Source: Ischnura elegans
Taxonomy: Eukaryota; Arthropoda; Insecta; Odonata; Coenagrionidae
Direction: 5' to 3'
Assembly: GCF_921293095.1 (NCBI RefSeq)
Contig: NC_060247.1
Span: 109,511,111 to 109,575,110 of the forward strand
DNA: 64,000 nt
Shown: positions 1 through 64,000 of the stretch, piece after piece
How the letters are laid out: each line of letters begins with the position of its first letter
Numbering within the stretch: the first letter of the stretch is position 1
The notes under the pieces: generated by a model
What the model was told of the DNA's origin: nothing
The model's input: the letters and a program-made list of their open reading frames with translations, nothing else
Database searches by the model: none
Made by a program: the position numbers and the translations under genes

Positions 1-1330
1 TAGGCCATTTCTTTCGTGGCTCTGGTGCTTCCTCTGAGGTTTCTCATCACCCAGTGTAATACTTTAAAAGATTTTTTGATTGTGTGCTCGACGTTTAAAC
101 CCCATCCCAAATTCTTTGATAAATGGACTCCTAAATATTTAAAGCTGTTAGATTTTGGAATTAAACTACCTGAAAATTCATAATTTCTATTTCCGCATTT
201 TCTTCTATTGGTGAAGTTAACATATTTGCATTTATTTGGATTTATTTCCATCCCGTTACTAGATACCCAATCCATTAATTTGTTTAAATCATCCTGAAGA
301 GTTTCCTGATCAATTTTATTTTCTATTTTCCTATAAATAATACAGTCATCCGCAAAAAGCCTTATATTAGAATTTATTTTTTCCGGGAGGTCATTTAGGT
401 ATACTAAAAACAATAAAGGTCCTAAGACGCTTCCTTGAGGAACACCGGACGTTACCCTCGCTGTCTCTGAGCATTCATCCCCTACCTTAACTCTTTGCGT
501 CCTGCCCTTGAGGAATTCATCGATCCACAAGATGACTCTTCCATCTATTTCCATTGGCAACTGTCTCATCTTAAACATAAGCCTTTCGTGATCAACTTTA
601 TCAAAGGCCTTAGAAAAATCTACTATTACCGCGTCTAATTCTTTTCCCGCATCTATTAATTCGGCAATTTCATGGCAAAACCCTAACAGTTGGGTTTCAG
701 GTGAGTGGCCTTTTCTATATCCATGTTGGCGGTTATACAACCAATTCTCGCATTCCCATAAATCCCAAAGGTAATTTGCTATGATCTTTTCTAACAATTT
801 GCATACTACAGAAGTTAGGCTTACCGGTCTATAATTTTCCACTAGATCTTTATCTCCACCTTTGAATATTGGTATTACTCTGGCCTTCTTCCAGTCACTT
901 GGTAAGGCATTGTTGTTCATTGTAACATTGAATAAATGGTATATGTAATTTGAAACGGCCAAACCACCCAATTTCAATAAATCGATAGAAACTCCGTCGG
1001 GTCCCACTGACTTATTTTTTCTCATTTTTCTAATGTTGCCGAAAATTTCTGACCTCGAAGTTTTAATCAGTCTCGAAATAACCAAATCATTGTCTTCCTG
1101 TTGCCCTATTGTTTGGGTTACATCAGTAATTTTGTCCGTTCTGGTTTCCATCCTTGAGAAAACACTAGCGTACCAATTATTGAGGGCATTTGCCTTCTCT
1201 TTGTCATCTGTGATTATGGTTCCTTTGTCGTTTTTTAAAACTTCTATTGTTCCCTTATTATCTCTCCGCTTCCTCATGTATTTAAAAAACATGTTGCCAT
1301 TATCTTTAGAAATTGTGTTTTGCAAAAAAA
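1..1330 (-). pseudogene. LINE ORF2, reverse transcriptase part (frame open to window edge)
   Basis: The minus strand from about 1330 to base 1 translates without a stop into a non-LTR reverse transcriptase. It is missed by start-to-stop ORF callers because the stop lies outside the window. Visible motifs in order: NKSVGPDGVSIDLLKLGG near the start of the fingers, VIPIFKGGDKDLVENYRPVS, IVDFSKAFDKVDHERL (first catalytic Asp), TSGVPQGSVLGPLLFLVY, and the FADD catalytic box in RLFADDCIIYRK. It continues the endonuclease reading after a single shift of frame at a run of eight A (1324-1331), so endonuclease and RT were one ORF. The shift could be a real inactivating mutation or a homopolymer error in the assembly. 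Marked as pseudogene because of that shift. Confidence 0.85.
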
Positions 1331-2370
1331 ATTTCTTTGGCAATTTTCTTTTCCCTATTTAATGTGCGTATCAGCATTTTGTGCTTTTTTAGCGAATCCG
1401 AACTTTCGTTCCGTTTCCTATGACTAATCCTAACTTTTCTCTTTAGTGATCTGACAGTTTTGTTGTAATATTCGGGATCAGTACTTGCTTTGATGACTTT
1501 TTTAGGAACAAAGAGGTTTAATCCTTCTTCCATTATCTTCTTAAAATCCCCCCAGATTTCTTCTACGTTTTGACCACCGCTCACCCACTCAGGGTACCTA
1601 TTCCTCAAAAAAGACTGGAATCCATTACTGTCCCCACGACTATATTGCCATATTGTCTTTCTCTTTTGTGCCGCTTCACCCTGGGCTTCTTCCCAATTGA
1701 GATATGCACACACGGCTAAATGGTCACTAATTCCCGGAAAGACATCGACTCTCCTCACCCAATTGTCTGGCCTTAACAGCATGACGTCAAGGGTGTTTTC
1801 TCCGCGAGTGGGTTTATTTACGACCTGTACAAAACCCTCTTCATTTATGAGACGGTTGGCTACTTCCTGTGCCCGCCCACCCCCTACTGTGACCTCTTCA
1901 CCGGACCACCGAATACCGGGAAGGTTTAAGTCTCCTGCTATGAGAATGTGCCCCTCCGGGTTTTCTGAACAAACATCTGCTAAAATGTCGAGTGATCCCA
2001 TTCCTTCGTTTGGGCTTCTGTACACCGATATTACTTTAAAATATTTCCCTTCTTTCTTATTTTTTACCCGGACACACATCATCTCGCAATCGTTTCTAAC
2101 CCACTCCAGAGAGCTTATTACTTTTTTACGAACACAAATAAATATACCTCCTCCTCGTCCATCCCTATCCCTCCTGTAAACGCTAAAATTTTGTGGAAAA
2201 ATCTCGTTTGTCGTAATATGATCACCAAGCCAGGACTCCGTGCCGATCACAATGTCGGGATTACATGCATCAATCAGCGTCTCAAATTCCCTAACTTTAT
2301 TTATAATACTACGGCAATTAACCAGCAAAACTTTTAAGCCCTTACCTTTATTTTCACCAAGCTCGACCAC
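1306..2370 (-). CDS. LINE ORF2, apurinic-type (EEP family) endonuclease
   Basis: A 354-aa frame whose first two thirds are an exonuclease/endonuclease/phosphatase fold as used by LINEs to nick target DNA. Landmarks: LLVNCRSIINKV at residues 15-26, the acidic site in VIGTESWLGD, the RRDRDGRGGGIFICV block, VISVYRSPN, the catalytic-type IAGDLNLPGIRW, and the terminal SDHLAV at about residue 215. The last 100 residues are the Lys/Arg-rich linker towards the reverse transcriptase and end prematurely at the A-run near 1324-1331, where the RT continues in another frame. Position directly downstream of an ORF1 remnant fits a bicistronic LINE. Confidence 0.85.
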   Translation of the reverse strand: MVELGENKGKGLKVLLVNCRSIINKVREFETLIDACNPDIVIGTESWLGDHITTNEIFPQNFSVYRRDRDGRGGGIFICVRKKVISSLEWVRNDCEMMCVRVKNKKEGKYFKVISVYRSPNEGMGSLDILADVCSENPEGHILIAGDLNLPGIRWSGEEVTVGGGRAQEVANRLINEEGFVQVVNKPTRGENTLDVMLLRPDNWVRRVDVFPGISDHLAVCAYLNWEEAQGEAAQKRKTIWQYSRGDSNGFQSFLRNRYPEWVSGGQNVEEIWGDFKKIMEEGLNLFVPKKVIKASTDPEYYNKTVRSLKRKVRISHRKRNESSDSLKKHKMLIRTLNREKKIAKEIFFAKHNF

Positions 2371-2429
2371 TTCCCGTGATTCACTCCCTTCACATCTGTC
2401 AAGCTCGGGAGTTCCACCTTCCGCACGCG

Positions 2430-2807
2430 TTACAAGTTTCCCTGATCACAGAGCTTATGTGCAATGTTTTTAAACAAGTTGGCCATAATCTGCGATCCTT
2501 TTCTGTTTAAATGCACTCCATCACGGCCCAAATGCCTGTCACCTATCCAACAATTAGGGTCAACAAAGGTCATCCCTTTTTGCGAGCAGACCCACTCGAT
2601 GCTCTCATTGATCCGGTCGATTCTCCTATAGTACATATCCCTTCTCCGAAGAATACCACTAAACACAATTTTGGCCTTTTTAAACTTATTTCTGGCCGAT
2701 GTTGCTAAATCCCAAATAAAACCAATTAAATGGTCGTCAGACTTTGCACTTCTTAAGTCATAACATAAAGTAGTCATTATCTCTGGTTTTAGAAAAATGT
2801 ATATCAT
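2430..2807 (-). pseudogene. LINE ORF1 C-terminal part, SGNH/GDSL esterase-like
   Basis: The frame carries DLRSAKSDDHLIG, KIVFSGILRR and, near its end, GRDGVHLNRKGSQIMANL. That last block matches the Asp-x-x-His end of the SGNH hydrolase (esterase) domain found in ORF1 proteins of CR1-type LINEs. The N-terminal part is missing: the first 16 or so codons (2761-2807) belong to the adjoining inverted-repeat arm, which occurs again in inverse orientation at 5880-5926, so the apparent start methionine is not native. It lies 60 bp upstream of ORF2 in the same orientation. Confidence 0.65.
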
Positions 2808-3135
2808 GATTTTTTGTCAGGGTATTAAGTAAACATAATTTTAAAGTATTCTGCAAAAATCTGCGGAAAAAGTTTGCGACCCTGAGAAAAAATTCCAATT
2901 TTCGATCGCGTTTCGCGGCCCGGCTCGGCTCAGCGCGGCCTCGAAACTCCGACTCCCCGCACTGACGAATTTCTGAGGACCTTAATGTCCTGTATTCGCC
3001 TTACTCAAGACATCCATGCTGTCAATGATAACCAAATGTCATATATTTATTATCATGGAGGGATACTATATCCAGCGCATGTGTTTGTAGACTGTGATGC
3101 CTAACTGTGATGAATATGCTTTTCTTCGGTTACTC
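2761..3135 (+). repeat. Left arm of a 375-bp near-perfect inverted repeat
   Basis: This segment is repeated as its reverse complement at 5552-5926 with only isolated mismatches (one is visible 6 bp from the inner end). It includes a GC-rich core around 2905-2965 (cgcggcccggctcggctcag). Inner ends diverge right after 3135, outer ends right before 2761. Together the arms bracket a Transib-like transposase relic, so they are probably the long terminal inverted repeats of that element or of a derivative of it. Confidence 0.9.
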
Positions 3136-3169
3136 TGCGGCATGTTTCCTCAAAACATAAGCGTATGTG

Positions 3170-4779
3170 ACTTCATATATGTAGGATGCATTCAAAAAAT
3201 CTGATGTAACAATGCAGAGTTTACAAACCGAATGAGTACTTGTCTACATCAGTCGGTCGCTGTTTCATCGCATAGATGTCATTCATTTCGGAAGTTTTTG
3301 CTCCGCAGATGTAACATCTCATGCTTGCACAGTCAGTCAATGCATTGCAAACCTAAGAGAATATTTTTTAAGGTTAATAATTTGAGTCATATATTATTTT
3401 ACTGCATTTGAGATTGGAATTGGCCTTATTTTTCCGTTTATAATTGTTAATAGCAAATTGAATGCTACTGAATAACCCCTAAAATTCAATTTATCCAATC
3501 CATCAATCTGTTCTTTTATGTAATCTCTCTCTGCTTTCGCAACTTCTCTATTCTCTTTTAGCCACTGAAGGCGAATAGGCCGGCAAAACTCGTAGAAGAT
3601 GGCCGAGGATTCGCCCATAATATCTCACCTGGGATATTAAAAGTACTAAAAATTCCCGTAATGGTTCCAATTAGATAAATTACAGATAAAATAGACACGT
3701 AAATCTCATACCTGGATTGTCATTTAGTAACCTAAGTGGCACCAGGGAGCTCATAAATAAATACTCACCTGATGAGTCAGATAGTTACCACAATTGCTTA
3801 TATTGGGCATGGCCCGAACTGCCATCAAATCCATATTTGCACACTAGTGTGCAATCTACTTCATCATATGAGGTTTCAGCAGTTGAAATGTATGGCAGGA
3901 TTTGCGAAGGTGTGTGATTTAAGAGAGTTTGAAGACTCACTTCGCATATGTTTTCAGTTACCCTGATTCCTTCGGGGTATGCCATACTTTTCGCGCTTAG
4001 GACTCTATCGTAGCTTGGATAAAGCTTGTGTCCATAATTTTGAGCCGAGCGTCTCAGTGTATTGTACTGACTCTTCGTTAGCTCAGTTGTAATAACGAGA
4101 GACACAGCTTCTTCAGGGGTCATTTCCCTCTGGGGATTATCCCTTTTTCTCCATTTAGACAAAACTCTTCTCGCCCTACTAGGAGTGGTTGTCGTTACCT
4201 CGGAAATTAGTTCGGCGGCCGCAATATCTCCTTCCTCCCTTAAACTCAGAGAGGTTGCCAATGCGAGCTCCGCAGCAGAGGAAGACATTTTAATATTTTG
4301 GACCTTACGTCTTTTTGATCTCTCCGAGGAAACACTAAAATCTATTTCCGGCCTTCCCAGTGAACCTAGGAAGCAATTATTTAAAAGTAAATAACCCAAG
4401 CATAAAAATATTATGTCGTTCAATGAAAAAGAAAGGTTTTTACCGGATGGTACTTACTAGTCTCAGCAGAAGTGCTAATCAAATACTGACGCACGGTGTC
4501 AGGAAAATTCATCGACTCCATGAGCCATGCGTTATTTCGCTTTAAAAATGTTTTTTTATTCCGAGAACTTCTATTCCACCTTTGCAAGTAGGGCAACAAA
4601 AAGCTTATTCTGACAAATTCACGAAGACTTCTGATAGCGTCATCAAATTGACCTAAATCAAATCTTCGCACAAGAAAATCCAACAAATATTCCATTTTTT
4701 CAGTTGGTGATTTGAACTTTATGCCCATCAATGTATTATGGAGATCAAGCCGTGTGATAAAATTGGAAGACATATCCAA
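3170..4779 (-). pseudogene. Transib-type (RAG1-core-like) transposase, intron-containing relic
   Basis: Transib transposases cut and paste DNA with a DDE core related to RAG1. Exon a (4779-4458) holds SLREFVRISFLLPYLQRWN and ends at a GTAAGT donor. Intron 4457-4376 follows, and exon b (4375-3769) keeps the frame across the splice and contains YPSYDRVLSAKSMAYPEGI, SLQTLLNHT and the CKYGFDGSSGHAQYKQ block, whose Asp matches the first catalytic acid. A stop follows at about 3787-3785, before a GTGAGT donor. Exon c (3628-3430) has NPRPSST, then after a 1-nt loss CRPIRLQWLKEN and INGK; its donor is mutated from GT to AT (3429). Exon d (3352 to about 3136) reads VCNALTDCASMRCYICGAK, then a stop at FGL. 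The remaining catalytic part is absent. Family assignment rests on recalled motif similarity. Confidence 0.75.
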
Positions 4780-5551
4780 TCAGGACTGAAAAACTTGTCT
4801 AAGGTCTGAAAATTAATGTAATAGAATGAATCTACCCATTCCACAAATTGTTCAACAACGATAGGCTACATAACACCAGAAAGTAGGGGCGAAAAATCGG
4901 TATTGAAGAAAGCTTGTAAAAAATAGTTCAAGGGACGTAAGAAAACTGGGACGAAAAAGCAGGACTGACTAACACCAGGCAAAAACACATGGAAATATAG
5001 AATGGAGGGAGACCACCCGGCTGGAAGCCCGAATAGCCTTTTTTGAACATATTCGCCGGGAAAGCATCAGATTTTACTTCACACGGAAATATATCTTACC
5101 TCGAATAAGGTGTGGATTGCTGAGGAAAAAAACACCGATGTAAACCTTAGAAAAAAAAACTCGGTAAGGATTCCTATCACTCACACTCAATATCGCGAGT
5201 AAAAAAATATTTTTTCCGAACAGATTTCTCCCAATTCACTTCACCACAAATGCCAAGATAGAACTACTGCTCAACATGCATTTTCTTTAAAGGATAGGGA
5301 AGGTCCACCCAGGGAAAACCCATCATAACTGTTTAAGGGTGCGCGGTGTCATAAAAACTCCCTCAGGGACCGAGTCGCATGGTGCTGTGAAGGCGGAGGG
5401 ATTTGGCGGCTTGCAGTTTGAAAATGCAAAGAGAGTGGAAAGGGAAAACAGCCAACCCAACACCCTTCCACAAAAGAGTGTATGAGGAATAAAACACCCT
5501 CATGTGCACTCAGGAATTGAAGGGGTTCAAAATTACTCGGAAAATTCCGTG
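4780..5551. other. Non-coding interior of the inverted-repeat element
   Basis: Between the transposase start and the right arm I see no convincing coding sequence. The stretch would be the 5' leader and promoter side of the transposase if the whole 2761-5926 unit is one transposon. Confidence 0.4.
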
Positions 5552-5926
5552 GAGTAATCGAAGAAAAGCATATTCATCACAGTTAGGCATCACAGTCTAC
5601 AAACACATGCGCTGGATATAGTATCCCTCCATGATAATAAATATATGACATTTGGTTATCATTGACAGCATGGATGTCTTGAGTAAGGCGAATACAGGAC
5701 ATTAAGGTCCTCAGAAATTCGTCAGTGCGGGGAGTCGGAGTTTCGAGGCCGCGCTGAGCCGAGCCGGGCCGCGAAACGCGATCGAAAATTGGAATTTTTT
5801 CTCAGGGTCGCAAACTTTTTCCGCAGATTTTTGCAGAATACTTTAAAATTATGTTTACTTAATACCCTGACAAAAAATCATGATATACATTTTTCTAAAA
5901 CCAGAGATAATGACTACTTTATGTTA
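5552..5926 (-). repeat. Right arm of the 375-bp inverted repeat
   Basis: Reverse complement of 2761-3135. Beyond 5926 the sequence (ttttgcctaacaaaatgtcc, ending gccattttatgac) is echoed by a diverged copy at about 6270-6320, which suggests that the repeat family is longer than the arm itself. Confidence 0.9.
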
Positions 5927-6330
5927 ACTTTTGCCTAACAAAATGTCCGCCATTTTATGACCTAATGACCAATACTGCTTTCAAAATATCTTCGATATAG
6001 AACCTTAGGAAATCCACAAAAGTGTTTTTTGCTTGAAAAAGGCAAATTTGAGGAATTTAGGTGCAAACAACTTCAACCATCACACGCAATCGATATTACC
6101 GGGGTCCGCCGCGTGGAGCCGGACCGCGACGCGCGGTCGAAAATTCAAATTTTCTCTCAGGGCCGCAAACTTTTTCCCAAACCTTTAGCAGACAAACGTT
6201 TAAATATGTTTTCTTAGTATTATTACGAAATATCTCGACATAAATATTTCTTATAAAAAAGATAATGACTGCTTTAAGTGAAATTTTGCTTGAAAAAAGC
6301 TTCCGCCATTTTGATACATTACAGCACACA
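5927..6330 (+). repeat. Diverged second copy of the arm end, about 6090-6320
   Basis: The block from the gtccgccgcgtggagccgga core through tttctctcagggccgcaaac to gcttccgccattttgat follows the same order as the right arm at 5755-5960, with many substitutions. It is an older, tandemly placed relative of the same repeat family. Confidence 0.6.
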
Positions 6331-8459
6331 AATATCAACAAAAATGTCTGAAACTTATGCAAAGTACAGACAAAATATTATTATGACAGATGAAAATGTT
6401 AAAAATTTCATGAAAATCCATCCACTGCTCTACCATCTGCGTAACTTTTTACATTTTCGAAGAAAAATGATAAATGGCGTGTTTTTCGAAATTTCGTCAT
6501 GTTTAAGCCTCCGTAACTCCGTAACGGCTGAGACTTAATAAAAACGACTTGCTATTTCAAAATCAGCAAATATTTTCCCGTATTTGTGCTAAATTTCAAT
6601 TGTCTACCTCAAAAAAAGCCATTTCGGACTTTTGTCCGGCGTTTTTCGATTTCCGACCACTGTGCGACGGCCCAACGTGTGCGTGGACGTGAGTTATATA
6701 AATGCCATCTATCTGATAGGGCTTTTCTAGTGGAGTTTTACTCCCATTTCTCTAGACCGATCGCTTCCACGTCCGTCCTCGTTGGCTTCTGGCGTCGTAA
6801 AGGTAAAGGATGAAGTTAGCTTTGAGTGCTAACCCTCCAAGTTTCCACCGATCTGGCGTCAGTAAAATGGTACTTGTGAGTGTCTACATATTATTGAAAA
6901 CGATAGTACCTAGCCTATCTAGAGGGTAGACATATACTCTACCGACTCAGCTTTACCCTTACCTTCCCAATATAATATGAATCCACCGCGTGAACGGCGG
7001 TGAAACTTACATAAAATGCTATGGAAAAATCCCCTGGGCCAGGAATTGGACCGTAGATATTTTGGCTTCTTTGGGAAAAGAGCAGATCTCTGCGCTATTC
7101 TGGTTACTTGATTTTCGTGGCAATTTAACGGGGTCCATGGGATGTCAGGCCCTCGCGGTTCATTTAAAATCGCAATGCAATGGAGATGGGACTCCCAAGA
7201 TATCTCAATTAGTTGAGGATCACCAAATAGCGCTTAAGTGGCACACAGCGACATTTGTTATAAATTTAAATGTTTCTCGACAGCGGTGGAATTCTTAATT
7301 ATTGCCATTGGGAAAAACCCGATGGACCGGAATCCAAATCACATAAAATATTTAAAGCTAAACGCGAAGCTTCATTATAATATTAGTCATAGGTTTGCGC
7401 TGAAAACCACACTCATTTCACGTGGGCGATTTATTACCTTGGCTTTGGAGGGAGATGCTTCGCCACTTTCCTCTGCATCTTGGTGGTATGCAATACCCAA
7501 TTCTCAACGATAATACGTTTTAGGATTAATATGCGTGACAAGTGGCTTTTAGATGCATAGAGAAACATATATTATTTTTAAATATTATTTTTAGAACATA
7601 AAATAAATAAGCTCATTGACTTTCACCATAAATATTACTAACATTTCAATTTTTCCAGAAATTACGGTGGGGTGGTCAATTATGGCAGTCGGCGTGGAAC
7701 GTAGATGGTATCTGAAATGTGAACAGGTCCTCTCCCCTTACCTCCCAACAATCAGCCACTGATTTCACTGATTTCCTTGAGGAATTTGGCCTCAGTTGTT
7801 CAATCTCAAGAGGGTAAGGATTAAAAATCCAAAATTTAAAAAATAAAAACAGAATTTAAAAGACGAAGCGTTCACCTAGGACTGGCAACTGATAAATATC
7901 GGTATTGTGGCGAGGCTACACTACTGCGTTCTAGCTTGGAAGGAGTTGTAGTAGACCGTAGCTGCTTTGTTAAAGTTAGATAAAGAACAAAACCAGAAAC
8001 ACAGGATCAGAAACAAGTCAAAAGACAAAGGAGGCTCATAAGATGGGAGTTCGGAGAGGGGATTCGAAGATTAGAGCCTAGATCGGGCCGAAAAGTTCAT
8101 TTCTTATCGGCGACTGCCGTCAAAATATCCTGGTTGCTTTGTTGATACCGAAGTGAGGACAAGAGATCTCCCAATAGGTAATAGGTGGGGGCTTAAGGGT
8201 TAGGAGGTAAAATGGTGTGTTATTATAGATTTTTTTTGAGCAGAGAAATTTAGATCCAGTTGAGTATATAGGCGATAGATCTGACCAGAAACAGACGCTT
8301 CGAAGCTTCATCCTGTCTGCAGACAAAAAGAAGCTTCAAAGTCAGAAAGAAAGAATATTTAAGTGCTTACAAAAATAGCAAAAATGATAAAAGAAAATTT
8401 TCTAAATACTTAATATTCAACTGTCATAGGAGCGATTTTAAAGTAATATTTTTAAAGAG
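6331..8459. other. Unresolved sequence, no convincing gene
   Basis: Contains 6630-6670 (cggcgtttttcgatttccga), which resembles 42935-42965 and so is probably a repeat end, and a 6700-7540 stretch of more even base composition with a 102-aa open frame at 6990-7298 that I do not recognise. 7541-8459 is AT-rich with nothing identifiable. Confidence 0.3.
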
Positions 8460-8619
8460 AGGGGGATTTTGGGGGATAAAACCCCACCAGAGCTCAGAGA
8501 AATTTTTAATTTTAATCCATTTAACTTAATTGGATCAATATTACTTATAGAATAGTGTAAATATTAATAAAATATCCCTCAGAAGGCCGTAAAACTCACA
8601 ATTTTGAACTATTTATCTA

Positions 8620-8740
8620 AAAATATTTCTAGGGGAGGGGGGCGCATCTCCCGCTTACACTGGCGGGTATTCCACGCCATCAGATACCCCAGTGTTTTGC
8701 ATCTGAAACCCCCTAGACTTAATTCCTAGCTGCGCCCCTG
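8620..8740. mobile_element. End of an unclassified MITE-like repeat
   Basis: Polypurine aggggagggg followed by a stretch ending cctagctgcgcccctg, a terminus style shared with other repeat ends in this window (9640, 21742, 22188). The left boundary is uncertain. Confidence 0.35.
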
Positions 8741-9003
8741 CGCGGCGTCGCTAATAAATGATACTTAAACGTTTGAAATTTTTAGCCAAATATATCGGCC
8801 TTTACTGGTTTTGAAAAAGTTATAGCGGCGATTTGTCACTACGCCGCGTTGCCTCACAAGTTCCGCTCTCGCTTTGTTTTCTAAAAAATCTTATCACAAA
8901 TAAGCCGTACCTCTCTCGTCTGAGGTCGATCTGTATTTGCTGTCCTCAAATAAATCATCGTTTTCCCTATAAAGGATCTTCAATTCACAAAGGTTAAGAA
9001 AAC

Positions 9004-9154
9004 ACTTAGCTGTTTCACAAAATAAAATATATTGCGACCGGTTTCGATACAGCGTATCATCATCTGGGGACATGTTGCTACTTGAATAGGCCAGATGATG
9101 ATACGCTGTATCGAAACCGGTCGCAATATATTTTATTTTGTGAAACAGCTAAGT
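9004..9154. repeat. Perfect 64-bp hairpin with 23-nt loop
   Basis: 9004-9067 and 9091-9154 are exact reverse complements. The downstream arm carries agatgatgatacgctg, then tatcgaaaccggtcgc. That resembles a hammerhead-ribozyme core (CAGATGA in place of CTGANGA, a GATAC/GTATC stem II, then GAAAC) with one substitution in the first box. It looks like two opposed copies of a retroelement terminal repeat. Confidence 0.8.
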
Positions 9155-9639
9155 ATTCATTCTCGCGCTGCAAACGTCATGGTATAAAAACCCTCCCGAG
9201 CCCCCTCAAAAATTCGTTTTGGGTGTGAGGAAAAAATATGTCAGGCTTGTCGATTTTCCTCGGAGTGTCCAGATATCGAAATTCGAGTTATCAGGGTTCT
9301 AATGTTGATCATTTGACTCTTCTAAAGTGATTAGAAAACTTAAAACTCACTACTTATATAATTTCCCGGGGCAAGATCCCCGGTTTGGGCCCCCCAATAT
9401 TTTTTGTTGGTCGGCATTCCTGGTTGAATTTAGTGTGGAATCTGTGTAATCAGTTGGTGAAATTTCAAATTTCCACTTCGAAAGCGAAAATGAATGTTTG
9501 AATGATCAGCTGTTTTCGATAATAGCCCACCATGCGCCGGTCCTGTCCTTCTGATTACGACACTTACTTTGTTGTTAGCATGAATTAATATAGTGATTTA
9601 TGGAAATAAAATCACTTTACAAAGTTCGATAGACATTAA

Positions 9640-9927
9640 CCGGGGCGGATCCAGGATTTTTTCCTGGGGGTTGGGGGCACAAAGGTCTGACATGCGAATG
9701 ATCTTATCCTTATTGAGACTAAAAACAAGATACATCAATTACTCTGCGAAATATTCTCTTTATTTAAATATGAAAGTTGTTAATATGAAATTAAATAATT
9801 GAGGTTCCGTAATACACAAAACAAGACCAACGTAATGATAACCGTATAAAATTTGTTGTCTACTGTATTTTCTAAGCACCGGACGGGACGGGACGTGCTC
9901 CCTTGCCCCCCTCTAAATCCGGCTATG
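9640..9927. mobile_element. hAT-like MITE, 288 bp
   Basis: Starts ccggggcggatccagg, ends aaatccggctatg (imperfect inverted ends), and is flanked by an identical 8-bp duplication gacattaa at 9632-9639 and 9928-9935. Eight-base duplications are typical of hAT insertions. No transposase inside. Confidence 0.6.
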
Positions 9928-9935
9928 GACATTAA

Positions 9936-10425
9936 TTTCACGGACCTAGGTTTCAAATTAACTTCGTGGAATTTTGAAAATTGATTTTATCACTATGTAG
10001 GTATCGCTATGCGATTCCACGAAGTAAAGAAGGCTGTTGGAGTACAGAAATTTCCAGCCTCAAAATTGTCTACTGCATTAAGCCGAGTGAGTGAGTCGTC
10101 GCTTGGACTATAAATTACTTCCCTGGGCTTTCATTACGATAGAGGAGTCATGCCGAGAATGTCGGAGTGAAATTTGGACTCAAATAGAATTGGCTGACGA
10201 AAGACTCGTGTTATCAGAGAAAGCCTTTTGATGTGACCTCTTCCGCGTTGTGATGGAACTTGTCCCTATTTCGGTATCCAGCTTCTAATGGACTTTTTTC
10301 ATGACAGTGGGAGCTTCGGTATCATTGGGATCATATTATTGAAGGAGAGAGTGTTTGAAGGACACCAGCTGGAATATTATGTGCAGTGTTAACACAAAGT
10401 GCGGGTGAAAGTTTTAATCAGGGAA
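9936..10425 (+). other. Upstream region of gene A
   Basis: No coding signal. A gcagtgtt motif at 10383-10390 resembles an arthropod initiator (CAGT core) about 40 nt before the start codon; the same gcagtgt motif occurs upstream of genes B and C. Confidence 0.3.
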
Positions 10426-10456
10426 ATGGAGTCCCTCAAGCTGTTATTTTTACTCG
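10426..10456 (+). CDS. Gene A exon 1 (start of signal peptide)
   Basis: Encodes MESLKLLFLL and ends in phase 1 at cg|gtgagt. The start ATG is the only one that opens a hydrophobic leader, and it lies in the same place relative to the first intron as in genes B and C. Confidence 0.75.
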
Positions 10457-13400
10457 GTGAGTACCGATTTATAGTTTAATGTGCATTTTACAGTTTTTCA
10501 CTTTGCGCTTTCACTAAGTACTTCTCTCTAATCGCGGTTTATTATTCTCGTTATAGAAATTTTCGAGTGAAAGTGAAAGTCTATTTTCTGCATGTTTTGC
10601 GTTCGAAGTCATATTTACGAGCAATTTTTAAGCTTGCTTACGAACTTCTCTCCTTTACGTTCTTTATTCATGTTACCTCAGTGTATATGTCTCATTTTCA
10701 GCGTTAGGTTTGCGGGAGGAATTATTTTGCCTAAGGGACCGGGTGTAGTGATAGAAATGTTTGGTGTTCGGATAAGTACGTAGACAGTTTCTTGATGTGC
10801 TGTAGCCGGTATGTTTTGCTAAGATGCCACAGCGTCGTGTTCAGTTAAGACGTGACGAGACATATATGGTAATGCCTTTTGGTGACCGGCGCAGTGTGAT
10901 AATGTTTGGCTTATTTGAATCTTTGATGATGTTTGGAGCTTGCCTTTTAGCTGAGAGATGATATATGTGTTTTCATTTACATTTGGTCTAGTCAGCAAAT
11001 AAGCTTTGACCTAATATGGTGGGATCATGTTTGGTTATTTTTCCGTCAATATCATGTACATGCGACCTTCTGTTTTTTTAGCTACGTGCTCTTATATTTA
11101 CGGTTGATTATCCATATGTATTGAGACTTATTAAAGTTTATGGGATGATAACCGTAGTTATCGGTGCAGCAATAGTGGACGTACTCAAGTAAAGATAAAA
11201 TGATGACCGAAGTTCACGCACGTATGTAATAGGTGGACTTGGTTTTTTCAAGGAGCTGAAAATTCTTCAAAGCACGAATGCAGAATGCGTGAAGCGACCA
11301 ATATTATAAAATTTATTTTCCGCTCTAACTCACCACGTTTATGAGCTGAAAGAGTTGTTGTCTGTATACTTCTCACGAAGTGCTCGGAAAAATGTTACGC
11401 ATGTAAAATTTGTTCCCTCGCGTGCCATAGCATATCACTCCAATCTGATTGCTGCCTTCTTCTCTAAACCGTCACTGTCTTCCACTGGTGTTTCATTTTT
11501 GTTTATCGCTTGTTTTCTTCTCATGATAGGGGTGTGCCTTTCACTTTTGGATACAGCAATTTCGGATCCAATCCCTCAAAACGAGACAATATATGCAAAC
11601 GAGACTGTTTATAAGCCACCTGATGAAGGCTGCGGAAGGAAAGTAAGTCTCTTCAAATTAAACCTTCATTGTGACCCAATATTTAATTTTAGTAATTTTT
11701 AGTGGAATTTAGTCGTATTTTTAGTCATAATGGGCGTGAATTGGTGGAAGTATATTTGTTGGAGTATTTGTGGAATTATATCTGTATCGCTTGCTCTTTT
11801 TCACTAATATATTTTACTAGTCGTACAACCAGTTTCGAGGCACAGGTACAAATATTCCACAATTCTAACCCCAGAATCAGATCCGGTCATTCTACAAGCA
11901 CTTTTCCTCCCCTTATTCTTGGCATTGATTAAGTAATCTTCCTTTTATCGTACCGAACTACATCTTATGTCTTTACATGAATTGATATTTTTCTAATCTC
12001 TAATTCCCTATACAGGTAATAATTATATTAATTTAAAATATGTCGGTAAGCAGCGTGCTAATGTTCAAGCATGTAGGTACTTTAAATCTTTTAATAGATA
12101 ATATACTCGTCCAACAATTTAATTTTATTGTTGGTTGCGATAGAGATAGAAAAATATAAGCACCCATATTTTTCACTTTTTCTATCCGTCGCCTATTTCT
12201 TGAGCTATTCACTTGGATGAAGGGATATGATGACGTCACAAACTCATGCTTAGTGGGTCACTGCTTCTGAGATACTTCTCCCCTCATCGCATGGACCTCG
12301 CATTTCTCGTTGCTGTTTACGCTCTTATCCGTGTACCCTTCCCACAAAATAATGGCTCTCCCAGACCGAGTATATGCACCAGAAATCTTATGTCGTCACC
12401 AACTCATGAAAACTGGTGTATCGTCAGGCGATTGGTTTTTTTCTTAAAACTCTTTTATTCTATTCTAATTACAGCTTTCTTTCTTGTCTTACTCCTTCAA
12501 GCAACTATCCTTTTTTTATTTTTTCTCAACAATCCTCATTAGAAATTCTAGTGGAGTAGCCAGGAATTTCGTTTCGGGGGGGGGGGGAATCCAAAACCAG
12601 GGGGAAATTTTTTTAAAACGGGGTACTAAGCGTTTTAAACTAATTTTGAATATTTAGAGGGGGGTCCGGACCCCCTGTACTTCCCCCCTCGCAGTGAACA
12701 AATCCCCAAAAACATTAAAAATACACGGCCCTAAATAACAATATTCAATGAGCATCAACATCAACATTTAAATATCAAACGTTTCCACAAGGAGCTGTGA
12801 CTTTCTTATTAACGTCCCTATTTCTTATTTAAAATTACGAGCGGATGGCTGCATGGGGAAGAGTTGTTTCTGATGCCGTGAATTATTTTTTCTTTCCATC
12901 CACTGAATTCTTGCGATGATTTGCGTTTATGGGTCAGAGTGAACGATGCCAGATATACACGACGGTAGGTCCAAATTTTAATGGCATGTGATGCCAAACT
13001 CCTCGCCGATTTTCTTATTAGCTCTTCGCTATCGTCTTAATTTAGAGTTCCAGTGTATTTCTCTATCATGCAATTGAGTGATAACGCTCTTTTACAATAA
13101 AAAATATTCCACCGATTTTCAATAAATATAATTATTTTGGTTTCAGATTTGTGATAACCCATGCCTGATGCAAAAAATTGTTTAAAAAAAATGTAATGAT
13201 TTGGTTTACCCCAGCCCTTCGCCTCAAAACTACTGATTATATTCCTAGCTTCCATTGACATACACTGGGTTTTAATGCTTTTGCTCGGTTTTTATTCACT
13301 CCAAACCCCGACTCCCATTATAAATCATCGACGCACATTTAGCCTTGGACTCCCTATTAAGGCCAATTGTGTACCATTTTTGACAGGTGCCAGAAATCGT

Positions 13401-16400
13401 CTTAACCGCGTAATTTTCGTGAACAGTTTTAATATAGCAAGATTAGAAATAGTATTTTGGAATAATTTAGAGACTCCTTGACTCTAAAATGTTTAATCTC
13501 GGTATAAAAAATCAAATCAATGATCAAATATTTAATGTAAACACACAAGATTATAGAAGAAAGTTTGCTCTAATTGGCTACAAATGACTCGTGACAAATG
13601 ACGAAAACAAATATTTGGTGAATAAAATAAGTAGCCTTTTTTAATCACATTTTAAACAAATACATATTTGGCTAACGATGAAACAATGCCCTAAAAACTT
13701 TGCTCAGAGATTACTTTTAAAGGAACAAAACCTACTGTCTGGAATCATGTCCCTAGCAACCTCTCTAAATAAATAAATAATTGTCAAGGCATCACGATGA
13801 CGATACGTTTTCACTGTCTTAAGATTTTAAAATGACTACACTCATCCTCGGATTTTCTTCTTCAGAAGTCGCCGAATCAATTTCACTGATAATTTCCTGT
13901 TCTGCAAGCATTTCTTTGAACATAAGCCCGTTACGACGAGACATGATGCTATCACCAACGCCTCACGGGGACGCCTAACTGGCCTGCCCGGCGAGCCTAG
14001 TGCTGCAACACAGTATCACAGCGGGGGAAGAAGGGGGATGGGAGAAGAGGGTGTCGTCCTGCGTCATAACAACGAAGCAAAATCGACAAGCCACATATCT
14101 GGTACAAATTCGTAAACAATTACGTGTTACTAAGGGTCCTGCGTATGTATAGGCGACCGACTTTGAAAACACCATCCTGACGCTTTGGTGGTGCAAAAGA
14201 TGTATCATCATCATTAGTCAACAATCCTAAGATTGGTTTGACGCAGCTCTCCATTTCTCTCTCCTATCCGCTAATCTCTTCATAGCTACATATTTATCCT
14301 CTTTTTCATCCTTTATAACCTGTCCTATATAACTCATTCGGGGCCGTCCCTTGCCCTTTTTCCCTACCACTTGTCCTTCAACGATTGTCTTCATCAGACC
14401 ATCGTGCCTCAAAATGTGGCCAACTAAGTTGTCCCTTCTTCTGCTTAATGTTTTTAGGAGGCTTCTCTTTTCTCCTACTCTCCATAGCACTTCCTGGTTA
14501 CTATAAAGATGTATATATAATAAAAAAATTGTTTCTTCAACCCTCCTAGTGCCACAGGCGGATCTATCGGCTTTTGCGTCTGAGCCGAAAAGTCCCTTGA
14601 GCCGAAATATCGGCTTTGAGGCAGTTCATTGTCCAAATTAATAATTATGCATGAATTAAACTCTTGAATAAAGAATCAGTATAAATTTTACAGTTAAAAA
14701 TTAATATAATAATTGTAAAATAAAAAACAGCTCGTTGATAGCAAAAAATAACATAGCAGAATTTTTTCTCAAGGATGTTACATTTGATTTAAATACCTAT
14801 GGCATTTCTTGCTAGTGCCACTCCAGAATAAGAGGGTTATTGGAAATAAAGAAATAAAACTTTATAAGGTTCACTATTATTTTAATATGGGCACGACCCG
14901 GGTTTCGTAACGTGGTTACATCTTCAGGTTACGAAATTATTTTAATATGGGCACGACCCGGGTTTCGTAACGTGGTTACATCTTCAGGTTACGAAACCAC
15001 GGTAAGAAACCCGGGACGTGCCCATATTAAAATAATAGTGAACCTTACAAAGTTTTATTTCTTTATTTCCAATATGGAGAGGTTTCACAAAGTAAAGCCT
15101 GAAGTTATCATTTATAAGAGGGTAAAAAATATAAATATATGGTCTAAAACGGATATTCAGGAAAATAGTGTTCGAAGACCTCTGTATACAATAAACACAA
15201 TATATACCAAAAATGATGCATTGGCTGATGAAGAATCAGATTTTTTCCCGGCGAATGACTTGAATGTATTCTGCTCGCGTTTTTAACCAAATTAGGATCT
15301 GCATGTTTTAGACCTGACTGTATGTTGTAGTAGGCATGCAAAATTCATTCCCTTACTCGGTTGGAAAACCGAGGAGAATTGTGGTACATTGGTCCTTTTA
15401 GGTATTTATACTTATATCCCCAAAACAAAAGTAGATACCGCCACGATGATTATTGACTACATGCTTAGTATTAAAAAAACATAAAGTCAAGAAGTTACCA
15501 CCTTCAAACGTGAATTTAGGATCTGTGATTTGCCGGTAATGATGCCCTCTGTTGGGTTAAACCGGACGTTTTTAAATGAAATTGATGGTAGAAATCGTTT
15601 AGAAAGCTTCTTTTTAAATTTAGACGCCGGTTTAGTTCTGTTCCATTCCGAATTCATGTACCCAAGTGCTATCCCAATCCTTAAATACTTATTTATGCAT
15701 CAGTATTAAATCTAGTTTTGCCTTAGCTGCGTATGCCAATCTTTTGAACTCGGAGTATCCAATCTCTTTCACCAAATTTCTGTCTGCAGGGGGGAAAAAA
15801 CGATTTCCAGGTGTGCATCATGGAGCATTTCCTTCCGGAAAATGTGACGCGGGGAATGTACAATGAAAGTAGATGCCCTACCTGTGCTCACATCTGCAGG
15901 TACGCCGAAGTAATTGAAGTTCAAATAGCTCGAACATTGCATGCTGTGCGGGAGTGGAGTCCAACATTTTTTTAACCCTAATTTATTTAACAATGAATTA
16001 TTATTCTTTCCAGCAAGTCGGAGTCGATATTAAATTGTGCATACAGTGCCATAGATGAAAGAGCTCAATGCAACCAATATGTGAGAGACGTGGGGGAGCG
16101 GTTTTTTCGTGGTATTTTCGCCGCCACAGTCGCTTTCTTCTGCGAAGGAGGCGGAGACAGGTTGACAAGTAAGGTTTTTTAAAGATAATTTTTGTTGATG
16201 AAGTTTATTTTCTCCTCTATTTTTAATAAGAGACACGTTCAGATTTCATGTGTGCACGATTAAAAAATTCGGACGAAAAATATAGAATATAATACATGTT
16301 TGTTAAGGCTCTGGGCATACCCTTGGAGCTAAACACAACACAATTTAAAATAATTGACTCATCAAAAAGCTCAAAGTACACGAAAAAATCAAGTAATATC

Positions 16401-19400
16401 GATAAGGCAATATGATACACAAATAATAATGAAATAGCAAGTAAAACAAGGATTTTAATTTAACGACACACGTAATGTGTAGGCTGTATTTTATTTAGGA
16501 GTTTATTTTCGCTCTCCATTGAGTAGAGCCATGTATAAATTATATTTAAATGCATGGTGGGAAACCTTCTGTTTTAGATCCTAAGGGAGAGAATTCCAAA
16601 AGTTAGATGTCTTAACTAGAAATGATTTCTGATAGACGGTTATACGTGGAATTGGATAACGTAAATAGTCCTTTTTGCGAGATGCCATCTGAGTGGTTAC
16701 TGATCTGTTCATGAAAAATTTCAGGAGATAATCAAGGATTCTCTCTATGAACATCTTAAAAAGAAGAACACCGAGTAAATATTTTCTTCGGTTACAAAGA
16801 TTTAGCCAACCTAGGCTGATTCTGTACTGTGATATATGAACTTCCTTTCTTAAATTAAATACATATCTTGCACTTGAATTAAGCACCTTTTTGTAAAGTT
16901 TTATCCTACTCTTTATGCATATCATTATAAATAAGTATACAAAAATCAAAAGAAGGAAATACCAAGGTAGAGATTAACGTTTTTCGGGTGGAAATAGGAA
17001 GTAAGTGCTTATGAAGTTTTAGTTGATAGAGTTTGATATTGAGTTTAATACAGAGTGGGGAAAAATTATACCACAAAATTTTAACTCTGGATAGCTTATG
17101 CTTAAAAAAAGGAGAATGGAATGCTATCAGATGTGAAGTCTGAATTCCAGTCTGTTCCATTCTCCTCTTATGTCTTCATTTATTCCGCATTAACTTTTAC
17201 AGAAATTGGGGTTCCTATAAACATTTTACCCCCTGGTAAATTTGGTATTGAACATACCCTTGAAGCAAAACACAACAAAATTTACAATAATTGCCTGATC
17301 AAAATGCTCAAAGTACCTACACGAAAAAATCAAGTAATAACGATAAAGCAATATGATACACAAATAATAATGAAATAGCCAGTAAAACAAGGATTTAAAT
17401 TTAACAACACACGTAATACGTCGGCTGTATTTTATGTAGGAGTTTATTTTCGTTATCCAGCTCCATGTATAACTATCTATCAGATATCGATTCTTTAAGG
17501 CATTTCAATTTTAGAATTTAGCTGATGCTAGTATTAACCAAAGTTACTGATGATGCTTCCGTAGAAAACGTACTATTTTTAAACCACAGAAAATTTGAGC
17601 CAAGCGCTCCGATTGGCCGCGACTTTACCCTGTTGACGGATGCTCTGGACTAAGGCAAATGCAGATGCATAAATTCTGTACACTATAATAATATAAACTC
17701 TATGTGGAAATGCATGGAAATAGTTCGAAGTCCCGGGTTGTCCAGAGCAACCGGCACCAGGTCGAACTCGCGGCCAATCGGAGCGCTTGGCTGAAAGTTT
17801 CAGTAGTTTAAAAATGGTGAGTTTTCGACCTGAACATCAGTAAATTTGATTCCCACTGGCATCAGCTATCCATTATAATTACAATATCCTGGCATAATTT
17901 TTCTCCTCAATTTATTGTCTTTTCAATTTTTTGTGAGACGAAGCCGAAGCAACTCATTTCTTTATCATGCTCCCAGCAGGAAGTGCGGAAAGTCAATCAG
18001 AATTTAATCGCATGAAGCATTAAAAAAAATAAACTTAGCATAGGACGTAGAAGCTGCGAAAAAATTATCGTAAAAAGTAATGCAATAAAAATTTTCAACT
18101 GAGATGGAAAGTATAGTGCTTGAAGTATAATTATCTGATCTTCAACATTGTGCTGTCAAATTGGCTGAGAAAATTCCATTTGGGTCTCAAAAACTCATTA
18201 GTTGCTTTAAAATTCTTTGACATGTTTCTTGTGGCCACGTTTTCTTTTCACAAAATACCAATAGCGTGCCCAGGGTCAAAACTAGACGGGGGCAAGCCGT
18301 GGTCGTTCAAGATGTAACACAGAAAAGGTTAAGGAAACTAAAATTTCAAGAAAATTACGACAACACTTTATTAGTTTTTAAATTTATTCTATCAAAAATA
18401 AAATATCTTTATTTTAAATATATGTTATATACTAATGTCAATTTTCATGGATTTAAAGAAAAATTATTCAAAACTTTCGTTTTGAACTACATTTACTTTA
18501 GCTTCTTTGGGAGGGGGCAGCTGCCTCCTCCTGCCCCTCGCTGGGTACGCCCATGCAAGATACTACTAATTCCAAAACTCTGTGAGCATATGTCCATATT
18601 CATGTGGTTCTACTTACAGCTATCGACGACAGTCAGAACATGCGCTGCATTGTGACCCAGGAAAGCAATTGCACTATATCTCTTATACCAGATGATAGAA
18701 GTGATAGCAGAACTTTAGAATTCACTCCAGAAGCTTTGTGCAGGTGAGGATTTTATTATTATTATTATTGATGTTTTATTCTGTAATACGGTTTGATAAG
18801 TCGAATACTTAGCCGGATGGTGGCATAAATATGTATGAACTGAGTGAATCCATAGATATAACATAAATAGAACAGGCCTTGATAGTGAAAAAGTTATAAA
18901 GCATTCAGAATTATTTTTTTTAAATCCTGCCTCAAGCATCTTATGCAGGATGGAAAACTTGCGTTGAAGATTGAAAAATTCTCTGCCCCTAAGTTTATTT
19001 TGCGTTAATTTGATCTCAAACAAGCACTTCCTGTATTTTTGCGTAGAGTTACCCAAATTTGACCGTTTCTTATTCCCTTAGCTTTCGTTCCCACAAACTG
19101 CTTTGATAAGAGGAAACTTCGTTAATCTATAGGAATAACGAAAATAAAATAGTCCTAAATAGAGAAGAAAAAATTATAGAAGCACTCAAAATTCAATAAA
19201 AAAATCTAATGCAAGAGGGAATACTTGCGCTGAAGATTTAGAACTCCTCTACCCTTGGTAAATTTTTCAGTCAGTTTTTTCTCAACTATGTTACATACAC
19301 ATATTTGCGCGTAAAATCATGTTACCCAACTTTGAGCATTTCGTATTCCCTTAGAATTTGCTATAAGAAATTGCATAAGTGTGAGGAGCCTATGTCCCAA

Positions 19401-20936
19401 CCTGACACCAGTTTTAAGTAATGTTCCTTAACTGCTTGTAGAAAACGCTTTGTTTGTACCAATAAAACTGCAGAAATTGTTTTAAACGGGGAAAACCTGC
19501 GTTCGAACTGATGCCTTCGATGGAAATGGATTGGTATTACGGTGTGTTGCCATTGGTGTAAATGACGGCCTCCTCCCTTACACTCAATTCAAAGTATTGT
19601 CGATTTATATTTCAAAGAATAATAAAATTGATGGTTTGAGGCGTGACTTTGTGAAATCGCTTCATGTTAAATGAAAAACTTTGTAAATTTCACGTATGAT
19701 TTTAGTAACAACCAGTTTCGTCGCTGTGCAGCATCGTAAGGTTCAAATACCAGATACAGGTAGAGTATGACCTTATATTGAGTGATTTGGGGTAGAATGG
19801 TGGCCAAGATGGCGAAGCTGGGAAGGGGTATGGTGGTACTTAAAAGTTGCCAAATGGGAGGCACACAAGTTACAAAATTACAAAATGGAAGGTACACAAT
19901 GTAAGAAAATGGGAAGAAAACAATGTAACAAAGAATAATATTATGCATGAAATTGGTCACTGCAAGCCCTTACCCTCGCGCACGATTCAACAAATAAATT
20001 CGACGACACTTTTTTCTTACTTTATTTCCCTCATTTCGGAGGGAGATAAGGTGAATTCAGTACGAAAGATGCAGTACATTTAAACGAGAAATTTCATGCC
20101 TTATTTTATACTTGAAGCTTATCGATGCAATTGGCAATTTAAATACTTTAAATTTAAGGTAAACCTTTGGTAATGATACCATCGGAAGCATTTGCATTTG
20201 TACTTCATGCCAGTGGTGTCATGGAAAATTTGCAGTGCCGGAAAGCACTTTCCTTAACTTTTTTACGAGTGATATATTAATATTAGATGTTTTTTTATTA
20301 CGAGTTATTATTAACATTTAATTGCAAATAATTTTGTGTGGATTTAACTTTTTTTTTCGATTAGGATTGTATATACTAAAACATTTTGAGGCACCAAACT
20401 TGACAAAGTGCTATTTGACAATTCTGTGTTTTCCTAACCAGTGCCGGAACGGTGTTCCAGCACCACGACACCATTGCCTCATGCCCAACGAGAATAAAAG
20501 TGACTACCTTCAGATGGTGTTAAACATGTGTACAAAATGATGAACAAGGAATGTCATTCAGTAGAAATAACAGCGTAACAAAATAGTAACATTGGTTTCA
20601 TTAATATTACCTGAATAAATTTTGATCCGGATACCTTCAATCGTCTCCCTCTTGGATTTGATGATATAATGTTCTCAGTTGCTTAATATCTGATCGTTTT
20701 TAAATCATTCTCAGTCAATTTTGCTTGTCCGGCCTCTGAGTTCTGTTCAATGCAAGCAAGTAGTCTGCGTTTCACCTTTTATTATTTTTTTTTACAATTG
20801 CAGGAACTTCATATCGGGATTGTCCTGCGTGGCGAAGAAAGCAGAAGCTTGTAATCAAGAAACTGCCGCACTATTCCTTCAGTACGCAGACTATCTTAAG
20901 ACAAATAGTCCCTGCTCCTCACCCGCTGGAAGCTAA
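10426..20936 (+). CDS. Gene A: secreted 27 kDa hemolymph glycoprotein-like (DUF1397) protein, 221 aa, six exons
   Basis: Exons 10426-10456, 11530-11642, 15790-15899, 16014-16168, 18620-18743 and 20804-20936 join into one open frame of 222 codons with GT..AG introns of phases 1,0,2,1,2. A signal peptide covers residues 1 to about 22 (hydrophobic LLFLLGVCLSLL). The mature part has 14 Cys (45,57,77,80,84,93,104,128,146,154,177,186,194,215), an even number suited to seven disulfides, and five N-glycosylation sequons (N28, N34, N66, N73, N153). CPTCAHIC at 77-84, AFFCEGGGDR at 125-134 and the LC..C..C..C tail match the layout I recall for insect P27/DUF1397 hemolymph proteins; their biochemical role is unsettled. 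Poly(A) signals AATAAA lie at 20946 and 21105. Exon structure is supported by paralogs B and C. Family name is recalled, not searched. Confidence 0.78.
11530..11642 (+). CDS. Gene A exon 2
   Basis: Acceptor ctcatgatag|g, donor aa|gtaagt, phase 1 to 0. Completes the leader (GVCLSLLDTAISDPIPQ) and carries two NET glycosylation sequons and the first mature Cys. Confidence 0.75.
12550..12697. mobile_element. Poly-G repeat end, unclassified
   Basis: gtagccaggaatttcg followed by a 12-13 base G run and a mirrored ggggtccggaccccc motif, the style of transposon ends seen elsewhere in the window. Boundaries approximate. Confidence 0.35.
14227..14490 (-). pseudogene. RTE-type LINE, 3' coding tail fragment
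   Basis: The minus strand reads LSRRRDNLVGHILRHDGLMK, then GKKGKGRPRMSYIGQVIKDE and MKRLADRREKWRAASNQS. This is the same C-terminal block that ends the RTE-type LINE at 42300-42540 (NKWVGHLLRHDGLVK, RGRPRLSYITQVMKD). Only the last 85 or so residues survive, as expected for a 5'-truncated LINE copy whose 3' end lies near 14205. Confidence 0.7.
14902..14927 (-). ncRNA. Hammerhead ribozyme-like core, copy 1
   Basis: On the minus strand: CTGAAGA (matches CUGANGA), then TGTAACCACGTTAC, which can fold as stem II GTAAC/GTTAC, then GAAAC, followed by CCGGGTC with a possible GTC cleavage triplet and a minimal palindromic stem III. Stem I pairing was not convincing, so activity is uncertain. Confidence 0.4.
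14962..14987 (-). ncRNA. Hammerhead ribozyme-like core, copy 2
   Basis: Identical core to copy 1, exactly 60 bp downstream, inside the tandem duplication. A tandem arrangement is what dimeric hammerheads with very short stem III would need. Confidence 0.4.
15790..15899 (+). CDS. Gene A exon 3
   Basis: Acceptor tgtctgcag, donor cag|gtacgc, phase 0 to 2, 110 nt, the same length as exon 3 of genes B and C. Ends in CPTCAHIC, the block shared with gene B (CPRCSHVC). Confidence 0.78.
16014..16168 (+). CDS. Gene A exon 4
   Basis: Acceptor ctttccag, donor acaa|gtaagg, phase 2 to 1. Encodes the segment ending AATVAFFCEGGGDRLT. The earlier GT at 16161 would put the next exon out of frame, so the GTAAGG donor is preferred. 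A frameshifted copy lies at 49854-49942. Confidence 0.78.
16315..16511 (+). repeat. Direct repeat, copy 1
   Basis: About 200 bp (shared cores such as caatatgatacacaaataat, and aggagtttattttcg at the end) recurs in the same orientation at 17252-17452 with scattered substitutions. The two copies flank a LINE tail. Confidence 0.75.
16581..17160 (-). pseudogene. LINE reverse transcriptase C-terminal fragment
   Basis: Two minus-strand frames (17160-16906, then 16949-16581) read as one decayed LINE C-terminus: KLHKHLLPISTRKTLISTLV, then LNSSARYVFNLRKEVHISQY, SLGWLNLCNRRKYLLGVL and a final YQKSFLVKTSNFWNSLP. That ARY-x-HI, WL-x-RR, WN-x-LP order is the post-RT region of Jockey/CR1-group LINEs. No RT catalytic box remains; a frame break lies near 16920. 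Confidence 0.65.
17252..17452 (+). repeat. Direct repeat, copy 2
   Basis: Partner of 16315-16511; see that entry. Confidence 0.75.
18262..18556. mobile_element. MITE-like insertion in gene A intron 4
   Basis: Left side gcgtgcccagggtc, right side ctgggtacgcccatgc: the ends are imperfect inverse complements (GCGTRCCCAG). The right end holds a G-rich stretch gggagggggcag. No transposase. Confidence 0.4.
18620..18743 (+). CDS. Gene A exon 5
   Basis: Acceptor cttacag, donor cag|gtgagg, phase 1 to 2. Encodes IDDSQNMRCIVTQESNC through FTPEALC. This exon is missing in the relic copy A'. Confidence 0.75.
18744..20803 (+). other. Gene A intron 5
   Basis: AT-rich; 18780-19380 is paralogous to 50560-51150. 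No gene or repeat recognised apart from that. Confidence 0.5.
20804..20936 (+). CDS. Gene A exon 6 (C-terminus, stop TAA)
   Basis: Acceptor caattgcag. Encodes NFISGLSCVAKKAEAC and LKTNSPCSS, ending in TAA at 20934. The copy at 51321-51453 encodes the identical peptide with only two silent changes. Confidence 0.8.
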
Positions 20937-21741
20937 AATAACATTAATAAACTTCTTCTGGGAAAAAACCATCACCACGCATCTGTCACTACATTCAAAT
21001 CGCCTGAACAGTATATCTTTTTGAATGATAATAGAAAAACAACAGTACTCGTTCTTTAATTTCTTTCATTGCCATTTTATTTTAAGAAGTATTTTTCACC
21101 AAAAAATAAATATTTTTCTTACAAACTTTTAGGTAATCTTTGCATATTTCAGCAGCAACCTCTTTATATTCAGATATCTCAAAATCCATATTTCAGAATT
21201 CAAATACATGTTTGAAAATGAGACCATTTATGATTTTCAAGTATATACTTGAAATGAAAATCCTCTTTTTTTGCCCATTATTAAGTTCAAGAACTGGCTT
21301 ATAAATACATAAAAAAATTGATTGTGATGAATACATCTTATCATCTGGTATGAGGATACGAATGGACTTCATTTAATACTATGAAAATCAAAAACCTTAC
21401 CTACCCGTTGTTTCCCAAAGTCGAACCCATTTCGCAACCTTTTCGTACTTGGAGGTGCCAAGATTAAAGGTCAGCATGTTGTCTCATATTTTCTATCATA
21501 CTTTAAATGTGCACTTTTTTATTAGGGGAAGTTATTTTTATCATTTCTGTTATCATTTAGTATTTTTCTTCAGTTATACCACTATAATAACGTACATAAA
21601 ATATTTCCATATAATTTCTGATTAGGCTTACCTGGGCGCAGATATTCATGCATTTAAGTGGAAATTGTTTTTTTTAACCCTTTTTGGAGGTTTATTTTGA
21701 CCCTTCACCGTTTTTTGTATCATATGTGATGTACTAAACTC

Positions 21742-22188
21742 ATAGGCGGATCCAGGGGGGGGGGGGCACGGGGGCACGTGCCCCCCCCAGACCCTAAAGG
21801 CTTGTTTACACGATACATTAACACGTACGAGTTAATGTACGTTTGCGTGAATGTTTGAGTGAAATTTTGGTGGACCGGAACGGAACATGTACGAATGCAT
21901 GAACCAAAGAAGAACAGGTTTTATTTTCTGTGCATGCATTCGCACAAGTTGGGTGGTTACACGGTGCATTTTGGCGTTCATTTTCGCATTCATACATTCA
22001 GACATTAACCCGTACGTGTTAATGTACCGTGTGAACAGGCCTTTAAAATATGCAAGATTTTTAATACGGTCCCATTATCATTGCGTTCGTTTTGTATTAT
22101 GAAATATCCTTGTGCCCCCCCCAGAACAAAATCCTGGATTCGGTTTTGCTTGTGCCCCCTCCAGAAAGAAATCCTGGATCCGCCCCTG
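21742..22188. mobile_element. MITE-like element with G/C-run ends
   Basis: Left end cataggcggatccagg plus a G run, right end ctggatccgcccctg, reverse complements of each other apart from the outermost bases. Absent from the paralogous block near 51780. Holds a second element at 21796-22044. Confidence 0.55.
21796..22044. mobile_element. Nested 249-bp MITE with 34-bp terminal inverted repeats
   Basis: Begins aaaggcttgtttacacgata and ends with its imperfect reverse complement, ccgtgtgaacaggccttt (about four mismatches over 34 bp). The cattaacacgtacg motif forms a secondary internal palindrome. Confidence 0.6.
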
Positions 22189-22783
22189 ACTACACTCAGT
22201 GCCGGTTACTTCTGAAGGGCACAATTCTTCCTCTCTAACGCATGGTGTAACAGATATTATACACCCCGCCGTTACACCATGTGGTTCTCGAAGCATTCAG
22301 CAGGTGTTATAGGTGATCAGCTTCTCATTATGTAGAAGAAGTCCGCTCTCCGCATTATAACTTGAAGAGTTTTTCAAGCCATCTCTAGAGTAACCAATAT
22401 AATTATGTTATCGTTATAAGAAAGTAATTAGAAAAACTAGGGCTCCAATGAGAAGTTATCAATGAGTATGTGTATCATACGTGATACTCATGCATTTAAT
22501 TTATAAGTTGATTAAACCATTATTTATCATATGCAATTGATATTCATATTTTCCTTAAAATGAAAACAGTAGCAGAAAAAGCTGATAAAATGTAGTAATT
22601 GAAGCGTTTCTGGGCATATTTTATAAGGAAAAATATTTCTTTGTCACATATTTAAAAATTCATTCTGTTAAGGATTATTTTTTCAACCCATAGTGCACAT
22701 TTGCAGAAATATGATCAAGGCATTAGGTAAATTTGTAAATCTATCTTAACCCTAGAAGTGCACACTTCTTTTTTCAATCATAA

Positions 22784-22813
22784 AGTGCACACTGGGGTCC
22801 AGCGGACCCCAGA
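22784..22813. repeat. piggyBac subterminal repeat
   Basis: aagtgcacactggggtcc followed by agcggaccccag. The same module recurs inside the other end at about 24978-25012 and next to the right terminus at 25154-25180, a likely transposase-binding unit. Confidence 0.6.
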
Positions 22814-23281
22814 ACTTTAAAAATTTTTAATTTCAACCCCCTGATATTTTTTGACTATTGATATGGTAAATATCAATAATAGAAGTGTTTCTTACACAAA
22901 TATGTAAAAATAAGTTATGTAAACATATTGAAATGGAAGTAAAACAATATTTTTCATTCTCAAGACATAAAAATTCTTTAAGAAAGTCACCAATCCTACT
23001 TTTATTTACTCTTACGAATGTTTTAGATGTACAGACAAATAGTTTTAGCAGCTTAAGTATTACATTGTGTAGTTCATGTAAAAAAATGTTTCATCTTTTT
23101 TCTTTCCATAAAACGTATTAATTTTAACAATTGAAAACAACAAAATTTTCCTGTGTATTTTTTTTAATTTTTTTTCACAAATTTCATTAGGACTTCCTAT
23201 TGCTCCAAAATGTACATTACATTTATTTATTTTACAGGTAAAATATAAATTTTTAGAAAAAAATGCTTTGTTGTCAATTTC

Positions 23282-24650
23282 TCACTCCAGTACAGGTAGT
23301 ACACAGATAACTTCGGTGCTCGTCACACATCGGAGCGCGGCACGATGAGCATATAATTCTTGTTTTTCTGTCTCTATTCCTTGGGCATAAGCTGCATCGT
23401 ATTTTGCTTTGAAGGATTTTAGGTTTATCAATTGCTGATATTTCAACTTTTCAAGTTTCCGCAATGGTATTCCTGATTGAAGAACGCAGGTTTGTTTTCA
23501 AAATCCGTTGATGCAAATGAGGTTTGATGAGTGACAAAGTCAAGATTTTCAAAAATTTTCTCTGGTTTATTTTTTCATTACTATCAATATGAGAGTAAAG
23601 AACCATTGCGTTTATACCAGCTTGGTCTAGCATGCCATACAAAATCTGCATTGGCCATCGAAGGGTTTTTCTGGCTGTTGTATATTCCTGACACAGTTGA
23701 TCAAATGTGTCTGTTCCTCCTTTAGTGGCATTATACATGCAAATAATCTCGGGCTTTCCATTGTATTCATTTATAGCTCCATCCAAATGAAAAGATGACA
23801 ACAAAAGCACTAGTTTATTTCTTTTCAGTGTGAAAGACAGCAGGGTCATGTCAGGGTCAAAGGCAAATCGTGAAGATTGAACAACAGCACTTCTTGTAAA
23901 ATCCACTGGAATTTGACGCTTGTTTTTACGAATGGTGCCCACCATCGTCATTGAATAATCTTTTAGCATCTTCTTTACAAGCTCAACAGAAGTGAACCAA
24001 TTGTCGCACGTAATATTTCTATTCGTGCCATGAATTGGTGTTGACAATGTCCGTACATATATGTTGGAACAGTTTCATCTGGATTGGTAACTACTTTTCC
24101 TATGTAAGGATAGGCATTTACCATGTAAAACGTTTTTGCATCATTCATCATTACAATTTTTATGTCATACTTATCTGGCATTCCTTTCATATATGGCAAT
24201 GAGGATTGTAATATTTCTTGCAATTATCTACAAACCCTTCTCAAATTTCACGAATTGGCGCAAATTTATCGATCGTTCTGCGCTGCATTCTCGTGTTTTT
24301 ACCATCAAAACGCAAGGTTGACAGCAAAAATAGGAATCGGTGAAGAGACATGGTGCATTGATGCAACGTAGATCCAAACTCAGTTTACCACAGTTCATAC
24401 AAATTTGTGTTGCACGTCTTCTGCACCCCAGAAAAACATAGAAGTCCAAAAAAAGCTTCACATCACCGTGGTACCATTGAGGAATTGTGACATTTTGACG
24501 CTGCCGTTGTATTTCCTCATTTGTGTGCGTCATTATTTTATTTCGTAAAGCGCTATCCAACAGTAATTCCCAAGCTTGCCGGGGAGTTTTGACGTTGCGC
24601 GCTGCTCCTTTTGGTCCAGGCAGATCCGAAACCAAATTTTGCTCTTTCTT
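23282..24650 (-). pseudogene. piggyBac transposase (DDE), frameshifted
   Basis: Catalyses TTAA-specific cut-and-paste transposition when intact. Pieces in order: 24635-24228 (PRQAWELLLDSALRN, HTNEEIQ; then two compensating slips), 24223-23975 (MPDKYDIKIVMMNDAKTFYM, the central DDE region), 24047-23451 (ITCDNWFTSVELVKKML, then YNATKGGTDTFDQLCQEY and TLRWPMQILYGMLDQAGINA) and 23464-23282. Those last motifs are strong piggyBac hallmarks. Breaks: stop at about 24228, a deletion just before MPDKY where the first catalytic Asp would be expected, and frameshifts near 24010 and 23458. The usual C-terminal Cys-rich domain is not evident. Inactive in this copy. Confidence 0.85.
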
Positions 24651-25379
24651 TCGATCTCTAAATTATTTCAAACGTCAATGTTTGATGAATAGTTTACTAT
24701 TATGAGTAATATATGTTCAAAACTATTGCTCTACAATCCATTCCATTGAAGTTTGTTTGTACGTCTTTCACTCCGAAATTCCTAAATTATTTGCAAAAGA
24801 GGAAACCAAGATATTTCACAAAAAAAGTTGATGTCCTCCAGTATCTTAAAGTGATAAAAAATGATAAATGGCATTTTAATTACTTTAAACGTATAAATAC
24901 GATTATTACAAATGTAATAGCAGCAAAAAAGACAATAAACAAATGTGTTAATATTTTTTCGCAATTTCAAAAAAATTTCATGAAGTGCACACTGGGGTCC
25001 AATGGACCCCAGACCATGTTCAATATTAAATTATAAAGCAATAAGCGCGTTGAAAAAATCACCACACACTAGAAACTTTTACTAACGTATAAAAGGAAAT
25101 TTACATTGGTATGAGCTTTCAATATTTTGTACATTACAAAAGTTACAGCAAAGAAAAAAACTCCTGGGGTCCACCGGACCCCAGTGTGCCCTTCTAGGGT
25201 TAAATCAATACATTTTTATTTATGTGCATCAGTATGCTTCCTAACCTCAAGGCATAAAACGCATTTTCCGCTTCGACTATCTTTTAAGTTAATCTATTCC
25301 CTGATCTTCAAGGGTGAGTACTATAAACAAGCGATAAGGCAAGTGCTGCTTTGGTTTTTCTAATCATCGCTAAATGATG

Positions 25380-25584
25380 GTTGAATTATGCGCAAGCAGA
25401 GGACTCCACATGTGCACTGTGGAGAAATCTTCCCAGAAATACTTGTTGCAGCATAAATATTCATTCAGACACGCTGCACGAGGATAGCAGTGTGCTGTGC
25501 GGATTAGTAAGAAATCGAACTTATATCGCTCCGTCTTGTGGATAGGTGGAACCAGAGAGAAAGAGGAATTCATCCCTTAGAAAA
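25380..25584 (+). promoter_or_regulatory. Candidate core promoter of gene B
   Basis: A TATA-like gcataaatattc at 25451 is followed about 33 nt later by tagcagtgtg (initiator-like CAGT). The block is strongly conserved upstream of gene C (gcatatatattc at 56801), supporting function, but the transcription start is inferred. Confidence 0.4.
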
Positions 25585-25612
25585 ATGCATTCACTACTTG
25601 TGACAGTTATTG
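25585..25612 (+). CDS. Gene B exon 1
   Basis: Encodes MHSLLVTVI, donor tg|gtgagt, phase 1. The next exon completes the hydrophobic leader. Confidence 0.75.
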
Positions 25613-28600
25613 GTGAGTAAATTATTTTTAAAATAAGGAATACCTCCAATGTGATCGATCGATGACAGATTAAGTGATTGATCTTTAAGAACTGGACGAC
25701 TGCGTTCAGTACATGGTCGTTCTTTGACCGTTTTTTTACATTTGGATTTATTTTAGCAAATGCAAATATTAACGTTATAATGAAGTAGCCTCTTCCTTGT
25801 GGCTGCAATGATAGAATTTACTAAGATAGATTTTGGGGAACTATATCGCTTCCGTCGCTATTTAAATAACCACGAAGTCATCAAGGAAGTGGCATTTACA
25901 CTCGCTCTTGAAGTGAATGCTTACTTTCTCGACTGGAGCTTTCTGGTTGTTATCATAGTTTGATCAATTTTTGTGGTGTATGATCGGTAATCTGGTTCAC
26001 AATAATAAAAAGGGCTAACTAATTTTGAGTAGTTTTTTCAAGTCTTATTAATTGATCTTATGATAAGAGATTTTCCTCCGCTTGGTCGTGCATGTAAAAT
26101 GAGAAATTTTAAAGTGCCTTATGACCCTGATTATAGCCGAAAACTGAAATCCACGTTTTTGAATAGAATTAAAGTGAATGTTTGCGTTATAAAAATTTAA
26201 TATGATCACATAAAATATGCCATGGAATTGAGAGTATCTTATTTTTCTCATGAAAGCATATGTGAGATATACCGTGTTAACCAAGAAGCCTACCTCGGCT
26301 TGGGGTCATAGATGACGAAATGAAAATATTTTTTGCAACTTTTCGAAGTGTTGACAATGAAAAAATCAACTTTAAAGGATTCCATATCATTATGAACTTG
26401 TGCAAATATATGTGGTTCGTCTGCTTCAAAGGCATTATTATTGAGAGGAATGGAATATTTGATTAGGCAACGTCTTGAACGTTATTTTTATTTCTTCCTC
26501 GCCTCCTCTTTCATTGGACAAGCTATATTGACTATTGACCGTTAATCGTGTGGTTAAGATACAATACTAATTTCAGTTGCTTTTTGGTACTTCCTCTTGC
26601 TCACACTGTTATTATTGTTTTAGTAGTTCACGGCTCTCGTATACAGAAATTTTCATAATAACATGTTTTTTTTATATTTTTTAATAAATGTTATTACTTA
26701 CCGCTTCTTTCATCAACGTAATTAGGAGAATTTTTAATTATGTGGCTTACCCTGGGTGTATTATTACTCGTTAATCCTGGATAGTAATGAAATCATAATC
26801 GGAAATTCAGAACGAGCCATGCTTTGATATTACAGAGCAATTAGCGTATTAAGATACGTAGTTGCGTCATCTACTATACCTGGCGATGCCTCGTGGGTTA
26901 CGGGTGCGCAAAAATATTCAGGACAGTACATTGATATTATAAGTGAAAATAGACGATTTTAATAATTTTTCCAGCATGTGCCTTTTATTTTATGCCTATG
27001 TGCATCATGTTATGTGTAAAGATGATGAATGATGATCTATAGGTTTAATCTAACTGGTAATAAAAACTCTGCGATTACCTTGAAAATGTTGATTCACTCA
27101 TAAAATTTTAATGGCATTTTAGAAAACAAATTTGGTATTTTATCTTTTTTGATTTCTATTGGGCAAACTGTATTAGGAATTATAAAAAGAGCATGAAAGT
27201 GCATAATGATCTTTGCTGTCGACGAGCCCCTGTAACAAAATACTTGTAATATCTATTTCAAATATTCGTCTCGTTGCCCCGCTGGTAGCTCCATACCTGG
27301 CTATTTGCCTCCGACTAATATATCGAGTAATTATGTGTGCTTAGAAGAGATGTAATAGTTTCTTTTCCGAAAGTAAACAAGCAATAGTGTGGTTATCCAG
27401 TTGATGAGTTGTTCAATATCATTGGCTCAACAGTATAGCTTCGCTAAACACTGTTATATGAAATTAACCCAATATTTTTTTTTGGGAAAGAAAAACCGTT
27501 AAATTATTTCTTCAAAACATGTTTCTTTTATACTACCTGGGATTAAAAAAAAAGATCCCACAACCGTTAGACAGTAATGATTTTGCTACTCCATTTTTTA
27601 CAATTGTGAATGTTCTCTGAATATCTAAATATAGTATAAAATGCTCTTATGTTTTCTTTAGTGGCAGCTTGTGTCACACTCCCAGCACTTGGATTTTATG
27701 TACCACGTGATGATGACACCATCGAGCACCAACAATGCATGAACAGGAGCCATGTAAGTAACTAAACCAGTGTGATACTCGTGGAGGGGGTTTCTGTAAA
27801 AGATAGCGGCTGCGCTATTATGACGAATATTATTATTATTATAGCAAAACTTGTTACAAGTCGACCACAAAGTCGGATAGTAACATAAAATCAAAAAGTA
27901 TATGAAGACAAAAACATAAAATACCTAGTACAAGCTTGGTCGATAGGTATCATCAAAATACCCAAAATACACAAAAACCAAAATACAAAACATAAAATAC
28001 TAAGTACAAAAAAGTTTTGAAAAAGCCCACAGAATCCATTTTTAAACTATACATAACACACAATAATATATGAAGACCAAAGCAAAAACATGAAACACCA
28101 AATTCGAAAAATAAACGCTTGCAAATCCCTCAGATTTAAATTCTATTTAACCTAGTCATAACCATGATAAAAAGAAGAGTACAATGGTAATTTCCACACT
28201 TTTAATGTCACAACTCAGCAACCGACCATGGTTTCAAGGTTTCGACCATGACTAGGCATGGTTACGTTAGGTCAGTTATATTGAATATAAATCATCAAAT
28301 TCAACGCATGGATTAGGATCGAGCCTTGCTCTAATTTTCCCTAGTATAGTTAATTATTCCATATATACGGCTTCGTATTTAAGTATAAAAAACGCAGTGT
28401 CATTAATGCCGTTGTCAATGTATTATCACTAACATTTCCATTATGAGACCCCATCTCTTCTCCGCTGCTTTAAATTTATCTTTATGCTTGATAAGTGTGA
28501 TCATAGAGTTATTTATGAGTTTTATCATAAATATTGTGCGAGTTTGATTTTCGTCGCCTGCAATGCGCGGAACTGTTTTCGATCGTCAAGTTGTATCCTG

Positions 28601-31600
28601 TTCTCGGACCTCATGGATCATCAGGTATTATCATAAAAACTAAAATTGTCTTTTGCTGACCGCCTGATAACGATAAAGGAATTTATAAAATATAATTTAA
28701 GTATTACTATAAACAACTTTCTGAAGTACTCCACTCGCATCGTTTGCCCTACACTAATTTTCATTCCGACTACATATATCACCAGGGCAATATGTAACGC
28801 CCTCAAAATCAGCGTAATATAACGTGGTGAAATTTGCGGGATAAGCATCGAAGCTATTTGAAAAAGGGAAATAGCAGCAGCGCAGTATTGCGCCCCCAAT
28901 GGGTGCTTTCAATTTTTCTACACACGTCGAAGTTGCGTAGCGGTTTTCATGTTCCATTCTATGTGTATCGCCGACTGTTGTGGCACAAGTCAACAAACGA
29001 TTACGTGCAGGAATTGGAGAGTTATAAACCGTTACCGCGAGTCGGCACTAGTCGACGCGTGAGTCGCATGAATGGAAAGCACCCTATGTACATAATAACC
29101 CTGATGAAATTCATAGTCCAGAAACAGTATGTCACGCTTTCTCTTCAGAAATAAGTCTATTTCGCGTCTTATGTAAGCCATGTAATTTATCTCTCAGTAT
29201 ACGTGCTGTTTTTTGACTTGATGCCGTTTTGATATGCATAAAAAGGAAACGTTTTGTGAATATTTTACATGAAAATCGACAGTCTACTTTTTCGGATAAT
29301 TTCCACGAATTTTTAGGTATTTCACATAATAAACAATATCCCTTTATTTTCCGTCGTCCATGGACCTTGAAACATCTGTAGTTATACACGTCATGCGCAT
29401 TACACGCATGGTGGTAAATTTATTTCAGCTGCCTCGTTATCCAGCCTCTATGAGCTCGAGTTTATTTCACGCATAGTGAAGCATATAATCCAACTAATGA
29501 ATAATTAAAAAAAAATTAATTTCGACTCAAAAATTTATGAAAACTAACCCCAGTTTATAAGCTAGCTGAATGTACATTTAGCCAGCGGGAAGTTATGTGT
29601 TGTTTAAAGAAACACCGCCATAAGGATTGTTATTGTTTTCCTCTAATTTTTGGGAAACACTAATGGGGTATAGTTTGAAGCAGCTTATCCTCGGGAATTA
29701 TTTTTTCACAGATGGCATCAGTTGACTTATCACGATGCATGATGAGAGTACTTGAAAGCGGAGGAAATCCGGATGAGTTGTATCCTGACAGCCCTTGTCC
29801 TCGTTGCAGTCATGTGTGCAGGTTGGTATTTACATTCAACGTCTCAAATTTCGAATGCCATGAATCTCGGATAATAAATAAATAAATGAAAAGTAAATAA
29901 AAATAAATAAATTAATTAATAGTTAATTAATCCATTGTTCTAAGAGTACGTTCTCCTTTATGATATAGCATTAAATAACAAGGTGTACGCTGACAATGGA
30001 GATAGGGATAACAAATAGTAATATAATAACATAAAAAAATTAATTTCTTCTTTTATCACTTCATGAGCATTTAATGTATCCATAAATAAATCTATTTACT
30101 CAGTTGAAAATAGACTTAAGGAAATACAGAATATTAACAAAACGAAAGAAAAAAACTAAATTTCTTCTTCTGACACTAAATCAATTTAAAACGTGTCGAT
30201 AAACTAACAGATCAATCAAATCCAGTATCATCAAATTAGTCAGACTTGTGGGTCCCTGGAAAGTATTCCTTTTAAAAAAATTCAAGTGAAGCACTGTATT
30301 TTGCCTGTTTAGACAAATCGTTCCACAGTTTTGAGACAACAGCTATTATATATAGTTAAATAAAGCGTAGTAAAAATTGAATCGATGATAATTTATTTAG
30401 GTCTAATGGCATTTGACAAGACATTCCCTTGCTGCTTACTTGAGTTTTTTTTTCATTCTCTTGGCCTTCACTGTTAACGCTGATTAGTGTCATGCAGTGT
30501 AAGTCTTGAAGAATTATATGCCTATATATTTATTTGACAACGTTTCGGTATATTTATATACATTCATCAAGTTTTCCTGCAATGGGTTGCATTTGTTTTG
30601 AAAAAGTTATTTTCTTAATTCTCTCATCTAAAGCAACGTGTCCGGACGGGCTGAAATTTTCACTCAATTATGAGTACAGAGCCAAAAATACCTCTGAAGA
30701 TGTAGCCATGAAAATTTCTGGATATGTTCTTAGTTCACGAACACAAATAATAAATATATTCGTATCTCGAGGTATCACTGTATACAGATATACCTAAACG
30801 TTGGCAAACACTTGCTATTAACAGAATAATCAATTCGTAAAAAGGCATGCTTGACTTAAGTTTGGTATTTTTGGTTTTGATAGTGACTGTTGTGTCGTAG
30901 CGATAAGTTTTCTCTGAGTGGTAAGGGTTTGGTTTTTTTGTTGAATAGGCGCGCTGTCATTATAATAATGAACCGGAATTATTTAGAAAAATCAGGCTGC
31001 AGATTTAATTTGTAAGTTTTCAAAAATCACGTCTTCGACATATTTCAGCTTGAAAATTTAATCGCTCATTCGGAATTGGAAGTAAGTGTGTTAAGTACAC
31101 ATAATTCCTTTTTATTGCCCGATTCATCCTTTTCTAACAATGCTAGTACTTCCTTCTTTGAAGGGATATAAAAAACCCAGAAATGATGTCCTACTTATTA
31201 TAGTATTTTGGTCGACTTTTTTGATGTAATTTCCTTTGCCAGCATTTTAATTCAATGTTCCTACCGCTAAAAGTCTAATTGGCATAAAAATATTGCGAGG
31301 GCAAAGGTTTTTCTTTCAAAATATTGCAGTATTTCTTTAAAAGATTGGTGATGTTATTCGCACCACTATCGACATGTGTGCTAGAGTTTAATGTCATCTT
31401 TTATCATGAAGAGTAAAGTTCCCCAAATTCACCACACTAGTCATAGTCCACTGTAATATATATATATGTATATATTCATATATATATATATTACAGTGGA
31501 CTATATAATATAATATAATATAATATAATATAATATAATATAATATAATATAATATAATATAATATAATATAATATAATATAATATAATATAATATAATA

Positions 31601-34600
31601 TAATATAATATAATATAATATAATATAATATAATATAATATAATATAATATAATATAATATAATATAATATAATATAATATAATATAATATAATATAATA
31701 TAATATAATATAATATAATATAATATAATATAATATAATATAATATAATATAATATAATATAATATAATATAATATAATATAATATAATATAATATAATA
31801 TAACATAATATAATATTTTTTTTTTTTTTTTTTTTTAAATTTAATAATTTATTTATTTATTCATTTAACTATGTACAAACAAGAAATAATGTTTATACAA
31901 CTGTGTAAATTTTCAAATGAAAACAAACATTCTGGTCCCGCTAAGCCGAAATTGGCTTGTCAGCAGGTGCCAATTTAAGCTTTACAATTTGTGTCTTGTA
32001 AAAATTACTAAATTAACAATTTCACTAACAAACATATTATGCATAAAAAAAAAACATTCTTAATAGCAATTAAGCATATCAATATATAAAATACTGTTAC
32101 ATTCCATTATCAACAACCAGACAATATCCATGCCTTAATTTTTCTTTTTACTTCACTCAAAGATTTTAACTCTTTAAATTCGCTCTTCAAATCATTAAAC
32201 AGTTTAGGTACAACAACTTTCAATTGCCTACAACCCTTATGCGTATAACATCGCGGAATCTCATACATTCCTAAAGCCCTTAAATCGATATTACTATTAA
32301 TATTTCTTTTCCTTTTGTATCTATTATTAAAATAATTATCAATTATTAATATGTACTGATACAATTTATCAAGTGGTAATGTACCAAGGTCTTTAAAATA
32401 CGATTCACCTGAATATCCACCATTTTCCTCAAAGTTAGTTTGATGAATCATTTTTAAAATCCTTTTTTGGTTGGACTTCAATCTTTTCATATTAGTCACA
32501 CCACATGATCCCCACACAGTAAGGCCATATCTGAGAAGGCTCTCAAAAAGACCGTGATACATCATTTTGAGTACATTTTTCGTGACGCTGTCCTTCAGAT
32601 AATAAAATTTGTACATAATGCATCTGAGCTTTTGGTTCAATTTTGATACATGAGAATTAAAAGTGAAATTACAATCAACAATCAAACCCAAATATTTATA
32701 TTCGTTCACTTGTTCTAAAATATTACAGTTACAAGTTATCATGTTGGAATGTAGACATTCATGACCGTGAGATTTAATATTTATTGATTTAACATTAGAA
32801 GCAAGATAAGTGATGTGCATTGTTTTAGATTTTTTTTCATTTAAAATTAAATTATTGTCATGGGACCATTTTAACATATTATTGATATCATTCTGCATAT
32901 TATTGACGGCATTTTTGAAGTTGACATGACTAGATATCAAGACTGTGTCGTCAGCATACAAAAGTAAATTACATTTTTTAATACATTCATGCATATCATT
33001 AACATAAATTAAATACAAAATTGGCCCCAGAATCGATCCTTGGGGCACTCCCATTTTTATGCTGGTAATATCACTAACAACATTTTGAACTTTCACTACC
33101 ATCTTTCTATTAAATAAATAATCTTTAAACCAATCAAGCAACAACCCTCTCACTCCAATATTGTATAATTTTTTAAGCAACAAAGTGTGATCAACCATAT
33201 CGAAAGCCTTTTTATAATCAATGTAAGTTATTACAACATTCTTTCCTCTATCTAAATTATTTCGAATATTCTCTGAAAAGTATTCTAAGGCATCCTTTGT
33301 ACCTTTCTTTTTTTGAAAACCATATTGATGCTCAAAAATTGCTCTATTTTTGTCCAAAAAATTTAACAGCATGTCTGCCACATATTTTTCTAATATTTTA
33401 CTCATACAAGGTAAGATAGATATGGGCCTATAGTTCTGTGTTTGAAGGTGATTTCCACTTTTATAAACCGGACGAACAATAGCTGTTTTCAATTCAACAG
33501 GAACAATGGAATTTTCTAAACTAGTGTTAATAAATTTTTTTTAAACCGGTATAAAGATGCTGTTAGATTTTAAGTCTTTAATTTTCATCCCATCAATTCC
33601 AGGTCCTTTATTTTCAATATTCTTGAGAATATTTTTAACATCTTTTTCAGTTGCATAATTTACCACTATACTATTATTTATTGTAACAGGACTATACTCA
33701 TATAAAACTTCCGAACAATTTATTCTAAGCTCTTCGTTATCTTTTGAGAACTGCTTTACAAAGAGATTAACCACAGATTTTAAATTCATCTTACCAGAGA
33801 AATATTTAACAATAGTATGATCAGGCTCCTTATTTTTATCTGCTCCAGTGATTAACTTAACTAGTTCCCAAATCTTTTTTGCATCATTACCTGCACGAAT
33901 TATACTATGATAGTAAAAAATCTTTTTTGCTCGGCAGATTTCTTTATTAACTTGATTTCTAAAAGTTTGATACTCCCTTCTATAACTCAAATTCGAGGGA
34001 CTATTTTTCCATCTCTTATAGAGGCAGTCTCTAACTTTAATTTTTTCAATTATTTCTTTATTAATCCAAGTTTTTTTATTATCTTTATTATCCTTCCGGG
34101 AATGTTTTTTCATGGCTTTACTGTATATTCCTTGAAACAGACGAGATAATTCCAGATAAATATCATGTTATAATATTATATTATGTTATAATATAATATT
34201 ATAACATAATATAATATAATATAATATAATATAATATAATATAATATAATATAATATAATATAATATAATATAATATAATATAATATAATATAATATAAT
34301 ATAATATAATATAATATAATATAATATAATATAATATAATATAATATAATATAATATAATATAATATAATATAATATAATATAATATAATATAATATAAT
34401 ATAATATAATATAATATAATATAATATAATATAATATAATATAATATAATATAATATAATATAATATAATATAATATAATATAATATAATATAATATAAT
34501 ATAATATAATATAATATAATATAATATAATATAATATAATATAACATAATATAATATTTATAATTATAATTATAACATAATATAATATAACATAACATAA

Positions 34601-37600
34601 TATAACATAACATAACATAACATAATATAATATAATATAATATAACATAACATAACATAACATAACATAACATAACATAACATAACATAACATAACATAA
34701 CATAACATAACATAACATAACATAACATAACATAACATAACATAACATAACATAACATAACATAACATAACATAACATAACATAACATAACATAACATAA
34801 CATAACATAACATAACATAACATAACATAACATAACATAACATAACATAACATAACATAACATAACATAACATAACATAACATAACATAACATAACATAA
34901 CATAACATAACATAACATAACATAACATAACATAACATAACATAACATAACATAACATAACATAACATAACATAACATAACATAACATAACATAACATAA
35001 CATAACATAACATAACATAACATAACATAACATAACATAACATAACATAACATAACATAACATAACATAACATAACATAACATAACATAACATAACATAA
35101 CATAACATAACATAACATAACATAACATAACATAACATAACATAACATAACATAACATAACATAACATAACATAACATAACATAACATAACATAACATAA
35201 CATAACATAACATAACATAACATAACATAACATAACATAACATAACATAACATAACATAACATAACATAACATAACATAACATAACATAACATAACATAA
35301 CATAACATAACATAACATAACATAACATAACATAACATAACATAACATAACATAACATAACATAACATAACATAACATAACATAACATAACATAACATAA
35401 CATAACATAACATAACATAACATAACATAACATAACATAACATAACATAACATAACATAACATAACATAACATAACATAACATAACATAACATAACATAA
35501 CATAACATAACATAACATAACATAACATAACATAACATAACATAACATAACATAACATAACATAACATAACATAACATAACATAACATAACATAACATAA
35601 CATAACATAACATAACATAACATAACATAACATAACATAACATAACATAACATAACATAACATAACATAACATAACATAACATAACATAACATAACATAA
35701 CATAACATAACATAACATAACATAACATAACATAACATAACATAACATAACATAACATAACATAACATAACATAACATAACATAACATAACATAACATAA
35801 CATAACATAACATAACATAACATAACATAACATAATATAATATACATTAAATTTATAATATAAATATATATTATAAATTTAATGTTTAACTTTCCTACTT
35901 CTGTATTAACTAGTATACCCACGAATAGCGGGAATTCTCGTCATTTTTCCCTGTGTGTTTCGCTGTGCTCTACATGTAAATACACCGGTACGCAACGTGT
36001 TAAAAAATAATCATGCATTTATTATTTTTCCCAAAGCAAAAGGGATGAAGTCCAAGAATGCAGTCGCCGATATGCAAATAACGTGATAGAAATAATGGTG
36101 TCCCACAGAGTATTGGAATTATCAAGATTTATGGACCAATTATTTGAGTCTGCACTGTCATTATTCTGCCGCCCAGACATTATACAGTGTAAGTCTTTGA
36201 GGGATTTATTATTATCTAATCTATTTATGTGACTGAGATGAAACTTTACTTTCATGTTTAATTTGCGGTCTTATTTGTTCTCAGTTATGAGTGATAGCGA
36301 AAAGACTACTTATGCGTCCCAGAAGCTGAAAGCCTGCAGTCCAATTATGATCATCGGGAGTCCTGATGACCTGTGTAATGTTCGCGAGACACCGATGCCA
36401 GGGTTTGAAAGAAATATTTGCCGGTAAGCAATGATCATGCGAAATTCAAGGAAGAATGCTGGATAGGCAACCGATTCATTGATGGCGAAATAATCGGTTG
36501 CCAAGGGCTGTTTTGTCCGGTTTCTGAACGAATAAATGCCGGCTAATTCGCACTGAATTCAATGCAGAGCGAAGTAGCTGTTGCTGCTGTCAATCTAGCA
36601 AGAATTATTAGGCCTGCCGCACACCGGCTGAGGCACGGCGCGGCGACTCAATTTAACTTAGTCTGGCCTCGCTGTGCCTTCCCCGATGGTTGAGAGTAAA
36701 GGTAAAAATCCGTGTAACAAGTTACATGTAACATTGTGTTGCAAAACAAAATTCGTGTTATATAACAAGTTTTTGGTTTCCCGCAAGTGGTAAAATTTGT
36801 AACATGTTATAAAAAAAGAGGTGAGGCGCATGGTGGGGATAGCTAATTGACGAGTGGGCTTGGAATGAATCTGTAACATGTTATTTGAGCATTTTTGGCT
36901 CCGATGGACTCTTGTTATAAAAAAAATGTTATATAAAACAAATGTTACAGGAAACTTTTTACATATAGCATGTTTGCATGACATGTTACACAGTATAAAC
37001 GCACCCTAACATACGTCACGGTAAGGCGACTTGAAGACAAGTGTGGCGATAGAAAGAAAAAGCCATCATAATTTCAATGGTTTCGTTCCGATGATCAAAA
37101 TTTAGAAACGAAACAAAATGGATTTAAACCAAAGGAGTTAAATTCAGGGTCGAAACGAAATCGGAGTCAAAACTACTTCGGGTGGAAACTAAACTAAATC
37201 TCTGGGACGAAACGAAATATAAAAAATGTGTCTTGCAGAAGGGACCACGTTCTTCACCTTCGGACAGTTTAGTTTCGACAAACACACCGAGTACTGAGTA
37301 TGGTTGAATGAAGTAGAAGTTCAGCCTACCGCCATTAAATGCATGGGGCACTCATATTTTTACCACTAACAGGAGAACGGTGAACAGAAATTAGCCATTC
37401 GGTTGTTAAGCTCAATGTTTTAACCTCTCTACACGCATGTCAAACGTAATGGGTCGAAACTTTTTCCTCTTAACCCCCTCCACTCAACTTATGGGATCGA
37501 AACTTAACTATGAGCAGCGAAGATTCGATTAATTTATTTTCGTTCCCCGGGGTAATGTTTCGCCCCGGGCTGAAACTAAGTTCCTTGGTCACTTCGTGCG

Positions 37601-40600
37601 GGAACAAAACTAAACCTAGGTATTTTAGTTTCCCTCCTGGTCGAAACGAAACAGTTTCGATTCGTTTCACTTGCTATCCCTGATTGAACACCATCGCTTC
37701 CCTTCCATTAACGAAAAACGGAACCCAAAACTGTTAAATGCAAAATTAAGAGCAGAGCCGGAATTTTTTATAACTATTGATATATGAAAACAACAACATT
37801 TGATTTTATTTTTGGATTAATTACTCCATAAATCCAACAACGTAACGTCAACTATTGGCAGTGCACAACATAAGAGGAAGGACTCCTGATCTCATTAAAG
37901 CCAGATTATTTATGTTACCAGTTCTCTCAACGTATTGACTATACTATGGACTATACTATAGTCTGTATACCGTAGGGTGTCGCACGGGCCCGCCCGCTAC
38001 CTTAGTCGGTCCGCGAGCCGCGAGCGCCGGGGGGAGGAAAGGACCTACCATAAAAACTATGGGACCGGCACAGGTAGCCGGCGCGCCGGCTACCTGTGCC
38101 GCGGCGGGCCCGTGAGCCACCCTACGGTAAACAGACTAGACATATTTCGCCTGTCGCTATAAATGCACTGCACTACGGTGATCCCCGCGCAGACCGATTT
38201 GTCTGAAGATTTCTGCCTGAGGGATGGGGATTTTTGGTCATTTAACCTATGTAGAGATACCATGCACCAAATTTATTGCCTCTCACTCTTCTCATTTAGT
38301 CAGTTTAAAAAGTAATGGCGCATGTCAAGTGGTTATTAGTTGTAAGGGACTGTGATAGCTGTATCTTCTCAGATTCCCATTTCAGGAGGTAAATTCTGCA
38401 GGTCACTATCTTGTATCATTTACTCCTATGAGGTGAAAAACATACGCCGAAGAATACCACGTATCGACAGTTTGTGGCGTTATATCTTTCAATTTTCCTC
38501 CTTTTAGCCACAAAACCGAGATGATTCATTTCGTTGTTGACAAAAGAGAATATGAATCCGATACCGGTTGAATGATCGCAATTGGATTGAGTTTTTGCAA
38601 TATATTCTCCACTTGTAGCGGAATATTTCCTCCTTGCCATTTTTTATCGTTTCTTAAGGAAGACAAGAAAGCTTTTTTTTACTTTAGAACATATCAAACC
38701 TGAAGATTTTCCTTTTAATATGACCTTACATTTGGTAATTATTCAAATGTTAACGATGGATCTGTATTTAATCTTGTATGTTCATCTCCTAGCAGGAGGA
38801 GAACGCTATCAGGAGGGCGCTACTTTGCCTTGCCTTACCGTGCCGATGCAGTGTGTGGCACTTCCATTCAAACCAATACAAACCTTGAAGCATGAGGCGC
38901 CTTAAAGCATAACGCCGCGCCATACATTGTCGTGCCGTATCCGGTGTGCAGTCGGCAGAAGTCTTCTATAAACCTTAAGCTGAAGACGGGACAAGTTAGT
39001 CCCATCTTCAGCTTAAGGTTTATAATGTTCGAATTTGAATAAAGTTTGAATGTGGCCATATCACATCCACAAGCTTGTCGCGTGGCCTACTCTCCGCCGC
39101 AGCCAGAAGCAGAGTCGACCTCGCGCTCGAAAAAACGATGTGAAATTCGGGGTTGAAAGTAGGAGCAAGATTTTACTTTAAATTCAGAAAGTAGAAGCTG
39201 TATAGAGAGCATGGTTTTAGTCACTTGGCGGAAATCAGCGGAAGTATCAACTTTTTCTCTTCCTTTATGAAAAAATAATGGCTCTCCAAGATCTTGAGGG
39301 CCTGAGAAATGCCCCTTGGTCACAGTGCCCAATGACAGAGAAACCCCGAGCCACACCTCCAAGTGGTGGAGAGCGGGCAACCATTCAATAATGGGCTAAG
39401 TGGCAGGGGACCGAGTGGATGCCGGGATAAGCACCATCCTCCACAGTTCGTGGAGTTAGGGCACCCTCTTGCCCTTGGGGTAAGAAATTACCCCTAAAGG
39501 CGGAAGAACCTACCATTGGTCAACGGCATAGGATGCAGAACGGAACTCAGACACTACTGCATTAAAGATCCTTGGATGTCTCAAGTATCAGTAGTCATGA
39601 TGGAACAAGCTTTAGTAAAATATTCCGGATTAGTACCCCATGCGGATCTCCGGGAGGGGACTGCTCAAGCTTTCGTTTCAAATAATAAAAAGAATAGGAA
39701 TATGCAAGTTGGTACCTGGAATGTGAGAACTCTCCTTAAGACAGGAAAACTAGAGAATGTAAGATGGAAATGGATAGAATGAAAATAGATATCATTGGCG
39801 TTGCAGAGACAAAATGGCCAGATAACGGTGAGTTCTGGAGCGGAGACTACAAAGTAATGCACACAGGAACAATTGAAGGTAGACCTGGAGTAGGAGGAGT
39901 TGCAATAGTGATGAAGAAAGAAGCTGGATAGAAAGTTAAAGGATACCTACAGTGTTACGGGAGGATAATCCTCGTTAAACTAAACACAAAACCAAAAGAT
40001 ACTATCTTCATACAAGTGTAATTGCCAACTACTAATGAAAGAGATGAAGAAGTGGAGAAAGTCTATGATATGCTGTTTGAGTTGATAGAATGAATAAAAG
40101 GGGAGGAAACTGTTATAATAATGGGCGACTGCAATGCCACGGTCGGAGAAGGAAGAGAAGGAATGATTGTTGGACCTTTTGGTTTGGGCAAAAGAAATGA
40201 GAGAGGTGACCGACTAGTAGAGTTCTGCTCCCGATATCATTTAATAATAACAAATACGTGGTATCAACATCACCCACGCAGAAGGTACACATGGAAAGCA
40301 CCAGATGGACAACGAAGACACCAGATTGATTATATACTGGTGAAGCAGAGATTTAGAAACCAAATTAAAGACAGTAAAAGTTATGCCGGACCAGATATTG
40401 ACAGCGACCACAATTTAGTCTTATCAGAGTGTAATTTAAAGTTTAAAAAGCTTCAAACAAAGTATGCAGTTAAATGGGATGTAGGAAAGTTAAAAGAAAA
40501 ATAGGTGCTTTCCTTATTCAAAGAACAAACAAATAAACAAAGAACTGAGAAGCCAAAGACTATTAACGACAAATGGGAAATGATAAAAAACAGAGTGCTA

Positions 40601-43600
40601 ACAACAGCAGAAGTAGTATTAGGCAAGCGGAGGCAGATTAACAGGAAACAATGGATAACTGCTGACCTTGTACAAAAAATTGAAGAAAGAAGAACATTGA
40701 AAAATAATAATACAGTCGAAGCACAAATACAGTACAGGGCTCTCAGAAACGAAATAAACAGAGAAACCATAAAAGCAAAAGAGGCCTTCTGGAAAGGTAA
40801 ATCCCAAGAAGTCGAAGAACATATGAAACGTAATGAAATGGATTCGGCTTATGGCATAGTGAAGTAATTCTTTGGAAATCATAGAACTAGAAGCAATGGA
40901 CTACGGAACGAAAATGGCAAAATAATTTATGAACAAGATGAATTGGGAAAAATATGGAAACAATACACCGAGGAGTTATATGATGGACATTGGACAATTA
41001 GTATTAGCACAGTGATTGAGAACGAAGGTGGAGTCAATCAAGAAGAGGAAGGAGACAGCATACTGAGGGGAGAATTTGACAAAGCACTATCAAAACTCAA
41101 GAATAATAAAGCACCTGGCATAGATGACATACCAACAGAACTATTGAAGACGACTGGAGAAGAAATACATAATGCACTATATCAACTAGTGTGTGAGATT
41201 TACGAAAAAGGTGACATTCCCTCAGACTACCAAAAGTGTATAATGATACCAATCCCAAAGAAAACATCAGCCAACAGATGTGAACAATACCGCACATTGA
41301 GCCTTGTCACACATGCCTCTAAAATACTGACTAACATTGTACTAAGCCGGATTGAAGATAAGGTTGAAACTCTCCTCAGCGAAGACCAATTTGGATTTAG
41401 AAAATGTCGAGGGACCAGAGATGCAGTACTTGCCATTAGAATAATACTAGAGAAAAGACTGAGTAAAGAAAAGAACACCTACATAGCTTTTGTCGATTTT
41501 GAAAAAGCTTTTGATAGTGTTGATTGGAAGCAGCTCTTTACGATAATGAAAGAAGCAAAGATAAATTACAAAGACAGAAGAATTATCTATCTAGGGGTCA
41601 CTATAGAGAAGAAATTGCAGTGCTGAGATTTGGACAATATGAACAGCAGGCCAAAATTAGAAAAGGAGTGAGACACGGATGTTCATTGTCACCTGCGCTA
41701 TTTAACTTATGCCTACAAAGAGCACTGGACGAGGCAGAGAGCAACTTACCGGAAGCAGGAATTAAGGTCCATGGGCAGAGGATATATAAGCTATGTTTTG
41801 CGGACGACTTAGCAGTCTTGGCAGAAAGTGAAGACCAACTACAAGAAGTGCTTAGGGAGATGGAAGTCACGCTGGCTAGATACAATCTAAAGTTAAGCAG
41901 GACCAAAAGCAAAAAGCAGGACTCGTTGTAAGCAAAACAGGAATACCAGCACATATAACCTTGGGTAATACACAGCTGAACAATGCTGAGAAGAATTCAC
42001 GTATTTAGGAAGCAAGATCACCATGGATTCCAGAAGCAAAAGGGAAATTAGCATTAGAATACAACAGGCAAAAATAGCTTTCAACAAGAAGAGAAAGATA
42101 TACGTTTCAAAAAACATGAGTATCAAGATTAAGATGAATCTACTCAAAACTTTTGTATGGAGCATAATGCTTTATGGTAGTGAAACTTGGACAATAGGAG
42201 CAGCAGAGAAAAAAAGAATTGATGCTTTTGAACTATGGTGCTACCGTAGAATTTTAAAAGTTTCATGGGTAGACCGGGTTACGAATGAAGAAATACTGGA
42301 TAGACTGGGAGTGAAAGCAGACCTGTGGAATATTTTAACTGCAAGGAGAAATAAATGGGTTGGTCATTTACTGAGACATGATGGATTGGTAAAGACAGTT
42401 TTGGAGGGCACCGTAGAGGGGAAGAGCGGCAGAGGAAGGCCGAGGTTGAGTTACATTACCCAAGTAATGAAGGACAAAGGCTGCAACAACTATCTGGAGC
42501 TGAAGAGGCTGGCGGAAGATAGACGGAGATGAAAGACTACTGCAAACCAACCCAAGGGTTGACTACTTAGAAGAAGAAGAATGAAAAAATGGCTAAAAAG
42601 CAAGTTCCGTCATTTTGTTATATATCTATAATTAATAATGACATAAAATCTTTGAAAAACCCTCCAAAAAGAAGAAAAACTACTTATTACTATAGCATAA
42701 CAATTTTATCAGTGAAGCAATACATGATAGCGCTGCGAGAGGATGAACTTGGCAATTTACAGAAAAAAATCGATAGCGGTTGTTTTTCGCAAACTTTTAG
42801 TTCAACGTTAACCACATATATATTGTTAACGTGAGAGAACAGGAAATAATGAATCAGGAAAATTATGTACAATTTATTTGAGAATAATTATGCGAAGTGT
42901 CTTCTTATTAGGTCAAAAAGTCGTTTTTAAATTGGCCAGCTTTTTTCAATTTCAGCCCGCTGTGCGCTGCGTCCTTTCGTAATCTAGTTGAAACACGCAT
43001 GAGTTAGTGTCGCATTCAGTTTCGATTATTCTGAAAGAAATTGATCAACTTACCCATCCATTAGGATCCGAGTGTTCCGGTATGAATACGTCAGCAGCTG
43101 AGATTTTTTAACATACATTACTCACACATTGTTAATATCCCTTTATCCCACATTCATTAGTCTAAAAGGGACAGGGTTAGTCTTCATGTGGATAGCGGTG
43201 CATGCTGGCAGAGCAGGAAACAATAAGGCCGACCGATACGCCAAAATAGTACCTTATTCATTTAATTCTCTAATGAAGGCATTGCTCGGGGAATACCTGA
43301 AAGATGCGCTTCGGAATTTTGCCCGGAGACAACACATGGGTGGCCATTCAAAATGATAAGCTGAGGGCATAAAGTCTGTGCCTACATGGAGATTTCGCTA
43401 AGTACAGTTCACCATCACTCGCCTTAGATTGGGGCACACCATCTTTACCCAATTATACCATGCAGTGATGAATGCGATCCCCATTGAACTTGCGACATAG
43501 TCTGACTGAGTGATATAAGTAACGATTACTACGTGATAAATACAAGAATGATGGTATCTCAAAAACAATATTAAGCGCACGAAAATTAGGGAACAGCGGG

Positions 43601-45128
43601 GTAATACCGTACGGCGGGGAAATACCGTGCACCATAATTTTAGATCCACTGGAGTACTTAGTGAGCGCTGGGTTGCCAGTTGCTAGAGCGCCAGTTGTTT
43701 ACAAACAAGCTGACGCGGAAGTAAACCCTGAAGGAATGCAGAGATCACACCATCGCCGCGGAAACCTACGTTCTAATATTTGTTACTATATTCAACCAAA
43801 CGGTTTTGAATAGCCCATATAATGGGCTATTGAAAATAATACGAAACACTTTAGTGTTCTTATTTTAGGTTAGGGTTGAAAAGTATGCGTCGTGTCGTTT
43901 TGGGGCAAAGGAGGCGGAGTGTTGGGGAACATACTCAACGAATGGGCGGGACTTGGTGGATTGGCGGTGGTTATTCATTCGGGCAGAGACTGGGAGTGTT
44001 GCATTCTCTAATGTAGTATGCAGGGCAGAAAGCGCAGAATAGTCGGTAGACGGCATCAAAGGATGTGCAGCTGGGGGGGGAGGAAGATTTGTTGATGACT
44101 GGTGGGGAGGTGAAGCGAAAGGAGGAGCGGCACTTGCATCTTGGGCGGGTGCATGGTGAGGAGGAAGAAGAAGGGGTGGCAGTGTGGGGGAGGTCGGGGA
44201 GAGTGGATCGGGATATGTTGCGCAGGTTGGGTGCCTCTCCGTACCTGATAGAAGAGCAGGAAGGGAGTAGACTGGATGTAGTGTGGTTTGTGCTGATGAT
44301 AGGGTGGATGTCTCTCAGGATATATTTAGGGTGATAGGTAAGAACGTGGTCATCAGGTTCAGTAGGCTTGTGCAATGCACAAGCCTGTGTATAGGTGCAT
44401 AGGTGTATCTCATGTTCCCGAACCCCGTCGTGCTACTTTCGGTCCTGTCCTTAGCGTCGATTTCTTATTACCACTTGTTACGTCACGTCATACAACTTAT
44501 GTGGTTTGATATCCTGCCGAATAGGCACACCTCTTTACTCACTTAGTGGGAAAACATGACTCAAATAATAATACTCATATCTCTTAAACCTCTCGGTGCA
44601 AACCTTTTTGCTGGGGTATGAGTTCACGACACGTTTTTGGTCTACACACGTATACGGACACATAGAGATCAATGCTGTGAAGCAAAGTATATGCTGATCC
44701 AGTGCGCGGAATAAGGTAATAGTTTTTTCTATTGGTAGATGTTCAGCTTGCCTACACACCCTGCTATGTGACTATTAATTCAAAGTTCCAAGTTTCCCAC
44801 TGTAATGGGTTCTATGTTTCCCGAGCATCGTCGGGTGGTGTGCTAGTATTCAATATTCTTTGAAGCCCCTCCTTTAGTAATTCAGATTTCACGCATTCTC
44901 TATTCATGTGTTGTTTGAAATTCATCAATCAAATGACATTCTAATTTTAATAATTTCTTTTGTCCTCTTTGCAGGTATTTAGTCAAGGTAGCGCAGTGCG
45001 TGGAGACCCGTGTGAAGACAGAAAAGCCGGAGTTAGAAGAAATATTGACTGCCGTCATAAATGGTATAAAAGATTCAGATGCCTGCGGTATACATTTACA
45101 AGAAATTGTTGATAGCGAAGGCGACTGA
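25585..45128 (+). CDS. Gene B: secreted DUF1397/27 kDa hemolymph glycoprotein-like protein, 224 aa, six exons
   Basis: Exons 25585-25612, 27662-27753, 29712-29821, 36037-36188, 36285-36423 and 44975-45128 give 225 codons including TGA. Intron phases 1,0,2,1,2 are identical to gene A. Signal peptide MHSLLVTVIVAACVTLPALG, then a mature chain of about 204 residues with 12 Cys (35,49,69,72,76,85,121,145,158,173,182,211). CPRCSHVC, SLFC and LCNVRETP, then ICRYLVKVAQC and DSDAC line up with gene A. Compared with A it lacks exactly two Cys (A's 104 and 194), so the number stays even. The AATAAA signal at 45182 is 53 nt past the stop. Introns 3 and 5 have been swollen by transposons. The role is presumably extracellular; the exact function is unknown. 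Confidence 0.78.
25613..27661 (+). other. Gene B intron 1
   Basis: No gene or mobile element seen. Paralogous along much of its length to gene C intron 1 (56968-58730); e.g. 27487-27550 matches 58557-58620 with one visible mismatch. Confidence 0.6.
27662..27753 (+). CDS. Gene B exon 2
   Basis: Acceptor ttctttag, donor cat|gtaagt, 92 nt. Encodes VAACVTLPALGFYVPRDDD through QQCMNRSH; signal-peptide cleavage is expected after ALG. Confidence 0.78.
27754..29711 (+). other. Gene B intron 2
   Basis: The ends (to about 27840, and from about 29370) match gene C intron 2. The central 1.5 kb (about 27842-29370) does not and is probably an unclassified insertion; no coding motif is recognised in it. 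Confidence 0.5.
29712..29821 (+). CDS. Gene B exon 3
   Basis: Acceptor ttttcacag, donor cag|gttggt, 110 nt, phase 0 to 2. Encodes RVLESGGNPDELYPDSPCPR and CSHVC. Confidence 0.8.
30542..30570 (-). ncRNA. Hammerhead-like motif, degenerate
   Basis: On the minus strand TTGATGA, then an AT stem-loop (TGTATATAAATATACC), then GAAAC. The first box has T where a hammerhead needs C. The paralog at 60781-60810 has the better stem GGTATA/TATACC but the same substitution. Confidence 0.3.
31444..31503. repeat. 60-nt AT-rich palindrome left of the pentanucleotide array
   Basis: tagtccactgtaatata at the left and tatattacagtggacta at the right are exact reverse complements, with an alternating TA centre. 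It abuts the first array and could extrude as a cruciform. Confidence 0.85.
31504..31815. repeat. (TATAA)n microsatellite, left array
   Basis: About 60 almost uninterrupted copies of the 5-mer tataa, ending one base change (tataacata) before the poly-T that marks the LINE tail. Apparent long reading frames here are artefacts of the 5-bp period. Confidence 0.97.
32110..33492 (-). pseudogene. LINE reverse transcriptase, main part (460 aa)
   Basis: Contiguous frame with all RT blocks: AIVRPVYKSGNHLQTQNYRP, ITYIDYKKAFDMVDHTLL (catalytic Asp), IKMGVPQGSILGPILYLIY, the catalytic LLLYADDTVLISS, KTMHITYLAS and the thumb/C-terminal region VNEYKYLGLIVD through LLRYGLTVWGSCG and NQKRILKMIH. Ends in TAG at 32110. 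Separated from the upstream part by a stop and frame change near 33540. It looks like a Jockey-superfamily type of LINE; the clade was not resolved. The long open frame implies recent insertion. Confidence 0.88.
33541..34113 (-). pseudogene. LINE region between endonuclease and RT (190 aa)
   Basis: Reads KKTWINKEIIEKIKVRDCLY, WELVKLITGADKN and, at the end, NIENKGPGIDGMKIKDLKSN, the conserved start of the RT fingers (GPGIDG). It ends at a TAA (33541) a few residues before the next frame resumes as the 460-aa piece, so one small indel splits the RT. The first residues follow where an endonuclease would have been, confirming 5' truncation. Confidence 0.8.
34166..34556. repeat. (ATAAT)n microsatellite, right array part 1
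   Basis: About 70 copies of the same 5-mer as the left array, so left and right form one array split by the LINE. 34166-34205 is a mixed junction. Confidence 0.97.
34557..35835. repeat. (CATAA)n microsatellite, right array part 2
   Basis: After a mixed stretch (34557-34640) the period stays 5 but the unit changes from ataat to cataa, with roughly 238 very uniform copies. Frames of 450-550 aa here (MLCYV repeats) are artefacts. Confidence 0.97.
35844..35885. repeat. 42-nt AT palindrome right of the array
   Basis: Arms acattaaatttataatata (35844-35862) and tatattataaatttaatgt (35867-35885) are perfect complements around a 4-nt loop, mirroring the palindrome on the left side of the array. Confidence 0.88.
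36037..36188 (+). CDS. Gene B exon 4
   Basis: Acceptor ttcccaaag, donor cagt|gtaagt, phase 2 to 1. Encodes KRDEVQECSRRYANNV through SALSLFCRPDIIQ. The homologous exon of gene C differs at 24 of 50 residues. Confidence 0.78.
36285..36423 (+). CDS. Gene B exon 5
   Basis: Acceptor gttctcag, donor ccg|gtaagc, phase 1 to 2. Encodes FMSDSEKTTYASQKLKAC through GSPDDLCNVRETPM and RNIC. Confidence 0.75.
37959..38138. mobile_element. GC-rich MITE, 180 bp, with a 34-bp perfect palindrome inside
   Basis: The ends are imperfect inverted repeats: left tagtctgtataccgtagg, right cctacggtaaacagacta, and further inward gcacgggcccgc against gcgggcccgtg. The stretch 38067-38100 is a perfect 34-bp palindrome centred on ccggcgcgccgg. 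Base composition is unlike the AT-rich surroundings. Target duplication not certain. Confidence 0.6.
38967..39024. repeat. 58-nt hairpin
   Basis: tataaaccttaagctgaaga and its inverse tcttcagcttaaggtttata flank a short centre (cgggacaagttagtccca) that can itself pair. Confidence 0.75.
39703..40504 (+). pseudogene. RTE-type LINE endonuclease domain, with stops
   Basis: APE-like endonuclease of the single-ORF LINEs often mislabelled craniofacial development protein 2-like. Starts MQVGTWNVRTLLKTGKLEN; then IIGVAETKWPDNGEFWSGD, IIMGDCNATVGEGREG, VGPFGLGKRNERGDRLVEFC, TWKAPDGQRRHQIDYILVKQ and the terminal PDIDSDHNLVL. Stops interrupt at about 39780, 39930, 40020, 40092 and 40502. Confidence 0.85.
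40505..42532 (+). pseudogene. RTE-type LINE reverse transcriptase and C-terminal region, broken
   Basis: Pieces 40505-40867 (linker), 40943-41626 and 41524-41931 (RT) and 42023-42532 (tail). RT landmarks: LKNNKAPGIDDIPTELLK, IPIPKKTSANRCEQYRTLSL, IAFVDFEKAFDSVDWKQL (catalytic Asp), KGVRHGCSLSPALFNLCLQR, then the LCFADDLAVLAES catalytic box. The tail has MLYGSETWTIG, FELWCYRRILKVSWVDRVTN, KWVGHLLRHDGLVK and GRGRPRLSYITQVMKD. Breaks: stops at about 40501 and 40865, a shift near 41610, a stop at 41929, and a shift before 42023. Cannot encode an active protein. Confidence 0.88.
43129..43360 (+). pseudogene. LINE RNase H-like scrap
   Basis: A 75-aa frame with FMWIAVHAGRAGNNKADRYA, close to the W-x-x-x-H-x-G-x-x-GN-x-x-AD signature of the RNase H domain of I/R1/Jockey-group LINEs. 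The flanks are not recognisable. Confidence 0.5.
43865..44375 (-). pseudogene. Penelope-like element C-terminal scrap (GIY-YIG region)
   Basis: Minus frames 44375-43971 and 44059-43865 read APNLRNISRSTLPD, SSPCTRPRCKC, SCTSFDAVYRLFCAFCPAYY and, after a slip, ARMNNHRQSTKS. That is the Cys motif, Y-x-L-x-C-x-x-C-x-x-x-YIG and R-x-x-NHR order of Penelope GIY-YIG endonuclease regions. Frameshifted and truncated. Confidence 0.6.
44975..45128 (+). CDS. Gene B exon 6 (C-terminus, stop TGA)
   Basis: Acceptor cctctttgcag. Encodes YLVKVAQCVETRVKTEKPEL through IKDSDACGIHLQ and a short acidic tail. Compared with exon 6 of gene A, one Cys is missing. Confidence 0.75.
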
Positions 45129-45181
45129 AAAAGATGATTCATTTTTTCACGACGAATATTCGCTTAAAAGAGAAACTTTGG

Positions 45182-45187
45182 AATAAA
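45182..45187 (+). terminator. Poly(A) signal AATAAA of gene B
   Basis: ggaataaagag lies 54 nt downstream of the stop codon. Confidence 0.5.
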
Positions 45188-45544
45188 GAGAAAATCTGAG
45201 TTGGATCGGTGTGCAAAATAATGAACATTTCACCCGATTGAGTTCGGAACATAAAAAAATTATTTTAAAACAATTAACTTGAGTTATTGAATGAATTTTG
45301 TGAGTAAGAGAAGATTTATGATTTAGTATAATTAAAATGTTTGCACTACGTCTCTTTGTTTAATTTATGAAAAGAAATGTATTTAAGTACTGCCAATACA
45401 GCAACGCCTTGTGCATGCGATTACCATAGAATGCTAGGAGAACTTGAGGTTAAAACATAATGAGAGATAGTAAAATACAGAGAAAGAGAGTGGTTAAGCT
45501 AAAGTATGAACTTAGCGACACTTATACCTGCCAGGTTTTTTAAG

Positions 45545-45850
45545 TTTCGATGAGTGGCCGTTGTAGTATGGTGCCTAGAGTCTTGGATTCCCACCCCGAG
45601 TTCAAATCCTGGCGGGGGCAGAGAATTTTCAGAGACTGCCCGATCCCTGCTTGAATATTGTGTGGAGGACATTTCACGCGTAACACTCCGTCCGTCGGAT
45701 GGTCGCCTCGGCGCCTTCCGTTAAGAATAGGCTAATGCGGACGCCGGGTTTATCTCCACCCTTTCTTCCATATCCTTACCTCATGGCTCAAATGACCTCA
45801 GCTGTCGGTAGCCTCCTCCAAATGCTACACCATACCGGCATGGTATAAAA
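45545..45850 (+). mobile_element. tRNA-derived SINE
   Basis: The head resembles a tRNA: an A-box-like gtggccgttgtagtatggtg and a B-box gagttcaaatcc followed by tggcgggggc. The body cacgcgtaacactccgtccg then gtcggatggtcgcc, with gcggacgccgggttt, is a typical insect SINE body. The right end is placed near 45850, where the repeat-like composition stops. Confidence 0.65.
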
Positions 45851-47269
45851 TGCGACTGAAACACATCTTTACCACAAAAGTAGCCTGCCAGGGAAAGAAC
45901 TTCTTATATTATAATGGCCATTCATTCATTCATTTTAAACTAAACGCAGTGAACTCCTTTGATTTCCAATTTATTCAAGAGCCGATTTTGCGAGATAATT
46001 TATTATATTTATTTTATAATATTTATTTTGCTAAGGAGCACAGCCCTCGTGATATCTTACGCCATGAGGTAGTGAAAATTCGCTCAGGCTTATTAGCTTC
46101 AGACACCTGGGCCAGCTAGGGAGGATAAATTGCTCATTTAGATGCTAGGGAAAAGAGCGAAGTATAACATAGCACTTGGCAAGCAGACTGGACAACGTAC
46201 CGCATGTGCGTAAAAATGGAATTTGGTGAATTATTATTATAATTATAATTTGACTATTGACATAAAATTGATGGATAATATGGTGTATGGATCGTAAAGC
46301 CAGCTCTGAGTCGGCAATGAACAAGGTCTCTTCCATGCTTCACTTCAGAAAATTGCTGAAGGCATTCGAATAGATTTTAAGCACGTGGCTAATGTCAATG
46401 TTTGTAACACAAAATCGTGTATCACCCAATTTCAAATATTCGGTGGTGCAACCACCTTTCTCAGAGTTAGGAACATGTTAAAGTGTACCGGGATTTTTCG
46501 CACTATTAGGAACATGTGTTGATCTTTTAGTGGTGTCACCAATAATTGAACACTCCTGTGAGTCTCTTTTTATTCTCTTTTGTTCTGTCTTAATTACATT
46601 TGTGATACATGCATTTTTCCCATTTGCATATTTTGCGTGACTATGTCGAATTACATGTGATACATTTTGTTTTGCGAGTGATGATTCAACATTTGTTGAA
46701 TTTATGCCCCTAATAACATTTACGGAGCTACATTAATCCGTCGATTTGATCTCAGTCCCCTTTAACTCAGTATAAATAAAACGGTGTCAACTCCCCTCCA
46801 ATGAAAGAAAGAATTGGTCATCTTGGGAAGAACCTATGGTGGCATTTCCCCTATCAAATAGGTGAGAAATTATTCAACAGTGAAATCTCACGTTGCAGCA
46901 TAAACCAGGCATCTTCAGGACGCTCCAGGGCCTCCTACTCTAAGCAGTCCACTTGATCATTCATTGTATTGAGCTTAGTGCTCAGTCTCCATGGAAGTCA
47001 TCGGTAACCTCCATCGTCTTGGTATAACAGGCTGTTTTCGCTAAGCTTGGAGCACGGTTCTGTGGCTCTTAATGCCTCAAGAGCTACAATCACCATTTTG
47101 GTTGGCTCCGGAGTGCACATAGGTACCATTGCCCTCGCAGCACAATTAAAATTCCGTCGCAGAGGTATGTTGGATAAAACGTTGAAGAAAACAAGTCCCT
47201 TTATAAAATGAGGTATTTTAAGGTTACTTCACACAATAGTACTTCTGACAAATCAAAATTTAACCCCGT

Positions 47270-47580
47270 TGGTTCCAATCCTGTGTCTCTATGGTAGCGA
47301 GACTTGGGCGTTGACAGCAGTAGTGAAGTCAAGAATGGAAGCTTTCGAAATGTGGTGCTACCGGAGAATGATGAAGATAAAATGCATTGACCGTGTAAGT
47401 AATCAGGAAGTTGTTTGAAGAGGGGGAAAAAGAGAAGTATTCCAAAAACCTAAAGTAGAAGACGGGAAAAATTAGTTAGCCGCATTATGAGACCAGAGAA
47501 GAAATACGTCGTTATGAAAAGGCTAGCGAATAGGAGAGGAGAATGTAGGGCAGCGTCATACCAATCATAAGGTTGTTGAT
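47270..47580 (+). pseudogene. RTE-type LINE tail fragment
   Basis: Translates as SLYGSETWALTAVVKSRMEA, FEMWCYRRMMKIKCIDRVSN, then after stops YVVMKRLANRRGECRAASYQ. Same C-terminal block as 42150-42530 and the fragment at 14227-14490. Confidence 0.7.
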
Positions 47581-47589
47581 TAATCATGA

Positions 47590-48420
47590 TGATATTCCCG
47601 TGGGTGGATGATGGACCGCAGGAGGCGCGGTGATTATTAATTCTGAGGTTGAGGGGGGTGGTGGATTGGCCGACATAGAAAGAGGGGCAGAAATTACAAT
47701 GAAGGAGGTAAATGATAATGTTGGACGTACAAGTAGTGGAGGGGAAAAGTGGAGTGGTAGGCATTTAAGTTTGGGGAGAAAAGAGGCAGGGGGTGGAGAG
47801 AAAATCTTGCAGGTTTTACACCTGGGACGGTTGCACGGTGAGGGTGTAGTGGTGGTAACTGACTGCGATTGTTGTAGAGGGCGGGTGGCTTTAAATATGG
47901 TATTTAAATTAGGTGGTCTCTAAAAGGTGATCCGTGGAGTGGAGGGGAAAATCTGAGTGGTGGATTTATGTTTAGAAAGGATGGGGTGCAAGTCCTTCAA
48001 TATATTCTGTAGAACATGAGCACCAGGAAAGTAGGTGGTGAGCAGAGATGGGGAGCAATATTTGTCTGTGCGAGATTTATTGGAAATGTGCGGTTTTTTC
48101 TAATTTTATTTATCAAAAGTTTTTCGGGGTAGCCGCGGTGAAGAATAGAGGTGTGAAGTTTGGGGAGGAACTTTTGAAGGTCTTCAGGATTGTTGTAAAT
48201 CCTATGTCCCGGACGGAGAGGGAATAAGGGATGGAACGCTTGGTGTGTGGTGGATGGCAACTTCTGAAGTGGAGGTGTTGCTGTTTGTTTGTGGCTTTGG
48301 TGTGAACCGATGTTTTGAATTTGTTGTTTTCAGAAAGGTGAATGTCCACATCTAAGGCAGTAACATTAGATTTGGAGATGGAAAAACTAAAAGAAATCGT
48401 TCATCACCACTACGCCCTCT
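47590..48420 (-). pseudogene. Penelope-like element, RT end plus GIY-YIG region, decayed
   Basis: Minus frames in order: 48349-48113 (MDIHLSENNKFKTSVHTKAT, LHFRSCHPPHTKRSIPYSL, the post-RT region), 48260-47997 (LHTSILHRGYPEKLLINKI), and 47764 to about 47590 (CTSNIIIYLLHCNFCPSFYV, GQSTTPLNLRINNHRAS, a GIY-YIG nuclease-type motif). Multiple frameshifts. A different subfamily from the element at 52211-56520. Confidence 0.7.
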
Positions 48421-49024
48421 TCCTATATCCTTACAATAATTCAAAAAGCAAATAACCCAGGCCGCCCCACAGTTTCCTCTCGAAACTCTCCTACGGAGCT
48501 CATCTTTCCATTCGTTGATTTCTATCTCCAGCCGTTCGTTAAGTTCCTTCCATCATGCATCAAATTTTCTCATGACTTATTTTTCATTTCACTATTCATG
48601 TTATTTTTCACCAACTTTTAGTTTAAAAAGGTATTAAAATCTTTTCCGGGCATGCATATTCCTAAAATTATCCTGGAGAGGACCCCAGAATGGGGGGGGG
48701 GGGCGCAGGTGGGGGCTAAAGGCCATCATGAGCCCGAACCTCGGGCCCTCAATCACTCCAGACCCGATAATAGGTATTTGTTAGTAAATTTTCTGTTGTT
48801 GGTAATTTCTTGTTATGATTGGAGCTATCGTAATGTTTGATTACCTAAAGTCATATTTTAAGCATTAGCTTTTTAACCATGTTTAAATCAAATGCAGTAT
48901 GAACTATTTGGCACATATTGTGATTCTATACACCTCTACACAGGTACGTCGTTCCTCTGCATGTAGATATCCCGGTACGCAGAGCGTGAAGTAATAATAA
49001 TCATACATTTATTATATTCCTCAG

Positions 49025-49151
49025 CAAAAAAGATGAAATTATGGAATGCTTCCACTGATATGAGGATGACTTGGGAGCTAAAGTAATACCAGGGTCTGCG
49101 GGCCAAATGAGTCCTTAATGCCAAGTTTTTTCCATCCAGACATGATGCACT
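49025..49151 (+). pseudogene. Degenerate exon 4 of a further gene-B-type copy
   Basis: The flanks match gene B exon 4: upstream tgcatgtagatatcccggta and atacatttattat-ttcctcag, downstream cagacatgatgcact|gtaagt. The exon itself begins K-K-D-E-I-M-E-C-F-H and then hits TGA; it is 127 nt instead of 152 and has three in-frame stops. No other exons of this copy are convincing, though 49193-49320 might be an exon 5 remnant. Confidence 0.65.
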
Positions 49152-49853
49152 GTAAGTTCATTTCACAACTTGATTTCATGAGCGACACACTGGTTTATTC
49201 ACTTACATTCAGTATTTCTGGGTCCCTTTTCCCTCATTGTTGCGGATTGAAGGCGTCATTAATGCACGGTTCATCAAATCCTAGTGCCGGGAGTGTGACG
49301 CAAGCCGCAACTAAAATAAACGTGAGAGCATTTTTACTATACTAGGAAATTAAGAGCATATGCACATAGGGGCGGTCTGGGGGTGATTGGCGGCTCTTGG
49401 GTACTAGAGCTCATGACGAGGACCTCCTTCCCGGGGGTTTTAAGGGTCTTCGGAAAATTTTAGGATATTGCAACCCCGAAAATTTATTTTGACGCTTTTC
49501 TACTTCTTGGAAACTAGGTAATAGTTAATAGTAAAACATCGATTTCGTAAGAAAAAATTCTACGAGAACTGAGAATTCTAGTGATTATAAAATTTTATAA
49601 TATATGACGGTTCCATTATCTATTTAGTGAATTTACTCCCTAAAGCTGCTCAGAAATATATGAATCATCTAAAGTAATCTTTACGAATAACCCTTTCAGA
49701 AAAAGATTCTGGTTCTCTTTTATCATCTGACGTTTTTATTTATTATTTTTTAGATAATCTTTTTATTCTATTTTGTAAATATAGTCAGCATTGTAAACGT
49801 AGAATTTTATAATTGTAAAACAGTAAGGTTCTAGTACTATGAGTACTTTTAAA
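49152..49853. other. Junction between the B-type relic and the A'-type relic
   Basis: Includes a repeat-like G-rich stretch (49366-49460). No gene seen. The left breakpoint of the duplicated A block lies near 49853, in the middle of exon 4. Confidence 0.4.
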
Positions 49854-51453
49854 ATGTGAGAGACGTGGGGGAACGGTTTATCGTGGTATTTTCGCAGGCA
49901 CAGTGGCTTTCCTCTGCGAAGGAGGTGGAGACACGTTGACAAGTAAGTTTAATTTGTAAAATAATTAGATATAAAATTATAGTTTCAGTAAATATCTCCG
50001 TGGATTAAATTCGAAAAATGTCAAGATTGCAAGTGTGCGAAGTTAAAAAAATCAAACGACAAATACGTAGGGTGGAGAAAAATTATGTCTCGAAATTTTA
50101 ACCCTGGATAGCTAATGCCTGTAGGGACCAAAATTTCCCATAATATTTTTGTTAAAAAACGGACCTTTTTTAAACTTCAGAAACTTTGAGTCAAGTGCTC
50201 CCTTAGGCCAAGAGTTTGCCCTGTTTCCGAATGCTCTAGACCAGGGGTCTCCAAAATACGGCCCGCGGGCCGGATCCGGCGCGCGCACTTGTTTCATGTA
50301 GCGCGCGACTCTCGCTCGTTTAACTATGTGAGACGCCGCTAGGAGCATTGCAGCGCTGTACTGCCCGTCAAAGTCACCTTCAACTCTTCGTAAAGAAGAA
50401 ATACGCCAACGGATTCTTCCGTAGACATTCAGTATGTATCGAATACTTCAGTCATCGGCTTTGCTATCCGGCCCGAGGGGCGATTAGGAACTTGGAATGT
50501 GGCCCTCGTGGCCTAGTAATTTCGAGACCCCTGCTCTAGTCAAAGGCACATGAAATACGGTTTTTTATGTCGACTACTTATCCAGATGGTCGTATAAATA
50601 TGTATGAAATGAGTGAATATATAGAAATAACATCAATAATACTGGCCTTGATTATAAAAAAAAGTTATAGACGTACTCAGAATTAATTTTTAAAAATCCT
50701 GTCTAATACATCTTGTGCAGGATAGAAAACATTTGCTGAAGATTGAAAACTCCTCTGCTCCTGTGTTCATTTTGCACTCATATGATCTCAAGAAGTATCA
50801 CCTTTATTATTGTGTAGAGTTACCAAAATTTGACCGTCTCGTATTCTCTTAGCTTTTGTCCCATAAAAAGCTTTGATAAGAGGAACCTGAGTTAATCCAT
50901 AGGAATAACGAGAATCAAACAGACGTAAAAATGGAGAAGAAAAAAATTAAAAAATTCATCCATAACTCAATTTTGAAATGCAGGAAAGAATACTTGCTAA
51001 GAATTACTTGTAGATGATTGAGAACTTCACTCCCCCGTTGTAAATTTTGGAGTCGGTCTATCCTCACCAAGTACCTGTATGTGCGCGTAAAATCATTTTA
51101 CCCAACTCATCGTATTCTTTTAGCTTTTGTTATAAGAAATTGCAATATACAACCTCCAATCGTCTCCCTCTTGGATTTGATGATATAATGTTATCAATTG
51201 CTTAAGATCTGATCGTTTATAAATCATTCTCAGTCCATTTTGCTTGCCCGGCCTCTGTGTTCTGTTCAATGCAAACAAGTAGTCTGCGTTTCACCGTCTA
51301 TTATTTTTTTACAATTGCAGGAACTTCATATCGGGATTGTCCTGCGTGGCGAAGAAAGCAGAAGCTTGTAATCAAGAAACTGCCGCACTATTCCTTCAGT
51401 ACGCAGACTATCTTAAGACAAATAGTCCCTGCTCCTCACCTGCTGGGAGCTAA
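49854..51453 (+). pseudogene. A': broken second copy of gene A (partial exon 4, exon 6)
   Basis: 49854-49942 matches the last 89-90 nt of gene A exon 4 including the donor (acaa|gtaagt), but has lost one T of a T-run, so it is out of frame. Exons 1-3 and the 5' part of exon 4 are absent, and a deletion removes the region equivalent to about 17660-18780 including exon 5. Exon 6 (51321-51453) is intact and encodes the identical C-terminal peptide. The proximal poly(A) hexamer is changed from AATAAA to GATAAA (51463), while the distal AATAAA at 51616 is kept. A hAT MITE sits in the former intron. Not expected to make a functional protein. Confidence 0.82.
50242..50533. mobile_element. hAT-type MITE, 292 bp
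   Basis: Ends CAGGGGTCTCCAAA and, inverted, CAGGGGTCTCGAAA. 8-bp target duplication ctctagac / ctctagtc (50234-50241, 50534-50541). The paralogous empty site in gene A intron 4 is at about 17640-17660 (gctctggactaaggcaaatg). GC-rich interior with cggcccgcgggccggatc. Confidence 0.88.
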
Positions 51454-52210
51454 AAAAAAATTGATAAACCTCTTCTGGCCAAAGAATCACCCCGAATCTG
51501 CCAATACATTCAAATCCCCTGAACAGTACATCTTTCTGAATGATAATAGAAAAATAAGAGTACACGTTTTTTAATTTCTCCCATTGCCATTGAAAAGAAG
51601 TATTTTCCACTAAAAAATAAATATTTTTCTTAGAAATTTTAAGGTAATTCTTGCATATTTGCAGCAGCAACCGCTTCATATTTAGATGTCTCAAAATGCA
51701 TATTTCAGAATCCAAATACATGTTTGAAAAAAAGAACCATTTAATTTTTTCAAGTATGTATTTGAAATGAAAATCCTCTTTTTTGGTCATCATAGGTGAT
51801 CAGCTTTTCATCACGTAGAAGAAGTCCGCTCTCCGCATTATAACCTGAAGATTTTTCCAAGCCATCTCTAGAGTAACTGATATAATTATGTTATTGTTAT
51901 AAGAAAGTAATTAGTAAAGCTACGGTCCCCAATGAGAAGTTATCAATGAGTATGTGTACATGCAGATGCATGCACACTTAATTTATAAGCTGATTAAACC
52001 GTTATTTATCATATGTGATAGATGTTCTTATATTCCTTAGAAATTGAAAAGTAGCAGAAATAGCTAATAAAATTTAGAAATTGAAGCGTTTCTGGATATA
52101 TTTTATAAGGAAAAATATTTTTTGTTACGCATTTAAAAATTTATACTGCTTATATTATTTTTTTTCAAACCATAGAGCACATTTTCAGAAAGATGATCAC
52201 GGTACTAGAT
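51454..52210. other. Downstream flank of A'
   Basis: Paralogous to 20937-21270 and 22305-22740 downstream of gene A. No gene seen. Confidence 0.55.
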
Positions 52211-52333
52211 AGTTCTTTGTTAAAACTATCGCGAGTACTTGTAAATTTAGATAAAAACTTTTGGGCTATGCTGCCGCGTCAATTCTTGGGTGGCACCTAC
52301 GTTTCACGACCGCTGCTGGTCGCTATTTCAAGG

Positions 52334-52352
52334 GATTCTGAAGAGTTGGGAA
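52334..52352 (+). ncRNA. Partial hammerhead-like box in the Penelope terminal repeat
   Basis: ttctgaagagttgggaatt has the CTGAAGA core and the start of a stem II, but the GAAAC side is missing here. The opposite terminal copy (minus 56434-56404) has CCGAAGA-GTGGGGAATTTC-GAGAC, one substitution in each box. Penelope terminal repeats are known to carry hammerheads, so this is a decayed one. Confidence 0.4.
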
Positions 52353-52451
52353 TTAAAATTCATGTATGTATGCATCTGTGTCAGGTGGTGAGGGTAGGGG
52401 AGTGGGAGGTTGTAGGAGTGGGTTGGTGATTGTTTTTTTTTTGATTACGGG

Positions 52452-52869
52452 TTACCAAGTAAGGCTAATTTTAATTCCGGTGACCCAGTTGAAATTGTTC
52501 TTCTTTTCTTTAGATATTTCAATGGCTTCTCCGACGAGTTTCTGTTTAACACTTTTTGCTTTGGCAAAGATTTTTGCTTCCTTAAGGTCGATAGTGTGGA
52601 CCAGTGCTGCGTGTTCGGCTACCGCGGACTTTGTTGACTGCCCCAGTCGAATCGCTCTCTCGTGCTCCCCTAGGTGTGTTTTGACTGATCTGCCTGTTTC
52701 GCCGATGTAGTTCTTCCCACAGGTCTGGCAAGAAATTCGGTAGACCCTTTCCACTTGTAGTGGAGCTGTATCCTTGACGGTTTTTAGGAGAAGTTTTATC
52801 GGAACGTGAGGAGAGTAGATTGTCCTTATCTGGAATTTTCCTATTATGCCAGTCGTCCCCTTTATGCAT
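52452..52869 (-). pseudogene. Penelope-like GIY-YIG endonuclease domain
   Basis: Frame 52754-52452: VYRISCQTCGKNYIGETGRS followed by VKTHLGEHERAIRLG, SAVAEHAALV and FNWVTGIKISLTW. The Y-x-I-x-C-x-x-C-x-x-x-YIGET-x-R motif is the GIY-YIG nuclease fused C-terminally to Penelope RTs. A frame break at its start separates it from the RT (overlapping frame 52869-52582). Confidence 0.85.
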
Positions 52870-54250
52870 GGCAGGAAGGCTTACTTCTGGTCGCTGAGGT
52901 CATTTGTGGATGAGTTTGCGGCTTTTGCGGTGTTGATTTTGATCTCGTTCTTTTTGATGGCTTCATTAAATGTTTGAGAGATAACTCTGTCGTCGAATCT
53001 ATTTCCCCAAACAATGGACTCTGACTTCCGACTCTCTTCGGTAAAGTTGTTCTGGTCAATTATCGTCTAGGAGCGGTGAATCAAGGTGTTGACCACTCCA
53101 TTTATTTGGGCTGGTTGATGGTGAGATAAAGCGTGCAGGTATCGATTTGTTGCTCTTGGTTTTCGATGCACTGTATGCCCCAATGTTCCATCCGTCTTCC
53201 TTTCCACGAGAACGTCCAGGAATGGAAGTTTTCCGTCTTCCACCACCTCTATTGGAAACTTTATGTTTTAGTTGATCCAGTTCAAATAAGTATAAAACTC
53301 TTGAAGCTTTTCCTTTCCGTGAGTCCAAATTACAACAGAGTCGTCGATATATCTGACCCAGATCTTAGGCTCGTGGGCGGCGTTTTGAATTGCTGTTTCT
53401 TCTACGTGTTCCATAAATATGTTTGCAATTGCTGGGGAGAGAGAAGAACCCATCGCTGCTCCAGACGTCTGAAGTTAAAAACTATTCCTATACCGGAAGA
53501 TAGTGCTCTTAAGGCAAATCTCTGTCAGCTTGGCGATGTTTTCTCCAAATCTGTCTTTGATGACATTTACCACCTCGTCACAAGGAATATTTGTGAAGAG
53601 CGATGTCACGTCAAAGCTGACTAGGATGTCTTCTTTTTTGACCTTGATACCACTAATAATCCGAAGAAAATGTTGAGAGTTCTTCACTTATGATTTCTTC
53701 TCTTCTACTGTGGACTGTAAAATCGGTGTCAGGTATTTCGCTAATTTATGTTGGTGAGTCAATGGCGCTGGCAATGGGCGTAAGGGGCATTCCTTCCTTA
53801 TGAATTTTTGGCACACCGAAGACACAAGGAGCTTACGGATTATGTGGGTTGATTCTTCTTCTTTCGGCTGGTTTCGGTACATAAGCCTTTAGTATTTCTG
53901 TCAATATCCTCTTTCATCGGGAGGTTTGGTCTCTGTCGATCTTTTGATGAGGTCCTTCCGCAAGAAGTTCTTGTATCTTCTTATAATATACATCTTTCTC
54001 TTGACGACATTCGCGTTGGCTTTGTACGCTGGTAAAACCACGATGATATCATTTTCTTTCAATTTACCAAGGGGTTCTCTCTCTGACACGGTGGTATTAT
54101 GTTTCTGGCTTTTCTTATTTATTATGAGGATTCGGCAGGCGTCTTGTCGAACTATCTCAGCCTCGCTGGGTGGCAAGTTACCAATGACGCTTTCTACTCC
54201 GCTAATGATTTCTACCACTGGAATTTTCTTTGGCGTCAGCGCGTAGTGGG
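52862..54250 (-). pseudogene. Penelope-like reverse transcriptase, multiply frameshifted
   Basis: In order: 54218-53901 (PLGKLKENDIIVVLPAYKAN, VVKRKMYII), 53882-53688 (LLVSSVCQKFIRKECPLRPL), 53687-53475 (ILVSFDVTSLFTNIPCDEVV, the catalytic-Asp block), 53453-53268 (MGSSLSPAIANIFMEHVEET, then the VRYIDDSVVIWTHG catalytic box) and 53328-52862 (post-RT). The SFDVTSLFTNIP and R-Y-IDD motifs are diagnostic for Penelope rather than LINE RTs. At least five breaks. Confidence 0.87.
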
Positions 54251-54299
54251 GAACTTGCTTGGGTCGCAGATTGCTCTAAAAACTATTTTGAATAAGTAA

Positions 54300-56170
54300 A
54301 TTAGCTCGCAAAAATACCTTAAGTTTCTCCATTCAACATCAAAAGAAATAAAAAAATTGCATTTAAAATCGAGAAAAATTTCTCTGAGCCGACTACTGCG
54401 CGAGGACACCCGAGCGTTGCCGAGGCCAGGCGTGACGTCATAGGTGCCTAAACAACCGTAGGGAGTTGGGAAATACGCTGAGCGCATGCTGTCAAATTTG
54501 TTTTTAGGGAGTATTTACCTGTTCATCGTCGCTTAATTTTGTTCTGTTATTCTTGGACAAGTTTTCCTATTGCTATTGTGCCACGATTATTACTTGGGAT
54601 ATAAATAATGCGACATCGGGATGATGAAGTAAAAGCGTTTCACTACGTATATTTTAGTTATCAGAAAAATGGATGATAACGTTGCCACTCGTTCGAATAG
54701 TACACCTGAAATTCATCTGCTTTTACATAATACCCCGCAAGCCGCCTAAAGGGCGTGTGGCATGGGTTGTTAGGGCACCAGCCTTTTTTTAGGACACCAA
54801 CATTGATGCCACGACCCTCATGGAATTTGTTAAGACAAATTATTGCTATACGTCGGCGGCAAATCGAAATGTAAAAGAAACTTGTAATACTTGAGGATAA
54901 CGATCGTAAGCTGTGCTGTTGACATTAGAGTAAGCTGTGCTGTTGAATTTGGCAAACGCCGAATAAGCGGATAATGTAGTCCTATCTGTCCTACGGTACG
55001 AATTCACAGAAAAACCGTCTGCACACAATCCACATGTGAGATCGTGAATCGGTTTCGCTGCCAACACACACACACAAGCTACAACCTATTTCAATAATAT
55101 AGGTGAATCCATAAACCATATAATAGTGTATACCATAAAAATATAGTGGGAAATAGGCAAATACCTTTATCAAAAACTGGAAGTCACTGTCACACTCTTA
55201 TATTCATCACGTACAACTTACAATAGCATAGCTCGTTATGATGAAAACAACTATTTATTCAATGATTTAAAGTCTTAAATTAGCCCTCACAAGAGACACA
55301 GGTGACTTTTCTCACTACTATTCGTTAAAATAATGGAATAACAATGCATTAAAACCACTGGCACAGTGATTATTAGCAGCAGCTTAACGGGAGATGTCAC
55401 GTTGAAAATAACACTATTTTGGCACAAAAATGTTCCTAGATGTCTCCACTCAGCGAACAAAAGTTGCATTGACTGGAATTCACCTCCTAATACAAGCACA
55501 GACAGTCCTAAACGACGAATTCTCCGGTACCTACGAATAAACGGATGAAGTTATTGTATATAAAAGCTAAGCGGACATTAGCAAGCATCAAAATCGTTTT
55601 AATGACATACTTAAATGAATGATATGCCGTCGATAACATCAACTTAAAATTAACGTATCCCCCTTCCAACATCCGTGGCTCAGACTCCTACAACGATGTC
55701 AGTTAGGTATTATAAATTTTTTAGTTTAACTGCTCCAGTTTTATACATTATTCTCAGATATTAATATTATAAATAATACAAAATATGAGGGCTTCTGAGC
55801 CTCTATCGTCGGATATTTATCTTTAAATAGAATAGAAAATAATCAACACGCCTAAAAAACGAAGTTTCACAACTGCTGGCAACACTATTACAAACAATCA
55901 CAACAATAGTTTCGTGTGATGTTTTAGACACCTTTGACGTCATCGAGGCTTCGTCGGCAGTGGCTTGGGGGGTGAGGGAGTTTTTCCCGCGCTTTAAAAT
56001 TCGTTATATTCATCATTGAATATCTCGCGAAGGAAAACTCAGATACGCATGCGGTTTTCTTTGTTGCATTCAGAAAATAATTTTCTGTCCGCCTGTGAAA
56101 TAAAAAAAATTCATGCAAGATCCCCATTGAATCCTTTTTGAAACATCAACTGGGCGGAAGGGTCCAGGGG
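54300..56170. other. Unclassified insertion inside the Penelope-like element
   Basis: Separates the Penelope N-terminal piece (56222-56506) from the rest. AT-rich, with a short local duplication (taagctgtgctgttga twice, 54908-54945). No coding motif or clear terminal repeats found. Confidence 0.4.
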
Positions 56171-56221
56171 GTGTTTCGAGAGATTGACGATGACCTGTGC
56201 CTCGCTTTGTGGATTGTACGG

Positions 56222-56530
56222 TCACTGCGAATTTTGTAATCTTGTCAATATCCTCTTCTGCTTCTCCTTCGTAGTCTCTGCTGCCGCGATCGTGTGTGAT
56301 GCCGTCATCCTGTCGAGCCTCTCGATATCTTCCTTCTTCATGGAATTGGCGAGAATGATGTGTATGTTGAAAACTTCCTTTTCGACGTGGTCCAGTTCAC
56401 GGCGGGTCTCGAAATTCCCCACTCTTCGGAACCCATTGAGAAGGCGACCAGCATCCATCGGGAAACTTTGGGGCCACCCAAGAATTTGCCCGACATCATA
56501 GCCCAAAAGATTTTATTCAACAAGGTATTA
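56222..56530 (-). pseudogene. Penelope-like element N-terminus
   Basis: Minus frame 56506-56222 with RRELDHVEKEVFNIHIILAN, MKKEDIERLDRMTAS and KEKQKRILTRLQNSQ, a basic helical region as found upstream of Penelope RTs. It overlaps the terminal repeat copy. Assigned mainly by position. Confidence 0.5.
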
Positions 56531-56533
56531 GAT

Positions 56534-56732
56534 GAATTTATATATCTAACTTAATTCAATACATTTTGATTTCAATGCATCAGTATGCTTCCTAACCTCA
56601 AGGCATAACACGCATTTTCCTCTTCGGCTATCTTCGAAGTTCATCTATTCCCTGATCTTGAAGGGTGAGTATTATAAACAAGCGATTAGGCAAGTGATGC
56701 TTTGGTTTTTATAATCTTCGCTAATTAATGGG
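56534..56732. other. Intergenic flank upstream of gene C
   Basis: Closely matches 25204-25380 upstream of gene B (shared catcagtatgcttcctaacc), marking the resumed duplicated block after the Penelope insertion. Confidence 0.6.
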
Positions 56733-56939
56733 TGACTTATGCGCAAGCAGAGGACTCCACATGTGCACTGTGGACAAATTTTCCCGGAAATACTTTTGCG
56801 GCATATATATTCATTCAGACACGCTGCGCGAGGATAGCAGTGTGGTGGGCGAATAAGAAAGAAATCGAACTTATATTGCTCTGTCTTGTGGATAGGTGGA
56901 TGATTACCGGAGAGAAAGAGGAATTCATCCCTTAGAAAA
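56733..56939 (+). promoter_or_regulatory. Candidate core promoter of gene C
   Basis: TATA-like gcatatatattc at 56801, then tagcagtgtg about 33 nt later, conserved with gene B apart from a few substitutions and a 2-3 nt indel near 56900. Confidence 0.4.
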
Positions 56940-56967
56940 ATGCCTTCATTACTTGTGACAGTTATTG
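56940..56967 (+). CDS. Gene C exon 1
   Basis: Encodes MPSLLVTVI; donor tg|gtgagt, phase 1; one codon differs from gene B. Confidence 0.72.
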
Positions 56968-59900
56968 GTGAGTAAATTATTTTTAAAGATAAGGAATACT
57001 TGTAATGTGATCAATGAAGGATTATGCCATTAATTTTTAAGAACCGAACGACTGCGTTCAAGACATTGTCTTTTTATGTCGTTCTATTAATTGATCTTAC
57101 GGTAAGAGATTATCCTGTGCTTTGTCATGGATGTAAAATGAGAAATTTTTAAATGCACTATGACCCTGATTAGAGCCGAAGACTGAAATCTGTGTTTTCG
57201 AATAAAGTAAAATGAATGTTTGCGTTATTAAAATTACATATAATCACTTATAATACGACGACTAATATGCCATGACATTGAGAGTAACCTATCTATGAGA
57301 CGAAGCATGCGTGAGATATACTGTGTTAACCAAGACGGCTACCTCGGCTTGCGGTCTTAGATGTTGAAATGAAAATTTTTTGGCGACCTTTCAAAGTGTC
57401 GACAGTGAAAAAAATCAAGTGAATGATTATTTTCATATCGTTATTTTTCTAGTGGATGTTTTTGTCGTGCGTAAGTTTCAATCCCATGATTGTCGAGAGG
57501 AATGGAAAATTTGATTAGGGTTCAATCTTGAACGTTATTCTGATTTCTTCCTTGTCTTCTCATTCATTGGACCCGCCATTATGAGGATTGACCATTTATC
57601 CTGCAGTTAAGATAAAATACGAATTTCAGTTGCTTTTTGCTTCTTCCTCTTGCTCATCTGGTTATTTTTTCTTTAGTAGTTCACGGCTCATACATACAGA
57701 TATTTTAATGATAGGATTTTTTTTACGTTATTTAATAAATGTCAGTGCTTACCATTTCCTTCGTCATAGTGATATGGGGAATTTTTAATTAAGTGGCTTA
57801 CCCAGGGTGTATTATTACTCGTTAATCCTGGATAGTAATCAAGTCCTAATCGGAAATACAGAACGAGACATGATTTAAGATTGCCGCGCAATTAGCGTGG
57901 CAAGGTACGTTGAAGCGTCATCTATGATACCTGGCGACGCCTGGTGTGTTTCGGATGTGCAATAATGGATTAATATAAAGTGGACTTTGCATTACATCGA
58001 TATTCTACGTGAAAATAGATAATTTCATTGATTTTTCCAGCATGGGCCTTCTATTTTATGCCAGAGTGCGTCATGTTATGTGTCAAGTATATCATAGATA
58101 ATGTATAGGTATAATCTAACTGGTAATATAAACTCTGCGATTACCCTGAAAATGTTGATTCACTGATAACATTTTAAAATTTTAATGGAATTTTTAGAGA
58201 ACAAATTTGATATTTCATCTTTTTTTATTTCTCTTGGACAAACTTTATTCGAAATTTCAAAAGAGGGAGGTGCATAATGATCTTTGCTATCGATGAACCC
58301 CTGTAACACATTACTTCTAATTTATATTTCAAATATTCATCTCGTTTTGCCGCTGGTAACTCCATAACTGGTTATTTACCCCTGACTAATCTAACGTGTA
58401 CCAATGTGTGCTGAGGAGAGATGTGGTTGTTTCTTTTTTGAAAATAAACAAACAATAGTTTGATTATTCAGTTGATGATTTGTTCAATATCTTAGCTCTA
58501 CAGTATAGCTTCACTCAACACTGTTATATGAAATTAACCCAATGTTTTTATTTAGGAACGAAAAACCGTTAAATTATTTCTTCAAAACATGTTTCTTTTA
58601 TACTACCTGGGATTAAAAAAAATATCCCACAACCGTTACACAGTAATGATTTTGCTACTCCATTTTTTACAATTGTGTATGTTGTATGAATATCTAAATA
58701 TAGTATAAAATGCTCTTACGATTGTTTTAGTGGCAGCTTTTGTCGCACTCCCGGCACTCGGACTTTATGTACCACGTGTTGATGACACCATTGAGTACCA
58801 ACAATGCAGGAACAGGAGCGATGTAAGTAACTGAACCATTGTGATACTCATGCTGGACTATTGTGTTAAAGACAGCGGCTGCGATATTATGACGAATATG
58901 CTATTCGTGAGGCAATATTACGCCCCCCAGAATCTATATCTCAAAATGGTGGCCCTCAAGCCGAATTTGGAGTCGCTTTAAAGTAGCGGTCCCCAAACCG
59001 GTGTTTCCCGGGCCGTTCGGAAAAGGGTCGCGAGATGTATACAAATATTATTTTGAACTATGTACTTAAACTTTGACAACCTTTTTTAGGGGTCGCGGCT
59101 AAAACGCATGGGCTAAAATATGTTCCTTTAAGTTTGGGAACCGCTGCTAAATAGTATCGAAAATAACGCCAGCGTTTGCCTGGCGTAAATCAGATTGCGA
59201 CTCCCTAACTTTGCATTTTTACGCACCGTTGTTGCCACCGCCGCATGCCATTGTAGGCTTTATATTCCGGGTTTAACCGCGTCGTAACTGTCATCAACCC
59301 GGAAAATGCTACCAGCGCACCGCGGAAGCCTTCGCACCAATGAAAATGGCATTACCGAGGAGAGGTCGAAGCGATTTAAAAACACACACCCAATTAGTAG
59401 GTGACACAAGATTGTCTACACCGCCTAAAAATATATATAAATCAGCGTGTAACTACAATGGGCATTGAAACATCTGTAGTTATGCACGTCATACGTATTA
59501 TATGCATGGTGGTAAATTTATTAAAGCTACCTTGTTATCCATCTTGCATGACCTCAAGTTTATTCCACATATAGTGAAGCATATAATCCAAATAACGACA
59601 GTTTAAAAAAATAGCAATTTCAACTCAAAAACCATTAACTATAACTCCAGTTTATAAGATAATTGAATGTGCATTTTGCCAGCGTAAAATGTATGATAAA
59701 AACTATGTTGTTTAAATAAACACCGCCGCGCCGTAAGGATTATTATTATTTTAAGTTTTGGAAAACAGTCATAGGGTATAGTTGAAAGGAGTTTATCCTC
59801 GGAATTTATTTTTTCACAGATGGAAACATTTTATTTAGGGCTATGCATGGTGAGAGCAATTGGAAGCGGAGGAAATCCGGAAGAGTTGTATCCTGATAGC

Positions 59901-62052
59901 CCGAGTCCTCGTCTCAGTGTTGTGTGCAGGTTGGTATTCACATTCAACGGCTCAAGTTTCAAATGTAATCCATCTCGTTACATAAATAAATGAAATAAGT
60001 ACATAAAATTAATAATAAGTATATAAATAATTAACAAAATTATTTATTTTTCTAGGAGTGTGAACTCCTTTATAACATATCATTAAATTACAATTTTTGC
60101 GCTGACAATGGATATTGGGGGAACAAAAAGTCATACAACAATATGAAAGAAATTGAATTGATTGTTTTGACACTTTATTAACATTGAAAGTATTAATAAG
60201 AATGTAAATCAATTTTCTGAGTTGAAAATAGACGTAAGGGTAACACAAGAATCATTCAGCAGTATGAAAAGCCTAATTTCTTCTTATAATACTAAGTGAA
60301 CATTAAACGTATTCATAAACGAATAAATTTAATAACTCAGTTGACAATAGACTTAAGGATAACAGAATATTCATTAAACGAAAGAAAAAAAACTAAATTT
60401 CTCCTCCTGACACTATATCAATTTAAAACGTGTCGATAAACAAACAAATGATACAACTATAGTAAAATTTAAATCAGTCAGTCGTATGGGTCCCTTGAAA
60501 GTATTCCTTATAAAAAATTTCTAGTGAAGCACTGTATTTTTCATGTTTAAACAAATCGTTCCACAGTTTTGAGACAATAGCTATTATATATAGTCAAATA
60601 AAGCGTAGTAAAAATTTAATCGATGATAATTTATTTAGGTCTATTATGCCATTTGACTAGACATTCCCTTATTCTTTACTTGAGTTTTTTTTCATTCTCT
60701 TGACCTCCACTGTTAACGCTGATTATTGTTATGCAGTGTAGGTCTTGAAGAATTATTTGCCTGCATACTTATTTTCCAACGTTTCGGTATATTTATATAC
60801 CTTCATCAAGGTTTTCCTGCAATGGGCTGTACTTGTTTTGAAAAAATTCTTTTCTAAAATCCCTCATCTAAAGCAACGTGTACGGACGGGCTGATATTTT
60901 GATAATGATAGTGACTTTTGTGTCGTAGCGATGAGTATTCTCTAAGTGGTAAGGGTTTGGCTTTTTTGTTGAATAGGTGCGCTGTCACTATAATAATCAA
61001 CCAGAATTATTTAGAAAAATCAGGCTGCAGATTTAATTTGTAATAGTTCAAAAAACACGTCTTCGACATATTTCAGCTTGAAAATTTAATCGCTCATTCG
61101 GATTTGGAAGTAAGTGTGTTAAGTACACATAATTCCTTTTTGTTGCCCGATTCATCCCTTTCTAACTCTGCTGGAACTTCCTTCTTCGAAGGGATATGAA
61201 AAACCCATGTATCCAGTCCTACTTATTATTGTATTTTGGTCGACTTTTTGGATATGATTTCCTTTGCCAGCATTTTAATTCAATGATCCTACCATTAAAA
61301 GTCTAACTGAAATTAAAATATGACGAGGGCAAGGTTTTTTATTCAAAATATCGCAGTATTTCTTTAAAATATTGTTGATGTTATTCGCCGTACTATCGAG
61401 ATGTCAGATTGAGTTTAATGTCATCAGATATCATGTGGAGCCAGGTTCCCTCAATGCACTACACTCGTTATAGTTCACTGAAATTATTTATATTATATAT
61501 TTAATTTTTAACTTTCTTACTTTTGTAGTAACACGTAGAGTACCTACGTATGGCGGGAATTTTTGTAATTTTCCCGCAGTGTTTCGGAGTGCTCTACATG
61601 TAAATACCCCTGTAAGCAACGTGTTAAAAAAATAATCATGCATTTATTATTTTTCCTCAAAGCAAAAGGGATGAACTCCATGAATGCTTTCGCAGATTAT
61701 CAAATAACCTGACTGACACAAATTCATCTCCCAGAGAATTGGAATTAGTAAGATTTCAGGAACAATCACTTCAGTCAGTAGTGTCATTTTATTGCCGTCC
61801 AGACATTATGCAGTGTAAGTGTTTGTAGGATTTTATATTGTCTAATCTACATGTGTGATTGAGATAAAACTTCTCTTTTATGCTAAATTTGCGGTCTTAT
61901 TTTTTCGCAGTAATCGGTCGAGATTACGAGAGGAATGCTTATTTACTCCGGAAGGTGGAAAGCTGCGGTTCAACTAAGGGCATCGGGACTCCAGTTTCCC
62001 TCTGTGATGTTCGCGACCCATCGTATCCAGGGGTAGAAGGAAAAACTTGCCG
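56940..62052 (+). CDS. Gene C: third DUF1397/27 kDa hemolymph glycoprotein-like gene, exons 1-5 of an expected six
   Basis: Exons 56940-56967, 58731-58822, 59820-59929, 61663-61814 and 61911-62052 keep one frame and the phases of genes A and B; a last exon of about 50 codons should lie beyond 64000 or be lost. Signal peptide MPSLLVTVIVAAFVALPALG. It is the direct paralog of gene B, yet exon 4 differs at 24 of 50 residues and exon 3 at 14 of 36. The CPxC pair of B (CPRC) is replaced by SPRL, so two conserved Cys are lost together; ECFRR, FYCRPDI, LCDVRDP and TCR keep the other Cys. All splice signals are intact and there is no stop, so the gene looks functional rather than decayed. Confidence 0.72.
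56968..58730 (+). other. Gene C intron 1
   Basis: Aligns with gene B intron 1 over most of its length; shorter by a few hundred bases. Nothing else recognised. Confidence 0.6.
58731..58822 (+). CDS. Gene C exon 2
   Basis: Acceptor gttttag, donor gat|gtaagt, 92 nt. Encodes VAAFVALPALGLYVPRVDD and QQCRNRSD. Confidence 0.75.
58823..59819 (+). other. Gene C intron 2
   Basis: Ends match gene B intron 2; the middle (58920-59460) is specific to C and includes a hAT-like MITE. Confidence 0.5.
58984..59146. mobile_element. hAT-like MITE, about 163 bp
   Basis: Ends tagcggtccccaaac and, at the right, gtttgggaaccgctg are imperfect inverse complements of the CAGCGGTTCCCAAAC type used by hAT elements. 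The possible 8-bp duplication is degenerate (ctttaaag / ctaaatag). Confidence 0.55.
59820..59929 (+). CDS. Gene C exon 3
   Basis: Acceptor ttttcacag, donor cag|gttggt, 110 nt. Encodes METFYLGLCMVRAIGSGGN through PDSPSPRLSVVC. Both Cys of the CPxC motif are gone. Confidence 0.75.
59930..61662 (+). other. Gene C intron 3
   Basis: Paralog of gene B intron 3 without the 4.4-kb array/LINE insertion. A hammerhead-like motif lies at 60781-60810. Confidence 0.65.
60781..60810 (-). ncRNA. Hammerhead-like motif, degenerate
   Basis: Minus strand CTTGATGA-AGGTATATAAATATACC-GAAAC, a good stem II, but the first core base is T instead of C. Paralog of 30542-30570. Confidence 0.3.
61663..61814 (+). CDS. 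Gene C exon 4
   Basis: Acceptor ttcctcaaag, donor cagt|gtaagt, 152 nt, exactly as gene B. Encodes KRDELHECFRRLSNNLTDTN through SFYCRPDIMQ. Confidence 0.75.
61911..62052 (+). CDS. Gene C exon 5
   Basis: Acceptor ttttcgcag, donor ccg|gtaagc, one codon longer than gene B exon 5. Encodes LIGRDYERNAYLLRKVESC through SLCDVRDPSYPG and KTC. Confidence 0.72.
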
Positions 62053-62689
62053 GTAAGCGATGATCATTCGAAATTCAAGGGAGAATGCTGGAAGGCAACC
62101 GATTCAGCATTCATTCATCAAGTTACAAATGCGTGTAACAAGTTACATGTAGCATTGCCTTACAAAACAAAAATTAATGTTGGATAACAATTTTTTGGTT
62201 TCCCCACGAAGTTGGAAAATGTGTTCTTATATATATATAAATAAAAGTCGAAAAAAAATAAAGTCGAAAATCGTGTTAGTTAGAACACTTATAACTCGAG
62301 AATGGCTTGACCCATTTGAATGATATTAGGTGATATGGGTACGGCTTAGCTCCGGATAGCATGAGGAGCATTAAAAAATAGGAAAATATAAAAGAAAATT
62401 AATCTTTTTCTTAGGGACATGCTTTTAGGAGTTTTTAATATTACGAAAATTGCAGGAATATTTCTCGGGTTTCCCACAATTACGTTTACGACAATTGATT
62501 GACAACGGTTTACGACAGTTGATAAGTCGGTCAAAACTCCAAATTAAATTATTTGTTTGGTTTCTACCTATTTAATGACTGAACTTCGTATCAATGTAAT
62601 ATTTAAATTGCAAAATGTATTTGAAATATTGAAATCATATTTAAAATATATAATTTGTGCTGTAGCAGGCGTCGGGGTTGTCTGCTAGC

Positions 62690-62960
62690 AATGATAAGGC
62701 ACTTCAGTGGTTTGAACGATGTTTATTGATCCGTTCCAATTTCCAGACTGACTTGCCGGCCGAAAGGCCGCAGTATTTATTCTATTGGTGCACTTCCAGA
62801 ATGTTCTATGTTACTGTTCGTGAACATGAAAGAAATTTCTAGAAAGGAATTCTAGAAGGCAAGAAAAATCAAATAATTACACTCTCCGGCACGGGGAATC
62901 GAACTCGGGCCGTCCCCTTTGGAGGCGACCGCGCTACCGCTGGGCTAGCTAGCCTGTAGG
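62690..62960 (-). mobile_element. tRNA-derived SINE-like sequence
   Basis: The minus strand from 62955 reads ctagcccagcggtagcgcgg (A-box-like) then gagttcgattccccgtgccg (B box GAGTTCGATTCC). The acceptor-arm context does not make a clean tRNA, and a long non-tRNA body follows, so I call a SINE or tRNA pseudogene rather than a tRNA gene. Confidence 0.55.
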
Positions 62961-63479
62961 TGATGATGAAGCGCAATTTATGTTGCCTCCGGGCAAGCGG
63001 TGTGGCGGCGAGGCAGAAGGTGCGGCCGCCACAGAGCTAATTATAAGCGCAGCACGAGTTGACACTACACTACCGTGTTTGTAAACAAATCTCCAAGCAA
63101 TTGTTGACACGCCACGCCACGCCGAAATTTCGTTTTTATGATGGTCACCACTCCCAGCCAATTTGGCTGTCTATCTGACTTTGGCTGACTAACGTTTTCA
63201 GTTATTTTAACTTATAAACAAATAAGTGACCATGAGCACCTTCCTTGAGTGGGACACTGAGAGCCGGAATGGGCCGAGGTAATCCCCACACGGACAATTG
63301 GAAAGGGTCGGACCTCTCGCGCCGAGGGACCCTAATGGCGGTTGGGACCCACTTGGCATGCTTGACCGCGAAACCATGAAAACACGGCCTTTGGTATTTT
63401 GCTTCGAAAAATTCAAGCCGTGAAAATCCAGCCTTCCTTCTTTAGCATCAGAAAATTCAGGCCGTGAAATCACGCCCTG

Positions 63480-63557
63480 CGTAGGGAAGAGGTTAAGGTG
63501 GGTTTTTGCCGCCATGAGCCATACTGGCGAAGCGCACGTAAGTAATGGCTTTATCAT
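63480..63557 (-). pseudogene. LINE RT-tail scrap
   Basis: The first residues of a minus-strand frame (IKPLLTCASPVWLMAAKTHL) match the LIRP-x-LTY-x-S-PVW-x-AAKTHL segment of Jockey-type LINEs. Only about 25 residues. Confidence 0.35.
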
Positions 63558-63633
63558 ATCAAGTTGTAGATAAGCAGTTTAGTATTCTGTGAAAGTACAA
63601 TCGGTATGCCCGTGTTCCTGTCAAAGAATCGAG

Positions 63634-64000
63634 CAGTTTGATTCCATTTCCTCGGAATGTGTGCAAATTAGTTTCATCGGAAGTTGAGCTCATGAACTAT
63701 GTGTTCCCGAATATGATTGACCACCACAAAAATCACAAATGGTTGGTTGAGCGAGAAATATTGACGGCCTAGACGAAGATGTGGATGACTCAAAATAGGT
63801 AAATTAGGATCTTATAGTTGGTACTCTGCATGAATTCAAATCTTTTAGCTGTATAACAAACGAAGAGGAAGTCAACAACTATTTATCTGAATATTTGAAG
63901 TCCTTGGACGTACCTGGCTTACCACAGGACGATTTATAGCTAATGGTAGACTCTGTGTTCATGATCTTTCGAAACTTAAACCAACCAAAACTATCCAACG
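63634..64000 (+). pseudogene. Helitron/PIF1-type helicase C-terminal relic (runs off the window)
   Basis: Reads IPFPRNVCKLVSSEVELMNY, VFPNMIDHHKN and WLVEREILTA, then a stop at 63770-63772 with a slip (DEDVDD in another frame). Later, in a further frame, NEEEVNNYLSEYLKSLDVPG, LPQDDL, a stop, and IFRNLNQPKLSN. The WL-x-ER-x-ILTA, then SL-x-x-PGLP-x-x-L, then LRNLNQPKL order is the helicase end of Helitrons and related PIF1 helicases. It has stops and two frame changes, so it is dead. Confidence 0.7.

Follow-up and report, generated by a model that had tools for sequence, protein, structure and literature searches.

Gene models in the window

The window, that is, the whole 64,000-nucleotide stretch of Ischnura elegans DNA analysed here, carries parts of three genes on the plus strand, named A, B and C, all of whose exons are predictions from the sequence. 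Predicted exon 2 of gene B (27662..27753) has an AG acceptor and a GTAAGT donor and is open in B and C alike; starting with two leading bases and ending in phase 0, it would encode the end of a signal-like hydrophobic stretch and the N-terminus. It is followed by exon 3 (29712..29821; 110 nt, open, splice sites kept), exon 4 (36037..36188; 152 nt, open, AG before and GT after) and exon 5 (36285..36423). The counterparts in gene C are exon 2 (58731..58822), exon 3 (59820..59929; 110 nt), exon 4 (61663..61814; 152 nt, likewise open between AG and GT) and exon 5 (61911..62052), the last of which differs from B exon 5 by a one-codon indel. Within the window we located neither exon 1 of B and C nor a terminal exon of C, and a scan for terminal exons returned none from C exon 5 to the window end (62053-64000). 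A possible exon 1 lies at 26976-27015. Two candidate upstream exons of B, at 29360-29413 and at 25233-25342 with upstream sequence, were rejected, as they left the DUF1397 score (see below) nearly unchanged (22.6 and 21.4 bits, respectively, versus 21.8 without them).

Gene A was reached through a weak match (E 0.14-0.16) to a profile of B and C that included a terminal exon at 51321; the match identified exon 3 (15790..15899), whose splice sites and phase were then found to fit. Exon 4 (16014..16168) and exon 5 (18620..18743) are open with fitting splice sites and phase, and the terminal exon (20804..20936) carries the stop codon. Exon 2 of gene A (11530..11642) is tentative; it is open, has a GTAAGT donor, runs in phase 0 into exon 3 and would encode a signal-like stretch and the N-terminus. 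In A, B and C alike, a hydrophobic stretch, putatively part of a signal peptide, stands at the start of exon 2; exon 1 was not located in any of the three. Joined together, exons 3-6 of gene A read through without interruption for 173 residues and end in a stop.

The window also holds several elements of other kinds. Within 32110-35844, in intron 3 of gene B, lies an RVT_1 element (32110-33540, minus strand) followed by a 1.6-kb (ATAAC)n array; at the aligned place C has nothing that corresponds. Between A and B, the open reading frame 23451-24074 (minus strand) matches the DDE_Tnp_1_7 transposase, presumably of the piggyBac type; a weak exon-5-like match that adjoins it (23063-23281, minus strand; E 0.17-0.18) was assumed to be a transposon tail and discarded. 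An inverted repeat at 2761-5926 (386-nt arms, 99% complementary, 2394 nt apart) is possibly a recent transposon. Rfam and ARAGORN searches returned nothing in the window.

Relation to the DUF1397 family

Exons 3-6 of gene A match positions 33-207 of the 207-position Pfam profile PF07165 (DUF1397) with 39.8 bits (E 4e-10), and exons 3-5 alone with 31.0 bits. The gathering cut-off of the profile is 25.7 bits, and by Pfam's own cut-off the predicted gene A is a DUF1397 gene. We take PF07165 to be the 27 kDa hemolymph glycoprotein family, the label in the profile scan being only ‘protein of unknown function’. Exons 3-5 of gene B together with the inferred terminal exon match positions 67-207 below the cut-off, at 21.8 bits (E 1.4e-4; 21.4-22.6 bits across versions of the model). 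For gene C, neither exons 3-5 nor exons 2-5 gave a PF07165 match, and the score was 19.3 bits when the terminal exon at 51321 was added as a stand-in. By these scores, the predicted products of B and C are divergent relatives of DUF1397 and not members of the family. Exon phases agree in A, B and C, and six cysteines are invariant (A 9, 36, 45, 80, 106 and 129); two further cysteines common to A and B are absent from exon 3 of C. Family, cysteines and the signal-like exon 2 together suggest that the B/C product is probably extracellular. Weak Pfam matches to GF_recep_IV and Fig1 (E 0.02-0.33) were attributed to chance and not considered further, and weak matches from PDB sequence searches (best E 0.3 and 0.64) were likewise regarded as chance. 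NCBIfam contained no family for B, and a search of viral contigs with gene A returned no match.

Exon and intron divergence between genes B and C

Aligned codon by codon, B and C differ at 7 of 30 residues in exon 2, 14 of 36 in exon 3 (with two codons differing only silently), 24 of 50 in exon 4 (with four such codons) and 29 of 45 aligned residues in exon 5. The values for exons 3 and 4 reproduce those of the initial annotation, which had stressed the near lack of silent changes in exon 3, and its statement that these two exons kept reading frame, length and splice sites was also confirmed. Exon 5, which like exon 2 and the terminal exon was absent from that annotation, is the fastest of the exons and a hot spot of change. 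Over aligned sites, exons 2, 3, 4 and 5 differ by 10.9, 19.1, 24.3 and 30.9%, respectively. Seven of the nine cysteines in exons 3-5 of B are also present in C. In the alignment of A, B and C, 60 ungapped columns have different residues in B and C; the residue of gene A is that of B in 14 of them, that of C in 4 and a third one in the remaining 42, a hint that C may have changed more than B.

The introns of the two genes had been described as nearly identical on the strength of one stretch (27487-27550 against 58557-58620). We confirmed the single mismatch in its 64 columns, but the stretch is not representative, as only 1.0% of 64-column non-coding windows are as similar. Some 110 nt ahead of exon 2, it sits in a conserved patch (27409-27610) with 11 differences in 200 columns, which could be regulatory or converted. 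In the alignable non-coding DNA of 25200-36800 (exon 2 excluded), 631 of 4384 columns carry a difference (14.4%), corresponding to a Jukes-Cantor distance of 0.160 (block bootstrap 0.139-0.180); the underlying blocks come from blastn, and DNA that does not align, such as the reverse-transcriptase element and the (ACATA)n array in B intron 3, is uncounted. Pooled 60-nt flanks of exons 3-5 give nearly the same value (50/350, 14.3%).

Against this reference, exons 2-5 show a dN of 0.296 (0.233-0.368) and a dS of 0.189 (0.107-0.286), and dN exceeds the non-coding distance by a factor of 1.86 (1.42-2.40, both quantities resampled by bootstrap). For exons 3-5, dN is 0.345 and dS 0.196, and amino-acid-changing sites differ at 86 of 309 positions compared to 14.3% of non-coding columns (exon 2 then counted as non-coding). 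The excess is concentrated in exon 4 (dN 0.312, about 2.0 times the non-coding distance of 0.160) and exon 5 (dN 0.497, about 3.1 times). Equal-length non-coding windows reach the divergence of exon 2 in 73% of cases, of exon 3 in 22%, of exon 4 in 0.3% and of exon 5 in 0%, so that, taken one by one, exons 4 and 5 alone exceed what is usual for introns, whereas exons 2 and 3 do not. When exons 3-5 are pooled, their 101 differences surpass every 401-column non-coding window (maximum 86). Fisher p values for exons against non-coding DNA (1e-6 to 3e-9) are too small because non-coding divergence is uneven (dispersion index 2.56). The initial annotation was right that the exons are the faster sequence, most clearly in exons 4 and 5, but it overstated the likeness of the introns: the contrast is about twofold, and not one of nearly identical introns against exons with half their residues changed.

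Such an excess could be an artefact if exons mutated faster owing to CpG or higher GC content, or if the blastn blocks omitted the more diverged non-coding DNA. Exons do have a higher GC content (44.6%, against 33.2% in the sampled non-coding stretches) and alignable blocks alone were counted, yet the excess persists outside CpG, where exons 3-5 differ at 91 of 362 sites (25.1%) and non-coding DNA at 548 of 4148 (13.2%; exon 2 again counted as non-coding). Synonymous sites of exons 2-5 (18/111) show no significant excess over non-coding DNA (Fisher p 0.58), and we regard an artefact as very improbable.

The uneven non-coding divergence is also what would be expected if gene conversion between the copies had homogenised the introns while the exons escaped, in which case the exons would merely look fast. 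Low stretches indeed adjoin exons, with 3 differences in the 60 nt before exon 4 and 3 in the 54 aligned nt after exon 5. Conversion of this kind predicts old synonymous sites, but dS is close to the non-coding distance, and the 96-nt intron 4 between the two fastest exons lies above the average with 18 differences (18.8%). We therefore consider this explanation decidedly unlikely.

The ratio of dN to dS by itself is suggestive. It amounts to 1.56-1.75 for pooled exons; for exons 2-5 it is 1.57 by counting (bootstrap P 0.037) and 1.56 by likelihood, where the likelihood ratio test does not reach significance (p 0.107). Likelihood estimates of omega are 0.88 for exon 2 (p 0.86; range 0.70-0.88), 1.31 for exon 3 (p 0.65), 1.70 for exons 3-5 (p 0.079) and 1.89 for exons 4-5 (p 0.071). 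Exon 5 reaches 3.39 (p 0.021; 3.16 by counting), while exon 4 gives 0.90 (p 0.84; 1.22 by counting), a value near 1 because synonymous divergence is high there too (dS 0.255). The initial annotation had proposed dN/dS with intron divergence as a neutral reference; in exons 2-5 taken together, the part of the CDS found in both genes, intron divergence stays below exon divergence and dN/dS above 1.

Relaxed constraint, with one or both copies drifting after duplication and no positive selection involved, would account for the non-significant likelihood ratio, the omega of exon 4, the intron-like divergence of exons 2 and 3 and the absence from C of the two cysteines that A and B have in common. 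In exons 4 and 5, however, dN lies above the non-coding distance, higher than drift alone should take it; furthermore, exons 2-5 are open in both copies and a truly dead exon piece in the same window (see below) differs at few sites. We consider drift an improbable explanation. Set against the introns, exons 4 and 5 clearly stand apart, and diversifying selection after duplication, as the initial annotation had proposed, remains the best reading of a dN above and a dS matching the non-coding distance, although pooled dN/dS falls short of significance at the 5% level by the likelihood ratio. The whole comparison concerns one pair of copies.

A repeat unit with internal controls

Sequence homology reveals a repeat unit, and we place the start of its second copy at 49851; this point falls within duplicated A exon 4 sequence, some 33.8 kb away from the matching position 16076. 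The second copy opens with an A-type fragment of the 3' part of exon 4 (49851..49943, plus strand) that differs at 9 of 92 aligned sites and has a one-base indel. Given this indel, and since blastn detected A exon 3, A exon 5 and the initial 62 nt of A exon 4 only once each in the window, we take the fragment as dead. Its divergence is near the non-coding rate of 105/928 (11.3%) at 20600-22800. At 49177..49366, about 500 nt before the duplication junction, the minus strand carries the remains of a B-type exon 2 and its flanks, with an in-frame stop and 71-72% identity to B exon 2 and its flanks, which suggests that an older gene copy has been lost.

Identical in their 43 encoded residues, the terminal exons at 20804 and 51321 are separated by two silent changes in 133 sites. 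A count of two or fewer has a probability of 1.9e-5 at the 11.3% rate, 0.0175 at half that rate (as if one copy alone were constrained) and 0.007 at 6.5%, the divergence of the intron just before the terminal exon. The exon has been kept without amino-acid change. Recent conversion between the two terminal exons may have contributed, yet differences resume right beside the exon. With the dead fragment, the terminal exon and exons 3-5, a single repeat unit thus combines near-neutral, constrained and accelerated coding sequence.

The terminal exon at 51321..51453 (plus strand) lies inside the A-type duplicated segment. At first this exon and the one at 20804 were read simply as the ends of two copies of a single gene type, a view changed by the discovery of gene A and the A-type fragment. 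We infer that gene B splices to the exon at 51321, because the A-type upstream exons are missing there, its phase fits B exon 5, a scan for terminal exons found no other in 36424-49850 nor elsewhere in 36424-52000, and B matches DUF1397 with this exon (21.8 bits), whereas partial B (exons 4-5) without it gave no match. The scan was loose, and its 11 rows window-wide comprise the two terminal exons, one extended form, A exon 4 and, as the remainder, rows at 3276-3411, 18502-18655 and 52514-52710 (three loose rows at the last) that were judged unrelated. A tentative extension of this splice model, to which we give a limited chance, is that the array is modular: duplication would give each new gene diversifying exons 3-5 and the unchanged terminal exon of a neighbouring paralogue, and B would be a chimera with a B-type front and an A-type end. 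If true, growth of the array would divide diversification and conservation between exons.

Discussion

In our view the window probably contains part of a tandem DUF1397-like gene array; the encoded proteins would be small, cysteine-rich and probably secreted, and the middle exons of the genes would be under diversifying selection. Judging by the family, the array is probably one of arthropod genes, and the repeated unit, whose second copy we place from 49851 on, would have given rise to the pair B and C. After duplication, exons 3-5, and chiefly exons 4 and 5, gained amino-acid changes at about twice the non-coding rate, as the divergence between the copies shows, with seven of the nine cysteines preserved and the splice sites of exons 2-5 intact. 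The cause would be positive, diversifying selection on the protein, driven probably by contact with a changing partner, for instance a prey, host, parasite or mate; the arms race invoked by the initial annotation is something we would at most infer. If further copies show the same pattern, the genes under recurrent selection for change would come to include an arthropod protein family that is poorly understood, and such selection would point to an outside partner worth seeking. A repeat unit with neutral, constrained and accelerated exon sequence also offers a built-in control to separate selection from relaxed constraint.

DUF1397 proteins have been reported from centipede venoms (PMC5869384, PMC6878950, PMC4379518), with which the present locus has the domain name in common. 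DUF1397 genes, given under another Pfam number, are reported among those with changed expression in a beetle (PMC8418000), and 27 kDa proteins are described from louse salivary glands (PMC12106848) and silkworm blood cells (PMC8914287). Among the matches listed for DUF1397 and 27 kDa hemolymph glycoproteins, the titles and opening abstract lines contain no report of fast evolution. The aphid bicycle genes are described as a rapidly evolving effector family; the domain found in the present genes is DUF1397. Close parallels are reported from snakes, in venom genes with accelerated exons and conserved introns (PMC2711939) and in small serum proteins, for which intron and coding rates were compared (PMC7150969); in both, gene copies have introns more alike than exons and an excess of amino-acid-changing substitutions. 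Like these genes, the B and C copies show a dN above intron divergence (1.86 times); unlike them, they encode other proteins, with 14% divergence between their introns and a roughly twofold excess. It is likely that the pair adds a further case, in a family that has received little study, to an evolutionary pattern already known.
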